Shown here piece by piece: positions 1-64,000 of a stretch of 64,000 nucleotides of DNA. Source of the stretch: a virus. The notes beneath the pieces were generated by a model, which worked only from the letters and a program-made list of their open reading frames with translations, was not told where the DNA came from and ran no database searches. The position numbers and the translations under genes are program-made. Location of the stretch: positions 62,001-126,000 of the IMG/VR virus record IMGVR_UViG_3300009703_004110; one strand, given 5' to 3'. Within the stretch, counting starts at the first letter, position 1. The number at the start of each line of letters is the position of its first letter.

Positions 1-313
1 TAATAACCACCATATCAAGGCTATCTAATATTTTCTTTTTTTGCTCAAAAGTATAAACCAGATGGTCATTAGTTCCGCGTATCCAGACATTAGTCTTTCT
101 TCCATAATCGCGTCTAAATTTTTTATTTAACGAAAAATCATTAAATCTTATTATTAGATCATGACTATCTATTTTGTGCCCATGACGTTGACCAATTTCG
201 CACGGGCTATTTCCCACGATACAATAATCTTTACGTTTTGAGAATAATTTCTCTATATTTGACATCCGCGGCCCCCACAAGTATTTTGTACTGCAGACTA
301 TAATCATGCTCAT
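1..313 (-). CDS. GT29 sialyltransferase-like protein, 3' end cut by window edge
   Basis: The reading frame is open from an ATG at 313 to the window edge, so only about the first 104 residues are visible. Residues 31-60 match the sialylmotif L of family GT29: CIVGNSP, then G-x-x-x-G-x-x-ID and DLIIRFND. In that family this motif binds the CMP-sialate donor. It is the last visible gene of an island that also carries NeuB and NeuA homologues, which would supply such a donor. The ATG at 307 or the one at 265 could also be the start, because no clear Shine-Dalgarno site decides it. The GT29 family call is fairly firm; the actual donor sugar is inferred. Confidence 0.7.
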   Translation of the reverse strand, partial: MSMIIVCSTKYLWGPRMSNIEKLFSKRKDYCIVGNSPCEIGQRHGHKIDSHDLIIRFNDFSLNKKFRRDYGRKTNVWIRGTNDHLVYTFEQKKKILDSLDMVVI

Positions 314-322
314 TTCAAATAC

Positions 323-898
323 TTAATTTTTTGGGACGGCCTCTATTCTAAGCTCTCCCTTTTTTGTAGTCTCTATCCGAACGATATTGAAATATTCAGT
401 GATAGCTCTAGTCCACCAATCTAAGTCTTTTACTGTGATATGAGAATTTCTACCATTCGGAAGAATCTTCCTAGAAAGCCTGGTGGATATTGTAAAGTAT
501 GCTGCCATATTAGTTAGATAAGCAATATACTCTAAAGTCGTTTTAACTTTGTCCTCTTCGATATGCTCCATTACATCCATACAAACTACAAGATCTGCTC
601 TGGATGGAAGACTTGAAAATGATTTAATACACGGATCAAAGTTGGATATCTTTAAATTCAATGGCTCATCTAAAATAAAGTCAGCTATTTCAAAGGCAAT
701 AGAGAGGGTCGCCTTTCCGCATCCATAATCTAATAGGCTTTCTACATTATATCTGTCTATAATATCATGAACTGCTTTGAAATGCTTATAAGAGTGCCTG
801 CCGTACGCCAGCCGGTTTATATGAAGGTCTTTATTTAACTGTCGTAACTCATCTGATACTAAAATACCAAGTTCTAGTTTCTGGCCATTTATTATCAC
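323..898 (-). CDS. Class I SAM-dependent methyltransferase
   Basis: This 191-residue protein shows a Rossmann methyltransferase core. Motif I (LDYGCGKATLS) lies at about residues 56-66 and a post-II acidic segment (VVCMDVMEHIEE) at about 105-116. The start is a GTG at 898 with GGAG six bases upstream, overlapping the stop of the dehydratase gene as GTGA, which indicates translational coupling. It lies between GDP-mannose dehydratase and the sialyltransferase-like gene, so sugar O-methylation is a reasonable role. The acceptor cannot be read from the sequence. Confidence 0.75.
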   Translation of the reverse strand: MIINGQKLELGILVSDELRQLNKDLHINRLAYGRHSYKHFKAVHDIIDRYNVESLLDYGCGKATLSIAFEIADFILDEPLNLKISNFDPCIKSFSSLPSRADLVVCMDVMEHIEEDKVKTTLEYIAYLTNMAAYFTISTRLSRKILPNGRNSHITVKDLDWWTRAITEYFNIVRIETTKKGELRIEAVPKN

Positions 899-1884
899 TC
901 TATCTCCGCAAGATCATTTTCATACATCTCTTTTAATAAGTCTTCACAACTATATGAAGGCTCCCAGCCAAGAACTTTCCTCGCCTTTGTCGCGTCACCC
1001 TTTAGAAAGTTAACCTCTGATGGCCTCATAAATCTTTCATCAACCCTGTAAACATCTTCGACCTTTAATCCGGCCAGATCCTCGCAGACGTACTTGAACA
1101 TTTCCCCAATGGACAGTGGGTTTCCTGTGGCAATTACATAATCATCCGGGACTTCTTGCTGTAACATCATCCATTGGGCCTCAACATAGTCCTTTGCGTG
1201 CCCTTCGTCACGGAAGGCTTCAAGGTTGCCCATTCTAACATGCTCCGCTAGACCACTTTTAACTGCCGCAATACCTTTGGTAATTTTTCTTGTTGCAAAG
1301 TCATGACCACGTCTTGGAGAGCTATGATTAAATAAGATGCCATTTGATGCATGTAATCCATACGCTTCTCTATAGTTAACTACAGCATAAAATGCCGCAG
1401 CCTTTGCTATGGCATATGGTGAACGAGGATGGAATCGGCTGTCTTCATTCAATCCCGCCTCTGGACAGTTAATACCACCAAATAACTCAGAGGTGCTAGC
1501 TTGATAGAACTTTGTGTGCGGTGACAACTGCTTAATCAAATCAAGCTGCATAATTACTGCCTCACCATCAACTCGGAAGGTTGTGATAGGCTCTTTGAAT
1601 GATTGACCAACGTGAGACATTGCGGCCAGATTGTAATATTCATCAGGCTGCCATTCGATCAGCAGCTTTCCAATAAAAGATGAATCTGTTATATCGGAAT
1701 AAAGCAGCTTAAAATTTTCATGCTTCAATATCTTCTCTAGATTCTCTAGTCCATTGTTAACAGACTTTCGCCTGGTTATTCCTATAACCGTGTATCCCTT
1801 CTTTAATAAAAATTCCGATAGGTATGAGCCATCCTGCCCTGCGCATCCGGTCACAATAGCCGTAAGGCTTTTACTTCTTTCCAT
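895..1884 (-). CDS. gmd: GDP-mannose 4,6-dehydratase
   Basis: Converts GDP-D-mannose to GDP-4-keto-6-deoxymannose, the shared precursor of GDP-fucose, GDP-colitose, GDP-perosamine and GDP-rhamnose. It is an extended short-chain dehydrogenase: GCAGQDG nucleotide-binding motif near residue 13, STSELFGG active-site strand, and a YAIAK catalytic Tyr/Lys pair. I place the start at the ATG at 1884 (329 residues), which has TTGGAG upstream, rather than at 1941, which would run deep into the endonuclease gene. The Shine-Dalgarno site lies inside the last codons of that endonuclease gene. The downstream steps are probably done by the Fcl-like and ColD-like enzymes at 19339-21418. Confidence 0.93.
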   Translation of the reverse strand: MERSKSLTAIVTGCAGQDGSYLSEFLLKKGYTVIGITRRKSVNNGLENLEKILKHENFKLLYSDITDSSFIGKLLIEWQPDEYYNLAAMSHVGQSFKEPITTFRVDGEAVIMQLDLIKQLSPHTKFYQASTSELFGGINCPEAGLNEDSRFHPRSPYAIAKAAAFYAVVNYREAYGLHASNGILFNHSSPRRGHDFATRKITKGIAAVKSGLAEHVRMGNLEAFRDEGHAKDYVEAQWMMLQQEVPDDYVIATGNPLSIGEMFKYVCEDLAGLKVEDVYRVDERFMRPSEVNFLKGDATKARKVLGWEPSYSCEDLLKEMYENDLAEIE

Positions 1885-2602
1885 TAATAATCTCCAATAA
1901 TAACTTTTTCCAAATCTCTCTATTAAAATTTGTTTTAGCATGGCAACTTCTACATAAAGTAATTAAATTAAGAACATTGTTATTAAACTTATCATAATCT
2001 ATATGATGTACATCATATCCATTGTTTTTACATATTGCACAAGAAAAATTATCTCTTTTTCGAACTGAAGTTCTTAAGTTATCGTTCCACTCTTTTGGTC
2101 TTTCTAAAAATGAAACTCCACCTTTCCAAGAGCCGTTTTTATCTCCCGAAACTTTATCACCATTTTGATACATTGGATTGTTTGAGCCAGAGACATCTGT
2201 ATGATTTTCAGATATAAGCTTTTTTGATTCAAAAGAATGAGATTTTCCATAAAAGCTATTTTTTGTCCCAGATTGAGCCTCTGATAATTTAGCTTTTATT
2301 AAAGAGGCCTTATATTCTCCATGTTTTTTTACATAAGATCCCTTGTTTGATTCTGATAAAATCTTTTTTGTTTCTTCCGAATGCTTTTTCCCATAAAACG
2401 GATTATTTTCTCCACTTACTTTTTTAGATAACGCCTCTTTAAATTCGTCCGTTCTTTTTCTTCCAGTATTTGTAAATTTTGAAGCACAGCTTCTGCTGCA
2501 AAAACGCCTAACTCTCAATCTTGCAGTATCTCGTACTTCAAAATTTAATCCACATTCTTCACAGATTTTTACAATATATTTTTTTATAAGTCGATTACTC
2601 AT
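1871..2602 (-). CDS. HNH homing endonuclease with NUMOD3 repeats
   Basis: A free-standing homing endonuclease. The N-terminus has a Cys-x2-Cys...Cys-x3-Cys zinc-finger-like region. Three NUMOD3-type DNA-binding repeats follow (NPFYGKKHSEETK, NSFYGKSHSFESK and NPMY). The C-terminal HNH nuclease has CAIC, the DVHHID catalytic histidines, an Asn and CRSC. I favour the ATG at 2602 (MSNRLIKK), preceded by TAAGGA, over the one at 2620. A T4-late-promoter-like TATAAAT lies just upstream (2625-2619). The gene sits between the glycosyltransferase gene ending at 2668 and gmd, and overlaps the gmd start by 14 bases. Confidence 0.88.
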   Translation of the reverse strand: MSNRLIKKYIVKICEECGLNFEVRDTARLRVRRFCSRSCASKFTNTGRKRTDEFKEALSKKVSGENNPFYGKKHSEETKKILSESNKGSYVKKHGEYKASLIKAKLSEAQSGTKNSFYGKSHSFESKKLISENHTDVSGSNNPMYQNGDKVSGDKNGSWKGGVSFLERPKEWNDNLRTSVRKRDNFSCAICKNNGYDVHHIDYDKFNNNVLNLITLCRSCHAKTNFNREIWKKLLLEIINGKK

Positions 2603-2667
2603 AATTATCCTTAATGACATTTATATCTGGTATCACTATATTAAGATATTACCAGTTATGATGACCA

Positions 2668-3693
2668 CTAAGTATTTTCTTTTATAGACATTTTCTTCTT
2701 TCTCTTCTCAATTTTTGATGCTTGAGAGCTTTTCCTGATTGCCTTAAATAATCTTTTGTGATTTTTTACCAAGAAATCAAATGCATGACCAGACTCTATT
2801 TCTGTAATTTCAAATTGGCAATAAGCAAGATGATACAATAAAGGCTCTCTATCTGGATAGATAGGATACTCTATATATCTATAGTCATGAACGGCTATAC
2901 CTTGCGCAGGGCTTATTTTTTCTGTAAATATAGGCACACCCTCGATGATCGCCTCTATTGAAGTCGCACTAGCCGGGGCTACACATGCCCAAGCACCCTT
3001 TAAATCAACTTGAATTGGTCTATCAATAGAGCTGCTTAGGACTTCCGCATTAGATATGCCCTTTACGGCTCTGTAGATTGGCCTTATATCCGTTCCTCCT
3101 GGCTTTGGTCTTACTCTGATTGGTCTATCAGTATTCGCTCTGATAATTTTCATAGTATTCTTTAGCCAGTTTGGCTTCATTCCCATTGCTCCAGAAAAAA
3201 ATCCAGTTGGAGGGCAGACTAGGACGTACTCACCTTCGGTTTTCCACGGCTTAAGCTTTATATTGAATTTCTCAAAGCGATCTGCCGGTCTTCTCTCTAT
3301 CTTGGTTGGATGAATCCCATTGGCTACTATTCTAAAGCTTGGAGGATTTCCAGAATGAACACCCTTCCATCTATAACCTCTATCAAAATATGCATGGTCT
3401 ACATAAAGTAAATCACCAGCACCATCTTGTAAGCATGGCTTAACAATCTTGTGAATAGTATCTTTACCAAAAGCTACAGATAGCCCTGGATATATCTGGT
3501 CTACATCTTGAGACGCATATAAATGCCCATACCCTCTGGATGTATCAACTAGTTTAAGCATGACATATCGCGGGAATAATTTATGCCTATCCATATAAAA
3601 GTTGATATTAAAACGAGACTCGTCCCTATCGCTAGTTTCTTTTGCTACTTTAGCGACCCTCTCTATCCAGCCCGGCTCTAATCTCCATTTCAT
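2668..3693 (-). CDS. GT-B-like glycosyltransferase, paralogue A of a five-member family
   Basis: This 341-residue protein belongs to a family present five times in the window (here, 4677, 6432, 8072 and the second half of 9707). Shared features are a W-x-x-G strand (PWKTEGEYVLVCPP), a DRPIRVRPKP strand, an S-x-x-x-x-EAI-x-G-VPIF motif and a tail pattern of YP-x-REP-x-x-x-x-LAY-x-Q. The C-terminal half resembles the nucleotide-sugar-binding half of capsule polysaccharide proteins of the KpsS/KpsC type, which include Kdo transferases; this is a resemblance, not a proven assignment. The last 20 residues are lysine-rich. Donor and acceptor are unknown. Confidence 0.6.
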   Translation of the reverse strand: MKWRLEPGWIERVAKVAKETSDRDESRFNINFYMDRHKLFPRYVMLKLVDTSRGYGHLYASQDVDQIYPGLSVAFGKDTIHKIVKPCLQDGAGDLLYVDHAYFDRGYRWKGVHSGNPPSFRIVANGIHPTKIERRPADRFEKFNIKLKPWKTEGEYVLVCPPTGFFSGAMGMKPNWLKNTMKIIRANTDRPIRVRPKPGGTDIRPIYRAVKGISNAEVLSSSIDRPIQVDLKGAWACVAPASATSIEAIIEGVPIFTEKISPAQGIAVHDYRYIEYPIYPDREPLLYHLAYCQFEITEIESGHAFDFLVKNHKRLFKAIRKSSQASKIEKRKKKMSIKENT

Positions 3694-3694
3694 A

Positions 3695-4684
3695 TTATGC
3701 AGGACCCATTATAAAGTCTTTTCCGGCCCTCTCTAAAACTTTGTAACCGAAGGTTTTAATGATATACTTTTTTGTTTCATTATTTATTCTGCCCTCTAAC
3801 TCTAGTTCAACTATCATGATTGGCTGGCATCTTTTGATTGTCTCTGTAGCACCTTTAATAACTGCATCTTCAAAACCTTGTACATCTATTTTGATAAGAT
3901 CTACATTTTTAAGCTTGAAGCTGTCAAGCGTTCTTACCGCTGTACCAGTTCCTTTGGTTGCGTATGTATTTCCACTATTTCCAGCTTCAATATTTAAAAA
4001 TACCTCGCCCTCTTCGCTTCCTAGGGCGATATTGTGACATATAAGGTCTGGGCAGTTTTTGATGAAGCATTCATAACTCTCGGCTGACGGCTCGAATGCC
4101 ACCACTCTTTCAAAATGCTCAGACATCGCCTTGGAGTAAAACCCAACATGTCCTCCAATATCTACGGACGTGTTTCTGCCCGATAAATATTTTAGAACCT
4201 TTACGTAGGTATGGTATTGATATCTATCCGTATCTCTTGGAAAATGGTCGTCATCTTTTGGAAGTGCCATCTCACTTGGCCTGCGCTTACTTGCTATCAT
4301 AAAGACTCTTTCGCTATTATTTAGAAAGGTATCTATTCTCCAGCGATGCTGAAAGTGTCGCGCAAAGACGCGCTCATTTTTTAAAAACCTGCTGCTTGGC
4401 ACCTTGGAGTCTATAAGAATAGTATCAGCAACCTTTGGAAGATTTTCGATGATCTTTCTTATATCCACATCCCTGTTTCTTTCTAAGAATTTAGAAACAA
4501 TAACTAGGTCAAAAGAGTGAGCGTCCAGACTTAGAGCCTCAGATGGTGACACGAACCTAACAGAAGCTGTCGGGAAAAATTTACGTAGATGCATCATAAG
4601 ATCACCAGTTTTATTTCCATAAACTCCGATTGTCTCAAACCCGTAACCACGTAAAGAGCGTTTAATTTGTTTCAAATTATGCAT
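3695..4684 (-). CDS. FkbM-family methyltransferase with degenerate N-terminal methyltransferase-like domain
   Basis: The C-terminal half (about residues 165-329) is an FkbM methyltransferase: DIGGHVGFYSK SAM-binding motif, VVAFEPS, and the family's IKIDVQGFED segment. FkbM enzymes O-methylate sugars or polyketides. The first roughly 120 residues look like a second Rossmann-type domain (ETIGVYGNKTGDL, then FDLVIVSKFLER), which lacks a convincing glycine motif I and may be non-catalytic. GGAG precedes the ATG, and the start overlaps the preceding stop. It lies between two members of the five-paralogue glycosyltransferase family, so it likely caps or decorates the same glycan. Confidence 0.8.
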   Translation of the reverse strand: MHNLKQIKRSLRGYGFETIGVYGNKTGDLMMHLRKFFPTASVRFVSPSEALSLDAHSFDLVIVSKFLERNRDVDIRKIIENLPKVADTILIDSKVPSSRFLKNERVFARHFQHRWRIDTFLNNSERVFMIASKRRPSEMALPKDDDHFPRDTDRYQYHTYVKVLKYLSGRNTSVDIGGHVGFYSKAMSEHFERVVAFEPSAESYECFIKNCPDLICHNIALGSEEGEVFLNIEAGNSGNTYATKGTGTAVRTLDSFKLKNVDLIKIDVQGFEDAVIKGATETIKRCQPIMIVELELEGRINNETKKYIIKTFGYKVLERAGKDFIMGPA

Positions 4685-5540
4685 CTAATATTCTCCAAAT
4701 CTTTGGTGACTTCATTTCATGAACAGTAAATTGTCCATAGGATAAGTGTCTCATCCACATTTCCCTATTTGGATAAACAGGGTCATTTATTTTTGACAGA
4801 CGCTTTAAGCCCATTGGCCTAGAAGCATTAGGCCCAAGTGTAAATACCGGAATGCCGTGCATTACCGCCTCAATGCCGGCTACGCTATTATATGTTACCA
4901 TAGCAAAAACATCATTGTCAAAATCATCCTGGATTATGTTTTCAGTCAGTCTAAGGGTTCTAACTCTAGGTTTCAACCTTACTCTGATCTCTTTATCAGT
5001 ATTTTTCTTGAGCCTTTTGACGATTTTTTTTGTCCATACTTCAGCATCAATATTAAAATAGTGAGCGGACTTTAAGGATGGGGGACAGATTAAAATTGTT
5101 CCGCCTTTCTTCTTCCACGGAAGAAGAATCTTATTCCAGTCAACGCCTTGGTGCTTATATATAGTCTTTTGTGCCAGTTTATATCTATCATTGGGACGTG
5201 GTATAATCTTGTCAAATTGCACATCATTTTTAACAATTCTATGGAATAGCTTTCCTGTAGTAAGAATCGGCTTACCCTTTGGATCTGTATAATACTTACT
5301 AAGATTCCCAAAGTAACCGGTCTCTACATAATAATAGTCGATACCGTATTCCAAAGCTAAATGCATAACTCTTCTGTCACGAAGCCCTCTAACTAAAATC
5401 TTAGAGCCTCTATATTTTTCAATATTATTCATGAAGTCTTTTTTGACCATGATTTCTGCATCACAAGACTTGGCAAACTCACTAAGAATGCTGTCTCCTG
5501 GCCTAAAATAAAACGATCTATTCTTCATATCATTTTTCAT
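4677..5540 (-). CDS. GT-B-like glycosyltransferase, paralogue B of the five-member family
   Basis: At 287 residues this is the shortest full paralogue. It keeps the family's key blocks: PWKKKGGTILICPP, TDKEIRVRLKP, the NSVAGIEAVMHGIPVFT strand-loop, and the tail DPVYPNREMWMRHLSYGQF. These blocks correspond to the C-terminal donor-binding half of a GT-B fold. GGGGA precedes the ATG at 5540, and the gene overlaps the end of the GT-A gene at 5530 by 11 bases. Its N-terminal part is reduced compared with the 341-residue paralogue at 2668. Function is inferred from context; it could be a capsule/Kdo-type transferase. Confidence 0.6.
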   Translation of the reverse strand: MKNDMKNRSFYFRPGDSILSEFAKSCDAEIMVKKDFMNNIEKYRGSKILVRGLRDRRVMHLALEYGIDYYYVETGYFGNLSKYYTDPKGKPILTTGKLFHRIVKNDVQFDKIIPRPNDRYKLAQKTIYKHQGVDWNKILLPWKKKGGTILICPPSLKSAHYFNIDAEVWTKKIVKRLKKNTDKEIRVRLKPRVRTLRLTENIIQDDFDNDVFAMVTYNSVAGIEAVMHGIPVFTLGPNASRPMGLKRLSKINDPVYPNREMWMRHLSYGQFTVHEMKSPKIWRILDA

Positions 5541-6357
5541 TTACAATCCCCAGGCGTTTATGAAGCCCCTTATCGTGTCGGAAGTATTCGGCTAGCATGC
5601 CTCTTTCTATTACATGTGATTGGCTTCTGCGCTTATTCGAATAATTCGATACTAGATCATTACCCGTTATACCTTCTCTCTCTTTCATTTCAAGAACTAC
5701 ATTGCCAAACATGCCGCCGTCGTCCCACATCATGTATCTTCTAAAGACTTTATTTTTATACTTATCGATCCAGCAATTCAGAACTCGTCGACCTGTTCTG
5801 TCCGTCCGAAAGCCTATAAAACCAGACTCCACTCCGAGGCCCTTCTTGGGCCTCTCACTTCCCCAGTGATAGAAAAATGCCTTTCCGCCAAAAGCTTTAT
5901 CCATGAGCCTTGGTGTTAGGTTTTTAGTTACTTTGGCATCCGCATCTAAAAAAACTATGGCATCATATTGATTTCCATAGTGACTCATTGCATAATCTAA
6001 AGTTACAATTTTTCTAAACCATCCTGCCGCTCTAAAGTTCCACGGCAAAAAAGCTTGAGGCACCTTCTTCCTGTCAGCTCTTCCTCCCATTTCTGGCGGA
6101 ATAACATCAGAGTTTTCTTTTAGCCACTTGACCAGAAATGGATTTCTGGTCATATTGTATGCTTTAATTCTGTGTATATGTTTCTCTCGAATTTTTCGAG
6201 ACTCCATATATGCTGGCTTCATTGCATTATATTTAAAACCTTCATAACACAATAGGAGATCGCCCTCAGATTCGCTCTTGAAAAAAGAGTTGATCATATC
6301 TTTCGCGGACGCTTTCCAGATACGATGGTTGAAGGTGGTTACATATAATACATTCAT
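5530..6357 (-). CDS. GT-A fold glycosyltransferase
   Basis: A 275-residue protein with an N-terminal strand of GT-A type (MNVLYVTTFN) and a DxD-like metal/nucleotide motif FLDADAKV at about residues 137-143. Further on, a GVESGFIGFRTDR segment and an acidic WDDGG resemble acceptor-side loops of GT-A enzymes. I take the ATG at 6357, which has AGAGG upstream, rather than 6387. The gene starts at the divergent junction with the only plus-strand gene, and a TATAAATA box lies at 6378-6371. Sugar specificity is not visible. Confidence 0.7.
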   Translation of the reverse strand: MNVLYVTTFNHRIWKASAKDMINSFFKSESEGDLLLCYEGFKYNAMKPAYMESRKIREKHIHRIKAYNMTRNPFLVKWLKENSDVIPPEMGGRADRKKVPQAFLPWNFRAAGWFRKIVTLDYAMSHYGNQYDAIVFLDADAKVTKNLTPRLMDKAFGGKAFFYHWGSERPKKGLGVESGFIGFRTDRTGRRVLNCWIDKYKNKVFRRYMMWDDGGMFGNVVLEMKEREGITGNDLVSNYSNKRRSQSHVIERGMLAEYFRHDKGLHKRLGIVNEK

Positions 6358-6370
6358 AAATACCTCTTTA

Positions 6371-6378
6371 TATTTATA
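6371..6378 (-). promoter_or_regulatory. Possible T4-like late promoter box (TATAAATA)
   Basis: The minus-strand octamer TATAAATA matches the T4 late promoter consensus and lies about 14 bases before the ATG at 6357, in the short divergent gap between 6357 and 6432. In an AT-rich genome such a match can occur by chance, so support is weak. Confidence 0.3.
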
Positions 6379-6431
6379 TACTTGCATAGTAATATAGTGA
6401 CAAATGAAAAGTTAGAGATGGGGTTTTCGAA

Positions 6432-7454
6432 ATGAAAGTTGGTATATTTTTGGCGACTACTAGTGGTAAGGCAAAGCAAGATATTATGCGAAGTTTTGCC
6501 GCTGGTGTCAAAGCCTCTGGTGACCTTGCCAAAATATTTGATAAGCGAGAATATCGCAAGTGTGATTTAGCTTTAATATTTGGATTTTATAATGACCAAA
6601 ACATGGGAGCAATACAGTCCTTTAGAAAAAAAGTTTATGAAACCCACGAAAGTCGTGGAAGAAAATGTTTGTTTGTCGATGCAGATTTTTTGAGATTTGC
6701 AGGAAAAATTAGAGCCGAAGCTCCAGATGATCCAACTCAGCACCTTAGAATCTCTCACGGTTCCATCTTTCCAAGTCGCGCTAATTACTTCAATGAGTTT
6801 TCCGACAATAGACGATGGAAAGAATTAAGAAGAAGAAAGCATATAGTTGTAAAAGATTACCGAACCGATGGGGATCATATCCTAATGTTACTCAATAGCA
6901 GTAGCAAATATGGCAGAGGCTGGTCTGCTCGCGGAACAGATAGTATGTACTGGCTGCAGAAAAGTTTATCCGAAATTCGTCAGTACACAGATCGTCCTAT
7001 TCGAGTTAGATTTCATCCTAATGAAAAGAAGGATTTAAGAGAGTCTAGACCAGTCGAGGCCTTACAGAAAATGTATGGAAATATTACCTTTTCTGGTGGC
7101 GTTGTCGGATCTAATAAAGCGATACTTCCACCCAGAACTTTGATAGAGGATTGTGATAACGCATGGGCCGCCGTAGTCCATACGACCTCTGCTTCCGTTA
7201 TACCAATAATAAATGGGATTCCTGTCTTTACAAGTAGTCGAGACTGTATTGCTTTTCCTATCGCAACACATCGTTTATCAAAAATAGAGAAGCCGAGCCT
7301 GCCAAAACGAGAGCAATGGTTTTATGATCTATCCTATAGTCTATGGAACGTAGAAGAATTGAGGGATGGAGTTGCGTGGAAAAGAATTAAAAGCAGAATA
7401 AACTCTAGCGGAGACTATTCTAAAGCAAAAGCTAAAAAGCTTGGGATTATTTGA
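6432..7454 (+). CDS. GT-B-like glycosyltransferase, paralogue C, the only plus-strand gene
   Basis: A 340-residue member of the five-paralogue family encoded on the opposite strand to every other gene here. It keeps the family blocks TDRPIRVRFHPN, TSASVIPIINGIPVFT and the tail KPSLPKREQWFYDLSYSLW, with ELRDGVAWKRI near the end. The N-terminal strand MKVGIFLATTSGK is clear. Its 3' end overlaps the convergent methyltransferase gene by 8 bases, and its 5' end faces the GT-A gene across about 75 bases. A GGGG run 8-9 bases before the ATG could serve as ribosome-binding site. The inversion implies its own promoter. Confidence 0.62.
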   Translation: MKVGIFLATTSGKAKQDIMRSFAAGVKASGDLAKIFDKREYRKCDLALIFGFYNDQNMGAIQSFRKKVYETHESRGRKCLFVDADFLRFAGKIRAEAPDDPTQHLRISHGSIFPSRANYFNEFSDNRRWKELRRRKHIVVKDYRTDGDHILMLLNSSSKYGRGWSARGTDSMYWLQKSLSEIRQYTDRPIRVRFHPNEKKDLRESRPVEALQKMYGNITFSGGVVGSNKAILPPRTLIEDCDNAWAAVVHTTSASVIPIINGIPVFTSSRDCIAFPIATHRLSKIEKPSLPKREQWFYDLSYSLWNVEELRDGVAWKRIKSRINSSGDYSKAKAKKLGII

Positions 7455-8085
7455 TATTCTGATTTACAAAGACCCATCCGTTTCTATTTAAGAATGAATC
7501 ATTTATCTTTTTAACAATCACATCGTCACCTTTAAAGATATAATTAAATCCGCCGAGACCTTTCTTCACTCTCATAGTCGAGTTCGCTCTGACTCCCTGT
7601 GTTAATATTCCAGACACTTTAAAGTTATTTTCTGAAAAGATGCTATTCCAATAATTAAAGTGTCTTTCATTAACATGATGGTATCCGCCCTGCCCTGGTC
7701 TTGCGTGCGTCACCACTAGATACTTGCAAGCCGAAAACGTTGCCATGAAGTTGCCTATATATTTCTCTTCGACATGTTCCAGAAACTCAACTGACCATCC
7801 TATATCAAAGTATCCCGATCTTGGTAAACTTGGTATATTTTTGGCCCTAAGCGGCCCAACAGCGTAGTCATGTATATGCACTTCAGGCTTATCTCTGAAG
7901 GTTGGGTCTCCATCCACACCCTGAACTATGAGTCCTAATTTCTTGGCCATTTCAATTTGCCCACCCGGACCACAGCCTATGTCCAAAAAGGTCTTGGCTC
8001 CGACTTCATTCTTTAGGTACTCTAGTGCCCCGTAGTCACTCCATGTTTTATTGTTATGTCCACCTAGATGTTCAGCTCGTCCCAT
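7447..8085 (-). CDS. Class I SAM-dependent methyltransferase
   Basis: A 212-residue enzyme with a clear motif I (FLDIGCGPGGQ, about residues 33-43), an acidic motif II (VDGD) and a post-motif SVEFLEHV. These are typical of SAM-dependent small-molecule or sugar methyltransferases. GGGAG precedes the ATG at 8085, which overlaps the stop of the glycosyltransferase gene at 8072. It is flanked by glycosyltransferases on both sides, so a sugar acceptor is likely but not shown. The 3' end overlaps the convergent gene by 8 bases. Confidence 0.8.
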   Translation of the reverse strand: MGRAEHLGGHNNKTWSDYGALEYLKNEVGAKTFLDIGCGPGGQIEMAKKLGLIVQGVDGDPTFRDKPEVHIHDYAVGPLRAKNIPSLPRSGYFDIGWSVEFLEHVEEKYIGNFMATFSACKYLVVTHARPGQGGYHHVNERHFNYWNSIFSENNFKVSGILTQGVRANSTMRVKKGLGGFNYIFKGDDVIVKKINDSFLNRNGWVFVNQNIK

Positions 8086-8965
8086 TTAAATGCTCCCAGA
8101 ACAGCCCTTGGCTGAGTTCTTCTAATGTCCACTGCTTGTATGCTAGATCGTAAAGCCATTGCGTTCTATCTGGCGTAATAGGGTCATTAATTTTTGTTAA
8201 GTCTGTGTTTGCTATAGGATACGCCATTGAGCCTATATCGCAAGCAAACACAGGAATTCCTTGTATTGCCGCCTCTACGGCTGTATTTGAATTAAATACC
8301 ACAACAGCTTTAGCTCTTTTTAAATCCATTGCAAGCGAGTTCTGAGACCATTCTAGCCACTTTGGTGTAGCAACCTCATACCACTCCTTTCTTCTTCTAA
8401 AAGAGGGGTGTGGTCTAAATACAAGCTTCCTATGCGTATTTTCAGACACTGTCTTAATAGTGTTGCTAAGCCAGTCCATATAGCCCTGCACGGATGCTGG
8501 ACGCTTTTTATATCCAGTGTTCAAATGCTGAACATTGCTATCCCACGGCACTTGTCCGCAGATTAAAATATTCTTTCCTTTGACCTTCCAATCTCGCACA
8601 TCAACATCCAGTTTTTCAAATCTATCTTTAGGACAATTTTTAACGACAAAGTCTGCACGACCATTAATTCCATTCCATCCAACAGAGTGATAAATACTTC
8701 TATTTATAAAGCCTCTTTCGAAGGTCAAAACTTTGTGCCCTAGCGAGTTTTGCGTATCATACATTTCTTTTCTGAAGCTTCCTACTTTAGACATTCTTTT
8801 GTGAAATCCGTATAGTGCGGCAATTTCTGATGGACGATATTCATCCTCATATAATACCTGATAATCTTCACCAACAGCATCTAACCCGGCTATTCCGGCC
8901 TCTAAAGTCGCTCTGACAATTCTATTTGTTCCTCTTCTAATATAGACGATGATTTTGGTTTCCAT
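8072..8965 (-). CDS. GT-B-like glycosyltransferase, paralogue D
   Basis: A 297-residue member of the five-paralogue family. Blocks seen: DWKVKGKNILICGQVPWD, RKLVFRPHPSF, NSNTAVEAAIQGIPVF and DPITPDRTQWLYDLAYKQW. The start is set at the ATG at 8965, with TTAGGGA upstream, not at 8995. It is closely related to the C-terminal half of the fused 9707 protein: both have IA-x-x-YG-H or YGF near the start, YHS-x-GW, and C-G-x-(I/V)-PWD. With the upstream gene at 8976 it forms a split version of that fusion. A Kdo-type transferase is one possibility; the donor is unknown. Confidence 0.62.
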   Translation of the reverse strand: METKIIVYIRRGTNRIVRATLEAGIAGLDAVGEDYQVLYEDEYRPSEIAALYGFHKRMSKVGSFRKEMYDTQNSLGHKVLTFERGFINRSIYHSVGWNGINGRADFVVKNCPKDRFEKLDVDVRDWKVKGKNILICGQVPWDSNVQHLNTGYKKRPASVQGYMDWLSNTIKTVSENTHRKLVFRPHPSFRRRKEWYEVATPKWLEWSQNSLAMDLKRAKAVVVFNSNTAVEAAIQGIPVFACDIGSMAYPIANTDLTKINDPITPDRTQWLYDLAYKQWTLEELSQGLFWEHLNGTS

Positions 8966-8975
8966 TTTTAAATCC

Positions 8976-9710
8976 CTAAGTACTTTGACGGTCAAAAAAT
9001 TCTCTCAAATAGGTCTTCTGAATCTTTCTAAACTCTTTTCTTTTCTTGCTTCGTCCTTTGCCAGCCCAAATTTTACTTTCTGCGCTGTAGTTCCAGTCAA
9101 TGTATTTTTTAGATAGATTAAAAAAGACTATATCCTCTCTAAGCTTAAAATATTCATAAGTCTTATTAAGAGCCTTCTGATCTGAGTACCAATTTAAAAT
9201 ATTTTCCTCTCTGATTCTTTTACAGTATTCATCCAAGAATTCTAAAGTAACCGGCCTGTTATTTAAGAAGATTATTCCGCTCAAAATATTTCCTATATCT
9301 CTCTCTTTTGGTCTGAAATGAAACATAATATGACATTTATCTTGCAGATCGAATGCACCATCTATATTATCTATTAGAACGGAATCTGCATCTATATATA
9401 CCAGATTATCGAGCTTATCTACAGTCAATAACTCTCGTATGACCTCTCCTCTAATATTTGCACTATAACAGATTACCTCACTTTTTCCCGCCCACTTAAC
9501 CGGGTCTGTGCTGAGGCTCCAGTCGTTCCTCTCTCTTACCACTACCGGCATATTTCCTACTTGCAAGGTTATCTCGTCTATAAATTCTTTTGAAGCATTA
9601 ATTAAATACAAATATATATTGACATCGGCTTGATGCTTTAAAAGTGAAGCTATAAGCGCCCTTCCGTAATTACCATAAGACTCTGTAATTATAATTAAAA
9701 TATTCTTCAC
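8976..9710 (-). CDS. GT-A fold glycosyltransferase (paralogue of the 9707 N-terminal domain)
   Basis: A 244-residue protein with a Rossmann-like start (MKNILIIITESYG) and the DxD motif VYIDADS at about 104-110, as in GT8-like GT-A enzymes. Near the end is YIDWNYSAES...GKGRSKKRK, almost the same as YIDWKYSHKS...GKGRSKKKG in the neighbouring fused protein, so the two arose by duplication. The start is a GTG at 9710 that overlaps the preceding TGA as GTGA, with GGAA upstream. It probably works together with the GT-B-like protein at 8072. Confidence 0.72.
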   Translation of the reverse strand: MKNILIIITESYGNYGRALIASLLKHQADVNIYLYLINASKEFIDEITLQVGNMPVVVRERNDWSLSTDPVKWAGKSEVICYSANIRGEVIRELLTVDKLDNLVYIDADSVLIDNIDGAFDLQDKCHIMFHFRPKERDIGNILSGIIFLNNRPVTLEFLDEYCKRIREENILNWYSDQKALNKTYEYFKLREDIVFFNLSKKYIDWNYSAESKIWAGKGRSKKRKEFRKIQKTYLREFFDRQST

Positions 9711-11374
9711 AGCACTTCCGCTAAATGCCTCCAGGCACGTCCTCGACTAATCTCCTTCAAAGTCCATTGCGAATAGGCCATGCCGGCCGTCCACTTCTTT
9801 AAATTCGGATATGCTGGATAATTAATGCTTCGAATATTATGAACTGATGCAGAGTATGCTATACTTTTATTGCTAATCATGAATACTGGGACACCAGCAA
9901 CTAAAGAATCTACGGCTATTTCGGAGCCGTAAGTTACGACGGCATAAGCATTTTCTAAGTCTTTTGTAAGACTGTGATATGACCATCTCATATTATGCGG
10001 AATTGTATCTTTAAATAATTCTTTATCAGAAAAGCCTGGGGCTGGCCTGAATACTATCTCCATTCTAGTATTCTTTTTTAGAATACGTATAGTTGCTTTA
10101 AGCCAAGATAAATAATTATTTATGGCCACATTTTGATCTTCTATATTTTCGTGAAGATCTGTCATATTATAATCCCATGGAATATCACCACATAATAAAA
10201 TATATTTTCCACTTTTACACCATGGTTCTAGTCTTACATTTAATTGTATACGCCTATCTCCAGCTGGTTTTCTAATATTAAAATTATCTACTCCGTTTGG
10301 GTTATACCAACCAGCAGAATGATAAGAATTATTTTTATGAAAGCCTTTATCAAAGATAAGTGTTTTTCCATTATAAAGCTGTTGAGAGTCGCAAATAAAT
10401 TTCTTTGATCTTCCTGCCTTGGTTGTTATATTTGGATGACCATATATAACGGCTATTTTAGATGGGCGATATTCTGACTCGCTCGCTATTGCGACCTCTT
10501 GTCCGTGCCTTTCTATACCACTTTTTGCCGCATTTAAAACATCTATTGATGATGCCGTTCTTTTGCGTTTTGCCACAGCAGTACTTTCGTGATACACGAT
10601 TATTTTAGATGTTAATAATTTGTTTTTCTCTGGGCTGATAAATAACATATCGAATGCGTTTCGATAACTTTCTTGAGCGATTACAAAAGGACCCTTTTTC
10701 TTGCTTCTGCCTTTGCCAACCCATAAGCATGACTTATGGCTGTACTTCCAGTCTATATATGTTTTACTTATATTTCCATAACTTTCTGGATAGTTATGAT
10801 ATAAATAAGATAGAGACATTTGATCTGCAAACCAAGTTAATATTCCATTGTCATTAACTTTGTCATTATATAAGTTTACAAAATCTCTTGCTTCTTGATT
10901 ATTAACATAAAACATTATGCCGCTTAAAACCTTGATTAGACCATCTTTAGGCCTAGCGTGAAATGACACATTGTACTTTTTATATCTTTCAAATAGGCCT
11001 TCTATGCTTTTTGTTATTATAGAATCTGCGTCTATATACAATAAAGAGTCAATATCTTCTGTCTCAAGCAGCTCTTTGATTATGCTAACTCGAACATTCG
11101 CACTAAAGGCCATAAGCTCGCTATATATCAAGCCACCAGCTCTTTTATCTAGTTCGTCACTTAACTCTGGACGATCTATGTTTCTGATGTTAATGGGGTA
11201 TCCAGAAGTTTTATATTTCAACTCTTCTGTAACATCTTTAGGTGTGTTAATAAGATATAAATATATATTAAGTCCCTTTTCATGAATGAAAAAAGAAGCT
11301 AATAATGCCTTAGTGTAGTCTAAATAAGATTCTGATGAAACAATTAGAATGTTTTTTTTTATCTCACTCTCCAT
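9707..11374 (-). CDS. Bifunctional glycosyltransferase: GT-A domain fused to GT-B-like paralogue E
   Basis: A protein of about 555 residues with two parts. Residues 1-260 form a GT-A domain (KKNILIVSSESY start, LLYIDADSI metal motif near 114), homologous to the separate protein at 8976. Residues 270-555 are the fifth copy of the GT-B-like family: EPWCKSGKYILLCGDIPWD, VFRPAPGF, IAVDSLVAGVPVF and YPAYPNLKKW with AYSQW. I place the start at the ATG at 11374 (MESEIKKN) rather than 11407. Two catalytic domains in one chain suggest that two successive sugars are added, as in some capsule polymerases; this is inference. Confidence 0.68.
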   Translation of the reverse strand: MESEIKKNILIVSSESYLDYTKALLASFFIHEKGLNIYLYLINTPKDVTEELKYKTSGYPINIRNIDRPELSDELDKRAGGLIYSELMAFSANVRVSIIKELLETEDIDSLLYIDADSIITKSIEGLFERYKKYNVSFHARPKDGLIKVLSGIMFYVNNQEARDFVNLYNDKVNDNGILTWFADQMSLSYLYHNYPESYGNISKTYIDWKYSHKSCLWVGKGRSKKKGPFVIAQESYRNAFDMLFISPEKNKLLTSKIIVYHESTAVAKRKRTASSIDVLNAAKSGIERHGQEVAIASESEYRPSKIAVIYGHPNITTKAGRSKKFICDSQQLYNGKTLIFDKGFHKNNSYHSAGWYNPNGVDNFNIRKPAGDRRIQLNVRLEPWCKSGKYILLCGDIPWDYNMTDLHENIEDQNVAINNYLSWLKATIRILKKNTRMEIVFRPAPGFSDKELFKDTIPHNMRWSYHSLTKDLENAYAVVTYGSEIAVDSLVAGVPVFMISNKSIAYSASVHNIRSINYPAYPNLKKWTAGMAYSQWTLKEISRGRAWRHLAEVL

Positions 11375-12167
11375 AGCCAAACTCACGCAGTCTGAGCCAT
11401 TCATCACCGTACTTCCAGTCTATTCCTCGTTTTGGTTCCCATATATCAAACCAAGGACCACCATTAGTGAAGTGAACGTTCTTAGCTTCTAAGCTTTCGG
11501 GAGAATGGCCTGGTAACCAATTCCACTCCTCTGGCAATTCACCTATATCTTTATCCTCTAGCCACTTCAGATTATGTAACCAAGTTCCTGGCTTAGTGCT
11601 AACATCAGCCGCTGTTAAATTGTGATGAGCCTGATGGCCGCAATTCCAGAGCATAACACTGGACCAGTTTTTTCTACTATAAAATGTTTGTGGGCATCCG
11701 TAGAGCTTGACAGCAACTTTGCCACCATCCTCAAACTGATGCTTAACACACTGTAAAGCTGGCGCGTCTGCAGTAGCGTAGCGATCAAATATCTCACACG
11801 GGTCGCTGCGAAAATACATATCGTTATCCATAAACAAAGCAAACCCTTCGTGCTGGTTTAAAAAAGGAACTAAAAATCTTGAAAAACTGAACTCTGTCGA
11901 ATACGGCTTACCATCGAACCTGTCTACCATATGGTCTACTTTATTTTGCCCCCATACAGTGGATTCTACATGCGGAACCCTAAAATATAATCCACTTCTT
12001 CTTAAGCTTGTCTGATTTAAGGTCACAATATTAAGCGGCCTAGAGGCGTGTCTTAGGATTGAGTCTGTTAAAACTTCAGAGGCATGATGATCTCTTGGGT
12101 CATAACCGATGTATATTGTATCTAGCTTTCTAACTTCTTTATCATTCTGATTAATGACTTTTCTCAT
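11364..12167 (-). CDS. GT-A fold glycosyltransferase (GT8-like)
   Basis: A 267-residue protein with TIYIGYDPRDHHASEV near the N-terminus, the metal-binding motif FMDNDMYF at about 112-119, and HFTNGGPWF near the C-terminus. The combination of a D-x-D with a late H-x-x-x-G-x-x-W segment is characteristic of GT8-like retaining enzymes and related phage proteins. The ATG at 12167 has AAGGAG eight bases upstream; the upstream in-frame TTG at 12173 is rejected. The gene overlaps the HAD gene by 17 bases. Confidence 0.72.
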   Translation of the reverse strand: MRKVINQNDKEVRKLDTIYIGYDPRDHHASEVLTDSILRHASRPLNIVTLNQTSLRRSGLYFRVPHVESTVWGQNKVDHMVDRFDGKPYSTEFSFSRFLVPFLNQHEGFALFMDNDMYFRSDPCEIFDRYATADAPALQCVKHQFEDGGKVAVKLYGCPQTFYSRKNWSSVMLWNCGHQAHHNLTAADVSTKPGTWLHNLKWLEDKDIGELPEEWNWLPGHSPESLEAKNVHFTNGGPWFDIWEPKRGIDWKYGDEWLRLREFGYGE

Positions 12168-12954
12168 CAGCAATTCTCCTTACTATAGACTCTATAATTT
12201 CGAGTGTTTGCGCGGGATCACGAGTTTTATATGCAAAGCCCGTAGGTTTAATAGCGTCATATAAAGCAGCATCATTACCAAATTCTTCGCATCTATCACC
12301 TACGAACCATATTTTTTCATAGTCATCGAAATGCTTTAGAACATATGTTTTATCCCAGCCTGACGGATAAATATCAAACGAGGTATTTCCACCTAGTACC
12401 GCCGTTACTCTGCTATCTATCCTTTTAAGCCTTCTATTTAACCTTCCCAAAAAACGAACTCTAAGGCCGGTCTCTTGATCTAATTCTCTAAACTGTTCTC
12501 GTTGATCTGTATTAGCATTTCTACCGATCGGGCACCAATTTATCATTGAGCCTCTAAGCTCTAAAAAATTACCCGTTAAGGGGATTAAAAGCCCTTTCTC
12601 TTTGACAAGACATTTTTGTAAGTCAAAAATAATGGCCATTATTCCGGCCATTACTTCAGCACCTAAATGCTCTTCCATATTATTGAAATAAATCTCTTCA
12701 TAGTCGTCGATCTTATCTTTATGCTTATAAACCTTTGTGCCATTACATGGTAAAATTATAATTCTATTTAAAAGCATATCTTCAAATACTTGCGGCATTT
12801 GCTCTTGCAAGTAATTATAATCGCTTCCTGAAACTACTCCCACTTCTGCGACCCAAAGCAACTCCATTAATGCTTTAGCTATTTCATCTCCCATTTGGCC
12901 GCGCGCAGGTGTTAATGTGCCGTCCATGTCGAACAGCACCAGATGATCGGACAT
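12151..12954 (-). CDS. HAD-superfamily enzyme resembling eukaryotic-type phosphomannomutase
   Basis: A 267-residue HAD protein. Motif I is LFDMDGTLTPAR at about residues 7-18. It is followed by VGVVSGSDYNYLQEQM and, at the C-terminus, WFVGDRCEEFGNDAALYDA plus KTRDPAQTLEII. These strings are characteristic of the PMM1/PMM2 type (HAD subclass IIB), which converts mannose-6-P to mannose-1-P; no mannose-1-P guanylyltransferase is visible here. TAGGAG precedes the ATG at 12954. Alternatively it acts as a sugar phosphatase and could fill the missing Kdo-8-P phosphatase step. The family is clear; the reaction is less so. Confidence 0.75.
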   Translation of the reverse strand: MSDHLVLFDMDGTLTPARGQMGDEIAKALMELLWVAEVGVVSGSDYNYLQEQMPQVFEDMLLNRIIILPCNGTKVYKHKDKIDDYEEIYFNNMEEHLGAEVMAGIMAIIFDLQKCLVKEKGLLIPLTGNFLELRGSMINWCPIGRNANTDQREQFRELDQETGLRVRFLGRLNRRLKRIDSRVTAVLGGNTSFDIYPSGWDKTYVLKHFDDYEKIWFVGDRCEEFGNDAALYDAIKPTGFAYKTRDPAQTLEIIESIVRRIADEKSH

Positions 12955-12955
12955 C

Positions 12956-13426
12956 TTAACTCCTAGATTTAGCAACCAGTTCACTACTGCTCTGAACCTT
13001 TCCACCGCCAACATTCCACAACATGTAGATGCCAAGTTCATTACAGACCTTTACTTCTGGTACGTTATCAGATTTTCTGTCGCCACCATTGGCAAAGAAA
13101 TCTGGACATAGTCTTCTTAGTGCTTCACAAACTGAACCATCCGAGTCATCCACATGGCTCACATGCACTACGCCTCTTATCGCAGATAATATTTCTGCTC
13201 TCTCCTCAAAAGACATAAATACATAACCTTTCTTTCTCATTAGCCACTCATCACTGTTGGCCACAACAATAACTTCCTTGCCACCCTTAGCGGCATCTAA
13301 AATCATTTGAACGTGGCCAACGTGTATTGGGTCAAATCCACCGGAAACAACTACCGAACTCTGTTCGTACCCGTCATAAGTCTTTTTGGTTTCCCAACTT
13401 CCATCATCATTTAACGGCATCATCAT
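12956..13426 (-). CDS. HxGH nucleotidyltransferase (cytidylyltransferase-like)
   Basis: A 156-residue enzyme with the nucleotidyltransferase signature GGFDPIHVGHVQM (HVGH at 35-38) and a later Ser-containing loop (KVQSSSELV) in the place of the family's second motif. Relatives transfer CMP or AMP to small phosphates, for example glycerol-3-P cytidylyltransferase or the HldE C-terminal domain. Three consecutive ATGs follow GAGGAG, so the true start is one of 13426, 13423 or 13420. It is placed among Kdo and mannose genes, so its product may be an activated sugar; the substrate is not visible. Confidence 0.75.
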   Translation of the reverse strand: MMMPLNDDGSWETKKTYDGYEQSSVVVSGGFDPIHVGHVQMILDAAKGGKEVIVVANSDEWLMRKKGYVFMSFEERAEILSAIRGVVHVSHVDDSDGSVCEALRRLCPDFFANGGDRKSDNVPEVKVCNELGIYMLWNVGGGKVQSSSELVAKSRS

Positions 13427-14000
13427 CTCCTCTGGCTACTTGCCCTAAGTATCCACCATGATGTCTCTTAGCGTACTCCTCTTTCGTAAATTTTTTCTTT
13501 TCCATCACGACCATAGCTAGTACGTCGCCAATAACTAACATCACTGTTGTTGAGCATGTTGGGGCCATGCCTAGTGGGCATACCTCCGGGTATCCTCCGG
13601 TTTCAATCACTACATCAGATTGTACTGCCAGCGGCGCATCTTTATTAGCAGTGACTGTGATTAGCTTTAAATCACACAGTTGCTTTGCCAAATAAGTAGA
13701 CTCAATAATCTCTCGTGTCTTGCCAGAGTTAGAAAAAGCAATCATTAGATCGCCCTCTGCTACCATTCCAAGATCACCATGTTGAGCTTCGCACGGATGA
13801 AGATAAAAGGCAGGCGTCCCTGTTGACGCGAAAGTAGCGGACACTTTTCTAGCTATTAGCCCCGCCTTCCCCATTCCTATAAAGACAAGCTTGCCTTTAC
13901 ACTTTAGTATCTCCTCTACTGCTTCATCAATTCCGGTCAAAGGAATGGCTTTAATTGCATTAACCTCTTCCTTCAGCACCTCTTTAGCTGTTCTTCGCAT
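13407..14000 (-). CDS. kdsD: D-arabinose-5-phosphate isomerase, SIS domain only
   Basis: Interconverts ribulose-5-P and arabinose-5-P, the first step towards Kdo. This is a single SIS domain: FIGMGKAG near 41-47, the catalytic-histidine segment EAQHGDLG near 71-78, and SNSGKTRE at 90-97. At 197 residues it lacks the two C-terminal CBS domains of E. coli KdsD/GutQ (about 320 residues), like other short isomerases. The gene overlaps KdsB by 17 bases, which supports a role in one pathway. A GmhA-type isomerase is an alternative, but the motif order fits KdsD better. Confidence 0.85.
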   Translation of the reverse strand: MRRTAKEVLKEEVNAIKAIPLTGIDEAVEEILKCKGKLVFIGMGKAGLIARKVSATFASTGTPAFYLHPCEAQHGDLGMVAEGDLMIAFSNSGKTREIIESTYLAKQLCDLKLITVTANKDAPLAVQSDVVIETGGYPEVCPLGMAPTCSTTVMLVIGDVLAMVVMEKKKFTKEEYAKRHHGGYLGQVARGDDDAVK

Positions 14001-14757
14001 CTATCATACCTCGCATTATTGCTCTTGCTTTATCTAAGTCTTTCTGTGTGTCAACTGAAAATTTCTCAGAATCATTACAGTTGGTTGTTCTTATAGTAAT
14101 CTTATTAAATAGCCAAGTAAGCTGCTCTAATTTTTCAGTTTCTTCTAGATATGACATTGGTAAATTTTTAATGATATCTAAAGTAGGACGTGTAAAGCCA
14201 TATGTGCCTACATGTTGGGCATACGGATTATATAGTACCCGATCTCGGCAATGCGGTATTGGACTTCTGCTAAAATATATTGCATCATTATTCTTATCTA
14301 GAACTACTTTAGCTATAGTATCATCGTTTATAGCGTTTTCTGATAGCTCTGTTACAAGAGTAGTGACGGCTATTTCTTTTGGGTCTAAAGATCGCAAGAA
14401 GTCTACTGAATCTTGTACAATTTTTAATGATATTAGAGGCTGGTCTCCTTGGATGTTCAAAAAGTAATCATATCCTGGGTATAATTCCGCCACTTCTGCG
14501 ACCCGTAAAGTGCCGGATATATGATCATGACTTGTCATTACTACAGTTCCACCAAATCCCTCTACTGCTTTAAAAATTCTGATATCATCGGTTGCAACCA
14601 TAGTCGTTGGCAGAATTTTAATTACTCGCTCATAAACCCATTGTATCATAGGCCTGCCACAAATATCCGCCAGAGGCTTCCCTGGCAGCCTGCTAGAATC
14701 ATATCTAGCAGGAATTACTCCAAGCACATTTGCTGACATATTACTCATCTTCTTCAC
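13984..14757 (-). CDS. kdsB: CMP-Kdo synthetase (3-deoxy-manno-octulosonate cytidylyltransferase)
   Basis: Activates Kdo with CTP to give CMP-Kdo. The N-terminal signature VIPARYDSSRLPGKPL (residues 14-29) and the following GRPMIQWVYER are those of KdsB. Later blocks NIQGDQPL and HVGTYGFTR match the CTP/Kdo-binding parts, and its 257 residues match the family's usual size. The ATG at 14757 overlaps the dioxygenase gene; ATGs at 14748 and 14739 are also possible. It is transcribed with KdsD, while KdsA lies about 8 kb upstream in the same transcription direction. Confidence 0.93.
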   Translation of the reverse strand: MKKMSNMSANVLGVIPARYDSSRLPGKPLADICGRPMIQWVYERVIKILPTTMVATDDIRIFKAVEGFGGTVVMTSHDHISGTLRVAEVAELYPGYDYFLNIQGDQPLISLKIVQDSVDFLRSLDPKEIAVTTLVTELSENAINDDTIAKVVLDKNNDAIYFSRSPIPHCRDRVLYNPYAQHVGTYGFTRPTLDIIKNLPMSYLEETEKLEQLTWLFNKITIRTTNCNDSEKFSVDTQKDLDKARAIMRGMIDAKNS

Positions 14758-15706
14758 ACATCCAAAATGGGTTCATTCTAAATAGCCCGGTCATTGCGTC
14801 TCTGACAGTTCCGTCCTTCGCAATACCTCTGGCATGGAAGCCCCTTGTGTTAACAATAACCAAAGAATTCCCATCAATAGCCTCTGCGGTTATGGAATTT
14901 CTATAGCCCATTGCCTTGATTTCTTTAGCAGAAGCTCTAAAAGACCCCTCTCTAGTTCCCTTGTTTGATGATTTATATGCATCAATAATTAATTTCTGAG
15001 ACCACGCCAATCTTCCTGGAATACTTCTATGAGATCCTTTAACGTATCTTGTTGGTCCTTGCTCTAAAGTCATTGGGGCTAAATAAAACCAAAATTTAAT
15101 AGTTGGATGGAAAGTATCTTCGTGTATTTGCTTTTGTATATCATTATCTCTATGAACTAAGCGCTCTACTCGCTTGTCATGGAATACGAAGTCGTCTCGT
15201 CCATTGGCCATTCTAACTAGATCAATTAACTCTGGATTATTAAAGAAGCTGAAAAGCTCTTCGTGATGTTTATTTAATCGCAAATATGAGTGCTTCCAGT
15301 TATCAAATCTATCCCTTGGTTGCTCCGCTATTAATCTATAAAATTTCTTTCTAATTCTCTTAAGCTCTTTGCCTTTAATAAAGTCAGGAATTATAACCAT
15401 CCCATCTTCATAAAAGGACCTGATGTAATCATTATGTAGATTGTATGTCATCTCTCGATCATATATAGCTTCCGCCAGGACTACTCTGAAAATATAGAGC
15501 CCCTTTCTATTAAGCTCTTCATCTTTTAAAACTGGAAAGCGTCGAAATTTTTTCTCCTTACTGAAAATCACACTTCTCTCCGCTTCCGGCAGTGAATATA
15601 TAATATCTAGTATTCCAGAGAAATCTTTTTCTCCAAATACTGAGCAAACCTCCTCTTCGTCATATTCATATTCACTAAGAACTCTTTCTATATATTCTCT
15701 CCTCAT
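14741..15706 (-). CDS. PhyH-like Fe(II)/2-oxoglutarate dioxygenase
   Basis: A 321-residue oxygenase of the phytanoyl-CoA dioxygenase family. The iron ligands are visible as H195-x-D197 (IHEDTFH) and a distal H291 (NTRGFHARG); R302 (VRDAMTGLFRM) is placed to bind 2-oxoglutarate. Between them is YVKGSHR, a common family segment. The first 100 residues are an extra N-terminal region. Such enzymes hydroxylate small molecules or sugars. With a second dioxygenase at 17718 it suggests oxidative tailoring of the glycan; the substrate is unknown. Confidence 0.8.
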   Translation of the reverse strand: MRREYIERVLSEYEYDEEEVCSVFGEKDFSGILDIIYSLPEAERSVIFSKEKKFRRFPVLKDEELNRKGLYIFRVVLAEAIYDREMTYNLHNDYIRSFYEDGMVIIPDFIKGKELKRIRKKFYRLIAEQPRDRFDNWKHSYLRLNKHHEELFSFFNNPELIDLVRMANGRDDFVFHDKRVERLVHRDNDIQKQIHEDTFHPTIKFWFYLAPMTLEQGPTRYVKGSHRSIPGRLAWSQKLIIDAYKSSNKGTREGSFRASAKEIKAMGYRNSITAEAIDGNSLVIVNTRGFHARGIAKDGTVRDAMTGLFRMNPFWMCEEDE

Positions 15707-15712
15707 AAAACC

Positions 15713-16501
15713 TCACAAAATTTCTATATTTTTATTACATTCAGACAGCCACCACGCCACTTCTGTAAAGGTGCTCATATACGTACCTAATATAGTCTTG
15801 CCCTTTGCCAATAAGTATAGGTCAATAATGTCATCTTCAATAGTTCTATCTTCTGAGTTGGAGTAGACTATTATTCTATCTCCAAAAACTTCTTCTAGTC
15901 GCCTTATATGACTTAATGAATCTGAGGCCACAAAGAATGTAACGCTCGAATCAAACTGCTTCATTCTTGAAATAAATTTATTGATATCAAAGTTTTTTCT
16001 TCTTGAGCTTCCGGCTATATCATACCACGTTCTCATATGTACTGAGATGGTCTCTTTATCAAAGCGCCGCTTATAGAATTTGATTATCTTTCTTTGATAT
16101 CTTCTTTTTAATTTTATTTGTTTAAAAATATCAATATAGACATCTTGAACTGATTTCGGTATCCTGTTGTATTCTAGATCAATATTTCTTCCGCTCTTAT
16201 TTCCTTTTTTATCTGAGAACTTTGAAAATCCGACTGGCAAATCATCATCATCCATAATAGCCAGCCTCCATGAGTCATAAAATTTAGATCTCTTCGGAAA
16301 CGGCTCTGTAACCTCAATGTCATTTTCAAAAAAGTCTGAAAATCTACTTTCTGGCCTATGAGGTGTTCTGCCGTTCTTGTCAATATAGATATTGATGATT
16401 GGTCTCCAAAAAATACCATGACTTTTCGGCTCCAATCTCATACATGAAGCTAGGGCCTTTAATCTGTTCGCAATACCTGCATCTTCTGACGCTATTATCA
16501 T
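15713..16501 (-). CDS. O-fucosyltransferase/NodZ-like glycosyltransferase
   Basis: A 262-residue protein beginning MIIASEDAGIANRLKALAS, a pattern seen at the start of NodZ and protein O-fucosyltransferase-like enzymes. It continues with the basic ISVHMRTWYD (the H-x-R GDP-fucose phosphate-binding motif) and FFVASDS, then a late ILGTYMSTFTEVAWWLS. These are the usual GT23/GT65-type landmarks. The start is the ATG at 16501, just after the aminotransferase stop, with CAGGTG upstream; the longer frame to 16558 is rejected. A GDP-fucose-like donor fits the gmd/fcl genes nearby. Confidence 0.6.
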   Translation of the reverse strand: MIIASEDAGIANRLKALASCMRLEPKSHGIFWRPIINIYIDKNGRTPHRPESRFSDFFENDIEVTEPFPKRSKFYDSWRLAIMDDDDLPVGFSKFSDKKGNKSGRNIDLEYNRIPKSVQDVYIDIFKQIKLKRRYQRKIIKFYKRRFDKETISVHMRTWYDIAGSSRRKNFDINKFISRMKQFDSSVTFFVASDSLSHIRRLEEVFGDRIIVYSNSEDRTIEDDIIDLYLLAKGKTILGTYMSTFTEVAWWLSECNKNIEIL

Positions 16502-16502
16502 T

Positions 16503-17162
16503 TTACACCTGAAAAATTTTATAACTTGAGATATCTTTATACTTGTATGAACCACCACAGTCCTCGTTAACCTCTGGTAACGAATCCAAAAGAACGATGC
16601 CTCGTGCGGCCTGCTCTGGCGGCATATACATGTTCCAACCGAGGACTGTTAGCTCTTCCATACTATCATGCGGTATTCTTTCGTCTCTTCCTTCGTATCT
16701 GGCTTGTTTGAACCACTTCACAGCATCAGCATCATCGGTCAAAATCATCCCGCCCTTTGTTATTGGTAGAATTTTCTTAATATGAAAAGATAGGCATTGA
16801 TATGTGCCTGGGATGTACATTCCTTTAGTAAACCTTGTTGCCGAATCAATAATTGGATATGGGTTTAGTTGATATAAGCCCCACCATTCTAAATCTGTAA
16901 ACTTTGGCTTGCAGCCGGTATGAATGATTACCCCTGGAACAGAAACGTATGTCTTACCCGGCACCTCTATTTCTCCAGATGCACCAAGATATTTCATTGA
17001 TAAAAATAGGGCGTTAGTGCAACTATCGACTGATACTGCATATTTGCTTCCGGCATATGCCGCTACTTTCTGTTCAAAGATATCAACTATATCCCAAGGA
17101 TCATTAACTTCATAGCCTTCTTTGAGCAAAATTTCTTTTGCTACTTCTAAATCAGAATACAT
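16503..17162 (-). CDS. Short DegT/DnrJ/EryC1/StrS-family PLP enzyme
   Basis: A 219-residue sugar aminotransferase homologue, against about 370 for the family. The large-domain landmarks are present: AVSVDSCTNAL, IEVPGKTYVS, and the PLP lysine block LSFHIKKILPITKGGM, where the second lysine aligns with the Schiff-base lysine. It ends soon after GWNMYMPPEQAARGIVLL, so the small C-terminal domain is missing. The next gene starts 2 bases after its stop, with no remnant between. It may be a natural compact form or a truncated but still translated enzyme. CGGAG precedes the ATG. Confidence 0.75.
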   Translation of the reverse strand: MYSDLEVAKEILLKEGYEVNDPWDIVDIFEQKVAAYAGSKYAVSVDSCTNALFLSMKYLGASGEIEVPGKTYVSVPGVIIHTGCKPKFTDLEWWGLYQLNPYPIIDSATRFTKGMYIPGTYQCLSFHIKKILPITKGGMILTDDADAVKWFKQARYEGRDERIPHDSMEELTVLGWNMYMPPEQAARGIVLLDSLPEVNEDCGGSYKYKDISSYKIFQV

Positions 17163-17725
17163 TATAACTTCTCCGAAAACATATGACCTTCAATCGTGGT
17201 AAATTCTAATATATCGAGTGGAAATACTTTAGGATCCAAATCCTTAAAGAGTGTATTTTTGAAGCCCATACTTTTCATATAATCCTCTGATTTAAATTTT
17301 GCTCTATTGAAATTATTTCTGCTCAACATGACGCCGCCCTTGATCATATTTCTAGCTGCCCACTTTTGTACATGTATTTTTAAGTCAGGAGTTGTTGGAA
17401 AACTTCCCATATCGTTGTGACAAAACGCAATAGGAAGGTCGTCTTCATCACTCAGTAGGTTACAGTCTTTTGTAATTACTCGGTCGTGCTCCATTGGATT
17501 AAATAAGTCGTATCCTATGCACCTTTCTCTTCCATACATTTCGCATAAAAGGTCTAATGACACGCATCTATTGCTTCCAAGCAAAACTATATACCCGGCA
17601 TCTGGTATTTCCAATTTCGAGACCAGCCTGTCTATTATCTTATAACCGTAATATTCTTTGCCATAATTACCTACTACGGCATGCTCCTCTGGAGAATCAA
17701 ACCAATACTTATATTCTTTATTCAT
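17162..17725 (-). CDS. Rossmann-fold protein, probable SAM-dependent methyltransferase
   Basis: A 187-residue protein whose segment IVLLGSNRCVSLDLLC followed by RCIGYDLF resembles motif I and the acidic end of strand 2 in class I methyltransferases. A later MIKGGVMLSRN could be the strand-5 region. The glycine motif is weak, so the family call is tentative. TAGGAG precedes the ATG, and the stop touches the start of the aminotransferase gene. The neighbours are a dioxygenase and a sugar aminotransferase. Confidence 0.45.
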   Translation of the reverse strand: MNKEYKYWFDSPEEHAVVGNYGKEYYGYKIIDRLVSKLEIPDAGYIVLLGSNRCVSLDLLCEMYGRERCIGYDLFNPMEHDRVITKDCNLLSDEDDLPIAFCHNDMGSFPTTPDLKIHVQKWAARNMIKGGVMLSRNNFNRAKFKSEDYMKSMGFKNTLFKDLDPKVFPLDILEFTTIEGHMFSEKL

Positions 17726-18383
17726 TTAAATCTCCTAATAAACTGTAATATTCTCCGATTATAAATCTATTTTTCTTTGTAGCTGTAACGGCCGAATATG
17801 TTGGGTCATATTTACTTAATGGTAAGATTCTAAAATCGAAACTAATTCTAGTTGCCCCTGTTTCATTAACTTTATTTCCATGATTACATTTATTTCCATC
17901 AAAGATTAGGCAGTCACCATACTTCATATTAACAGGGCCGAAATCACCAAGACCAGGTGCGCTTTCTACCCACACTGTATTGGTATCAAACGCATTTGTT
18001 ATTGGTATAATAAAATTGATTTCTCCATCTGGATGTAAATGAAGCGCGTCACTATCATGATGCCAAGTTGAAACAGCCTTGTTATTTGGGAATTGTATTC
18101 TATAAGATGGGAACGATTGATATAGAAAGGACTTCTCTGCTGATAAATTAATTATTACTTCTGATACAAACCTTTCATAAGCTTCTCTAATCTCGTTCCA
18201 TCCGGAATTTAATTTCTCATAGAACTTATTATGTAGAATAGAGTGCGTATCATGTCCAATGCCTTTTACGCCATTCTCCTCCGTGAGCTGAGTATGCAAT
18301 GTAGATAAGTCTGAAACTTGATACAAATCAAGAAGAAGTTCTTGAAACTTGTAAATGTTTGTATCGTATTTTATTATCCTCAT
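17718..18383 (-). CDS. Fe(II)/2-oxoglutarate-dependent oxygenase (StrG-like)
   Basis: A 221-residue oxygenase with H108-x-D110 in TWHHDSD, a distal histidine at about 168 (KCNHGN), and R179 in ATRISFDFR, which fits 2-oxoglutarate binding. The arrangement resembles StrG-like proteins of aminosugar pathways. TAGGA precedes the ATG at 18383. It is coupled to the methyltransferase-like gene at 17162 by an 8-base overlap and lies just after the GT10 gene. The likely role is hydroxylation of a sugar; the substrate is inferred only from context. Confidence 0.65.
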   Translation of the reverse strand: MRIIKYDTNIYKFQELLLDLYQVSDLSTLHTQLTEENGVKGIGHDTHSILHNKFYEKLNSGWNEIREAYERFVSEVIINLSAEKSFLYQSFPSYRIQFPNNKAVSTWHHDSDALHLHPDGEINFIIPITNAFDTNTVWVESAPGLGDFGPVNMKYGDCLIFDGNKCNHGNKVNETGATRISFDFRILPLSKYDPTYSAVTATKKNRFIIGEYYSLLGDLNE

Positions 18384-18391
18384 CTTTCTTC

Positions 18392-19339
18392 CTATATTTG
18401 AAACTCGTGATTCGTTTCTTTTATAAATTCTTTTATTGTATGAAAAGCTAAATCATCAGGGTCTGTAAAGTGCTTTACTTTCTCATAATTCATATGAGCA
18501 TATCTAAGCATTTTATTGTATTTTGCTGGAGATAGTTTTAACAGAATATCTTTGAGCTCATCTATTGTATCAAATATTAAGACTCCTCCTATATCGAAGA
18601 AATCTCCTATACTTGGACATCCTTTGTAAATTGGAATAGTTCCTGTTGCAAAACAATCGAATATTTTCTCAGTCATATTGTAATCTATAAATCCATTCTC
18701 AACCACAAGAGAAAACATATACGGATTAATAGTCGGACCTTTTTCTGGCAAATACGGGCCTACTCCAGAGCCATAATAATCAACAAAATCAATACTTGGT
18801 TCTTTTATAAGCGCATTGTATATAATCCGTCTCTCTTTATGCCCCGGAGCATATTTTTTATTCGAAAACATATAAGATACAAGCTTATTTTTATCATGCA
18901 TAGCTATATTTGAATAGCCAAGGGCAGGGCATGAAGGCATAAAAAATCTAGTATTCTTTGGAAATTTTTCAAGCAGCTCTCTATCGTGTGTTAGGATTAA
19001 ATCGAAACGATGATGTATTCTTTCTATCTCTTCATGCACATGATTAATTAGATACTTAGGCTCTCCTAGCATGGCGACTCTAAATCCGGCCCCATATCCG
19101 TCGATCATCTTATTGTTTATATATTTATCAGTATGGACGGTTATTCCGTCCCAATCCGTCTTGAAAAAAAGATACTGTACATACTTCGGTTTTCTTATTT
19201 CCTTCCCGCCACTATAGCACTCTGACTCAACAATGCTCGCACCTTTGAATCCAGTGTCTATCATATTTATAACATATCTATCTTTGGTACAATACCTTTT
19301 GGTCCATTGCTTTAAAGACCTTAGTTGAACTCGATCCAC
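18392..19339 (-). CDS. GT10-like alpha-fucosyltransferase
   Basis: A 315-residue protein with the GT10 C-terminal signature at residues 211-240: VVENGFIDYNMTEKIFD then ATGTIPIYKG. It corresponds to the E-N-S...Y-x-TEK-x...G-x-x-P-x-x-x-G block that binds GDP-fucose in alpha-1,3-fucosyltransferases. The start is a GTG at 19339 with GGGGC upstream, overlapping the TAG of the Fcl gene. The direct neighbour makes the GDP-deoxyhexose donor, so enzyme and donor are co-expressed. If the donor is GDP-colitose rather than GDP-fucose, this would be a colitosyltransferase. Confidence 0.82.
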   Translation of the reverse strand: MDRVQLRSLKQWTKRYCTKDRYVINMIDTGFKGASIVESECYSGGKEIRKPKYVQYLFFKTDWDGITVHTDKYINNKMIDGYGAGFRVAMLGEPKYLINHVHEEIERIHHRFDLILTHDRELLEKFPKNTRFFMPSCPALGYSNIAMHDKNKLVSYMFSNKKYAPGHKERRIIYNALIKEPSIDFVDYYGSGVGPYLPEKGPTINPYMFSLVVENGFIDYNMTEKIFDCFATGTIPIYKGCPSIGDFFDIGGVLIFDTIDELKDILLKLSPAKYNKMLRYAHMNYEKVKHFTDPDDLAFHTIKEFIKETNHEFQI

Positions 19340-20253
19340 TATACGCCCCTAACATTTGGATAGCTTTCTTTAAACCACTTACATGTTTCGGCCAGACCTT
19401 CACTTAGTTTAGTATATTTAAAGTCAGGATATAACTCCAAGAACTTCGTATTATTAGACGGCTTTCTGTGTTGACCTTTCGGCATAGAAATATCCCATTT
19501 GATTTTTCCATCAAATTCCATCTCCTTCATAATATATCCGGCCACCTCTTTGATGCTGTATTCTTTGGTAAATCCAATGTTTACTGGATTTGAGTCTTCG
19601 TAATTATCTAGCAACCATAGCAGGGACCTTGCCGTGTCTTTAGCATAGGTAAATTCTCTGAGTGGCGTTCCATCGCCCCAAAGGATTATCTCGTCCCTTC
19701 CTTCTAATTTTGCCTCATGAATCTTTCTAATCATAGATGGGATTACGTGACTACATACTTTGTCAAAATTATCATTAGCGCCATATAAGTTATTCGGTAT
19801 TGCAACTGTAAAGTTACACCCCCATTCTTTTCTATATGCTAAAGACTGAATATGCAGCATTCTTTTCGCATAGGCATATCCAAAGTTTGACTCATGTGGA
19901 GGTCCCTCATGAACACTAGTTTCTGTTAAAGGATACGATGCAGCATCCGGATAAATACAGGTGCTCAGAAGTGACAAAACCTTCTCTACTTTTGTTATTC
20001 TAGCTGCTTCCAAAAGATTTGTGTTCATCAAAATGTTATCTCGAAAGAAGGTTCCGACATAATCCATGTTGCCTTTAACGCCACCAACTCTAGCTGCTAA
20101 GTGAATTATTCTTTCGACTTGATTTTCTTCAATCATGGCTACACATTGCTCGAAGCTTGTTAGGTCATAGTCAGATGACCCTACCCTTAAAACATCATAA
20201 TCACCAAAAGCGTATCCCACCATTCCTGTTCCGCCAGTAATAAGAGTTGTCAT
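19339..20253 (-). CDS. GDP-4-keto-6-deoxyhexose epimerase/reductase (GDP-L-fucose synthase or ColC-like)
   Basis: An extended short-chain dehydrogenase of 304 residues with G7-x-x-G10-x-x-G13 (TGGTGMVG), HLAARVGG, the epimerase cysteine C99 in STCIYP, Y126-x-x-x-K130, and the acid histidine in the SHVIPSMIRKIHEA segment. All residues needed for 3,5-epimerisation and 4-reduction in GDP-fucose synthase are present. The neighbour at 20255 carries the His signature of a 3-dehydratase, so the enzyme could instead finish GDP-L-colitose (ColC). Sequence alone does not settle Fcl versus ColC. TTGGGAG precedes the ATG. Confidence 0.88.
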   Translation of the reverse strand: MTTLITGGTGMVGYAFGDYDVLRVGSSDYDLTSFEQCVAMIEENQVERIIHLAARVGGVKGNMDYVGTFFRDNILMNTNLLEAARITKVEKVLSLLSTCIYPDAASYPLTETSVHEGPPHESNFGYAYAKRMLHIQSLAYRKEWGCNFTVAIPNNLYGANDNFDKVCSHVIPSMIRKIHEAKLEGRDEIILWGDGTPLREFTYAKDTARSLLWLLDNYEDSNPVNIGFTKEYSIKEVAGYIMKEMEFDGKIKWDISMPKGQHRKPSNNTKFLELYPDFKYTKLSEGLAETCKWFKESYPNVRGV

Positions 20254-20254
20254 T

Positions 20255-21418
20255 TTATTCTCCCAAGGTAACTTGGTTTATGATTTCAGACACCATAAAT
20301 ACATCCGCATCAGTTAATGCGTGATGATTTGGAATATAAAATCCATAATCATTTATCAAGTCACAGTTTTTAAGTTCGTTAATTCCGTATTTTTTAATCC
20401 AAAATGGACTTCTACCTATTGAACCAGCAATTAATGGCCTTACTTCTATATTATTGCTTCTTAAGGCAGAAACAATTTTATTTCTCTTTTTAGAGACAAC
20501 CGGATATGCAAAATTAGATACAAAATCACCTGGACGCTCTAACGTCGATAAAAGATTTCCTTTTATTAATCTATTATAAACATAAAAATTACGCCTTCTT
20601 TGTGATTTATATTCAAAAATTTTATCTAGCTGTCTAAGCCCAAGAAAAGCCTGAAGATCTGTTGGTCTCAGATTAAATCCTGGGTAATAAAAAGTATATA
20701 GGCAGTCAAAATCATTAATGCCCCATTCTCCCCTTAGCCTCTGCTGAGTCTCAGTTGATAAATTTCTATCCCATCCATGACTTCTTAGGGAGACCAATAT
20801 TTCATACAGCTCTTCATCATCCGTAGAGATCATCCCGCCTTCAATTGTGCTTATGTGATGGCCATAAAATAATGAGAAAATTGACACCTTTCCGTACGTT
20901 CCCAACTGTACTCCCTGATACTCTGCACCAGTACTCTCTGCCACATCTTCTATCAGGACAACATCATACTCTTTACAAAGCGCCTGGATCTTTTCCATTT
21001 CCGGTACAAGACCTAATACAGAAACCAATATCATTCCTGCCGGCTCATGCTCTATAAATAATTGCTCAAGATGCTCTAAATCTACAGATAGATCTGATAA
21101 ATTGCAATCACATAATATCGGCTCTAATCCTATTTGCATACAACTACTGACATCCGTAACCCATCCAAGACCAGGTACAACTATCTTTTTATTTTTAAAG
21201 TATCCGCCCTCTAGTAGTCCATATAAGCTAAGAAGTATAGCAGAAGAGCCTGAGTTTACAAATACACTATGCTTTACACCTAGTAGTTCAGACCACTTGG
21301 CCTCAAACTCTTCAGTTAACTTATGCATAGTCAAACGAGGAACGGGATCTTGCAATAGCCATGCAGCAAGAGCGTTCGTATCTTCTCGGCTTATTGTATC
21401 GCTTGCAAGTTTAATCAT
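20255..21418 (-). CDS. ColD-type PLP 3-dehydratase (DegT family with His in place of the PLP lysine)
   Basis: A 387-residue DegT-family fold: VNSGSSAILLS, VVPGLGWVTD, VVLIEDVAES, and a YPGFNLRPTDLQAFLGLRQL block. At the position of the Schiff-base lysine the sequence reads SLFYGHHISTIEGG, with His187 where aminotransferases have Lys. GDP-4-keto-6-deoxymannose 3-dehydratase (ColD) and the CDP-sugar enzyme RfbH/E1 have the same HH signature and remove the C3 hydroxyl instead of transaminating. No CDP-glucose pathway genes are visible but gmd is, so ColD is the better fit. AAGGAG precedes the ATG. Confidence 0.78.
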   Translation of the reverse strand: MIKLASDTISREDTNALAAWLLQDPVPRLTMHKLTEEFEAKWSELLGVKHSVFVNSGSSAILLSLYGLLEGGYFKNKKIVVPGLGWVTDVSSCMQIGLEPILCDCNLSDLSVDLEHLEQLFIEHEPAGMILVSVLGLVPEMEKIQALCKEYDVVLIEDVAESTGAEYQGVQLGTYGKVSIFSLFYGHHISTIEGGMISTDDEELYEILVSLRSHGWDRNLSTETQQRLRGEWGINDFDCLYTFYYPGFNLRPTDLQAFLGLRQLDKIFEYKSQRRRNFYVYNRLIKGNLLSTLERPGDFVSNFAYPVVSKKRNKIVSALRSNNIEVRPLIAGSIGRSPFWIKKYGINELKNCDLINDYGFYIPNHHALTDADVFMVSEIINQVTLGE

Positions 21419-21428
21419 TCAAACTCCT

Positions 21429-22136
21429 TTAAATCCATTTAAAAACATAGTCAAACTCTACGTTTCCAACACATGTTGCGCCCAAATTCTCCAGAAATTT
21501 TCCAGAAGCAAAAGGCTCTTGCTTTATTTTACGCGCCCTTAACTTTTCTTCTGGCAATTGTTCTATCACAATTACTGGCTTACTTATTTTAATAGTTTTT
21601 ATTGCTCCATGTAATACGTCAAGCTCATATCCATCTACATCGATTTTTATATAATCAACATTTCTAAGCTTAAAATGATCTAGTGGCAGAATCGGCATTC
21701 TTCCCTCTAAAATATCTCCACTGTACTTGATTGTTTTGGTAATAGAGTTACCTTGCATTGAGCCTATAAAACCATAATGTGCGCCTAAGCCACATGGATA
21801 TATTGTCACATTCGAAGTATCTACATTTTTTGCCAATAATGGCAGCCACTTCCATCTTGGTTCAAATGCAAAGACATGATCAAATTCTTGTCCAAGGTGT
21901 CTGCACCACTCTCCAAATCTGGCTCCAATGTCCAGCGCTATTCCTCTGCCTTCACAATGATCCAGACTAAGCTGCCTTTGCTTTATTTGACCGGGACCCC
22001 TACAGACGTCTGCCTTAATATTCGTCTTTTTAAGATAGGCCGATTGCTTGTAAAGATCTTGCTTGGTGATGATCTGATCTCTCATATAAGTATAAGATCC
22101 GAGATCTTCTATCGTATAGGGATTCACATTAAACAT
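21429..22136 (-). CDS. FkbM-family methyltransferase
   Basis: A 235-residue FkbM enzyme: SAM motif ALDIGARFGEWCRHL (about 67-81), VFAFEPRWKW, and NVDYIKIDVDGYELD, the family's central block. It is the second FkbM protein in the window, the other being the fusion at 3695. It lies between KdsA and the ColD-like gene, so it probably O-methylates a sugar of the same glycan. The Shine-Dalgarno site is weak and distant, and the gene is coupled to the KdsA stop at 22136. Confidence 0.85.
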   Translation of the reverse strand: MFNVNPYTIEDLGSYTYMRDQIITKQDLYKQSAYLKKTNIKADVCRGPGQIKQRQLSLDHCEGRGIALDIGARFGEWCRHLGQEFDHVFAFEPRWKWLPLLAKNVDTSNVTIYPCGLGAHYGFIGSMQGNSITKTIKYSGDILEGRMPILPLDHFKLRNVDYIKIDVDGYELDVLHGAIKTIKISKPVIVIEQLPEEKLRARKIKQEPFASGKFLENLGATCVGNVEFDYVFKWI

Positions 22137-22909
22137 TATTGTAATTGACCTCTTATCTTGAGAGCTTGTACCAAGATACCTTCTAGTCTATCAAGCTGCA
22201 ATTGTGTTGCTGAATCACTGCCTGCTGAAGCCGGATCTGGATGTGTTTCGATAAACAATCCATCAACTCCAACTGCTACTGCCGCATTAACCATTGTGCC
22301 TATCATAGTCGGATCACCACCAGTTACGCCATGCGTCTGATTAGGCATCTGAAGGCAATGAGTGCAATCCATAATTACTGGAGCAAACTTTTGCATCCTT
22401 GGGATAGAAGTAAAGTCTACGATTAAATTGCTATACCCAAATGTCGTTCCTCGTTCAGTCAAGAAGACTTGTTCATTTCCAGTAGAACGTACCTTTTCTG
22501 CTGCAAATCCCATCATTTCTGGAGAGACAAATTGACCCTTCTTTACGTTGACCGGAAGGCCCGTCTCTCCTGCCGCAATTAACAGGGCGGTCTGCCTACA
22601 TAGAAAGGCCGGGATTTGAAGGTGGGTCACGTACGGAGCTACTAGGGCTGCTTCATGACTCTCGTGTATGTCTGTGATTACAGGCACATCATATGTATCA
22701 CGAATTTCTTTCAAAATGCCCAGCGCCTCTTGTTGATCGATTCCCGTAAATGAAGTTAGTCGCGTACGATTCGCCTTCGCCCATGATGCCTTAAAGATAT
22801 AATCTATCCCAAGCCTATCCGTCATCTCCTTAACTGCCTCAACAACTTGAAACGGTGTTTTTCTGTTTTCAATTGCGCAAGGTCCGGCCATCAATATTAA
22901 CTTCTTCAT
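22136..22909 (-). CDS. kdsA: Kdo-8-phosphate synthase, metal-dependent class
   Basis: Condenses arabinose-5-P with phosphoenolpyruvate to Kdo-8-P. The TIM-barrel landmarks are all present in 257 residues: MAGPCAIEN, KASWAKANRTR, VPVITDIHES, PAFLCRQT, VNVKKGQF, LTERGTTFGYSNL, DCTHCLQMP and FIETHPDP. Cys11 sits where metal-dependent enzymes (Aquifex aeolicus type) bind metal; E. coli-type enzymes have Asn. The other ligands (His in DCTH, Glu in FIETHP, Asp in AGSD) are also there. CAGGAG precedes the ATG. The phosphatase KdsC is not recognisable in the window. Confidence 0.94.
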   Translation of the reverse strand: MKKLILMAGPCAIENRKTPFQVVEAVKEMTDRLGIDYIFKASWAKANRTRLTSFTGIDQQEALGILKEIRDTYDVPVITDIHESHEAALVAPYVTHLQIPAFLCRQTALLIAAGETGLPVNVKKGQFVSPEMMGFAAEKVRSTGNEQVFLTERGTTFGYSNLIVDFTSIPRMQKFAPVIMDCTHCLQMPNQTHGVTGGDPTMIGTMVNAAVAVGVDGLFIETHPDPASAGSDSATQLQLDRLEGILVQALKIRGQLQ

Positions 22910-23574
22910 TTGTCTCTCCTGGCAAGTAATGCCTCAATTATTATTAGGTCATCTGGCACATCAACTTGAAAGCTTTCGGATGGGTACATTTCATAAACCC
23001 CTACTTTTCCAGATACGCGAACTTTATTTTTAAGCAATAGCTCTTTGGATGTAATATAGAATGCGCCATTTTCTTGGCAGCTTAAAGAAACTATTACATC
23101 TTGTCGTCTCGGCCTGTTATCTAGGGTCCATCCGTCCGGAGCCCATCCGTCCTCACTTATTTCCCATTGCGCAGGCCAATGCATTTTTGTGCCAGAGAAT
23201 ATAGAGTCTAACTTTGCATCTTTTAAAACTCTGAGTCCTTCGTTAATATCTTTTGAACGTAAAAGCGGAGATGTAGGTTGTATAAAAACTAGCTTATCAA
23301 AATCTATATTCTCTGCAAAATGAAGTAATGCACTTTCTGATGTAGACGTATCTTTTGCTAATTTTGGTGGCCTCATCAATACCATGGCCCCCCATGCTTC
23401 TGCCACCATAGCTATCTCTTCATCATCAGTACTTACCCAAGTTTCATCTACGTTTGACATAATTGCCGCTTCAATAGTGTAAGCTAACATGGGCTTGCCT
23501 CTAAGCTTCATTATATTTTTTCCAGGGATGCCTTTGCTCCCTCCTCTTGCCAAAATTACTGCTACAGTTTTCAT
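22906..23574 (-). CDS. neuA: CMP-nonulosonate (CMP-sialic acid-type) synthetase
   Basis: A 222-residue cytidylyltransferase with the N-terminal loop AVILARGGSKGIPGKNI that binds CTP, then KPMLAYTIEAA, VSTDDEEIA and FIQPTSPLL, the usual NeuA/PseF/LegF blocks. It activates a nonulosonic acid with CMP. The gene overlaps the NeuB gene by 4 bases and KdsA by 4 bases. The exact sugar (neuraminic, legionaminic or pseudaminic acid) cannot be told, because the earlier pathway genes are not in view. GAGGTGG precedes the ATG. Confidence 0.9.
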   Translation of the reverse strand: MKTVAVILARGGSKGIPGKNIMKLRGKPMLAYTIEAAIMSNVDETWVSTDDEEIAMVAEAWGAMVLMRPPKLAKDTSTSESALLHFAENIDFDKLVFIQPTSPLLRSKDINEGLRVLKDAKLDSIFSGTKMHWPAQWEISEDGWAPDGWTLDNRPRRQDVIVSLSCQENGAFYITSKELLLKNKVRVSGKVGVYEMYPSESFQVDVPDDLIIIEALLARRDK

Positions 23575-24428
23575 ACACCACCTCTAAATTTAATTCGTTG
23601 CTCTATCTCTACGTCTAAGATTTCTTTATCTTTATATCTCAAGGCCTGCTCCATTCCTTTGACGTCGCGAACCAACTTTCGTAGGCCATCAGGCTCTAGA
23701 GATGCCGCATGATCTGTACCTTTCCACGTTCTATCCATAGTAAAGTGCCTTTCTATATATTCCGCTCCGAGAGCAACAGCCCCCATATCCATTGCGATTC
23801 CAAGATGATGACCAGAGAACCCAACGCCCTTTACTGTCTTACCCCAAATGTCTTTTAGCCTCTTAATTTCTAGCAGGCATAAGTCGCCATGAGATACTGG
23901 GTATCCAGAGGTGCAACTGTAAATAACCAAATCCTTGGCCCTGTCTTCATCTACAAATAATTTTAGCAGGGTCTTCTCTTCCGCCTTTGTTGTCATTCCA
24001 AGAGACAAATGAATCTCTCCTTCGTAATTTTCAATAAGCCAGCTTATCATGTCATACTTATTATTCATTGGCGATGGAATTTTAATCTTTTTAGGCTTTA
24101 GTGAGGCAATCTCCTGCGCAGAGGTCATATCCCATACTGAACAAGAATATTCAATATTGTGCTTCTCGCAGTAGGCCAGAAGCTCCTTATGGTCTTCAAG
24201 GCTTAGCTCTAAGAAATCTCTATGTGCGCCGTATGACGGACCATACGAATTCCACGGAGAAGGGTGTGGAGCGTGATATTCTTCATCTGTAAGCAGCTCC
24301 TTGACTGTTCTCTTTTGAAGCTTAACTACGTTTACTCCGGCATAATATTTTGCTTGATAAATAAGCTTCTTGGCTATTTCAAGTTGACCTTTATGGTTAC
24401 AACCTATTTCTGCTATAACTTGAACCAT
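23571..24428 (-). CDS. neuB: N-acetylneuraminate synthase-like (NeuB) catalytic domain without SAF domain
   Basis: Condenses an acylated aminosugar with phosphoenolpyruvate to a nonulosonic acid. The NeuB TIM barrel is clear: VIAEIGCNHKGQLE, VVKLQKRT, YSCSVWDM, KIPSPMNN, LSLGMTT, CTSGYPV, GFSGHHLG and EYIERHFTMDRTWKGTDHAASLEP. It stops at 285 residues, where family members of about 340-350 residues continue into a C-terminal SAF (antifreeze-like) domain that closes the active site in the dimer partner. Whether it is active alone is open. ATGGAGG precedes the ATG. Confidence 0.88.
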   Translation of the reverse strand: MVQVIAEIGCNHKGQLEIAKKLIYQAKYYAGVNVVKLQKRTVKELLTDEEYHAPHPSPWNSYGPSYGAHRDFLELSLEDHKELLAYCEKHNIEYSCSVWDMTSAQEIASLKPKKIKIPSPMNNKYDMISWLIENYEGEIHLSLGMTTKAEEKTLLKLFVDEDRAKDLVIYSCTSGYPVSHGDLCLLEIKRLKDIWGKTVKGVGFSGHHLGIAMDMGAVALGAEYIERHFTMDRTWKGTDHAASLEPDGLRKLVRDVKGMEQALRYKDKEILDVEIEQRIKFRGGV

Positions 24429-24751
24429 TAGTCCTCCATTTTCTCAATACGCTTAAGAAGATCGTCTTCTCGTCCATCTGTCCAATGAAATCCACGATCG
24501 TCTACAAATAGATGTACAGATATCTTGTTTAAAACAAGGCCATGATATTTCGCTCCTGCTTCTTCCAACACTTCAGTCGTGTACTTAAAGTGCTTAAAAT
24601 GTCTCGCAGAGAAGAAGTAAATCTCATGCCCCTCGTCATAAAGCTTATTAACTAGCTCAATCATATGAGGCTTTGGAAAGGAATCTCTATAGTCATTGGC
24701 AGGATTACCTTGGGTAAATACAGTGTCATCTAAATCAAATGCTATCTTCAT
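24428..24751 (-). CDS. Small HAD-family phosphatase-like protein
   Basis: A 107-residue HAD core: motif I FDLDDTVF at residues 5-12, the FFSARHF motif II-like segment near 47, and FVDDRG near 78-83 as the acidic motif IV. There is no cap domain. Similar short proteins occur in capsule loci. Its place between NeuB and glycosyltransferases makes a sugar-phosphate role likely; it is one of two candidates for the missing Kdo-8-P phosphatase (the other is at 12151). It overlaps both neighbours by 1-4 bases. Confidence 0.65.
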   Translation of the reverse strand: MKIAFDLDDTVFTQGNPANDYRDSFPKPHMIELVNKLYDEGHEIYFFSARHFKHFKYTTEVLEEAGAKYHGLVLNKISVHLFVDDRGFHWTDGREDDLLKRIEKMED

Positions 24752-25767
24752 GAGTTGCCCCTAATGTGAGCCAGTATAGCTTTACTAGCTGTAGTTTTTT
24801 CAGTGTACCTTTTGAGATTCTGACCTAAAAATCTATGATATGTAGGATCTTCTTTTAAGTACCTCTCAAGGCTTTGTACCTTACCTTTAAATATAAATAT
24901 ATCCTCACGGTATCGGTGAGAATAAACTTTTGCTGCGGCACTAAAATGATTGCCGTAAGTGCCGACAATTTTTTTGTCAAGGAGCGCTGGAAGTAACATG
25001 GCTGAGGACGGTAGGGTAAATAAAAAGATTTCAGATTTTGCGGCTATCTCCGCCTCGCTCCATGAATTAACTAAGGTATATTCTCCAAGTTTATGTTTTT
25101 TAAAAGCCTTTCGTATTAATTTTGGAGATCGCGAATGCTCTCTTAAATAGACCTTTACTCCGGTTTTGTCTGCCAAATCTTTAGATAATATTGCAGTCAT
25201 TTCTGCAACCTTTTCATCTTCCATTCTATGGCTAGTATCAAAAATAACTATATTCTTCTCAGGCTTGTGAATATTTACCTGCTCTAACATGTCTTCTATT
25301 CTTGGAGAACCAATGGCTGTCATCTTTTCTCCGCATCCAACTTTAGACATTATAGAGAGAGTTTCCTTACCGTATGCAAAAAAGGCTTTGGCGCCCATTA
25401 GGTTTGCCCTGTATAAATGGCTTTTCTTTCCGTTTGACTCAGTATATCTAAACATCGGCGGCGCATGATCCACGATATAGAATGGAATTTTTTTATTTAC
25501 CGCATGTTGGGCTGCCAGTCTATCTCCGTACCACCAAGGCTGCACTAGGATAACCGCATCAGGTTTTAATTTGTTAGTCAGGAAATCTCGCATCGGCGTA
25601 TCTGACAGACTCGTGTAGGGTGACTCTTTGAATTTTTTTGGATTATCCGTCATTTCATAAGAAAAGGAGCCGTACACTTCGTCGCCAGACTCCATAGCCT
25701 CTCTAACTAATGGTCTTAAATTATCTGCATAATAATCATATGGAGAGCTATAAAACAGTAATTTCAT
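24748..25767 (-). CDS. Probable GT-B glycosyltransferase
   Basis: A 339-residue protein with two Rossmann-like halves. The first begins MKLLFYSSPYDYY and includes PDAVILVQPWWYG and IPFYIVDHAPP. The second begins NIVIFDTSHR, followed by KVYLREHSRSP and a FTLPSSAMLLPALLDKKIVGTYG segment. That late segment resembles the donor-site loop of GT-B enzymes of the capsule and CDP-glycerol transferase kinds. The family is not certain. TAGGAG precedes the ATG at 25767. It overlaps the HAD gene and the next glycosyltransferase by 4 bases each. Confidence 0.5.
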   Translation of the reverse strand: MKLLFYSSPYDYYADNLRPLVREAMESGDEVYGSFSYEMTDNPKKFKESPYTSLSDTPMRDFLTNKLKPDAVILVQPWWYGDRLAAQHAVNKKIPFYIVDHAPPMFRYTESNGKKSHLYRANLMGAKAFFAYGKETLSIMSKVGCGEKMTAIGSPRIEDMLEQVNIHKPEKNIVIFDTSHRMEDEKVAEMTAILSKDLADKTGVKVYLREHSRSPKLIRKAFKKHKLGEYTLVNSWSEAEIAAKSEIFLFTLPSSAMLLPALLDKKIVGTYGNHFSAAAKVYSHRYREDIFIFKGKVQSLERYLKEDPTYHRFLGQNLKRYTEKTTASKAILAHIRGNS

Positions 25768-26774
25768 ATATATCTCCTAATTAATCCAGTGAATTCTTTT
25801 GCCCTTCTATCATGATTATGCTTTGCCATGACATACTTATGTGCTGTATGTATCTTATCTCTTAGTAAATCCGGATTTCTGACGTGATAATATATCTCTC
25901 GATGCATACGCTTTAAATCACCACGATCCTTGCTGTATGGAATAAAGGTCCCCTCTGGCAAGATTTCTGAGCCATTGGTTGGGACTCCTACCAACATTGA
26001 ATAGCTAGCCGGTATTTGAAAGTATTTTGCCGTCATGAAGTTGCAAGTTCCGCCACAAGCTAATCCGAACTGATTGGCCGTATAAAACCTTACAAATTTT
26101 TCTCCGGTTAATATCTCCCTTCTAAATTTTCTTCTATTTGTAATCTTGGAAACTTGAAGCATCTTTCTTTTTTCCAGAAAATCCATCGCCGCAATACGAT
26201 GCGCATACAACTCCTTAGATGAGTTATGAGCTGCACCAAGAAATCCAACCTTAAAGTTCTTAGCCTTAACATCCTTTATTATGTTATTTTTATACAGCTT
26301 GCGATCTATAGAGAACGGCAGCCAATGGCCATCTATTTCTAATGGATTCTCTAATGCAATTTTGTGTCTGAAAAATGCTGCGGTATATCCCAAATCTTTA
26401 AACCAGTCTGCTTGACTCTGCCTAAATCCGGAGCGGCAATAATCTGTTGTTACATGAAACTTCGGAATGCTAGTTTTTGATAAAAAATCCTCGACCCACT
26501 GATATCTATGTACATTATCTAAGCCTATTTCGTAACTAGAGCCATTGCAGTTATATGTCAATATAATATCTGGCTTCATTCTGGACGCTATATGGTCAAG
26601 TTCCTTCGTAACTGCCGCCCTATTTGGATTTGTTGACTTCGGAAGATATTTATGCATATATCTGCCATAGCCCATAATGCGATGTATATTGTTCTTGTGC
26701 ATATGAGATATAAAATCTATATGCAAATCGGCATTATGTCCGTAATCCCTGTTGTCAATATACAGTATCTTCAT
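25764..26774 (-). CDS. GT-B glycosyltransferase (CgeB-like arrangement)
   Basis: A 336-residue protein: N-terminal strand MKILYIDNRDYGH; PDIILTYNC mid-domain; then a linker strand KVGFLGAAHNSSKELYAHR. The C-terminal part is GGTCNFMTAKYFQIPAS, LVGVPTNGSEIL and a final HKYVMAKHNHDRRAKEF. The last blocks match the glyco_trans_1_2-type end of CgeB-like enzymes (E-x-x-A...H-x-x-x-x-R). No strong Shine-Dalgarno site is seen. It is separated from its upstream glycosyltransferase neighbour by a LAGLIDADG gene. Confidence 0.6.
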   Translation of the reverse strand: MKILYIDNRDYGHNADLHIDFISHMHKNNIHRIMGYGRYMHKYLPKSTNPNRAAVTKELDHIASRMKPDIILTYNCNGSSYEIGLDNVHRYQWVEDFLSKTSIPKFHVTTDYCRSGFRQSQADWFKDLGYTAAFFRHKIALENPLEIDGHWLPFSIDRKLYKNNIIKDVKAKNFKVGFLGAAHNSSKELYAHRIAAMDFLEKRKMLQVSKITNRRKFRREILTGEKFVRFYTANQFGLACGGTCNFMTAKYFQIPASYSMLVGVPTNGSEILPEGTFIPYSKDRGDLKRMHREIYYHVRNPDLLRDKIHTAHKYVMAKHNHDRRAKEFTGLIRRYI

Positions 26775-27634
26775 AAGTATTTTCTTATTAGATTAAAACA
26801 GTTTTCTTTATATAACTTCTGACTAAGAAGCCTGGTATCTCTATTCCCATATCTCAATATATAGTTACCTCTATCACAACGAATAGTTCCTTTAAATAAA
26901 TTTAAGTGCTCTTTTATACTTTTTAAAAAGTTATTAGAATTTGAATATATTGAAATATTTTTATATTTTCCATTAGAATAGAGAGAGCCGTCACCTTCAT
27001 AAAAACCTTTTATGAAGTAGTCTATATATTGATCCTCAATGTTTGGAAAAATTAAATTATTAGACTTAGGAGAATGTATATTAAAATCTCTGACAATTTC
27101 TGAACATATTTTTTTATTTGACAAGACCCATTTGGCATATTTATCGTTCACTATATAAATTTTTGAAATTGGATACATTTTCTTAAAATATTCTAATACT
27201 TCTATATCATTTTTAGATATTTTAATTTCAATCTTTTGATTTGTAATATATCCATCCGCAAATATCCATCCTAAAAGATAAAAGAATTTATAGTCTCTTT
27301 TACGCAAAAAATTACGTTTGCTTAACCCAAGTCTTTTAAGCTTTGCGCTTATAGCCCCAGAAGTATATGGAAGATATTTCGACATTTCATTGGAGGACAT
27401 TTCTAAGTAGTTATCTTTCAAAAAAGATTCGTCGCTTTCTGTCCATTTTTTATTCTGCCTCTTCAGACATCCGCATGATTTAGTTATATTTTGAACCAAA
27501 CTACTTGATGCAATAATTTTTGTATTTCCACATTCACATTTACATATCCAGGTAAATCGCCCATTATTATCTATACTACCTGCTTTAATAATCGTTAATT
27601 TTCCTATTTTTTTATTCGTCAGGTCTTTCATCAT
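26771..27634 (-). CDS. LAGLIDADG homing endonuclease with zinc-finger-like N-terminus
   Basis: A 287-residue free-standing endonuclease. Residues 31-56 hold a CKCEC...CGC cysteine cluster like those at the front of many phage homing nucleases. Residues 63-105 look like a Myb-type helix-turn-helix (KKWTESDESFLK). The two LAGLIDADG helices are LLGWIFADG (120-128) and FIKGFYEGDG (207-216), so one chain forms the full nuclease. It sits between two glycosyltransferase genes, overlaps the downstream one by 4 bases, and is more AT-rich than its neighbours. AGAGAGG precedes ATGATG. Confidence 0.88.
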   Translation of the reverse strand: MMKDLTNKKIGKLTIIKAGSIDNNGRFTWICKCECGNTKIIASSSLVQNITKSCGCLKRQNKKWTESDESFLKDNYLEMSSNEMSKYLPYTSGAISAKLKRLGLSKRNFLRKRDYKFFYLLGWIFADGYITNQKIEIKISKNDIEVLEYFKKMYPISKIYIVNDKYAKWVLSNKKICSEIVRDFNIHSPKSNNLIFPNIEDQYIDYFIKGFYEGDGSLYSNGKYKNISIYSNSNNFLKSIKEHLNLFKGTIRCDRGNYILRYGNRDTRLLSQKLYKENCFNLIRKYL

Positions 27635-27641
27635 CCTCTCT

Positions 27642-28565
27642 TTATAATAATGAAAATATATTATTCCACTTGCTTGTGAAGTCTCTAATGTGAAAATGTT
27701 TTATAGCGGCCTCTCTTCCATTTGCCGACATCTCTATTCTTAAATCATCATTTTTAAGTAACAATTTTATATACTTTGTTAATTCTTTTGGGTCATTTGA
27801 TAAATATCCGCTCTTTTTATGTTTAATATATCTTCTTATATCAAAATTATTAGTAGAAACTATTGGACACCCGCTCATCATTGCTTCCGCCCTACTACGT
27901 GGCATCGCAGAATTTGTTGTCGGATTAAAAAACAAACTATATTGACTGTGATAATTGACAAGGTCCTCGAAGGTATCTGCGTCTCCAATACTCATTTTAA
28001 GCCCTGGGTTTCCATGACCTAATACATCACATATGCTGCCAGTCTTGTCATTCACCTTGTTCCACAAGTCCCAGCCTAAAAATCTGGCCCTCTTCTCAAA
28101 AACATTCAGGATGCACAACACACGTCCATTCTTCTCTACGCCTTTCATTGGCTTAAACTCTTTTGGATCAAATCCGTGCACTATATAATGATGTTTCATC
28201 TTACGATGATAGTGTCCCTTATATTTATTCATAACATCGAGAGAATTCCAGACCATATGTTTTACTTGTGGAATTACACCATATGGACTCGTTGTCTGCC
28301 CCACCGCTATCGGTATCGCTCCATTTTTAACAAACGGCATATACCTTTGTGGATTTAATGGTGAGCGAACAATCACTACGTCGTACTTTAGCTCGTGAGC
28401 CCTTCTCTCATCTATTAGCAGGACATTGTCATTTAGCGGCCTGTGCGCCTTATTCCAATTCGGCTTAACTGAATTAAGTCCAGTAAGGTGAAACTCATGC
28501 CCTGTTTTAAAAAACTCATACTGATGGCCTTGATGGCAGTAGTAATCAAGAACTCTTAATTTCAT
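27642..28565 (-). CDS. GT4-like glycosyltransferase
   Basis: A 307-residue retaining GT-B enzyme. The N-terminal half is short (MKLRVLDYYCHQGHQYEFF). The C-terminal donor domain shows GRVLCILNVFEKR, then NPTTNSAMPRSRAEAMMSGCPIV, the E-x7-like acidic motif region of GT4, followed by a STNNFDIRRYI segment, and YLSNDPKELTKYI near the end. It is the first of four consecutive GT4-like genes (27642-32303) in stop-start overlap, interrupted only downstream by the LAGLIDADG gene. Sugar specificity is unknown. Confidence 0.78.
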   Translation of the reverse strand: MKLRVLDYYCHQGHQYEFFKTGHEFHLTGLNSVKPNWNKAHRPLNDNVLLIDERRAHELKYDVVIVRSPLNPQRYMPFVKNGAIPIAVGQTTSPYGVIPQVKHMVWNSLDVMNKYKGHYHRKMKHHYIVHGFDPKEFKPMKGVEKNGRVLCILNVFEKRARFLGWDLWNKVNDKTGSICDVLGHGNPGLKMSIGDADTFEDLVNYHSQYSLFFNPTTNSAMPRSRAEAMMSGCPIVSTNNFDIRRYIKHKKSGYLSNDPKELTKYIKLLLKNDDLRIEMSANGREAAIKHFHIRDFTSKWNNIFSLL

Positions 28566-29671
28566 TTCAATCTCCTAATTGCAAATTCCTTATTTATAAT
28601 GTTTTTGACCGCTTCTGTTGTCATTTTATTGGCTATATTCTTAGCTCTAACGATTTTTTCAGAGTAACTCTCTGGATTGGTGTATATTCTTCTCATCTGA
28701 ACTGATAACGATCGAATACTGGGGTATGCCCAACTTTGATAGTTGTTATATAAAACAGACCAATCCATCCCAGCAACAGGACCGAGCTTGTGCTCAATTA
28801 TATTTGCGCTATTCTCATCCAAGTGTTCTGTAATTCCACCGTACTTTGTTACTATTAGATGATTTCCAGATAGCATTGCATCATGGATTGGAACACCCCA
28901 ACCTTCTCCGTGATGAGGTGAGACATAGCAGTCACAAGTATTGTGTAAAGCCTGGATATAATATTCATCTATAACATCTCGGCACATATATATTCTAGGG
29001 TAATACTTCAGGTTCAGCCTTCGTTTTACCTCAAGTATATCTCTTTTAATCTTATCTTTGGTGTAATTACCAACACCAAGCGAGTTAACTTTCAGAATTA
29101 GAATAACATTGTCATTTTCATTAAAGGTCTTGTAATAGGCATGCAACAACTCCTTAAACCCTTTTCTTTCATGCCATTGGAATACTGAGTAAAATTTAAA
29201 AACATCATCAGATATTCTATGTGTTTTTGAGAAATCTGATGGAAAAAATAGCCTATCCTCATTGTCCCAGTAATCTATCGGAGTTGGGACTATTTTAATT
29301 GGACCCTTAAATTTTGCTTTGCGACATGCATCCTCAACTAATTTGCACGGTAACCATAACTCATCCACTTGATTAATCATGCGCTCCCAACTTATTGGAA
29401 GCCTATCAGCCTCCCAATAAAAGTACCCTATCTTATATGCCTGACTACGATGCTTACTCCACGGTGGTCCATGCAAATAGAAGTCTACATTTGTCTGCCC
29501 AGTATAGTCATTCAGAGTCATAAAAAAGTCGTAATTCTTCTCTTCTGCTTTCTGACCAAAATGAAATTTGGTCGGTATGTCAGAGTTTGAAAATGCCCTT
29601 GCAAATCCCTTCACGGCATTACCATATCCAGAGGTTCCGCCAAGTGGGCCAAAAAGTCTAATTTTATTCAT
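28562..29671 (-). CDS. GT4-like glycosyltransferase
   Basis: A 369-residue protein with N-terminal GPLGGTSGYGNAVKGFARAF, the donor-domain WHERKGFKELLHAYY strand, and SPHHGEGWGVPIHDAMLSG, a clear GT4 E-x7-E-type motif with His-rich loop. GYFYWEADRLP is typical of the first domain in this clan. The start overlaps the stop of the 29671 gene by 1 base, and its own stop overlaps the next start by 4, so translation is coupled. It is related to the protein at 31200 in layout (both have a Y-E-x-x-x-LP segment). Confidence 0.85.
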   Translation of the reverse strand: MNKIRLFGPLGGTSGYGNAVKGFARAFSNSDIPTKFHFGQKAEEKNYDFFMTLNDYTGQTNVDFYLHGPPWSKHRSQAYKIGYFYWEADRLPISWERMINQVDELWLPCKLVEDACRKAKFKGPIKIVPTPIDYWDNEDRLFFPSDFSKTHRISDDVFKFYSVFQWHERKGFKELLHAYYKTFNENDNVILILKVNSLGVGNYTKDKIKRDILEVKRRLNLKYYPRIYMCRDVIDEYYIQALHNTCDCYVSPHHGEGWGVPIHDAMLSGNHLIVTKYGGITEHLDENSANIIEHKLGPVAGMDWSVLYNNYQSWAYPSIRSLSVQMRRIYTNPESYSEKIVRAKNIANKMTTEAVKNIINKEFAIRRLK

Positions 29672-31203
29672 CAGATATATTCTCCCGGAAACTTGACAAG
29701 TCCCTCACTCTTTGATATTTCAATATAAAAATTATCCATGCATAAAATGGATTCATAAAATAATTTTGAATTGTCTTCAATATTATGATTTAATTCTATA
29801 TACTCTCGTGCGTTTTCTATGAGGTCTTTATTGTCAACTATCCTTCGTATAATCTTTGAATCTTTTTTTGGATTCATAGTTAAAAACCTTCCATTATAAC
29901 CATCTTTTAGTATATCAGGTATGGCCCCTACTTTAGATGCACATACCGGAGTACCAGAGGACATAGCTTCTAATATCGATATTGGCGTACCTTCCATTTT
30001 TGATGGTAAAACAAAGACGTCAAAAACATTATAAAACTTTTCCACTTCTGGCTTAAATCCCATCATACGAACATTTTCTGTCTTCTGACTATTTATAGCT
30101 TTGGAACGCGGGCCATCACCTACAATGAGAAATACCGCATCCGGCATAGTCTTGGCTAACTCCAAAATGTATTCATGATTCTTTTCTGGAGATAGCCTCG
30201 CAACAGTTCCAACTATTATAGAGTCGTGGGGCAGGCCGAGCATGGTCTTTATGTTCTTTTTATTTCTTACATTAAAGCGCTCCAAGTCTACGCCTACTGG
30301 AACGACTGTTCTGGCGTCACCACGTATACCATCTATATTTTTAGCTAAGCTATCAGCTATAGTGATTATATGCTCTACATAGTCTCGTCTTGGTAGTTTA
30401 GACACAGCGTCTGGCCAGCTAAAATCGCTGTGGTATATTTCCACTAACTTTGCCGAAAGCTCTCCATCCTTCTTCATATTAGATAATATCTTATAGACTG
30501 ATGCACTATTGTAGTAAACCACATAATTAAAGTTTTCCGCCTTAAGCATTCCCATCAGATGTGCCGAACTTTTAACATCTTTATGATTAACCGCCCCATC
30601 AATCTTAAACTTGACAGGGTTAGGCTTCATATAGATCATAGTTATGTTCATCGACTTGTTTTGTATTCGATTCACTATTTCTTGCAAGTAGATCTCACCA
30701 CCGCCATATATTCCGTATGGCACTACGAATGCAATCTTCTTTTTGGAGACCTTTTTGAGTTCGTCAGGATATATAACCTTTCCTTTCTTTCTCTTGTACT
30801 TTGGAACGGTTTTGGGCTGAGATGCCTCTTTCTTTTCTGATTTCTTGTCTATCATAAGTCGCGCTATTTCCACACTTCCAAATGTGGTGCCGGAACGTGA
30901 CAGTATAAGGCTCGCACTACCCGACTTTTTGACTCTGAACGGAAAGGCATATTCTGACCAAGATGATGTAGAAAAGGTAATTCTCTTATTTATATAGTTG
31001 ACCGAGTCTCCGTCTTCCACTCTGAAATCCATAACGCCATTACCACTTCTTTTTTTGCCTATTATTTTGATATTGTATTCGCCAGGAGATAACAAAAGCT
31101 TATGCTCGAAATTTGCAGATTTTAGGACTACAAGATTCGTTCCGTCAATCTTGACGCCGCGCCCATTCCAGTTCTTTGCCCTAGCTGAGTCGAAAATTAT
31201 CAT
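29671..31203 (-). CDS. GT4 glycosyltransferase with N-terminal beta-sandwich domain
   Basis: A 510-residue protein. Residues 1-120 are beta-rich (MIIFDSARAKNWNGRGVKI, SPGEYNIKIIGKK, FRVKKSGSASLILSRSG) and look like a carbohydrate-binding or accessory jelly-roll domain. A lysine-rich linker follows, then a standard GT4 enzyme: FVVPYGIYGGGEIYLQEI, VPVGVDLERF, VGTVARLSPEKNHEYILE, FLIVGDGP, and SKMEGTPISILEAMSSGTPV with the E-x7-E donor motif. Extra N-terminal domains are unusual in this position. The enzyme family is certain; the role of the first domain is not. Confidence 0.88.
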   Translation of the reverse strand: MIIFDSARAKNWNGRGVKIDGTNLVVLKSANFEHKLLLSPGEYNIKIIGKKRSGNGVMDFRVEDGDSVNYINKRITFSTSSWSEYAFPFRVKKSGSASLILSRSGTTFGSVEIARLMIDKKSEKKEASQPKTVPKYKRKKGKVIYPDELKKVSKKKIAFVVPYGIYGGGEIYLQEIVNRIQNKSMNITMIYMKPNPVKFKIDGAVNHKDVKSSAHLMGMLKAENFNYVVYYNSASVYKILSNMKKDGELSAKLVEIYHSDFSWPDAVSKLPRRDYVEHIITIADSLAKNIDGIRGDARTVVPVGVDLERFNVRNKKNIKTMLGLPHDSIIVGTVARLSPEKNHEYILELAKTMPDAVFLIVGDGPRSKAINSQKTENVRMMGFKPEVEKFYNVFDVFVLPSKMEGTPISILEAMSSGTPVCASKVGAIPDILKDGYNGRFLTMNPKKDSKIIRRIVDNKDLIENAREYIELNHNIEDNSKLFYESILCMDNFYIEISKSEGLVKFPGEYI

Positions 31204-32303
31204 AACAATCCTAAAATCTGATTAGCGGCATTTTCCCAAGTAAACCTTCTTAACGTTTCTTGCCTTCCTAACTCAAACTTATTCATTAAGGTTTGGTGGT
31301 TGTTAAATGCCAGCAACATTGCCTCAGCTAAATCATCTTTATGCGGCATAAATGTTGTTGCGCCAGGTGTCGGTCTCCAATATTGGTAGTGCCCCGGCGC
31401 CTCAACCTCTTTTACATCATACAAGATCGAATTTTCATTATTTAGAAAATCTAGTTGACCAGTACACTTTGGCGAAATAACCAGCATATTAGCCGCTAGA
31501 CCTTCCAGCAGTGGTAGGCCAAATCCTTCCGATGATGCTGCACTAACTAGGCAATTACATGAGTTATATAATGGGACCATGCTTGGAAACTTTGTTTGTA
31601 TAATCTCTACCTGAGGAAGTCGTTTACCTTTATTCTTATAATATCCCTGAACTGTCAGAAACTGTTTCATGATATCAACTTCAAAACTAAACCTCTTTCT
31701 ACTTTTAGGAGGGTTTAAATCTGTCTTTATTACGAGACATACGTCATCGTCCTGATCAAAAGCCGTGTAATATGCCTCAAGTACGACATTCATATTCTTT
31801 CTATAATGAGGAATTGATACATTAAGAAATCTGAAGCTCTTTTTGTTTCCAAGGTTAACAGTGCTCTTGTTATCAAAATCTTCTGGATGAATACCGTGCG
31901 GGACTACTACGCATTTATCTGGGTTTACACCGCTATTAACAAAAACCTCTTTTGAGAAATTACTTGATGGTAAAGCCACATCCAAATGATCAAACTTCTT
32001 TGCCCACTCTGGCGGCATTAAACTAGTCTCATAATTATAAATTGCCATTTTCATTCGAGACTTCTTAGCGAATCTTGCCGGGAAGTTACGTGGCAATGTA
32101 TAACATATGTCAAGATCCGGACTATGATAATCCCTCTCTTTATGAGGATCCCAGGATGGCGGAACATTATTATAGTTATTGGTAGTCGTTATATAGCAGT
32201 CATGCTCTTGTTTTATAAATTCACCAAGAAGGGCCCGCATTGTGACAGCCCATGAATGGTGAGTACCTATTATCCCCCTGCTTCTGATTTTGAGCTTACT
32301 CAT
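31200..32303 (-). CDS. GT4-like glycosyltransferase
   Basis: A 367-residue protein: N-terminal GIIGTHHSWAVTMRALL; YNYETSLMPPEW and LPSSNFSKEVF in the first domain; CVVVPHGIHPEDF; RFLNVSIPHYRKNMNVVLEA; and AASSEGFGLPLLEGLAANM, the GT4 donor motif. A later WRPTPGATTFMPHKDDLA is in the usual C-terminal helix position. It is the first glycosyltransferase transcribed after the regulatory gap at 32716-32953, with only the zinc-finger gene before it, and it overlaps both neighbours. Confidence 0.85.
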   Translation of the reverse strand: MSKLKIRSRGIIGTHHSWAVTMRALLGEFIKQEHDCYITTTNNYNNVPPSWDPHKERDYHSPDLDICYTLPRNFPARFAKKSRMKMAIYNYETSLMPPEWAKKFDHLDVALPSSNFSKEVFVNSGVNPDKCVVVPHGIHPEDFDNKSTVNLGNKKSFRFLNVSIPHYRKNMNVVLEAYYTAFDQDDDVCLVIKTDLNPPKSRKRFSFEVDIMKQFLTVQGYYKNKGKRLPQVEIIQTKFPSMVPLYNSCNCLVSAASSEGFGLPLLEGLAANMLVISPKCTGQLDFLNNENSILYDVKEVEAPGHYQYWRPTPGATTFMPHKDDLAEAMLLAFNNHQTLMNKFELGRQETLRRFTWENAANQILGLL

Positions 32304-32715
32304 CTAGTTTCTCCAGCAAATCATTGTACTTTCTTCGTCTTAAGCTTTGGCAGCTCCTACATATATTATCATGTCCATCTATAGATGCGCTTCTTTTATT
32401 GAAGTCATCTATATCACGAATATTCTCACAGAAATAGCATCGTTTCTCATCTCTAGAGATATAGACTTTTGCATCCGTTATCTCTTTGTCACGCTGCTGC
32501 CTATATTCACGCTTCTCTTCACGATGATCTTCATAATATGTCTTTGATGCCTGAATTCTTGCACTTTTGTGCTTTTCGTAACTTTCGCGATTACGCTTTC
32601 TGGAGCAATATTTACATATTCGGCTTAAGCCGCTTTTTCGAGATTTATCTTTAGTAAACTCGTCTGGCGCCCTAAACTCATCACACTCTGGGCAAATTTT
32701 AGTATCTAGATGCAT
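32296..32715 (-). CDS. Tandem zinc-ribbon protein, possible nuclease-related
   Basis: A 139-residue basic protein made of two similar halves. The first has CPEC, then DEF, then CKYCSRKRNR. The second has CYFC, then DDFNKRSASIDG, then CRSCQSLRRRKY. Each half forms a four-cysteine zinc site followed by Arg/Lys residues, and a charged helical linker joins them. Similar cysteine modules occur in phage HNH-type proteins, but no H-N-H residues are visible, so a nuclease activity is not shown. It is the first gene after the 32716-32953 gap. No good Shine-Dalgarno site is seen. Confidence 0.55.
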   Translation of the reverse strand: MHLDTKICPECDEFRAPDEFTKDKSRKSGLSRICKYCSRKRNRESYEKHKSARIQASKTYYEDHREEKREYRQQRDKEITDAKVYISRDEKRCYFCENIRDIDDFNKRSASIDGHDNICRSCQSLRRRKYNDLLEKLDE

Positions 32716-32953
32716 ATTATTATGTTACTGTATGAAAAAATGAAATTTAGTTAAAAATGAAGTTAACAGCAGGAAACTTTTTTCGAGTGAGTATAGTATA
32801 TGCCCAATTAATTCGACAAAACTCTCGCGCGCGAATAGTTGTAGTATATACCCCTATGGAGATTCATGGAGGAGTATATACGCTAACAGGGAAGTCCTTT
32901 GATCCGCTGCTCCATAGTATAGAGCTATAGTGTACTGGGCCAAGCATTGTCGA
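32716..32953 (-). promoter_or_regulatory. Intergenic region with four AGTATA-type boxes and a palindrome
   Basis: This 238-base gap separates the tail module from the glycan island. Plus-strand boxes are AGTATATGCCC (32795-32805), AGTATATACCCC (32843-32854), AGTATATACGC (32873-32883) and AGTATAGAGC (32916-32925). On the minus strand they read as TATACT, resembling a bacterial -10 element. A 10-base palindrome TCGCGCGCGA lies at 32825-32834. I see no clear -35 elements, no tRNA and no terminator hairpin with a T-run. The likely role is to start or control transcription of the glycan genes; this is inferred from position and repeated boxes. Confidence 0.4.
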
Positions 32954-33184
32954 TCAAGAATTTGTATGATCTTTTTCTAGTCGGTCTAAATAATCCTTTA
33001 ACTCTTCTGTGCCGGTGACGAGTGCTTCGTCTCGTTGTGCTTCAAGTTCAGCCCATGAAGTACCCATTTTTGCATCAAAGTCAATCATCCACTGGTCGAT
33101 TTCATTTATAAATTCTTCTGTGGTTTGATTTGGATCACGCGTAGGTGATCCATTGTTCTTCTTTATTTTAATTGGTCTGGTCAT
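32954..33184 (-). CDS. Small acidic protein of unknown function
   Basis: A 76-residue protein with a basic start (MTRPIKIKKNNG) and an acidic, probably helical rest (TTEEFINEIDQWMIDFD, LKDYLDRLEKDH). There is no signal peptide or membrane segment. CAGGGA precedes the ATG. It is not recognised. Its place directly after the HNH gene and before the regulatory gap suggests an accessory gene. Confidence 0.5.
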   Translation of the reverse strand: MTRPIKIKKNNGSPTRDPNQTTEEFINEIDQWMIDFDAKMGTSWAELEAQRDEALVTGTEELKDYLDRLEKDHTNS

Positions 33185-33185
33185 T

Positions 33186-33590
33186 TTATTCCCTGTGTAT
33201 TGTTTTATGGCAGTCTTGGCATAGGGTTATTCCGTTCCAAAGTTTAAGCGCCAGCTCAGGGTGCTTCGCTTTCTCTCGAATATGATGCGCTTCAATATTT
33301 TCTATTGCATCACATTCGATGCATTTATTATTGTCTCTTTTCTTAACGGCATTTGCCCATTTGTATAAGTCCCATCCGGACAGTTGAGCCTTTTCTCTAA
33401 ACTTCTTTTTAGATAGTCGAGATGGATACGGGTTACGCTTTTGATAGTCGATAGAACGCTGAATTTCTTTTTCGCGATTATTGTTATATACACAAGGGGA
33501 GGCAAAATTTACTAGGGAAGTGCGAACTGGCAGGGAAACGGTCCTTGAACAAATGTTCCTGTTGCTGTTGTTCCAGCTATGAAGAAGCAC
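33186..33590 (-). CDS. HNH endonuclease, start uncertain
   Basis: The HNH core is clear at the C-terminus: KCIECDAIENIEAHHIREKA then LWNGITLCQDCHKTIH, with two CxxC pairs and the paired histidines. The only in-frame ATG is at 33590, 79 bases inside the end of the 1516-residue gene, and the first 35 residues are not HNH-like. The true N-terminus may be shorter through a non-ATG start, or the gene may have lost its original front end. It lies just after a virion gene, a common place for mobile HNH genes. Confidence 0.65.
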   Translation of the reverse strand: MLLHSWNNSNRNICSRTVSLPVRTSLVNFASPCVYNNNREKEIQRSIDYQKRNPYPSRLSKKKFREKAQLSGWDLYKWANAVKKRDNNKCIECDAIENIEAHHIREKAKHPELALKLWNGITLCQDCHKTIHRE

Positions 33591-36500
33591 TCGTCATCCT
33601 CATCAAGCACCTCTTCGTCAGCACATGTGCCAAGACCTATTCTGTTTAGATCGTTGATCGGTATGTACAGATCGTCGTTGATAAAGCCTGCCTTCTTGAG
33701 GTAAACTCCAAAGCTTATGACGGTTCTTGATTCCTCGATAGAAGAATCGTAAAGAATGTTTCTTGTATTAAATGTGGCGATACCAGTTTCGTTATCTATT
33801 GAGACACCTACTTTAAAGATCACACCAGTGGTGGTATCTTCATATCCAATAACCAAAGTTACATTTGGATCGATCTCGAATTCAGCGTCAGCTGTTATAT
33901 CAGGTTCAATAGTGAACCCTTTAAGAAACCCAGGAAGATGTCCGGTATTAGCTAGCATAGCTATAACAGTTGAAGTTACATCGATTGAAATCTCGCCGCC
34001 ATCAACTATGGTGCCGGGTGAGAATGGTATAATCTGTGACACATCTTGAACAATAGGATAGTCGAAATATTTACTCAGGTTATCTGCGTCTACAATATCA
34101 AGTGGTAGCACATTATATGTACTAGATATAGTGTCGCTTGTTTTTGAAGTTAAAATTAGATCGGCAGATACTACGCTAGTTTTGCTAGTTAGGTTAACAG
34201 GGAATGTGTATGTCGCCCTTCGAATTTCTCTGGTATCCTTATCTCTTCCGATGATAACGTTAGTAGGTTCATCATCAGATATGTAATCGTATCGAACTAC
34301 AGCCTCATGAAGCTTCGAGAAGAAAGACAGAGCCTCGGTAGGGCTTCCGGTTTGCATAATCTCAAAGCTAGTTGATACGGTTCCCTCACCTGGCTGAACA
34401 TCTGGGTTGGTTCCAATACGAACATACTGACCAAAGGGACTTTCTGTTTCGGATATAGTACCTGGAACAACATAGTGTGCGGTTATAACATCATTTAGTC
34501 TTCTAAATCTAAATAACACTTCGTCACCAACGGCATCGGGTGCATCAATAGTATGTTCAAAAGTAGAGATCGTTGTCGCAAGAGTATTCTTAATATCTCC
34601 AAAGAAGAACAGTGATGTTTTTCCATCATTTTTGACAACCCATCCCATCTTATATATCGCAGATGAGCCATCAGTATTAGTGACGGTTATTGTCATAAAA
34701 GAGGATACCTCTCCGGCCGCCATACTTGAATCAGGCCAGGTAGATCTTGAAGCTGTCCAGTCAAGAACGAAGTCTCCAGTGAAATCATCAGCGGCCGACT
34801 CTATATTAAGTCTTCCGAATCTATCTCCAGAATCACCAGTAGTTGTGAGTTCAAAGTTTGCCGGAGTATTGGATCCGGCTGCATTTGTAATATCAGTTAT
34901 AGTGGTATTGTTAGATGGGTCTGCAGACCAGTCTTCAAAGGAATCGTAACTATAATCTGTAAACAGTTCTGTGACAAGCTGCTCATCAGTAATTGTTAAG
35001 GTAGCATCAGCATATCCGTCTGTTGCGTAGCCATCGACTAATGCATCAACGTGCAAACTGGCAATAGCATGGGAGATCTTAACCTTTCCATTTGCAATAT
35101 CTGTGTCATCACCGCTATCATTGCATCCAACATAAGTACCGTCGGAGTATTTCATCGCCGGGAATCCAGACTCAGTCTTGCAAGCGCTGATATCTGATGC
35201 TTTAATAAAGTTTGTATATAGGTTTACAGAGCAGTCACTTATTGTGCCAGGAGGAAGTGGGATATCTACTTTGGTAAATTCTATATCACCATGATATGGA
35301 ACTCCAGGCTCAGATAGTATGCTTCCACCGATGTACATGTCATCCGGTACATATGTTTGGTTCTTATATATAGGCGTGCAATCTGGTGTAGGCAGACATT
35401 CATCTTCGTCGCAAAGACAATCTTCCTCTTCTTCCTCTAAAAAGCTGACGCCAACGAATCTTCTTAGGTCGCAAACCTCTAGGAACCTTGCCTCAAATGG
35501 CGCTTCAATAAATGAAATTTCATAGTTGGTGGAAGCGAATGGAACATCTGTTAATTCATTATTATCTGCAAAGGTATTAACTTCAGTTGCACTTACAACC
35601 GTAACATTAAATCCTGTATCTCCAGAAAAAGATGCTGCATCTCCTGCGCTATCATTAACTTCGACGGTAACTGTGATATTATCATCAGCAATTTGCTTAG
35701 AAGTTATAGTATAGACTCCTGCATCAGAAGAGCTTGACTCTATCTCTACAGTATCACCAATCCTCATAGAGAGTCCCAAGTTATCGGTTGTTACTTCAAA
35801 TGTAATTTCGTTAGTATCGGCAGTGGTTAAACCAGAGTCTGCAGCGTCTGTAAATATAGTTGGATTATCGCTTGAGGATAATATATTTTCAAGTCTCAGT
35901 GTTAAGAACTGTATTTCTTCGGCTACAGTAAAATTAAAGTAACCATCTATTGCGTCTTCCAAAAGCTCAATATCAAACCCGTCTACTGTCTCATTCAGAT
36001 CAAGATCTGATAGAATGAAGTCTGCTAAGTCTAAGTCGCCAGTCAGAATTTCTCTTTCTGTCTTTTCAGAGTTAATAGTATGACCAACCACATCAAGCAA
36101 AAGCCCCATATCAGCTTCTGTAACTTCTCCATCTCTTCCAAGATCTCCAGCTCTTACTGTATCACACTCTACCTTGGCTATGCGATAACTTGCTGTACAC
36201 TGACAATCTGTATCAGGAACTATAATTCTTCCAACAAGGTTCTCTTGGATCAGTTCCGAGGACGGGCTGCTAATAACAACTCTGTCTGGCAAAACCATTC
36301 CTGGCTTTGAAAAACTGCCGGTGATGCTCTGTGCATCTCTAACATTCTTATCGATAATCTTTGCTAGTAGAAGCGGAGTCGTATCTTCGAGCAATTCTGT
36401 CAGCCCATCTGCATCTACGATCGAGATAGCACCAGTGTCCTTGATCCTTGTGAATACATAATTTCCGGTTCTCGGATGAACGTTTGGAGTTACAAACTCT

Positions 36501-38062
36501 TCAATATGAGATAGAACAACATAATTTTTTGCGTCCGCAGACACGTCGGCTAGAGCTGTATTTCTATGGTATTTTGATATCTCTGCTCCGCCAACATAGT
36601 CCTCTGTCTTTTCTAAAGTAACAGCAAATCCATCATCAGAATAAGCTGTACCATTAACTACCTCAATGCCATCAGAGTGCACTACATACCATAATGAATG
36701 CTCAGAGTCATCAACATATCTTTGCGTATTTGGATCAAACTCAGTAAACTTGCTTTCTTGCTTTGCAAATTTCTCTAATGTAGTAAGAGGCACACCTTCT
36801 TCGTTCTTTTTAATAACCTTATCAAAGCCCTTTTCCATTAAGACTTTACCCGTTCTATTGTCACCTCGGCGACTTACTAAAAAGGCGTAGTACTTATCAG
36901 GCTCTACTGAAGGGTCTATATTTGGATCTGCTAGCAGCGTGCCAGAGAAGTTGAAGCTAACAACTCTCGGAGTATCGTCCAGAACATATCCCAGGTCTTC
37001 CAAGTCAGACTGATTAAAAGACATCTCTATAATTGGAGATCCCTCTGGATCGAAATCTATTAGATCGTCTGGAACTGCATCGGTAGGGCACTTTGGTTCT
37101 AAAGCTAGTTCATGCAGGGCAATAACTAAGTCACCAGACCAGTCAAATTCTTCATCTGCATTTGCCGTATCATCTTCTTCTACAGATAGAAGAATATCTA
37201 TTCTCTGTATATTATTAGAATGAGATAAGAACTTCTGGCCATAAGATATGGTGGTGTCTGCATCAACATCGAAGGCAATTTGCCCGTTACCCACCAATTC
37301 TATATACATATCTGATATACTAATCGCAGAACCAAGAGCGTCCTCTATTTCCTCTTCGATATCTTTGTCAATATCTGAAGTAACAAAGTCTCTTAGGCTA
37401 ATATTTGGAGATTCTACCTGGCTTGACATCAATGGATATGGATATACTCTAAGTGGCTCTGCCTTCTTGACAATCATATATCCGCTATTTAAGGCAATTA
37501 AATCTTCACTTTCTACGGAGGCATCAAGCTCGGTCCTGCCGGTTCCTCCAGAGAAATTATTAAACATGATGGCTACAACTTCTCTATAATAATACTTGGT
37601 AAGCCTCTGTCCGTTCTGTTTGAACTCTATGACTTCGCCAACCAACTGGCCCTTGGCATCGATTCCGTCAAAAGCCCAGCCAATAAGAAGGACTCTAACT
37701 GATTTTCTTCCGATCACATCTGCGTCAACTAATTCTAATACTAATCTTTCACCTCTGACACTATCAGTAGGCTGCCTGTCAAAGAATATGCCTTTTCCGT
37801 CATATTCTCCGCCCTCTATATCTTCTTTAGATTCGTTCTCGTCGTCGTCATCTATAACATATTTACCAGGGAACCTTGTATCTAAAAGAATCTCCTCTTC
37901 GAACGGGTTACTGTTTACCACACCACTACCATGATAATCAATAACTAAATCTGACAAGACAGAAGTTTTATGAATCTGCTCGGTATCTAAATCTGATTCC
38001 GTAACTCTCTGCCCGTCAAAGAAGTTTACTCTTTTCGGGATCTGGCGTTCTCGTCTTGCCAT
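33512..38062 (-). CDS. Large baseplate/tail protein with dockerin-like module
   Basis: A 1516-residue acidic, beta-rich protein. The N-terminus (VNFFDGQRVTESDLDTEQ) resembles phage tail proteins that begin with an FFDGQ-type segment. Residues about 635-712 carry two EF-hand-like dockerin repeats: GDLGRDGEVTEADMGLLLDV and SDLDLNETVDGFDIELLEDA. A cysteine/acid-rich stretch follows (CLCDEDEC, CTPIYK), as well as a VDGYATDGY motif also found, in variant form, in the 3215-residue protein. TTAGGAG precedes the ATG. It is transcribed after the LamG protein and is probably attached to the baseplate as part of a fibre or collar. The exact role is not recognised. Confidence 0.65.
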   Translation of the reverse strand: MARRERQIPKRVNFFDGQRVTESDLDTEQIHKTSVLSDLVIDYHGSGVVNSNPFEEEILLDTRFPGKYVIDDDDENESKEDIEGGEYDGKGIFFDRQPTDSVRGERLVLELVDADVIGRKSVRVLLIGWAFDGIDAKGQLVGEVIEFKQNGQRLTKYYYREVVAIMFNNFSGGTGRTELDASVESEDLIALNSGYMIVKKAEPLRVYPYPLMSSQVESPNISLRDFVTSDIDKDIEEEIEDALGSAISISDMYIELVGNGQIAFDVDADTTISYGQKFLSHSNNIQRIDILLSVEEDDTANADEEFDWSGDLVIALHELALEPKCPTDAVPDDLIDFDPEGSPIIEMSFNQSDLEDLGYVLDDTPRVVSFNFSGTLLADPNIDPSVEPDKYYAFLVSRRGDNRTGKVLMEKGFDKVIKKNEEGVPLTTLEKFAKQESKFTEFDPNTQRYVDDSEHSLWYVVHSDGIEVVNGTAYSDDGFAVTLEKTEDYVGGAEISKYHRNTALADVSADAKNYVVLSHIEEFVTPNVHPRTGNYVFTRIKDTGAISIVDADGLTELLEDTTPLLLAKIIDKNVRDAQSITGSFSKPGMVLPDRVVISSPSSELIQENLVGRIIVPDTDCQCTASYRIAKVECDTVRAGDLGRDGEVTEADMGLLLDVVGHTINSEKTEREILTGDLDLADFILSDLDLNETVDGFDIELLEDAIDGYFNFTVAEEIQFLTLRLENILSSSDNPTIFTDAADSGLTTADTNEITFEVTTDNLGLSMRIGDTVEIESSSSDAGVYTITSKQIADDNITVTVEVNDSAGDAASFSGDTGFNVTVVSATEVNTFADNNELTDVPFASTNYEISFIEAPFEARFLEVCDLRRFVGVSFLEEEEEDCLCDEDECLPTPDCTPIYKNQTYVPDDMYIGGSILSEPGVPYHGDIEFTKVDIPLPPGTISDCSVNLYTNFIKASDISACKTESGFPAMKYSDGTYVGCNDSGDDTDIANGKVKISHAIASLHVDALVDGYATDGYADATLTITDEQLVTELFTDYSYDSFEDWSADPSNNTTITDITNAAGSNTPANFELTTTGDSGDRFGRLNIESAADDFTGDFVLDWTASRSTWPDSSMAAGEVSSFMTITVTNTDGSSAIYKMGWVVKNDGKTSLFFFGDIKNTLATTISTFEHTIDAPDAVGDEVLFRFRRLNDVITAHYVVPGTISETESPFGQYVRIGTNPDVQPGEGTVSTSFEIMQTGSPTEALSFFSKLHEAVVRYDYISDDEPTNVIIGRDKDTREIRRATYTFPVNLTSKTSVVSADLILTSKTSDTISSTYNVLPLDIVDADNLSKYFDYPIVQDVSQIIPFSPGTIVDGGEISIDVTSTVIAMLANTGHLPGFLKGFTIEPDITADAEFEIDPNVTLVIGYEDTTTGVIFKVGVSIDNETGIATFNTRNILYDSSIEESRTVISFGVYLKKAGFINDDLYIPINDLNRIGLGTCADEEVLDEDDECFFIAGTTATGTFVQGPFPCQFALP

Positions 38063-38118
38063 TAAATTAACTCCTAAGTACTGCGGTCCTCGTAAAAAAC
38101 CATATAATTAATAGAGGT

Positions 38119-38853
38119 CTATGTATCTAAAAATCTATTATACTTTCTTTCTAGATATAGTTCTGCATCATTATATATCCACTTACCAAACTTTATAGTG
38201 TCTTTTTTGCTCATTCTAAAGTGATAGCAATTATTATAATTATATACACAACCACCAGATACTTCAGATTCACTTCTTATAACATTAATAAGTTCATTTA
38301 AAAAAGCTTCAGATGCGGACAAGATAGTACTATGGTATGACTTACTTGCCTTATGAAAATAAATTGTTCCATCACCATCAAAAAAGCCTCTTATATAGTG
38401 ACTTAAAAACCTATTAGGAATGTTAGGAAACTTCATATTAAATGTTTTTCTCGGCCTAATGCCAAGATCAGATATCTCCCTATGAAGGTTCTTGTTAACA
38501 ATAGAAAATGTAACAGTTGGACTCCGTCCCTCATAGTTATAATAATAAATAGAGCCGAATCCTAGTTTTTGCTTTAAAGACTCAAGTAATAATTTATCTT
38601 TTTGATGCAAAGTTATAGTCACATTATATCTTTTTGATGATAAATTACCATCAGCAGATAATAATCCTAAGAAGTAATAAAACTCTTTATTTTCATTTAT
38701 TCTAATATCAATAAATTTACTTAAGCCGAGATATCTAACTTTTTTATTTATAGAACCAAGACTTCGTCCTAGACTTTTGGCTATTTCTTTAGCAGTTTTA
38801 TACTTGTAAAAATCTTTAAGATACTTCGTTTCTTCATCTGACCATTTTTTCAT
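38119..38853 (-). CDS. LAGLIDADG homing endonuclease
   Basis: A 244-residue endonuclease with a short Myb/helix-turn-helix-like start (KKWSDEETKYLKDFY) and two LAGLIDADG helices: FLGLLSADG (61-69) and YIRGFFDGDG (153-162). It lacks the N-terminal cysteine cluster of the copy at 26771, but both share the W-S/T-E/D HTH region. It is placed between two giant virion genes, 2 bases after the stop of one; the next gene has its own Shine-Dalgarno site 57 bases on. It is thus a free-standing insertion that leaves both neighbours intact. Confidence 0.88.
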   Translation of the reverse strand: MKKWSDEETKYLKDFYKYKTAKEIAKSLGRSLGSINKKVRYLGLSKFIDIRINENKEFYYFLGLLSADGNLSSKRYNVTITLHQKDKLLLESLKQKLGFGSIYYYNYEGRSPTVTFSIVNKNLHREISDLGIRPRKTFNMKFPNIPNRFLSHYIRGFFDGDGTIYFHKASKSYHSTILSASEAFLNELINVIRSESEVSGGCVYNYNNCYHFRMSKKDTIKFGKWIYNDAELYLERKYNRFLDT

Positions 38854-38854
38854 C

Positions 38855-41800
38855 TTAACATTCCGATTTTACAAATTTAACTAACGCATTAGAATGTGCC
38901 GGTTTAAGTCTGTCTACTAAGTCAATAATTAAGTCCTCTACTTCTCCGTCATTTTTACCCACAACCTTGTCAAAATTGTCAATTATTAGTATATCAAAAT
39001 CAAATATACCATTTTTAGGATCGATTATAGTTGCAAATTTATCCAGCTTTTCTCCATCGGCATCGAAATCTAAAATAAATGATGTCGCATCGTCCTCCAC
39101 AACGGGGAAGATGGTGTCGGTATTACTCGAATAATTAGTATCTACGAAGTTTCCTAATGAGTCTCTGGTTGTATTTCTCATTATTCTACTGAATCTCATA
39201 TTGTCTAATCGTGATCGCGCAGTGTTATCTCCGTATACATCAGAGCCTATTGATATGATTCTAAACTCAGAACCTAAATCAATTCTATAATCCTTTGATT
39301 TTGCTTGACCTGAATTTTGAATGTACTGACCATAAATATATCCTGTACCATAAATTAGACCAGTACCGTATCTGATTATACCACCTTCAACTCCGTCTAC
39401 AAATATTCTCATAGTATCACTAGACTTGGTGCCAGTTTTATAAACGCACATTACTCTGTGCCAAGTATTCTTCTTCCAGTTGACATCAGAAGTTACCACA
39501 TTGTCTACTCCATCAGCAGTTATGCCAAAGACAATTTGGCTATATTCATTCTTAAATATGGAGACTCTATCACCAGAGGAATCTAGTGGAATATATGTAA
39601 CTACTACATCTATAACTTGGCCAGGAAGAGCATCAGATAGATGAATAGTTTTGCCATCGGCAGATAGCTTGCTTCCGATCGAGAAGTCTTTATCGACCCC
39701 TGTGCCGCCCTCAAGTCTACCACTTATCTCACGCCTTGAAATCTCATCAAAAAGTATAGAATTGATTTCACTATCGCTATACATAGATTCAAATCTTGCA
39801 GCGGCGGTTAGCAGTTTAACGCTTACAACTTCGCTGGCCGGATTAGGCAATTCAATTATAGTAGAAGACTCAGACTTTATTCTTTCTCTTTTAATATCAG
39901 CAATGTCAACGTAATACCTTCTATCCTGGTCTATCTTTGTATCCAGAACAGGGCTCACCCAAAACTCTATAGTTCCCTCTGATGCTCTGAAATGTGCCAA
40001 GTCATTATCAAATAGAAGCCCAGAACCAGATTTGAAATATCCAGATTTTCCAAATGAATCATTGACACTCTCACTACCAATTTGAGTTTCGCTAAAGTTG
40101 TTATAATAAAAGGCTTTATTCATGATTGGACCATCACCAGCATAAAGAGCTTCATAATAAGTTTTCTCAGCCATATCCTGATCAAATCCCATGTGAATCA
40201 TGGCCGATACAAATTCATCTGAACTACCAATTAAAGTAAGAAGCTCTTCGCGTTGACTTACTGTTAATTTAAACTTCACATTGTTATCTTCATCTAGATA
40301 TTCTTTTGTTCTTAACTTTCTATTCTGTTGCTCTATTGGGTTATTAAAATGTATCAAAGCAAGGGTTTGCTCATCAGCACAGAATGGATTAGTAGTATTA
40401 AAATCCTTAGTTATGCTTCTAGTTCCAGCGGTCTCAGTTTCATAACTTCTAGTGTCACTTGAAAGTTCAGATATGATTCTAAACTCATCTATCACACCAT
40501 CCCAACTATGCTCTCCATGGTTGTCAGAACCAATATATAATCTACTTCCAATCTGCGGAACAGAGACTCTTAAGTATGATGGATAATCTATACGATACTT
40601 ACCCTGATGTAATTCAAATGGGAATAAGCCATTTGAACCCTGGGTTGTTATAGTGTATGTTCCGTTTTGATAATCAAAAATCTCTGCATAGTCGCCACTA
40701 TTATCGGATACAGTTATTGGGTTTACTTCCTCTATAGATACAACTCCAAGCTCGAAGTAATCTGGGTCAGCTATGATAACAGAGCCTTCTATTCTATCAA
40801 CATCTGTAAAGAACAGTTCACCAGAAAAATATCCATTTCTAGATATAATAAATGTTTCTTCATCAGCGTTATCTGTTGTCTCTCCATAAACTGTTATCAG
40901 ATTTTGGCCGCCAGTTACATACCCATCAGTATATCCGTCAGTATCACAGAAGACAATATTATCTGAATCAAACCAAAGATTAAGAAGCCTTCCAAGGTCC
41001 TGCTTATTAACTCTTCCAGGATTAGAAGAGACGTTGTTTGTTTCCTTATCTAAAGATATGCTGAACGTTGCTAGATAATTTCCATCAGCCCTAAGCTCTG
41101 TACCGCCTATATCAATAACCGTACGATCCATTATAATCCTGGTTAACTTAACATCTGCTAGAGACAATGGTTCGGTACCATAAACTCTGGCCACGCTTTT
41201 ACCACTATGAGGTGAGTCGTCTGTCAAATATGATGACGCAGATAGATCTAGGATCTGCTTGCAGCGCTGCAAGTTTAGTCCGAAAGTTTCTAGATGAATG
41301 TCTATATCGCTCAACAAGACGGTGGCAACTGTATCACAATTTCCATCTTCACCGACAAATTCAACAACACGAGTATCTAGATTTGCTCTGAATTGAGGCT
41401 TCTCTATATTGGTACCACTAATGATATCAATCTCACCATCAGACACTTCATATAGAATGCCTCCAAGCTCTTCGATTGAACTATCGGACAAGGTTCTGTA
41501 TATTGTAAACTTAGAATTTCTAAGATCAGTTAATACAGGTGATAATAGCCCAGCAGTTGGAGGAAATTTAAACTCAATATCTGATGCAGAAACAGAAAAT
41601 GTTATAGTTTCAAAACTACTTCCAGAGCCAAGAATTGCGGCCCCACCTACCACGCTTTTAATTATATATTCTCCATTGATCAAATTAGAACCAATGGTAC
41701 TTCCGGTAATCAGAATACTTCTTCCGACCATGTCATCCGTAAATGTTAGTTTACTAGATGAGAAGCTGGTACCGCCCGCAGAAACTGTTCCTTCTGTATA

Positions 41801-44800
41801 TGTATCACAAAACTCTATGTCATCTACTAGGAAGTTATGTAGAGTTTCTTTACTTACATCAGAGAACTTTGCATTTACTTTTAATGGCACTGTTCCACCA
41901 AACTTGTAAATATTTGGAGCCTCAATTCCGTCAACAAATAGATGCATCTCATCTTGCTCGTCGATAGAATTCAACTTCCAACTAGCAGCAATGTGATGAA
42001 GTTCGCCAGCAACCCAGTGCTTAATATTGGTACCTAGATTATACATACCAACTTCTTGACCAAGAGAAAGTGATTCATCATATATTCTGAAGTTCAAGAA
42101 CCCTTTTCCGTCTTTGAAAATAGATATTCTTCCATGATGGTCATCCATAGCAGAGTCTATAAAGTATTTTGCCGAATCTGCTGACATCAAAATTTCATCT
42201 ACGCCAACAACTGGGACTATATAACCATCACTACTTCCGTATGCATCGAAATATCCGTCCAAACTATCAATATTAAATTCAAATCTAATGTTTGAATCAG
42301 TATTTACAAAGATATCTGTACTTTCTAATTGATCAGTTCCATCAAAGTTATTTCCAGAATATTCAATTAAATCAACATCTATTATATTTGATTCATTTGC
42401 AGCATTAAATTCTGCAACAGATAGAATGTCACCGTCAAGTACATGTACCGCAAGTTTTGGATCCTCCATGCTTTCTGGAGTATCAAATTCTGATATTGAC
42501 ACCTGGCTTAACAATAGTTCATCAACATAGAGTTGAAAAATCTGGGTAGATTCTGTAATCACTACTTTGTATTCGTGATATGCATTATCATTCCAATCAT
42601 AAGAAATATAATCCACAATCATTCCAAGTGAATTGTCATAAATGATAACCAATGGTTCTGCAGTAGATGTAACACCAAGTACGATTTTAATATCGGCATA
42701 TGTATTAGCTATATGTATTGGAACAATGCCTGTGATAACACCGGATACTGCTCCAGAGAAAGTACCAACCCCGCTATCTTGTATGTCCGTATCAACCTGT
42801 GCTACCCTCATAGAATTAATAAATTCTATATTTCCACCGCCACATGGAATCCTTGTGTAAAGAAAATTTCCATTTTCATCTTTACATTCATCTGGATCTG
42901 CTGAAGACATACGATAAATACCATCACTGACTGTAGTTAAGAAATCACCAACCTTAATCCATGGCTCATAGAAGGTCTCACGACCACCTAGAATAACGTT
43001 GATCAAATCAGAATCTACTTCCTCAAGGTTGACCCACCCTATGTTTTCAAGAAGCTCTTCGCTGCAATATCTGAAGGATGCACTGCATTCTCCAGCATCT
43101 GTACAGCCGTCAATCTCATCTCTAGAGGCTCTAACTACAGAAGAAAATGCACCATCAGTGTCAATCTCGCCAGAGAATTTATGATCTACCTCGAAGGTAG
43201 TAAAGATTGAAGTATATGTTCCATCATCATGAAAGACCACACCGTCTGGTATGTCGAGACCCCTAGTAGATCTTGCTCTAAAGATCCATTGGCCTGCTAT
43301 ATCAGATAGTGGAGACACGCATAGTTCGTCATATCCGATAAAGATTCCATCGTCTGTATCAATATTTTTAGGCAGCCCAATAGATGTTTTAGGAGAATCT
43401 TCTCGGTTGATTGTGAATGGAGATGTAGTTGGGTTGTATCCATCACGTCCAATATACACATCTGATAAACTATAGCGATTTTCAACAGTGATTCTGTTTC
43501 TAAATATCTGTACCTCGGCATATAGATTGTTCACAGGCACAGATAGAATTCCTCCAAATGGCTGCGTAACAAGCTTCATAGTTGTCAATGGAAGAGTTAC
43601 TGCATCTTCAAGATCGCTATAAAAGAACTTGAATATTGCTCCATCTATTCTAATATCAACAATATTATCTTTCAATATCTTGACTAGTTTTATATTCTTA
43701 TATTCACTCCAATTAATCATGCTATATTCTAAATTAGAAAATGCTCTTAAGGAGGATGAGTTACTGGTGCTTGAGACTCTGAATGCCTTTGCATATATAT
43801 TTAGTAATCCGCTTGGCAAGTTTGCGTTAATCGCATCACGACCCTGCTGAGACATATGCTGACCATTAATTGGGAACCTTTCTACCAGGACTTTCCTTGC
43901 ACTGCTTGGAATTACATCATTAACAATGTCTCCATTGTCTAGTTCAAAGCCTATAACCTGCCAGTGCGTACCAGTTGTATCAATAACAACTAGCGATTCC
44001 GGAACAAAGTCAATTAAAGTTAGCTTGTCTGTATGTGTTTTAAAATCAATAGAGACGCCAAGATCAATTTCTATTATTTCACTATTGAATTTTTCTAATA
44101 GAGCGACGTTGTCTGTTATAGAGCAGCTGCACGACCTTAGATAATGTGGCCTGTCATACTGGGGAAGATTTGTAGAACTAATATCATATTCGCTTGTGTT
44201 GAAAGAGGTACCCTCAAACAACTCTTTTAAGACCAGCTCTCCACCGATAAGTTTTGTTCCATCTAGCATTCCAAATTTAGTGAATGTATAGGAAGATTCA
44301 AGTTCATAAGTCTCAACCTGAGAGTGATGTCTAATTGCCGCATAAGGCAATTTAATTCTAACCTCATGAATTGAATCTGTTGCTTCATTATAGTGATTAA
44401 TCTGGTTGACCAAAGCGAAGTACCCTTGTGCCAGTCCGGTCGCAACGCTATCATCAGATCTATAATTAAAGAATCTAAATCCAAGACCAGTATCATCTAT
44501 CCCGCCTTGCAGATCGTCCGCCTCTGGAATGTCCCATCCGGATGCAAAAAGCTTATCCTTAGGGTCTGTGAAAAACTTCTGCTTTCCGAGATTATCAATT
44601 GAGAAAGTTAAGTCTGCGTCGTTGTCAATTCCGGACCAGTTTGGTCGAACCCATCCCTCAACCGTACCTTCTTCCAGGGCAAGGCTTGATATTGCTGGTA
44701 TGTCAACGGTGGTATCTTCTTGAAATAGAAGGCCATCTTCGAACTTTCCGTCTTGGAATTCTAAATCTCCAGAGAATTGTGGCTTATCAATATGCAGATG

Positions 44801-47800
44801 ATCTCTTCCGAGAATCCAGTTACCAAATATCATCTCGTCGATGGCCGGATTTATTTTAGTAAATGATTTAACCAAGTCTTCAAAGGCGGGGATTGTTGGT
44901 CCTTTCGGAAATGCCTGTAAAGTTCCGGAGATGGCATCACGATATAGTTCCCTGTCTATGTTAAGAGGGAAGGTTCCAAAGAATGGAATGTCTGTAAGAG
45001 ATCCGAAATTGGCTCTTAGGGCTTCACGCCCAGCACCGTACCTGTAAGAAACATAGTAGCTATCACCTTCTAGTCGGGCGTCGCTAATGCTCCAGTCTAT
45101 CTGATTGTCACCGTACTCATAGGATATTGACAGCTTGTCTTTGACGTAATTATAATCTACATATACAAAGCCGTATCTAAAGTCAATGGCCAGGGCCTCT
45201 CCTACATCTGGAATTAATGTTGTTAGATAAATAACCCTAAGGACGTCTCCAGAGTTAATAGGGGCATCAGATGGGATGGTGATAGTCAGCACGCCACCAG
45301 ATATATCAACCGTTGGCTTAACCACTATGGCCGTACCTTCTCCTGAAGAATCCAGCTCCGGCAGATCTGCATTAGAGTTATTTATTGCTGGTGATACCAA
45401 AGTAAGTGTAGATAGGGTTGTATCTGCTGCGGTAATTTCAAATCTGTTGCCATCAGAATCTAGCAGGAAGTCTCCTGACGCATCTATATCATCAAGATCG
45501 TCTGTTGAAATAAAGGCTGTTGCTGCCCCAGATCCTGCAGATTCGGCTGCAACAACTTTAATGCCGGAGAACTTAGTAATATTCAATTTATCATCAAACA
45601 AGTCTAGTTCAGTTTTTACTTCGACCACTTTATGCAGAGAGGAGACATTGCTATCGTATATAGTTATAACAAAATCACCGTCACTATTTGCATAAGCACG
45701 TCTTTCTTTTATAGTCTTTAAGTCTATTACATTTTTCTCGAATGTAACAATGGAATTGTCATATAGATTCTTACCGCCATCTGCTGCTATCTTTAGAAGA
45801 TCGGATGCAGATGATTCGGCAACTCTATTTTCAATATCGTTACGATCAAGACCAGTTCCGGTCAAGTCAGTTACTTTGTTAATTGATAAAATAGACTGAA
45901 CATCATGTGGCACTACTATAGTGTAGTCTTCTAATACTTCATAAATAGTTTGGAACTCACCATCTAAATCAGCAGCCTCAACATCTTCTTCCCAGATAGC
46001 AGTAGACTGTTCTATATCCAGGATCTTAATTATCTCTGTGTCATTACTTAGAAGATCATAAATTATTCTAGCATCTTCCAGAAGGTCAGGACTGTTAGAT
46101 TTCTTGGCTGCACCGGCCGCATCAAGAACATTACCATTGCGAGCCTTAACTCCAAAATAATTATAAGATGTATTTCCAATTGTAATATTCTGGGTATTAG
46201 ATGTTGCTAAATAAACAATTCCATTCTCATAATCAATAGCATAGTCACCAATTTTACGTAGTCTAGATAGATTTTCATAGAAATCTGTAGTCTTATCAAT
46301 AGTTAAAGCCTTACTTATTCCACCATCTGTAGTGTCATCAATACCTCCAGTTGAAGATACAGGAGAGAAGTATTTTTCATCCAAGAAGAGCGTCTTCTCT
46401 GAAAAACTAATAGAAGAATTAACCAAGCTTCCAAGTGCGTCGAGATTATTATTCATAATCCCTTCTTGATCAAGGTAAATCTGATAAGTATTTAATCCGA
46501 TAATTACGGTAGAGCCCGAGGATGGAGGAGTGGCCGCTGAATTCATAGCAAAAGATGTAATTAGATTATTGCTATCTGGGTCTCCAAAGAATTTGATTTG
46601 AGTATCCTCAATAACCACATCATCATTTGTTGTTGTGCCTCTTACAAAATAGCTATCTGAAGTAAATGTAATTAGCTCTGCAGGTATGCCTGGTGTAAAC
46701 TGAGTAGAATTAATGGACGCAGTAGAAGTAATCTCCACAGTAAAGGCCGGAGATACAAATGCTCCAATGACTTCAAGCTCCTCATTAATTACACGTTCAA
46801 ATCTTGCGACTTCAGAATTTACTTCGATTATCTCTGGCGATCTATTTCCGGAAAAGAAAATTTCTGTATCTGAATGATAAAGCGGATTATAAATTTCTCC
46901 AGTAGTTTGATTCAAAATTCTGAAGACGTCTGTTACGGGAGCATTTTGCGGAAGTACGCTGAATGAACCGGATAGATTATTTTCAACTTGCTCGTTTATA
47001 ACCTCTATATGGGAAGAGACCTTGTAGTCTGTACCCTCTGCAAAAACTTTGTCATAATTGATTTCTATTTCAGCTTCTTCACTTATGATGCTTCGATCAG
47101 GATGGCCAACAAGATCCTGGCCATCTATAGAATAGTCCACATCCTGAGAGAATTCTTTGCGATAGTTATAATCCATTACATAATTGTTGCGGGCAGTACC
47201 CTCACCAATCTCTACGCCAAGAACGAATACCTCTCCGGTCTCATAATTAACAGAGTACTCTCCAGACAATAATGGCATCCTAGAAGATCCGAATAGAACT
47301 TCCGTTGCAAACTCTGGAGGTGTTTCATCGGACTTTTCAGTTAACTTAAAAGTAACTCCACCTTTAGAACTGAACACATCATTGCTGCTATCTACAACTG
47401 GCGCATTATCCAAAAAGAAGCTAACCGCATTTGAAGGCACAGGCTCGTTTACTACACTCTTTATTTTAGATACAGAAACCGAGTTTTCCAAAATATATCT
47501 GCCGAGATCTTTATACAGGTAAGAAACCTTAATAGTATCTAGAGAACCAGGTCTACTGATATTTCCAAATTCAGATAGGAGCACCTGGTTACTTTTCAAC
47601 TTACTGAAAGAAAAGGCGTTTAGTTGATCATACCTATTGCTAAGTATTGTATACTTATGTTTATCAAGATCATATTCATCACCAAGGTTTCCATCACAAT
47701 CCTCTATTTCTCCATTTCGTATATGAAGAACAGATAGAATTCGAATTACATTATTCTTAGCTAGGCTTAAAAGATACCCATCAAAACTATTTCCTTCTGA

Positions 47801-48502
47801 GTCTGGAGAAATCTCCTCCTCTTTGACCAGTGCCTGCTGAAGAGCAACTGGAAAGAACGGCATGGCCTGAAGATTCTCAAAATCATTATCAGAAGTATAC
47901 TCTAGTTTATCATACTTAGATAGAGATGTGGACGGATCTTCAGAAATTCTTGTAACTTCGTATGCATTTTCATTTGCCATACGGTCACTTGCGCCAGGAC
48001 CACGAACTCGTACTTCGTCTTCGACCTCTATAGAGATATAGTTATTGCTCAAATTCCTACTTATCGCAATTTGCGCCTTTAGCATTTCATCTGCTTGTAC
48101 AGAGATAATCTCTCTCAGGGTTGTGTTCTCTACGTCAAATAATTGCGGTACATTGTCAAGCAGCCTATCTCGAATAGGGTTTACTTTGTCTATACCAACG
48201 AAGAATAGTTCGCGTGAAATAGAGTCATCAAGCAGCCTTTCGCCCTTTTCGGAAGCAAAAATTATATCTGTCGTGTCAAGAAATTTAAGTAGGTAATAGT
48301 TGCCAGAGACATGTGGGCGTGTTTTGACTAAAGCTACCTTTCCATCAAGGGTGACTCCAGTAACTTCAAGATCAGATACAGCCCCGCCCAGTGATTCAAC
48401 TTCAAAATTCTCTTTTGAAATCTTCTCAGAAAGGCTATCGCTGAATGTGATCTTTAGTTCTGTAGTTGATGGAATGGAAAAAGCAATTGGTCTTAAAGCC
48501 AT
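38855..48502 (-). CDS. Giant LamG-domain baseplate/tail-fibre protein (3215 residues)
   Basis: The largest gene in the window. LamG/concanavalin-like modules are visible at roughly 1270-1310 onward (EEGTVEGWVRPNWSG), 1900-2005 (LGVTSTAEPLVIIY, FQLYVDELLLSQVSI), 2070-2205 (HHIAASWKL, MHLFVDGIEAP) and 2835-3110 (SEGTIEFWVSPVLD, WHRVMCVYKTG, MRIFVDGVEGG). One degenerate dockerin-like half sits near 2495 (SNPGRVNKQDLGRLLNL). Its position right after the baseplate-J gene is where P2 gpI and fibre genes occur; the N-terminal RDRLLDNVPQLFDVEN region could be gpI-like, but this is speculative. A role in binding host surface glycans is likely. Confidence 0.75.
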   Translation of the reverse strand: MALRPIAFSIPSTTELKITFSDSLSEKISKENFEVESLGGAVSDLEVTGVTLDGKVALVKTRPHVSGNYYLLKFLDTTDIIFASEKGERLLDDSISRELFFVGIDKVNPIRDRLLDNVPQLFDVENTTLREIISVQADEMLKAQIAISRNLSNNYISIEVEDEVRVRGPGASDRMANENAYEVTRISEDPSTSLSKYDKLEYTSDNDFENLQAMPFFPVALQQALVKEEEISPDSEGNSFDGYLLSLAKNNVIRILSVLHIRNGEIEDCDGNLGDEYDLDKHKYTILSNRYDQLNAFSFSKLKSNQVLLSEFGNISRPGSLDTIKVSYLYKDLGRYILENSVSVSKIKSVVNEPVPSNAVSFFLDNAPVVDSSNDVFSSKGGVTFKLTEKSDETPPEFATEVLFGSSRMPLLSGEYSVNYETGEVFVLGVEIGEGTARNNYVMDYNYRKEFSQDVDYSIDGQDLVGHPDRSIISEEAEIEINYDKVFAEGTDYKVSSHIEVINEQVENNLSGSFSVLPQNAPVTDVFRILNQTTGEIYNPLYHSDTEIFFSGNRSPEIIEVNSEVARFERVINEELEVIGAFVSPAFTVEITSTASINSTQFTPGIPAELITFTSDSYFVRGTTTNDDVVIEDTQIKFFGDPDSNNLITSFAMNSAATPPSSGSTVIIGLNTYQIYLDQEGIMNNNLDALGSLVNSSISFSEKTLFLDEKYFSPVSSTGGIDDTTDGGISKALTIDKTTDFYENLSRLRKIGDYAIDYENGIVYLATSNTQNITIGNTSYNYFGVKARNGNVLDAAGAAKKSNSPDLLEDARIIYDLLSNDTEIIKILDIEQSTAIWEEDVEAADLDGEFQTIYEVLEDYTIVVPHDVQSILSINKVTDLTGTGLDRNDIENRVAESSASDLLKIAADGGKNLYDNSIVTFEKNVIDLKTIKERRAYANSDGDFVITIYDSNVSSLHKVVEVKTELDLFDDKLNITKFSGIKVVAAESAGSGAATAFISTDDLDDIDASGDFLLDSDGNRFEITAADTTLSTLTLVSPAINNSNADLPELDSSGEGTAIVVKPTVDISGGVLTITIPSDAPINSGDVLRVIYLTTLIPDVGEALAIDFRYGFVYVDYNYVKDKLSISYEYGDNQIDWSISDARLEGDSYYVSYRYGAGREALRANFGSLTDIPFFGTFPLNIDRELYRDAISGTLQAFPKGPTIPAFEDLVKSFTKINPAIDEMIFGNWILGRDHLHIDKPQFSGDLEFQDGKFEDGLLFQEDTTVDIPAISSLALEEGTVEGWVRPNWSGIDNDADLTFSIDNLGKQKFFTDPKDKLFASGWDIPEADDLQGGIDDTGLGFRFFNYRSDDSVATGLAQGYFALVNQINHYNEATDSIHEVRIKLPYAAIRHHSQVETYELESSYTFTKFGMLDGTKLIGGELVLKELFEGTSFNTSEYDISSTNLPQYDRPHYLRSCSCSITDNVALLEKFNSEIIEIDLGVSIDFKTHTDKLTLIDFVPESLVVIDTTGTHWQVIGFELDNGDIVNDVIPSSARKVLVERFPINGQHMSQQGRDAINANLPSGLLNIYAKAFRVSSTSNSSSLRAFSNLEYSMINWSEYKNIKLVKILKDNIVDIRIDGAIFKFFYSDLEDAVTLPLTTMKLVTQPFGGILSVPVNNLYAEVQIFRNRITVENRYSLSDVYIGRDGYNPTTSPFTINREDSPKTSIGLPKNIDTDDGIFIGYDELCVSPLSDIAGQWIFRARSTRGLDIPDGVVFHDDGTYTSIFTTFEVDHKFSGEIDTDGAFSSVVRASRDEIDGCTDAGECSASFRYCSEELLENIGWVNLEEVDSDLINVILGGRETFYEPWIKVGDFLTTVSDGIYRMSSADPDECKDENGNFLYTRIPCGGGNIEFINSMRVAQVDTDIQDSGVGTFSGAVSGVITGIVPIHIANTYADIKIVLGVTSTAEPLVIIYDNSLGMIVDYISYDWNDNAYHEYKVVITESTQIFQLYVDELLLSQVSISEFDTPESMEDPKLAVHVLDGDILSVAEFNAANESNIIDVDLIEYSGNNFDGTDQLESTDIFVNTDSNIRFEFNIDSLDGYFDAYGSSDGYIVPVVGVDEILMSADSAKYFIDSAMDDHHGRISIFKDGKGFLNFRIYDESLSLGQEVGMYNLGTNIKHWVAGELHHIAASWKLNSIDEQDEMHLFVDGIEAPNIYKFGGTVPLKVNAKFSDVSKETLHNFLVDDIEFCDTYTEGTVSAGGTSFSSSKLTFTDDMVGRSILITGSTIGSNLINGEYIIKSVVGGAAILGSGSSFETITFSVSASDIEFKFPPTAGLLSPVLTDLRNSKFTIYRTLSDSSIEELGGILYEVSDGEIDIISGTNIEKPQFRANLDTRVVEFVGEDGNCDTVATVLLSDIDIHLETFGLNLQRCKQILDLSASSYLTDDSPHSGKSVARVYGTEPLSLADVKLTRIIMDRTVIDIGGTELRADGNYLATFSISLDKETNNVSSNPGRVNKQDLGRLLNLWFDSDNIVFCDTDGYTDGYVTGGQNLITVYGETTDNADEETFIISRNGYFSGELFFTDVDRIEGSVIIADPDYFELGVVSIEEVNPITVSDNSGDYAEIFDYQNGTYTITTQGSNGLFPFELHQGKYRIDYPSYLRVSVPQIGSRLYIGSDNHGEHSWDGVIDEFRIISELSSDTRSYETETAGTRSITKDFNTTNPFCADEQTLALIHFNNPIEQQNRKLRTKEYLDEDNNVKFKLTVSQREELLTLIGSSDEFVSAMIHMGFDQDMAEKTYYEALYAGDGPIMNKAFYYNNFSETQIGSESVNDSFGKSGYFKSGSGLLFDNDLAHFRASEGTIEFWVSPVLDTKIDQDRRYYVDIADIKRERIKSESSTIIELPNPASEVVSVKLLTAAARFESMYSDSEINSILFDEISRREISGRLEGGTGVDKDFSIGSKLSADGKTIHLSDALPGQVIDVVVTYIPLDSSGDRVSIFKNEYSQIVFGITADGVDNVVTSDVNWKKNTWHRVMCVYKTGTKSSDTMRIFVDGVEGGIIRYGTGLIYGTGYIYGQYIQNSGQAKSKDYRIDLGSEFRIISIGSDVYGDNTARSRLDNMRFSRIMRNTTRDSLGNFVDTNYSSNTDTIFPVVEDDATSFILDFDADGEKLDKFATIIDPKNGIFDFDILIIDNFDKVVGKNDGEVEDLIIDLVDRLKPAHSNALVKFVKSEC

Positions 48503-51500
48503 TATGTAATCCTAAAGTCTCTCCTGGTTACCACTTCAAATGAGACGCTATTAGCAGTGATGGTCTGATTGTCTAGCGCCGTTATGAAGGATTTTCTACC
48601 AGTCTGGTCTGCTTCGTTAAAGAGAGATACGTTTACAGAGTCTACGCCCGTGATCGATGTCGCAACTGATATAATGTCTGAATAATCTACTGTACTTCCT
48701 AATGCTGAAGTATTCATAAGGTTTACTACCGCGTTCTCAACATTTTCTCTAATCGTGTCTGATGCACTTTCGGCATCTTCATTAATTAGTAGTTCACCAG
48801 CAACGTCAACAGGTAGTTCAAACGCTTCTTTAACTAAAACATCAGCAGTAATTGATCTAACATCTTCTAATCCTGATGTTACATCAATTATTAGTCTATT
48901 TAGATTATACCTAATTGTTAACCTTTCTCCTTCTTTTGGCGCTGTAAAATTATAATCGCTAGAATAAGTTCCGCCGTTTTCTGGCTGCTGCTTAATATCA
49001 ACTGAAACAGAACCGACCAGAGAACCAATAGAGTTTCTAAATCCAGAAGATGCAGAGATTGTTTCTATACGTCCAAACACTTTATCTGTATATACTGTTC
49101 CATCTCCACTGAAATAAAGATCTTCAAAGTCTCCATTATTAAATAATAAGAGAGATATCTTAAGCTGCTCTCCACTAGATGGACTTATATCAGAATTATC
49201 GTCAGTAGAAACTAGAGTAAACTCAGAGTTAGAAAGGCTGGCATCTAGATATGCTGAACGAGGATCGTATACATTAGTGGCTAGAGAGTATCCGGAAACA
49301 TCGTATACCTCTCCAGTGTCTATAACTTCAACTCTATCAACTCTCGCTATACCGAGTCCAGCAGTGACCTCAGATACATCAAAATGTTTTTTTAATTCAG
49401 ATTTAAGATCTACTGTTGAGCCGCTCAAAGCAGTGCCGGCAAAGACTGTAAACTCTTTTCGTGTTAAAGTTTCGCCAGTCACTTTTATTTTTCCGTCGGT
49501 AGTTGAGCCTGTGACGTTCACAGCGAGTCTTCCAATACCAAATCTAGATAGACCATTTATAACGTTACTAGAATCAAATGTATAAAAGATTGGCTGGTTG
49601 CTACTATCAATCAAGGAAAGACTTGAGTCAACTATAATATTTGATGTTGCTAATCCTGATGCAGGGAGATCTGAAAGAGATTGGGATGGAAGAATCGTAG
49701 TTATATTTGCAATGTAATCAATATAGATATCATCTTCTGTTAAGAATAGATCATCTACAGTTTCGAGAACCTCCCCTCCTTCCAGGATGTCTGATGATGG
49801 CATAATAATTATATTGTTTGAGAATGAACCATCGGAATCATCAATGTTATACAGCTCCACTTTATTATAAAGTACGGTATAAGTATCTCCGCTCACACCA
49901 GAACTATCAGATGGGAAAAAGATAGTTTTGCCACTAAAAGTTCCATCTGCTGCATTTGTATTATAAACTTCAACGCCAGTTTCGCTAATAATAGACTCTA
50001 CATTTAGTATATTATCATCTTCATCAGAAATTATAACCCCAACTGTAGTTGTGTCTAACGTTAGCTCAATAGTCTCAGCTTCAACTTCTACGGAGGTAGC
50101 TGAAAAGATTGAGATAACCCTGGAAATATCGTATTCCGTAGTTACTTTAAATTCTATTTCATCATCAGTCTTTTCCATAAGACCAATCTCTCGTGTAATA
50201 CCGTTACCAACACCCCAGTCTATTGAATCAGTGACGTCTTCATCCAAGAAGATAGACGGACTTGCTTCTCCATTATAGTCAACATACCTGTCATATACAA
50301 GTCGCCAAACATAATCTATGCTCAAAATATCAGCAGAAGTAGGAAGCGTTTTTCCGGATATTTCAATTTGGCCAGTGTCATTAAGGCCAGTGTCCTCATC
50401 GAGATTTTGATCTTCAATGGTATATACTTCGCCAGTCGTACTATTTGTAACGCTCGTTACGGAAATAATTGGTTTATGTGATAATTGAATTATACTTCTA
50501 TCAACTGATGAGACTGTTGAGTTTTCTCCAGTTACTTGTATATCCTCATAAACATCATCGAGATCATCAATATCAGAGAATCTTAAAGCGTCGATACTAT
50601 TGGTATCCTGCTTTATAATGGTTTCACCAATAACATCTTTAGTGTTCGAGATAAAGATAATTTCATCAAATCCAAATGGGCTTCCACCGGTTTCTACATT
50701 CTCATCTTTAACCAGTTTATAATTACCCGTAGTTACACCATCATCATCTGTAGATGATTCCGCTAATATTCCTGAGGCGCTACCAATTACAGAGACTATA
50801 GAATCAATTGGCTGCAAAGGAACGGCCCCGGCCTTGAAAGCCTCAACTCGTCTTTCTTCTGATGTTAGAGAGTCATCAAGTCCTTGTAGTCCTGGGGTTA
50901 CATTATTACGTTCATCAGTAGCATCACCAATTCCAGATAAATCTGTGAAAATTGAAGACTCTACAACCTCTTCCAGTTTTGATCCAAGAATATATAAGTC
51001 TACTTTTCCGCCGGTACCAGAATTTAAAATTCTAAATGAGCCATCATTAACTTCTATAGTTTCGGTTCCGTCTCTTTCCATCAGAGTATTGCCAGGCTCT
51101 ACAACCAAGACGTCTAGCACGCCGTCAATGGCTAGTGCAGCGTTTCTGTAGCCTGCAGCAGTACCTGTGTTGGCGCCGCTAAAGACGGCAAAAATTCTGC
51201 TTCTAAAGGCATTATCACTTTCTGTATTGGAGCCGCCATTAAAAGCTCTAATATTGGTAACCTTGGCAGAGTCATCTAGATTCGAACTTATAATTTGAAA
51301 CGTAGAAATATTCCCAGAGGTGCCAGATCTGGTCGCCTCAACAGGAACTTCTATAGCATAAGAATCATTAATACCCGCAAGGTTTAGTGATTTTTTAAGC
51401 CTATTGGCCGTAGCAGAATGCTTATTCTTCTCAACGGCAGACAGTAGAAAGTTTCCAATTGTTTTAAATGTTGTACCATTACGAGCAGTCACAACTGTTC

Positions 51501-51816
51501 CGCTCGGAATAGAAGTATCTGCAGTCAAGTCATCAATAGTGAAAGCAATAATTCCGGACGCTGGGACGCCAGACTTACGAACAATTCCGAAGTTACGAGC
51601 CCATCGATCTAAGTCGCGTCCAACAGCTTTCTCTGGAGATTGTTTTTCTGAAACAAGCATCAGGGATTTATGAAGCCTCTCAATTTGCTCAGCTTGAATG
51701 TCTATAAACAAATCTCTAGCCACAGTGCCAGGCTTGGTATCTAGGTTTGGCTGAGTCAATCTTAGCCTGTCAGTCATAGAGTTGACGATTTCACTATATG
51801 ATCTAAATAAAGCCAC
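48502..51816 (-). CDS. Baseplate wedge protein, baseplate-J/T4 gp6-like
   Basis: A 1104-residue protein. Its N-terminal 250 residues have the baseplate-J pattern: FRSYSEIVNSMTDRLRLTQP, GTVARDLFIDIQAEQIERL, GRDLDRWARNFGIVRKSG, FTIDDLTADTSIPSGTVV, FNGGSNTESDNAFRSRIF and GTAAGYRNAAL. The middle is acidic beta-rich sequence, and the C-terminus includes SITGVDSVNVSLFNEADQ. It is larger than T4 gp6 (660). The start is a GTG at 51816 with AAGGAG upstream. Its place after the gp25-like gene is the standard order for contractile tails. Confidence 0.85.
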   Translation of the reverse strand: MALFRSYSEIVNSMTDRLRLTQPNLDTKPGTVARDLFIDIQAEQIERLHKSLMLVSEKQSPEKAVGRDLDRWARNFGIVRKSGVPASGIIAFTIDDLTADTSIPSGTVVTARNGTTFKTIGNFLLSAVEKNKHSATANRLKKSLNLAGINDSYAIEVPVEATRSGTSGNISTFQIISSNLDDSAKVTNIRAFNGGSNTESDNAFRSRIFAVFSGANTGTAAGYRNAALAIDGVLDVLVVEPGNTLMERDGTETIEVNDGSFRILNSGTGGKVDLYILGSKLEEVVESSIFTDLSGIGDATDERNNVTPGLQGLDDSLTSEERRVEAFKAGAVPLQPIDSIVSVIGSASGILAESSTDDDGVTTGNYKLVKDENVETGGSPFGFDEIIFISNTKDVIGETIIKQDTNSIDALRFSDIDDLDDVYEDIQVTGENSTVSSVDRSIIQLSHKPIISVTSVTNSTTGEVYTIEDQNLDEDTGLNDTGQIEISGKTLPTSADILSIDYVWRLVYDRYVDYNGEASPSIFLDEDVTDSIDWGVGNGITREIGLMEKTDDEIEFKVTTEYDISRVISIFSATSVEVEAETIELTLDTTTVGVIISDEDDNILNVESIISETGVEVYNTNAADGTFSGKTIFFPSDSSGVSGDTYTVLYNKVELYNIDDSDGSFSNNIIIMPSSDILEGGEVLETVDDLFLTEDDIYIDYIANITTILPSQSLSDLPASGLATSNIIVDSSLSLIDSSNQPIFYTFDSSNVINGLSRFGIGRLAVNVTGSTTDGKIKVTGETLTRKEFTVFAGTALSGSTVDLKSELKKHFDVSEVTAGLGIARVDRVEVIDTGEVYDVSGYSLATNVYDPRSAYLDASLSNSEFTLVSTDDNSDISPSSGEQLKISLLLFNNGDFEDLYFSGDGTVYTDKVFGRIETISASSGFRNSIGSLVGSVSVDIKQQPENGGTYSSDYNFTAPKEGERLTIRYNLNRLIIDVTSGLEDVRSITADVLVKEAFELPVDVAGELLINEDAESASDTIRENVENAVVNLMNTSALGSTVDYSDIISVATSITGVDSVNVSLFNEADQTGRKSFITALDNQTITANSVSFEVVTRRDFRIT

Positions 51817-51825
51817 ATTAACTCC

Positions 51826-52257
51826 TTAAGAAATTCTAACAGTCACGTTCTCTGTGATGTTATCCAGCTTCTCTGTTAAAACAGATATAAATATATTATA
51901 CAACCTTGGGTCTATCTGGTCCCTCTCAACAGATACTCCAACCACATTTAAAATAACTTCCGATGGAGATAGGAACTGCCTTCTAGCTTGTGATCTTTGA
52001 AGAGACATAATCTTTCTAACCGCTTGTTCTGCAGACGATGACATGTCAAGCTCCATCATCTCTGCGTCCAAAACAGAACCTATCTGTAAGGCACCTGTCT
52101 GGCTTCCATAAGATGGATGATATTTATTCTCACCCAATTCGGTTAACATTATTTTTATGATATCTTGCTTCAATTTGCTATTGCCAATTACAATATCAAC
52201 ACTTCCATCTTTACTTATAGAAATGTCACCTTTGACAATTTTAAGATCAAAAGACAT
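51826..52257 (-). CDS. Baseplate wedge protein, gp25/W-like
   Basis: A 143-residue protein with the family pattern QDIIKIMLTELGENKYHPSYG, matching the I-x-x-x-L-x-T-x-x-GE-R-x-x-x-P-x-F/Y-G core of GPW/gp25 proteins, followed by an S-QARRQFLSPSEVI region. T4 gp25 joins the tail sheath initiator and wedge. GAGGGG precedes the ATG. There is a 67-base gap upstream, unusual in this operon, which contains TATAAT on the minus strand (52274-52269). Confidence 0.88.
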   Translation of the reverse strand: MSFDLKIVKGDISISKDGSVDIVIGNSKLKQDIIKIMLTELGENKYHPSYGSQTGALQIGSVLDAEMMELDMSSSAEQAVRKIMSLQRSQARRQFLSPSEVILNVVGVSVERDQIDPRLYNIFISVLTEKLDNITENVTVRIS

Positions 52258-52324
52258 AGATACCCCTCATTATAGTATACTGTTTCTCGTAAGTATCCTA
52301 TGAAAATAATAGAAAGAAAGGGCA
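52258..52324 (-). promoter_or_regulatory. Gap upstream of gp25-like gene with TATAAT box
   Basis: This 67-base gap contains TATAAT on the minus strand at 52274-52269, immediately preceded by GTATAC, just before the GAGGGG ribosome-binding site. I see no convincing -35 element. In an AT-rich genome this is weak support for an internal promoter. Confidence 0.25.
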
Positions 52325-54055
52325 TTAAGTATCAAGTATCTGATCGTCACTATCAAATGCTTTTTGAAACTCCTGATAACCAGCTAGTACCAAACTAGTA
52401 AACTCGTTAACTGAATCAACCATATCACTCTTCGTAACTACTGAAGCTGGCAGATCAGCATATTCATTGTTCAGAAGATTTTCATAATCCTCTGAAGATA
52501 ATAATCCTATCAGGCCCTCTTCTGACATGGTAAATAGAGCTAAGCAGAATACTGCTACATCAATAGTTCCCACGCCCATTGCCACGCCAAGATCCCTGTT
52601 AATGCCCTTAACAGGATCTGAGCCAGGCCCATCCATCTGTTGCTCTAGAGTCTCGGCCTTTTCAGCAATCTCTCTCTGTATCCTCTTACGAGGGATATCT
52701 ACAATACCAAGAAGGCTGCTCATTAAATGTGCATCATGAATCGAAGAGTTCCTTTGACTTTGAATTTGAAGATCTAGGACTTCACTATTATCTCCAACGA
52801 GAGACATGATTGCGTCCTCTATCACAAGTTGATTTTCTAATAATTTAAGGCTTCGACAAACATCATCATCTTCTGCGCACGGCTCATTTTTACTCGACAC
52901 ATTTTCATTAGCACCATCGTCTCGTTCAACAATGGGATTCAGCCCCTCTACCTCCTGAGGTCCTACATTTTTTGGTATCAATCTAACCTTCTCAGAGACT
53001 TCGATAAAGTCATCAATATCATCTTGAAGTCTCTTTCCTAGACCGCCAATTGCTGCACGCAGCCTCAAGATAAATAGCGATTCTAACATACCATATGAAT
53101 TAGAATTGACAGGGGCAGCTTCATCTTCGCCAAAATCTACACCAACTTCAATGCCGCCCGTTTCTTCCGGAACTTCAAAGAAGCTATCAGTACCAGATAA
53201 ACGGTCTAGTCTAATTCTAATTACACTCTCCAACAATGTGGGATGTATCTTCGAGCTATTAACTACACGCCCACCAACTAGAGAAAATGGAGCTGCTACA
53301 ATCTTTTCAGTTTCACTAATGCAATCAGAGACTCTACTATCTTGTATGGCTGGTAATAGAAGATAAGAGAACTTAAAGATGTCATCTCCAAGTTCAGTAA
53401 TTCTGGCCTCTATCTTTTGAGCTTCTTCATCACCAGTAGATAGGTCTCCAGATATTACACCACTTAAAGATAAATCTAAAGCCTCGGACCCTTCTTCTAT
53501 AATGCTTATATACTCTGGAGTTAAATTATTTATATTATAGATAGAGTTATTTATAATAACATCTCTTTTGTCTCTTGTTTTATTTCGTTGATCAAGAATA
53601 GCTTCTTCAACTACTGAGAATTTCTGATCATACTGTGGCTCTCCGCTCTCATTTATATAGATTAGATCTGCAGCAGATGCTAATCGAGTGTTGGAAGAGG
53701 ATGGCATACCTAGCATCCTCATAAATGCATTCTCATATGACTCTTGTTCGGAGACTTGATCTGCTATAGATGATTCAAAAGTTCCAGTTTCATTTCTGAA
53801 GAAATCAATCGGTAAATAGCTGGAGCGCACTCTTTTTATACTTAAAGCTATATCAGAGAAGTTTTCAACTACTACATTAGTATCCTTAGTTTCATTTCTA
53901 TATGCAGTTATTAAAGAATCTAAGCTAAGAAATCGAAATGGGCCATTTCCAGACAAGGCTGCGCCCTCTCCGAACGCATCATTAAGAGCCTGCTGAGCAT
54001 TATTTATAGCATTAGCTAGCTGTGTTTCTCCAGCTGTATTAATATCATCAGCCAT
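52325..54055 (-). CDS. Virion/baseplate protein of unknown function
   Basis: A 576-residue protein that I do not recognise. It starts MADDINTAGETQLANAINNA, looks mainly helical and charged, and has an R-N-E-T-x-x-x-x-x-V-V-V-E-N segment near residue 50. Other landmarks are a cysteine pair in CAEDDDVCRSLKLLENQ near 390 and a long acidic helical end. No signal peptide or clear membrane helix is seen. TTGGAG precedes the ATG. Its fixed place between the 2056-residue protein and the gp25-like wedge protein makes a structural baseplate part likely. Confidence 0.5.
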   Translation of the reverse strand: MADDINTAGETQLANAINNAQQALNDAFGEGAALSGNGPFRFLSLDSLITAYRNETKDTNVVVENFSDIALSIKRVRSSYLPIDFFRNETGTFESSIADQVSEQESYENAFMRMLGMPSSSNTRLASAADLIYINESGEPQYDQKFSVVEEAILDQRNKTRDKRDVIINNSIYNINNLTPEYISIIEEGSEALDLSLSGVISGDLSTGDEEAQKIEARITELGDDIFKFSYLLLPAIQDSRVSDCISETEKIVAAPFSLVGGRVVNSSKIHPTLLESVIRIRLDRLSGTDSFFEVPEETGGIEVGVDFGEDEAAPVNSNSYGMLESLFILRLRAAIGGLGKRLQDDIDDFIEVSEKVRLIPKNVGPQEVEGLNPIVERDDGANENVSSKNEPCAEDDDVCRSLKLLENQLVIEDAIMSLVGDNSEVLDLQIQSQRNSSIHDAHLMSSLLGIVDIPRKRIQREIAEKAETLEQQMDGPGSDPVKGINRDLGVAMGVGTIDVAVFCLALFTMSEEGLIGLLSSEDYENLLNNEYADLPASVVTKSDMVDSVNEFTSLVLAGYQEFQKAFDSDDQILDT

Positions 54056-54057
54056 TT

Positions 54058-57000
54058 TTAGTTCTCCAATTTAGTTCCGAAGGCTTGTGGATCGGTGTGG
54101 GCAACTGTACCTGGGTCATCTCCGCTACCTAGCTTAACAGTGCTCTTCTTGATAAAGAAGACAGAAATGATTCTATCGACCTTAGTAAGCGCGCCAAGTG
54201 ACGGAGAACTTTCCGTTTCTTCTGTTCCAACATCCTCAATACAATCTACTTCCGAATCAGAAGATCCATCAGTTCCTTCTAGTCCAGCAAAGGTCACCGC
54301 TTGAATAGTTCTATCACAAACTTTAGCTCTTAATCTAACTTCTCCTACTGAGTTGGCCGTCACAAATGCTATATAGTCATCCCCGTCTTGCTCAAAGAAG
54401 GTTCCGTTTTCATTTTCAATAATTTCAGCATCGCCTGTATCATCAGATACAATCTCTAAGATTATTCTCTCAGTAAAATCTCCGCCTAGTGGAAGGTCTG
54501 ATGAATCTCGTGGAGTCACAATGATGGTGGCCTTTTCTCCAAGACCTAGGATCGCACTATCTCCATCACCTTCTGCATACTCGTTTGATCCAGTTATGTC
54601 TCTCGGATCTTCCTCAAAGCCAAGCTCCTCTAATTCATCTGAATCTACCTCAACTACAACAAACTCATCAAGAGGAGTATCGTCATCGTCTTCTGCTACC
54701 TTAAATGATGTATTCAAAGTATTAAGTGCGAATCTACACATTTTATCCACACCATCATTTAAACATTCTTCCATAGTAGCTACGGCCGTATCAAACAATG
54801 ATGAGTCTATTAGGTCGGGGATTTCTCCAGCATTTAATGATGCCCTCATTGTGTCTGCAAATCCGCGTACTGTATTTTGGAACTCCTCAAGACAGTCCTG
54901 GGTTTCCTCAACAATATCTATAATCTCTTCCGTATTATCTTCTTCTAGCAGGAAGCTATTCATGGAGGCGTTGTAACATGCCTGTTGTATTTCTTCGTGG
55001 CATTCTCTCATATCTAAGAAGTAAAGCTGAGGGAAGTCATAAACTCTTATCTCTACATCGTCTTCATTGATATCACCATCATCAGGATCTATATCCAAAG
55101 GCTGAGACTCTTTGGAGAACTTAAGCTTAGGTGCCGAAATATTATTAATCATTAAGGCCCTTATCTTAGATACTTTATCATCACTATCAAACTCTATGCC
55201 ACCCTTCTCTATAAAGTAAACATTAAACTCTTCATCTAAGATAACCATCTTTGGAATTTCATCAAATGTTCTTAGCTTAGATTCCATACCAACTACTTCC
55301 ACGTCTCCTGTTTCGTCATTGACTTCATATATTGGCACCTCCAGTCTTAGCTCGAGAGGCTTAACGGTTCCAAAGTCTCCATCTTTTGTGATGAATGTTG
55401 AGCCATCTATTGGACTTACGAAGTTACCTTTGCCTGATGCTATCTCAATATTTCCACTTCCATCTTCATCCATTAATGATAACGGAGAATCAGCAGATTG
55501 ATCTGGATCGATAATTTTACTTGGTATGAAGAAAGTAATCGGATCATATTTTTCACTGAATAAGAACTCAACGGCATTTGGAGTCTTAAAGGCCTTTCTT
55601 GACTTAGTAAATGAAATACCGAACTGAGCTAAGAAGCCAAGATCAACATCATTAGTAGCCCTTAAAGTGTCCTCATTAAGTTTCATAGACTCAATGTATC
55701 CACCTGGAGATTCTTCGTCGTCACTATTTTCTGCGCTTATAAATTGAGCAACAATCTGTCCTGAAACTGGTTGGGTTATAGTAGAGCCACCAGAAGCTGC
55801 CGCTGTCTCAATCGAGTCTTTGGTGTATGCCTGTCCAACTGGAATCATAGCACCGGCAGTAAAGGCGTTGCCATCATCCACCGCCTTGCCAGAAATAATA
55901 CCTGCCAACAATGTTCCGTCAAGTCCACAAGCAGCCTCTGCCTCTCCCGGGGTTACTTGACATGGGAATCTAAATACTAGTTGCAAAAGCTGCAAGAAAA
56001 TAGCCAGGATCGCAATCACCGGCGCTAGTATATCTAGATCGACATTTAGATCAAACAAGTACTCGGAGAGAACCTCCTCCAAGGCCTTTAGTGAGGCCCA
56101 ATCCTTGTTTTCTAATGCGGCCTTCATGGCAGGAACAATCGCATTAATAGCCAGGATGATTCCAAGAATCTTGTTAATGATACATTCTAGCAGGTTGAGT
56201 AAGTGAAGTATTAACTTCAAGTACATAACAGGGACAGATATCTGTGGTATCAATAAGACTAAATCAAAGACGCATTCAAACAACCTAATCATCGCCTTAG
56301 CTGTTTTAATCGGATTTAATAGTGCACAAAGAACATCAATAATACAGAAGATAACCTGAATAGGGATCATCAATACTTGGAATCCATTAAGTGCTAGTTT
56401 AAGATCGGCCATCAAATGCCAAGAAAGATCACAGAAGCTGTTTATAAGTTCCAGTGGAACCATTGATGTGTCCAATTCTACACTCAAAAACTTCAATGGG
56501 AATCTGGCTAGAATATCTTTAAGGTCTTGTACATCAGGAATTTTACCATTAAACTTTCCAAACAGACGCTCTTTCATCTTCTCTTCAATATCTATTACGA
56601 AGCTACTTCCAAGAATCTTCTTGGCCTTCAGCCTATCTGAATTTGTGCCAGATGCACAGAGAACCAGGCAGTCGTCAGTTGGAATAAACCCAGATAAAGT
56701 TGATGGAATTGTTGCCTGTACATCATACGTAGCAGTCTTACTTGCAACCTTAACTGGTGCAACAGCTTTGACTACAGAAGAACCAAGTTTAATTGAGAAG
56801 TTTTTCTTTACATTTTCAACTCTAAAGAATATAGTATCTCCGGCGTTTGCTGCAATCTGGTCTGGAAGAGTTGGCGGCTCAAGTCCTGCCATGCTTGTCG
56901 CTATTCCAACAATTCTAGGTATGTTAAAACCTAGTGATACAGGATTAACTATGCCCGCTCTACCAAATACCAAGGCCTTGGTGGCGCTAGCAATGTCACC

Positions 57001-60000
57001 ACCCTTGGCAACGTCTGTAATATATTCACCACTTGCATATATAGAGCCACTGGGAAGACTTAGATCAAGTCTTGATATTTCAATGACATCTGACTCAGTT
57101 GAGTTCGCAATGATCTTGGTATTGGAAAAACTTGATGAGCCCACAGTTCTGAGAGTTAGATTAAAATCGCCCTGCTTAGATATGATTGATGCAGGATTAT
57201 ATAGAGTATAGTTTGCAGTATCACTAGGATCAACAACTATAGCTCCAGACCCTGCAACTTTAAAGAGGCTGTTTAAAACTTCGGCACCACTAGTCTCATT
57301 AACAATCGAACTAGTTTCGCCAGGTATCTCAGTAGAAAGGGTTAACTCTTGAGTCTTACTGTCTATATCAAAAGAATCAGATGTTACTTCTCCGGTTACA
57401 GTTCCGTATGCTATACCAGAATCGTAAGTAACATTATATCTTTTATCATTTCTTTCGACTTTAAAGTCTAAAAAGCCTTCGTCATTGCTGTTTACATTTC
57501 TAAAGACAGCGGTTACTTCTTTTCCGTTTTCTCGCACCTCTATTGGAGCGTGAAGCTTACTCTTAATACTCTTGTCTCCGAGAAAGAAATCGTGTCTCTT
57601 TCTCATAAATGGCATATCAGATCCTGCAAAGACTACTGCCAGTTTTGGTATAGTTTTAAAGACACTTATGTTTCCAGGGTCGGGCTTTTTACCGAATATA
57701 TCTATCAGGTCCGTATCGCTTGCACCAATCTCTGCCATAGATATAACTTTACCACCAGGCACCTCTGCGATAACCTGAGTAATAGATGCCGGATTTATAA
57801 AAGTCGGAGGAGAGCTTTTGTCAGGATCTGTTGAGGTGTTCCCGCCAAGAGTAAGGATGTTGTGTTGTGTTGAATCTAGAGTCAGTTCTGTTGCAGAACC
57901 AGCTATATCTTTAATAGTGCTATTTGTAAATAGAATATGCGCTTCTTTTACTTCAGTCAGTCTTGAAAAATTATATCCCTTGTAGCCCTTCCCTGGAAAA
58001 CGAATGGCGGCCTTTCGCTTTGTCAACTTATAAAAATCTTCAACCGGTGATTCACTAAATTCAAACTCAACGCCCGCTGCCACTATAAGATCTCCGAAGG
58101 TTCTTATGTCGAATTCAAACTCTTTCATGATTTCTTCGTCATCTTTGCCTAACGCTAGATAAGCAAAGAGAGGATAATTTCCTGAAAACAGTTTGGACTT
58201 TGATCTTATTTTTATTTCAGCATTTAAACCGTCACTCAATAATGGAATTCCGTCCGGATTCTCAGAGAAAGACGCGGAACTAAATTCTGTATCAGATTCA
58301 AATTCGATGATCAGATCTGGATGAGGCGGAGCCAAAGCAGGTGTTCCAATGTATATTGGAAGCTTGTTACTCTTACCGCCCGAAACGTTCAAAACTTGAA
58401 GATCATACGTAGCTTCAAACTCTGCAGACAAATCGCTATAAGCATCGGGGCCGAGTTTGAATTGTATAATAGAGGAAGATGCTGAGATTTCAAAGTCCTC
58501 ATAGTCTACTGAATTCACACTCACAACATTGCCACTTCCAGAAGTAAAAATGAGTTCAAAGACTCCATTTAAATCTTCGCCACCAATTCGAATTGAATCT
58601 TCTGCGGTGATAATACTACTACCCGCAAAACCATTAGGTGAGATTGACTCAATTGATGGCGATGGTGCTCCAAGGACTATATTTGATCCAGGGACTCTAG
58701 CGATCTGAGTACCATTTCCGACATACAGAGCGAAGTCTGTGCTGCCTGCATCTGCACTTTGCTTTATCTTAGCCATATCACCTGCGGTGAAAGTTATAAT
58801 TGTACCGTCGCTACTAGGCGTACCTTTAACCCAAGACTCTGGAACATCCTCATAAAACCTTGGACGAGTCTGAGCGAATAATTCTCTGGCCATAGTCATT
58901 TTTGGGTTGCCGTACTTACGATTATTTCGCCTATTGGATTTATCTTTAGTACGATTTGCCAAAAGTATCTCTGGCCTATTCTGCTCTCCGTATATAGATG
59001 CCAAATCTGTTTCTGAATCTAACGAGATCTTGCCATACTTACCATCAAAACCGTCGATTGCTAAAATCGCTTCGTTTTCAGTTAGATGATTAGAAAGTGT
59101 GGCGGCATCAAAATCTTCTATACTTTCATAGTTAAATACACCGAAAGGAGAATTGGAATTCAGTTTACTTGATACAGGTTTCGTTAGCATCGGAATAGTA
59201 GTTAGCTCTATACCATTATTAAATACCTTAACCCCTCTAACACTAGGCTTTGACTTGGCAACTATTAAGGATAGATATGCAGAACTAATATCAGACTCAG
59301 TATCTAATTCAATCTCTATAGTCCCTGTAACTGGAAATACTGCATCGTATCCTGCCACTGTTGCTGCTGGTGGAGTAGATATATCAGAAACAGTAATTCT
59401 TGTTAAAGTAGCACCATTCAAAATTTCAAAATATAGGGAGCGTTCTTCGTCTTCACTATAGAGATCAGAATCAAATCCAGCAGAGTCCCTTCCGGTTAGA
59501 TCAGGTACCTTGAGGTACGCCGTATCGTCAACTATCGTATAATATCCGCCGACGGAAGGCTTGCCCCTCTTTTTAACAATCTCATTTTCGCTAATATTAT
59601 AAAACGGTAGGAGGTCTATAGCGGCACTAATTGCCAGATCATCACTACTTAGATCTGCAAAATCTCCAAACTTCAAGCCCGAGGCTCCAAAGATTGGTGC
59701 ATCAGAAGTACCAAATGCATCAGAGTTTTCTAAGTTAAAAAAGTGTAGACCAATCGCCTCTAAAACCTCAACAGGTATAAACTTTAATTGACAGATCTTA
59801 TTCACAGCTGCATTGGCAGTATTAGATTTCAGCGAACTATCATCACCAATAAAGGTTGAGATAAATACTTCCGGGAAATCATCAAGAGATGCGTGCTTAC
59901 CGACATCAAAGATTATAGAATTCACTAAAATTCTAGCCTGAGTTAGACCTTCTATATTTGAATCAAAAGAGCTTGAGCTAAGTTCGTCAGCTAGCTTTGT

Positions 60001-60228
60001 TAGTAGAGCTATAGCTTGATCGTCTACTGTAGTAGGAAGAGAAGAGAAGTCTATAGTAACAACGGCGCCACCAGCTATAGGAAGTGTTGCTCCGGAGCCA
60101 ACTGGAAACACAACGCTATATGATTCAGAAGCAGAATTACTACCTACCTCTTCATCACAATTTATTTGAACCTCTTCACCGCATTGTTCGGGCAGTTGAG
60201 GGGTAATACTTCCGTCTAAAACACCCAT
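54058..60228 (-). CDS. Giant tail-associated protein with hydrophobic internal domain and TIG-like domain
   Basis: A 2056-residue virion protein, mostly acidic and beta-rich. A TIG/IPT-like module is seen near 520-615 (SIESISPNGFAGSS...LQVLNVSGGKSNKLPIYIG). Residues about 1275-1422 are strikingly different: long stretches of Leu/Ile/Val/Phe (FQVLMIPIQVIFCIIDVLC, PVMYLKLILHLLNLLECI, LAPVIAILAIFLQLLQLVF) that could form several membrane helices. The region after about 1700 is cysteine-containing (MRECHEEIQQACYNA). GGAAGG precedes the ATG. It follows the spike gene, so it could line the tail tip and enter the membrane during DNA entry; this is inference. Confidence 0.6.
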   Translation of the reverse strand: MGVLDGSITPQLPEQCGEEVQINCDEEVGSNSASESYSVVFPVGSGATLPIAGGAVVTIDFSSLPTTVDDQAIALLTKLADELSSSSFDSNIEGLTQARILVNSIIFDVGKHASLDDFPEVFISTFIGDDSSLKSNTANAAVNKICQLKFIPVEVLEAIGLHFFNLENSDAFGTSDAPIFGASGLKFGDFADLSSDDLAISAAIDLLPFYNISENEIVKKRGKPSVGGYYTIVDDTAYLKVPDLTGRDSAGFDSDLYSEDEERSLYFEILNGATLTRITVSDISTPPAATVAGYDAVFPVTGTIEIELDTESDISSAYLSLIVAKSKPSVRGVKVFNNGIELTTIPMLTKPVSSKLNSNSPFGVFNYESIEDFDAATLSNHLTENEAILAIDGFDGKYGKISLDSETDLASIYGEQNRPEILLANRTKDKSNRRNNRKYGNPKMTMARELFAQTRPRFYEDVPESWVKGTPSSDGTIITFTAGDMAKIKQSADAGSTDFALYVGNGTQIARVPGSNIVLGAPSPSIESISPNGFAGSSIITAEDSIRIGGEDLNGVFELIFTSGSGNVVSVNSVDYEDFEISASSSIIQFKLGPDAYSDLSAEFEATYDLQVLNVSGGKSNKLPIYIGTPALAPPHPDLIIEFESDTEFSSASFSENPDGIPLLSDGLNAEIKIRSKSKLFSGNYPLFAYLALGKDDEEIMKEFEFDIRTFGDLIVAAGVEFEFSESPVEDFYKLTKRKAAIRFPGKGYKGYNFSRLTEVKEAHILFTNSTIKDIAGSATELTLDSTQHNILTLGGNTSTDPDKSSPPTFINPASITQVIAEVPGGKVISMAEIGASDTDLIDIFGKKPDPGNISVFKTIPKLAVVFAGSDMPFMRKRHDFFLGDKSIKSKLHAPIEVRENGKEVTAVFRNVNSNDEGFLDFKVERNDKRYNVTYDSGIAYGTVTGEVTSDSFDIDSKTQELTLSTEIPGETSSIVNETSGAEVLNSLFKVAGSGAIVVDPSDTANYTLYNPASIISKQGDFNLTLRTVGSSSFSNTKIIANSTESDVIEISRLDLSLPSGSIYASGEYITDVAKGGDIASATKALVFGRAGIVNPVSLGFNIPRIVGIATSMAGLEPPTLPDQIAANAGDTIFFRVENVKKNFSIKLGSSVVKAVAPVKVASKTATYDVQATIPSTLSGFIPTDDCLVLCASGTNSDRLKAKKILGSSFVIDIEEKMKERLFGKFNGKIPDVQDLKDILARFPLKFLSVELDTSMVPLELINSFCDLSWHLMADLKLALNGFQVLMIPIQVIFCIIDVLCALLNPIKTAKAMIRLFECVFDLVLLIPQISVPVMYLKLILHLLNLLECIINKILGIILAINAIVPAMKAALENKDWASLKALEEVLSEYLFDLNVDLDILAPVIAILAIFLQLLQLVFRFPCQVTPGEAEAACGLDGTLLAGIISGKAVDDGNAFTAGAMIPVGQAYTKDSIETAAASGGSTITQPVSGQIVAQFISAENSDDEESPGGYIESMKLNEDTLRATNDVDLGFLAQFGISFTKSRKAFKTPNAVEFLFSEKYDPITFFIPSKIIDPDQSADSPLSLMDEDGSGNIEIASGKGNFVSPIDGSTFITKDGDFGTVKPLELRLEVPIYEVNDETGDVEVVGMESKLRTFDEIPKMVILDEEFNVYFIEKGGIEFDSDDKVSKIRALMINNISAPKLKFSKESQPLDIDPDDGDINEDDVEIRVYDFPQLYFLDMRECHEEIQQACYNASMNSFLLEEDNTEEIIDIVEETQDCLEEFQNTVRGFADTMRASLNAGEIPDLIDSSLFDTAVATMEECLNDGVDKMCRFALNTLNTSFKVAEDDDDTPLDEFVVVEVDSDELEELGFEEDPRDITGSNEYAEGDGDSAILGLGEKATIIVTPRDSSDLPLGGDFTERIILEIVSDDTGDAEIIENENGTFFEQDGDDYIAFVTANSVGEVRLRAKVCDRTIQAVTFAGLEGTDGSSDSEVDCIEDVGTEETESSPSLGALTKVDRIISVFFIKKSTVKLGSGDDPGTVAHTDPQAFGTKLEN

Positions 60229-62580
60229 TTACCTTCCTTCTGACTTAAGAGTTTTCATCCTTCCGGACGCATCTACCATCTTGACATCTTGGCCTTTTAA
60301 TATTACATCTGATCCAGCGCTCTCTATTAGTATTTTATCTTGATTCCTAATAACCATCGGCAAGCCTGGCTTCATTCCTGCAATTACTATACCGTTTTCA
60401 CTAAGAGAAATCATGATGTCTGAAGCCCCAAGTGGATTAGAACCTGACTCAGTATTGTCACTATCTTCAGAATTAAACTCTGAATTAACAAATTGTTTAT
60501 CTGTTATATTAACTCTTAATTCAAATCGACCAATGTTCATTACTTTGTCTTCCGGATTTGGTCCGCTACCAGAATACGATCCTCCTATGTTTAATAGAAC
60601 ATCTCCGTCCGTTTGGGTCACCATGCTTCTGCCGGCCTTATCAGCACCAAACCATGAGATTACGCTGCCCTCTGTATCCATCATTAGGCTTTTGCCATCA
60701 ACATCATCTCTACCGATAGAACTATAGATAGCTCCACCAAAGTTGAGATTTGCGCTGACGCCGCCTACAGATATTAATTCTTTACCACTAGCGTCTGTGG
60801 TTGTTGCTGAAAACCCGGTACCTTCTTGCTCCAGTTTAAAAGAATTAGAGCATGGTGTAATCTTCTTGTCATAATACACACCACTAACCAGCACATCACC
60901 ACCGGTATATATCGCTGATGTTGCTGGAGCAACAGCAACAACTGACATAAAAATTGGAAATGGATCGTCTGACCCTCCGAGCAATGTGCCGACCGATTGG
61001 TCTTCATCCTCTTCATAGAATGCTTCTGGATATAAAATTTCAAATGGTTTACCAGATGCATTGCCACCGGGAAGTCCATTGTCATCAACAAATAGCGCTG
61101 GAATATTTACAAGGTCAACTGTATTAGCTATAAGCCTTTCTGCTGCAGAATACATGTTGTGATACTTTGTTGGGTTTATTCTTACAATCTGCTTAATACT
61201 TCCATCGTCCGTTCCGGATGGAAAATAAGGATTGTCATCTGTATTACTGAATCTAATTCCAGTACTTCTACTTTCTATACCCTGAGATAGGGCGTTCGGC
61301 AAAACAATCTCACCAAGATCGTCTCTAAGCATTACAGGTATAGGCTCTTCTTCGCTAGGCAGAGCATAAGATACTGTTGGAAAGCCGCCACCAAAACTTG
61401 CTTTTGACGCAAAAGGATAGTTGCCTGTACTGGACGACCTTGGCACATTTACTTTAAGCACGCCCTCTTTGTCAATATCAAATACAAAGTTCGATCCAAA
61501 ACTATTACTCTCTGTACTAGAGCTGGCAGTGGATAACTGAAAGTGATAACCTATACCTCGTCTGCTGATACGTTTTGCATTTTCAATTTTCTTCGCAGTA
61601 AGAGCTAAAGGTATTTTATTTCCAGGTCTTCCATAAGAAAGCTGATTATAATTAAGATCTAATATTTTTCCTGTAACACTTACAACGTTACCGCCGATAA
61701 TTTCAATTAATTCTCCTGGTGATATATCAAGAGTATTCCCTCGTTCAAAAAATTTACTATCCAATCCCGTTGCTGAATATGGGCCTGCTAAACCTGAATT
61801 CTTTTTGCTTTCGAAGTCGAATCCAGAAAAATTAGAGTCTACGGAAAATTCTGTAATAACAGTTCGGTGCTCCGCCAGCGCCATATTCCTCTTCTTTCTT
61901 CCATAATTTCGGCGGAACACCTTAGTTCCAGAGAAAAAGCCAAGCTCTACTGCCCTCTTGTGGTATTCAACATCGGAACGAATTGGAGCTTCACCAACGT
62001 CTTTAGTTGGAAAAACATTGCTCTGAACTGCAGTAGTACGAAGAACTGCACCAGAGATTCCTTTTCCAGAATTAGAATATATAGTCTGGTCTTCTGCCAC
62101 CAGATAATGCGCCATCTTAAGTCTATTGCCCTTAAAAAAGCTACCATGATTGCTAATCGTTGAGACGTGAATATCTCCGGTTTCAAACATGGAGACACCA
62201 TTGCCTCGACCACCTCTTATAACAATGCGCCCATTTTGCATCTTAGGATAAGGAAGAGTTCCGCCAGGAATGTTTTTCATTCTTCCTGCGCCTCTAAAGT
62301 TATCACCTATTCGTCTCTTGCTAGGTATGGTTCCAACAATTACTGTATATTCCGGACCAGATCCAGACGTATCTGCTGCAATAACTCGTGAACCACGTTC
62401 GAGACCATGAAAGATACCAGCGTTTCCGCTTCCCGCATGATATGGCAACGGTACATCTGGAATCATATCTTCCAGCCCAAATGATAACGGGCTTAAAGTA
62501 CAGGTACCATTTTCGTAGTCGACCTTCTCGACGATGGCTTCATAAATAAATTCTGAAAATGGTGTACGTAATTGACTCAT
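60229..62580 (-). CDS. Baseplate spike protein with N-terminal OB-fold (gp5/gpV-like)
   Basis: A 783-residue protein. Residues about 8-90 form an OB-fold-like region (YEAIVEKVDYENGTCTLSPL, PDVPLPYHAG, RGSRVIAAD, YTVIVGTIPSKRR) as in gpV and gp5 spike proteins. The C-terminus repeats short beta units (ILIESAGSDVILKGQDVKM) like a needle or beta-helix. The middle has Gly/Ser/Asn-rich repeats. It forms the membrane-puncturing device in the contractile tail, by position between hub and wedge genes. No lysozyme domain is recognisable. AAAGGTG precedes the ATG. Confidence 0.72.
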   Translation of the reverse strand: MSQLRTPFSEFIYEAIVEKVDYENGTCTLSPLSFGLEDMIPDVPLPYHAGSGNAGIFHGLERGSRVIAADTSGSGPEYTVIVGTIPSKRRIGDNFRGAGRMKNIPGGTLPYPKMQNGRIVIRGGRGNGVSMFETGDIHVSTISNHGSFFKGNRLKMAHYLVAEDQTIYSNSGKGISGAVLRTTAVQSNVFPTKDVGEAPIRSDVEYHKRAVELGFFSGTKVFRRNYGRKKRNMALAEHRTVITEFSVDSNFSGFDFESKKNSGLAGPYSATGLDSKFFERGNTLDISPGELIEIIGGNVVSVTGKILDLNYNQLSYGRPGNKIPLALTAKKIENAKRISRRGIGYHFQLSTASSSTESNSFGSNFVFDIDKEGVLKVNVPRSSSTGNYPFASKASFGGGFPTVSYALPSEEEPIPVMLRDDLGEIVLPNALSQGIESRSTGIRFSNTDDNPYFPSGTDDGSIKQIVRINPTKYHNMYSAAERLIANTVDLVNIPALFVDDNGLPGGNASGKPFEILYPEAFYEEDEDQSVGTLLGGSDDPFPIFMSVVAVAPATSAIYTGGDVLVSGVYYDKKITPCSNSFKLEQEGTGFSATTTDASGKELISVGGVSANLNFGGAIYSSIGRDDVDGKSLMMDTEGSVISWFGADKAGRSMVTQTDGDVLLNIGGSYSGSGPNPEDKVMNIGRFELRVNITDKQFVNSEFNSEDSDNTESGSNPLGASDIMISLSENGIVIAGMKPGLPMVIRNQDKILIESAGSDVILKGQDVKMVDASGRMKTLKSEGR

Positions 62581-62589
62581 TTATCACCT

Positions 62590-64000
62590 TTAATTGCCTA
62601 GACCGCTAGCACTAATTTCTCCGCCGCCGATGGCAATCCCACCTTCTCCAGGATCTTCTTCAAGCCCTCTAGTTAAATCAATTATACCAACTTCTACAAC
62701 TTTAAAAAGCTTGGTAAAATCATCTCTAAAGTCTAACCAAGTTTTTTGTTTTGGTCCGCCTTTTGGATATGCCGGAGAATCGACCGACGCTAAGATTTCT
62801 TTATCCAAACACTTTATTTCAAATTCAGCCGAGCCTTCTAGTATGGACACCTGCTGCACAATGGCGTCAGCGGGCACAGGAGCTGCCTGGAGGCCGTTTG
62901 GCAATACCAGGCTGGTGAGGCCCTTCTCGGAGCCTGTATCCAGCCCTAGCAGGTTGGAGGCCGACAAATCGATACTATCGGATAGGCCGGTCGTTTCAAA
63001 TTGCGTAATCATCTGAGGGTTCTGCAACAACTCCTTTATTATGTTCATATTATTTTCGACTTCTGAACGGTGTATGTCATCTCTCTGCTTAACAAAGCCA
63101 CGTATTAATACCTTCTTATTACCAAGCAACAAAGTATTTAGCTCAATCATCATATTTGCAAAGCGAACCATATTGTCTTGATGATCCAAGAGGACATCTA
63201 TATTGTCTGTAGTAATCTCTTTATTATTCGGGAATAGAATAGCGCAATCTGGACGCAGCTCTCTGTATTTATCGTCTCCATCTGAATTTCTATACGTTGT
63301 AATCTGTCTATCAAATGGGTCCTTTGTTAGTTGCTGACCTATAACATCCAATGGGCTTGGCAGATACACACCTGGAGGATGACCATTGTTTAAAGTTAAC
63401 TGTGTAGTAAAGCTTTGGCCGGCAAAATCAAAAGAGTGATTGACTGAAGTTACATAATACAGGAGGCCTTTTCCTCGAACAAAGACTACGTCTCCAGGTT
63501 CATAATACTCATTACCAACTACGGTTATACTGGCTTGTTGAATCTTTGTTCTCTGTATTTGAAGTTCCATTATGGCAAACGGTCTAGACTGAAGATCTGC
63601 ATTGCTTGCAAACGGAAGATCAATCTTACTTGGTTTATAGCCATACTGTCTCCACATATCAAAGTCTGTTGCACCGGCCCAATAATATGTATTTTCAAAA
63701 CTCTGCTGAAGATTTTCTAGTAGCGGAGCATTACCAACTACATCAACTCTAGTAAATTCTGGAGGCATTTCATTAAATGTGCAGGTTATAATATCATGGT
63801 CTTCAATAACAAAGCGCCTTCCTGAGCCAGGACCTTTAAGATTCTTAGAGTCATCGGAAACTAAGTGGTCTAAGAGATTGCCTTTAGTGGAGTCACCTGT
63901 AATAATATCCTTTGCGGTTGATATGGTGTTACTTGCATTTGTCAAGAATTCTTCAGCGCCAGCCAGTGGGCCTGTAGCTTCTGTATCTTCTGCTGTAAAT
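62590..64000 (-). CDS. Baseplate hub protein (gp27/gpD-like), 5' end outside window
   Basis: The frame is open up to the window edge at 64000 without a stop, so the TTG at 63945 is not the start and the N-terminus is missing. At least 470 residues are visible. The block EPGDVVFVRGKGLLYYVTSV followed by FAGQSFTTQLTLNNGHPPG is characteristic of hub/late-control proteins that hold the spike. It directly precedes the spike gene, the usual order. The stretch at about 62841-62990 is about 60% G+C, much richer than the rest of the gene. Confidence 0.65.
   Translation of the reverse strand, partial: FTAEDTEATGPLAGAEEFLTNASNTISTAKDIITGDSTKGNLLDHLVSDDSKNLKGPGSGRRFVIEDHDIITCTFNEMPPEFTRVDVVGNAPLLENLQQSFENTYYWAGATDFDMWRQYGYKPSKIDLPFASNADLQSRPFAIMELQIQRTKIQQASITVVGNEYYEPGDVVFVRGKGLLYYVTSVNHSFDFAGQSFTTQLTLNNGHPPGVYLPSPLDVIGQQLTKDPFDRQITTYRNSDGDDKYRELRPDCAILFPNNKEITTDNIDVLLDHQDNMVRFANMMIELNTLLLGNKKVLIRGFVKQRDDIHRSEVENNMNIIKELLQNPQMITQFETTGLSDSIDLSASNLLGLDTGSEKGLTSLVLPNGLQAAPVPADAIVQQVSILEGSAEFEIKCLDKEILASVDSPAYPKGGPKQKTWLDFRDDFTKLFKVVEVGIIDLTRGLEEDPGEGGIAIGGGEISASGLGN

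Follow-up and report, generated by a model that had tools for sequence, protein, structure and literature searches.

Kdo is a sugar acid that capsule enzymes attach, and the question raised by this locus is whether a virus carrying a run of GT-B-like genes beside Kdo synthesis genes also attaches Kdo, and with which of its copies. The locus lies in IMG/VR record IMGVR_UViG_3300009703_004110 (332 kb), of which a 64-kb window, the whole stretch presented here, encodes five homologous domains within 8.7 kb; the family profile finds no sixth copy in the 332-kb record. We name the proteins by their lower coordinates:

2668-3693, minus strand: p2668, clade I
4677-5540, minus strand: p4677, clade I
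6432-7454, plus strand: p6432, clade IV
8072-8995, minus strand: p8072, grade III, with a TTG start at 8995 and an ATG at 8965
8976-9710, minus strand: stand-alone GT8-like protein sharing 41% identity with the N-terminal half of p9707
9707-11407, minus strand: p9707, a fusion of an N-terminal GT8-like domain with a grade III domain (approximately residues 265-562)

The first-pass annotation had recognized a five-member family spanning 2668-11374, and its ORF positions hold except that the last ORF ends at 11407. Homology is evident from BLASTP matches in all ten pairwise comparisons (E = 1e-64 to 7e-12), from recovery of the other four proteins with p8072 as query against the whole 332-kb record (E = 2e-62 to 4e-13), and from an HMM of other viruses' proteins that retrieves all five (4e-78 to 2e-56) and matches no further ORF in the 64-kb window. 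Because this HMM includes no sequence from the record itself, the similarity is not a product of chance, which the E-values and the profile-comparison controls described below also rule out. The four shared sequence blocks reported in that annotation are real, but the patterns as given are too narrow to fit all five copies, as p6432 carries YRTDG in place of the W..G block and p2668 carries PDREPLL with no W at that position. For p8072 the ATG at 8965, giving 297 residues, is a more probable start than the TTG.

Shine-Dalgarno-like motifs precede 23 of 32 genes, compared with a 12% background, which argues for a bacterial virus and against an algal giant virus as the source. A Terminase_6N search gave no match, one large structural-looking protein used as query against a phage collection had no match, neither PHROGs nor PDB sequence comparisons helped to name the five proteins, and searches of the open-access literature found no description of this phage Kdo-transferase-like family.

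The five domains most likely belong to a branch of the retaining beta-Kdo transferase superfamily (GT99/GT107/GT118/GT140) that is rich in viral members and has not been named before. AlphaFold models of p8072 (pLDDT 91.7) and p4677 (pLDDT 89.5) both have the Kdo-transferase fold, a modified GT-B fold with a reduced N-terminal domain, which extends to the other three by homology. Foldseek comparison of p8072 with the PDB places KpsC (GT107), WbbB (GT99) and KrkA (GT140) in all of the top 23 positions (6e-9 to 5e-6), with the first other GT-B at 1e-4, and the top 16 matches of p4677 are likewise all Kdo transferases; ordinary UDP-sugar GT-B families rank far below and were rejected. TM-scores against the solved structures are only ~0.5, with an rmsd of 8-9 Å. 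Profile-profile alignment (hhalign) of the family with bacterial KpsC/KpsS gives a probability of 97.9% (E = 6e-13), compared with at most 0.3% for reversed and shuffled controls, and brings the base, QxxxD, HP and NS..EA..G blocks all into register. Direct sequence similarity to characterized GT107/GT99 members does not reach significance: phmmer with p8072 matches no Kdo transferase among PDB chains, and the family profile reaches a single PDB sequence, WbbB (E = 0.015). PF05159 matches p4677 at 20.8 bits (gathering cut-off 20) over residues 207-238 only, or at 19.2 bits when sought in the DNA, and falls below the cut-off in the other four. The earlier suggestion of a GT-B-like family resembling KpsC/KpsS is thus right at the superfamily level, by structure, profile comparison and catalytic motifs alike.

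The differences from known systems are substantial. Phage copies and KpsC/KpsS (PF05159) have in common the fold, QxxxD, (K/R)xHP, the NS..EA..G block and a similar base motif (FExGF and VEDGF), but the phage copies are only ~12-15% identical, are single short modules of ~290 residues, reach the PF05159 cut-off in at most one of five cases, over 32 residues, and occur in phages without capsule export genes. Whereas the group 2 capsule system comprises the KpsMT ABC-2 exporter, KpsS and a two-module KpsC, the 332-kb record of this phage has no ABC2_membrane match, and none of the five proteins has two modules. The N-terminal module of WbbB (GT99) has QVEDDSN where p8072 has QVPWDSN, and fusions of several glycosyltransferases are common to both, but WbbB terminates O-antigen chains and carries a helical insertion, and the phage domain is ~100 residues shorter. 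KrkA (GT140), a deeply divergent member (PMC12887879), shares the fold class and the QxxxD/HP logic, but has negligible sequence similarity and its base, Glu102, lies on a different strand from the KpsC-type base matched by p8072. Among the closest predicted viral structures (TM-score against the query 0.62-0.76) are 'capsule polysaccharide biosynthesis' proteins of Tetraselmis virus 1, whose host is an alga, and K4JVV7 of Caulobacter phage CcrColossus, which are multi-copy like the phage set and uncharacterized. Marine virus TARA_ERS478052_N000008 carries Kdo and GDP-fucose pathway genes, with no Kdo transferase described in the accessible part of that report (PMC5332604).

In the characterized enzymes the nucleophile is the Asp of a QxxxD motif (WbbB D232, KpsC D160), and (K/R)xHP is the CMP-binding and leaving-group motif (PMC10148158, PMC12887879). 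The corresponding features of p8072 are:

8072-8965, minus strand: complete Kdo-transferase-like domain, with base E83, Q138-V-P-W-D142, R184-P-H186-P187, S226 and G236
8717-8719, minus strand: E83 within FERGF, aligned with the general base Glu66 of KpsC (EDGFLRS)
8540-8554, minus strand: QVPWD, the QxxxD equivalent, in register with KpsC QVEDD (hhalign)
8405-8416, minus strand: RPHP, the (K/R)xHP equivalent (hhalign)

p8072 has each of the seven residues that are invariant in the reference set, and it is the only one of the five to retain base Glu, QxxxD and RxHP together. The base column is D or E in every copy, and the remaining positions vary. The Kdo half of p9707 keeps the D of QxxxD and has D for Q and A for H (GDIPWD, RPAP; base position D); p6432 keeps RFHP and the base D, with N for Q and G at the nucleophile column; and both motifs are lost from p2668 (CPPTG, RPKP; base position D) and from p4677 (CPPSL, RLKP), which retains the same fold and an acidic base-position residue. 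QxxxD is thus complete only in p8072, and (K/R)xHP is present only in p8072 and p6432. Judged by these residues, the Kdo half of p9707 looks catalytically crippled, and of the four copies lacking at least one residue needed in characterized enzymes some may work by a different mechanism or be pseudo-enzymes. Across the family the base acid is conserved in 112 of 113 members and the nucleophile Asp is confined to grade III, its column being occupied by Ser in all 35 clade II members and by Gly in all 31 of clade IV; Q and HP are kept across II, III and IV, and clade I lacks the Gln and His besides the Asp.

These copies did not arise together. They fall in three old lineages (I, III and IV), and a topology uniting them as one clade is rejected (p-AU = 1e-4), which rules out the local five-fold expansion proposed initially; the three older lineages co-occur in many phages. 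Local duplication is confined to p8072 and p9707, a recent pair, with the free-standing GT8-like protein and p8072 forming a duplicated GT8+III unit that matches p9707. Rebuilding the tree without the motif columns leaves clades I, II and IV unchanged and shows III to be a grade, ruling out circularity of motif-defined clades. A survey of 51 non-redundant viral loci of ~12 kb each shows that many aquatic phages carry comparable groups of three to five of these genes, in the order I-IV-II at 20 of the loci. Two cultured relatives, Caulobacter phage CcrColossus and Pelagibacter phage Mosig, have two copies. A pattern scan of genome contigs matched a single SAR11 single-cell contig, and profile matches occur in 11 of 385 genomes of its class; few of these matches are strong, and PF05159 proteins are among the weak ones.

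The array has the following sugar-related genes and neighbors:

7447-8085, minus strand: 'LGGHxNKT' methyltransferase, an array neighbor in 7 of the 51 loci
11364-12173, minus strand: GT8-like 'IGYDPR' glycosyltransferase (Pfam GT8 on a relative), an array neighbor in 30 of the 51
12956-13426, minus strand: RfaE-II-like nucleotidyltransferase, an array neighbor in 23 of the 51
13407-14000, minus strand: KdsD/KpsF-type arabinose-5-phosphate isomerase, SIS domain only (NCBIfam, 7.8e-52)
13984-14757, minus strand: KdsB, CMP-Kdo synthetase (TIGR00466 above cut-off, 1.7e-51)
22136-22909, minus strand: KdsA, Kdo-8-phosphate synthase (TIGR01362 above cut-off, 2e-98)
22906-24428, minus strand: CMP-sugar transferase and NeuB (PF02348, 1e-27; PF03102, 3e-62)

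A Kdo pathway in the same cluster agrees with the fit to Kdo genes claimed for the family in the first-pass annotation. The analysis establishes homology, fold, motif status, clade structure and gene linkage, and from these we infer activity, donor and stereochemistry. Our preferred reading, to which we give a probability of about two in three, is jointly that the five domains belong to this superfamily branch, that p8072 would transfer Kdo from CMP-Kdo by double displacement, and that the other four are old paralogues. Phage KdsD, KdsA and KdsB would make CMP-Kdo, with the phosphatase presumably supplied from elsewhere, since no KdsC was found in the 332-kb record. In p8072, which would accept Kdo or a close ulosonic acid, E83 would activate the acceptor hydroxyl, Q138 hold the donor carboxylate, D142 form the covalent Kdo adduct, and H186 protonate the leaving CMP. 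Without the nucleophile, p6432, p2668 and p4677 would transfer by another route, probably inverting, or might serve as binding or scaffold modules. Tentatively, clades II and IV could be Kdo transferases that lack the nucleophile and keep the CMP-binding His, carboxylate-binding Gln and base, such that retaining-to-inverting switches build a Kdo glycan on virions.

The link between CMP-Kdo and the QxxxD copy is not direct, because the phages with the closest kdsA/kdsB linkage have clades I, IV and II and no nucleophile-bearing copy. Among 49 array-bearing records, including the present virus, KdsA is found in nine and a CMP-transferase in seven, and KdsA/KdsB identity is confirmed in two relatives (L024 and L009). 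The donor is also ambiguous because NeuB and its neighboring CMP-sugar transferase, judged by their domains, form a second CMP-ulosonate (nonulosonate) pathway. A CMP-nonulosonate from the phage NeuB and cytidylyltransferase, with Kdo used by another enzyme, is nevertheless an unlikely donor: those genes lie in the same cluster and the GT118 enzyme KpsS1, a retaining pseudaminyltransferase, is a related member using a nonulosonate, but it has been argued that an equatorial C5 group makes most nonulosonates a poor fit to the active site (PMC12887879), and NeuB homologues occur in none of the 51 array loci whereas KdsA and KdsB occur in some. We consider it more doubtful still that clades II and IV, or perhaps the array as a whole, rely on a CDP-activated donor, either a small polyol or a heptose, made by the RfaE-like nucleotidyltransferase. 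This gene is near arrays far more often than KdsB (23 versus 3 of 51 loci) and its best matches are split between glycerol cytidylyltransferases and heptose adenylyltransferases, but clades II and IV keep the HP motif and the Q that in known enzymes binds the carboxylate of the ulosonate, and the closest experimental structures belong to Kdo transferases and not to CDP-glycerol transferases. The initial view that all five are active, each with a different sugar or linkage following local expansion, is hardly credible; although the shared fold core, the acidic base-position residue and the strong divergence are consistent with it, a single origin is rejected, four of the five lack Q, nucleophile or His such that equal activity is improbable, and p9707, unlike its sister p8072, has neither Q nor H.

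The acceptor is the most speculative part of our reading, and we suggest that it is a structural protein of the phage and not a host glycolipid; the question is compatible with any of the donor readings above. No ABC exporter (including ABC2_membrane) or Wzx flippase was found in the 332-kb record, no polytopic membrane protein was found in the sugar cluster, and tail-like giant genes adjoin the array, as tail-like genes also do in CcrColossus; together these favor a cytoplasmic acceptor. They count against a glycan added to the host's lipopolysaccharide or capsule lipid as a block to superinfection, which, together with decoration of phage DNA, we put at somewhat below even odds, since Kdo is a normal sugar of the host envelope and host MsbA could export a modified lipid A core. 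Marine phage KdsA, NeuA and Gmd genes have been interpreted as serving such modification of the host envelope (PMC5332604).

The covalent double displacement of retaining beta-Kdo transferases is described as being, to date, unique among glycosyltransferases (PMC12887879), and the evolutionary origin of these enzymes has been described as unclear (PMC10148158). The well-separated phage lineages, each with a near-invariant and distinct active-site signature, constitute a natural mutagenesis series on loss of the nucleophile, and they provide a functional hypothesis for genes annotated as 'hypothetical protein' that recur as a block in phages of the sea and of fresh water. These observations suggest that some phages synthesize Kdo, a hallmark of host envelopes, and attach it, and, if the tentative reading of clades II and IV is true, phage arrays would hold side by side natural examples of a single fold switching from retaining to inverting transfer.

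All five ORFs described in the first-pass annotation are present, and every one of the ten protein pairs is similar by BLASTP (E-values of 1e-64 to 7e-12). Searching the whole 332,270 bp virus record (the window being bases 62001–126000) with a profile of 119 family members gives five copies, all within 2668–11407. These five are also the only window hits of an HMM trained exclusively on proteins of other viruses. The family is barely detected by Pfam, PHROGs, or PDB sequence searches; one copy only just passes the Pfam PF05159 threshold, and a DUF6716 match falls below cut-off. The proposed resemblance to the capsule transferases KpsC and KpsS is borne out by profile comparison, in which the family matches aligned bacterial KpsC and KpsS with a probability of 97.9% (E 6e-13, 164 columns) and the base, QxxxD, HP, and NS..EA..G blocks are in register; reversed and shuffled control alignments reach at most 0.3%. 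It also agrees with the structural models. For p8072 (proteins are named by ORF start; AlphaFold pLDDT 91.7, pTM 0.90) all of the first 23 Foldseek matches in the PDB belong to KpsC, WbbB, or KrkA, which represent the three retaining β-Kdo transferase families with solved structures, and these families also take the first 16 PDB places for the motif-less p4677. TM-scores of ~0.5 to the solved enzymes indicate that the kinship is distant.

In retaining β-Kdo transferases the nucleophile is the Asp of QxxxD, whose Gln binds the Kdo carboxylate; the leaving phosphate is protonated by the His of (K/R)xHP, and the acceptor is activated by a Glu (Glu66 of the EDGF motif in KpsC) (PMC9587256, PMC10148158, PMC12887879). 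The full set is found in p8072 (E83, Q138, D142, H186), for which the E83/D142/H186 geometry is predicted from the profile alignment and Foldseek. The Asp is kept in p9707 and only HP and the base position in p6432, while p2668 and p4677 retain nothing beyond an acidic base-position residue.

Tree of 119 family domains; the viral loci were collected by two peptide patterns, so clade frequencies are biased
Clade I: 39 rows, including p2668 and p4677
Clade II: 35 rows
Clade IV: 31 rows, including p6432
Grade III: 8 rows, including p8072 and p9707
Outside these: 6 rows

The nucleophile column is Asp in 8/8 grade III domains, Ser in clade II (35/35), Gly in clade IV (31/31), and mixed in clade I. 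The His of HP (35/35 in II, 31/31 in IV, 7/8 in III) and the Gln of QxxxD (35/35, 30/31, and 7/8) are never found in clade I, where all 39 domains have K/R at the His column; the base column is acidic in 112 of 113 domains. Since the Asp is present in KpsC, KpsS, WbbB, and KrkA alike, loss is the best interpretation for clades I, II, and IV, which lack it. Omitting the motif columns leaves these three clades unchanged and splits grade III into two groups.

The suggestion of a local expansion does not hold for the five together, as their single origin within this virus is rejected (ΔlnL 161, p-AU 1e-4). The recent local event was duplication of a two-gene GT8-like plus grade III unit, since the halves of p9707 have unfused sisters in adjacent genes (8976 and 8072; 41% and 36% identity):
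8072–8965, grade III domain
8976–9710, GT8-like protein
9707–11407, GT8-like domain fused to a grade III domain in one ORF
It is the fused copy that has lost the Gln and His from its Kdo-transferase-like half. In another viral locus (L009:2421–4124), an independent fusion joins GT8 to a clade I domain.

At least three copies lie within about 12 kb in 34 of 51 non-redundant IMG/VR loci, and in 20 of the 51 the copies are arranged precisely I-IV-II on a single strand. Recurring genes near these arrays include those for a GT8-like 'IGYDPR' transferase (30/51), an RfaE-like nucleotidyltransferase (23/51), Gmd (18/51), and an FkbM methyltransferase (16/51), all represented in the window. KdsA is present in nine and a CMP-sugar transferase in seven of 49 records with arrays, a set that counts this one and contains some near-duplicates. 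In loci L024 and L009 both Kds genes are a few kb from the array (with a UvsW-like helicase intervening in L024); KdsA exceeds its curated-model cut-off, and the KdsB match is under cut-off yet the best of all models. The richest set seen is in L035 (record G007), a 90-kb viral contig with eight copies plus KdsA. Caulobacter phage CcrColossus (L090) has two, adjoining a gene annotated as alpha-2,3-sialyltransferase-like, with a tail gene to one side and the lysis cassette to the other.

The window sugar cluster encodes KdsD, KdsB, and KdsA, together with Gmd, Fcl, a GT10-like fucosyltransferase, and several GT4-type enzymes. Other window features are:
1871–2620, NUMOD3/HNH homing-endonuclease-like gene overlapping the gmd start
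12151–13041, eukaryotic-type phosphomannomutase (PF03332, 2.6e-37)
22906–24428, NeuB and its own CMP-transferase
26771–27634, LAGLIDADG protein amid glycosyltransferases
33512–62580, very large ORFs of 1516, 3215, 1104, 2056, and 783 aa
The phosphomannomutase presumably supplies Gmd/Fcl for GDP-fucose, and NeuB with its partner represents a second CMP-ulosonate pathway beside that for CMP-Kdo in one phage. No KdsC was found in the 332,270 bp record. The very large ORFs probably encode proteins of the tail or fibres; Pfam and PHROGs give almost no match for the ones scanned, and the 783-aa ORF has no relative among 50,697 phage records.

The favoured acceptor is a cytoplasmic one, for example a virion protein, because searches of the record gave neither an ABC-2 exporter nor a Wzx flippase, those of the sugar cluster gave no polytopic membrane protein, and large structural-looking genes follow at 33.5–64 kb. 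Virion glycosylation is documented in mycobacteriophages, according to work cited in PMC12619734. Nearly as plausible is modification of the host's lipid A core or of a capsule lipid that the host itself exports. Marine phage LPS genes are usually read as serving host-surface modification (PMC5332604).

At least four proteins with the fold of this family (BFVD hits A0A2P0VP54, A0A2P0VNK4, A0A2P0VP74, and A0A2P0VP72; E 6e-20 to 1e-12) belong to Tetraselmis virus 1, a giant virus that infects a green alga. Since Kdo is abundant in the Tetraselmis theca, these copies may represent use of the same family by a eukaryotic virus.
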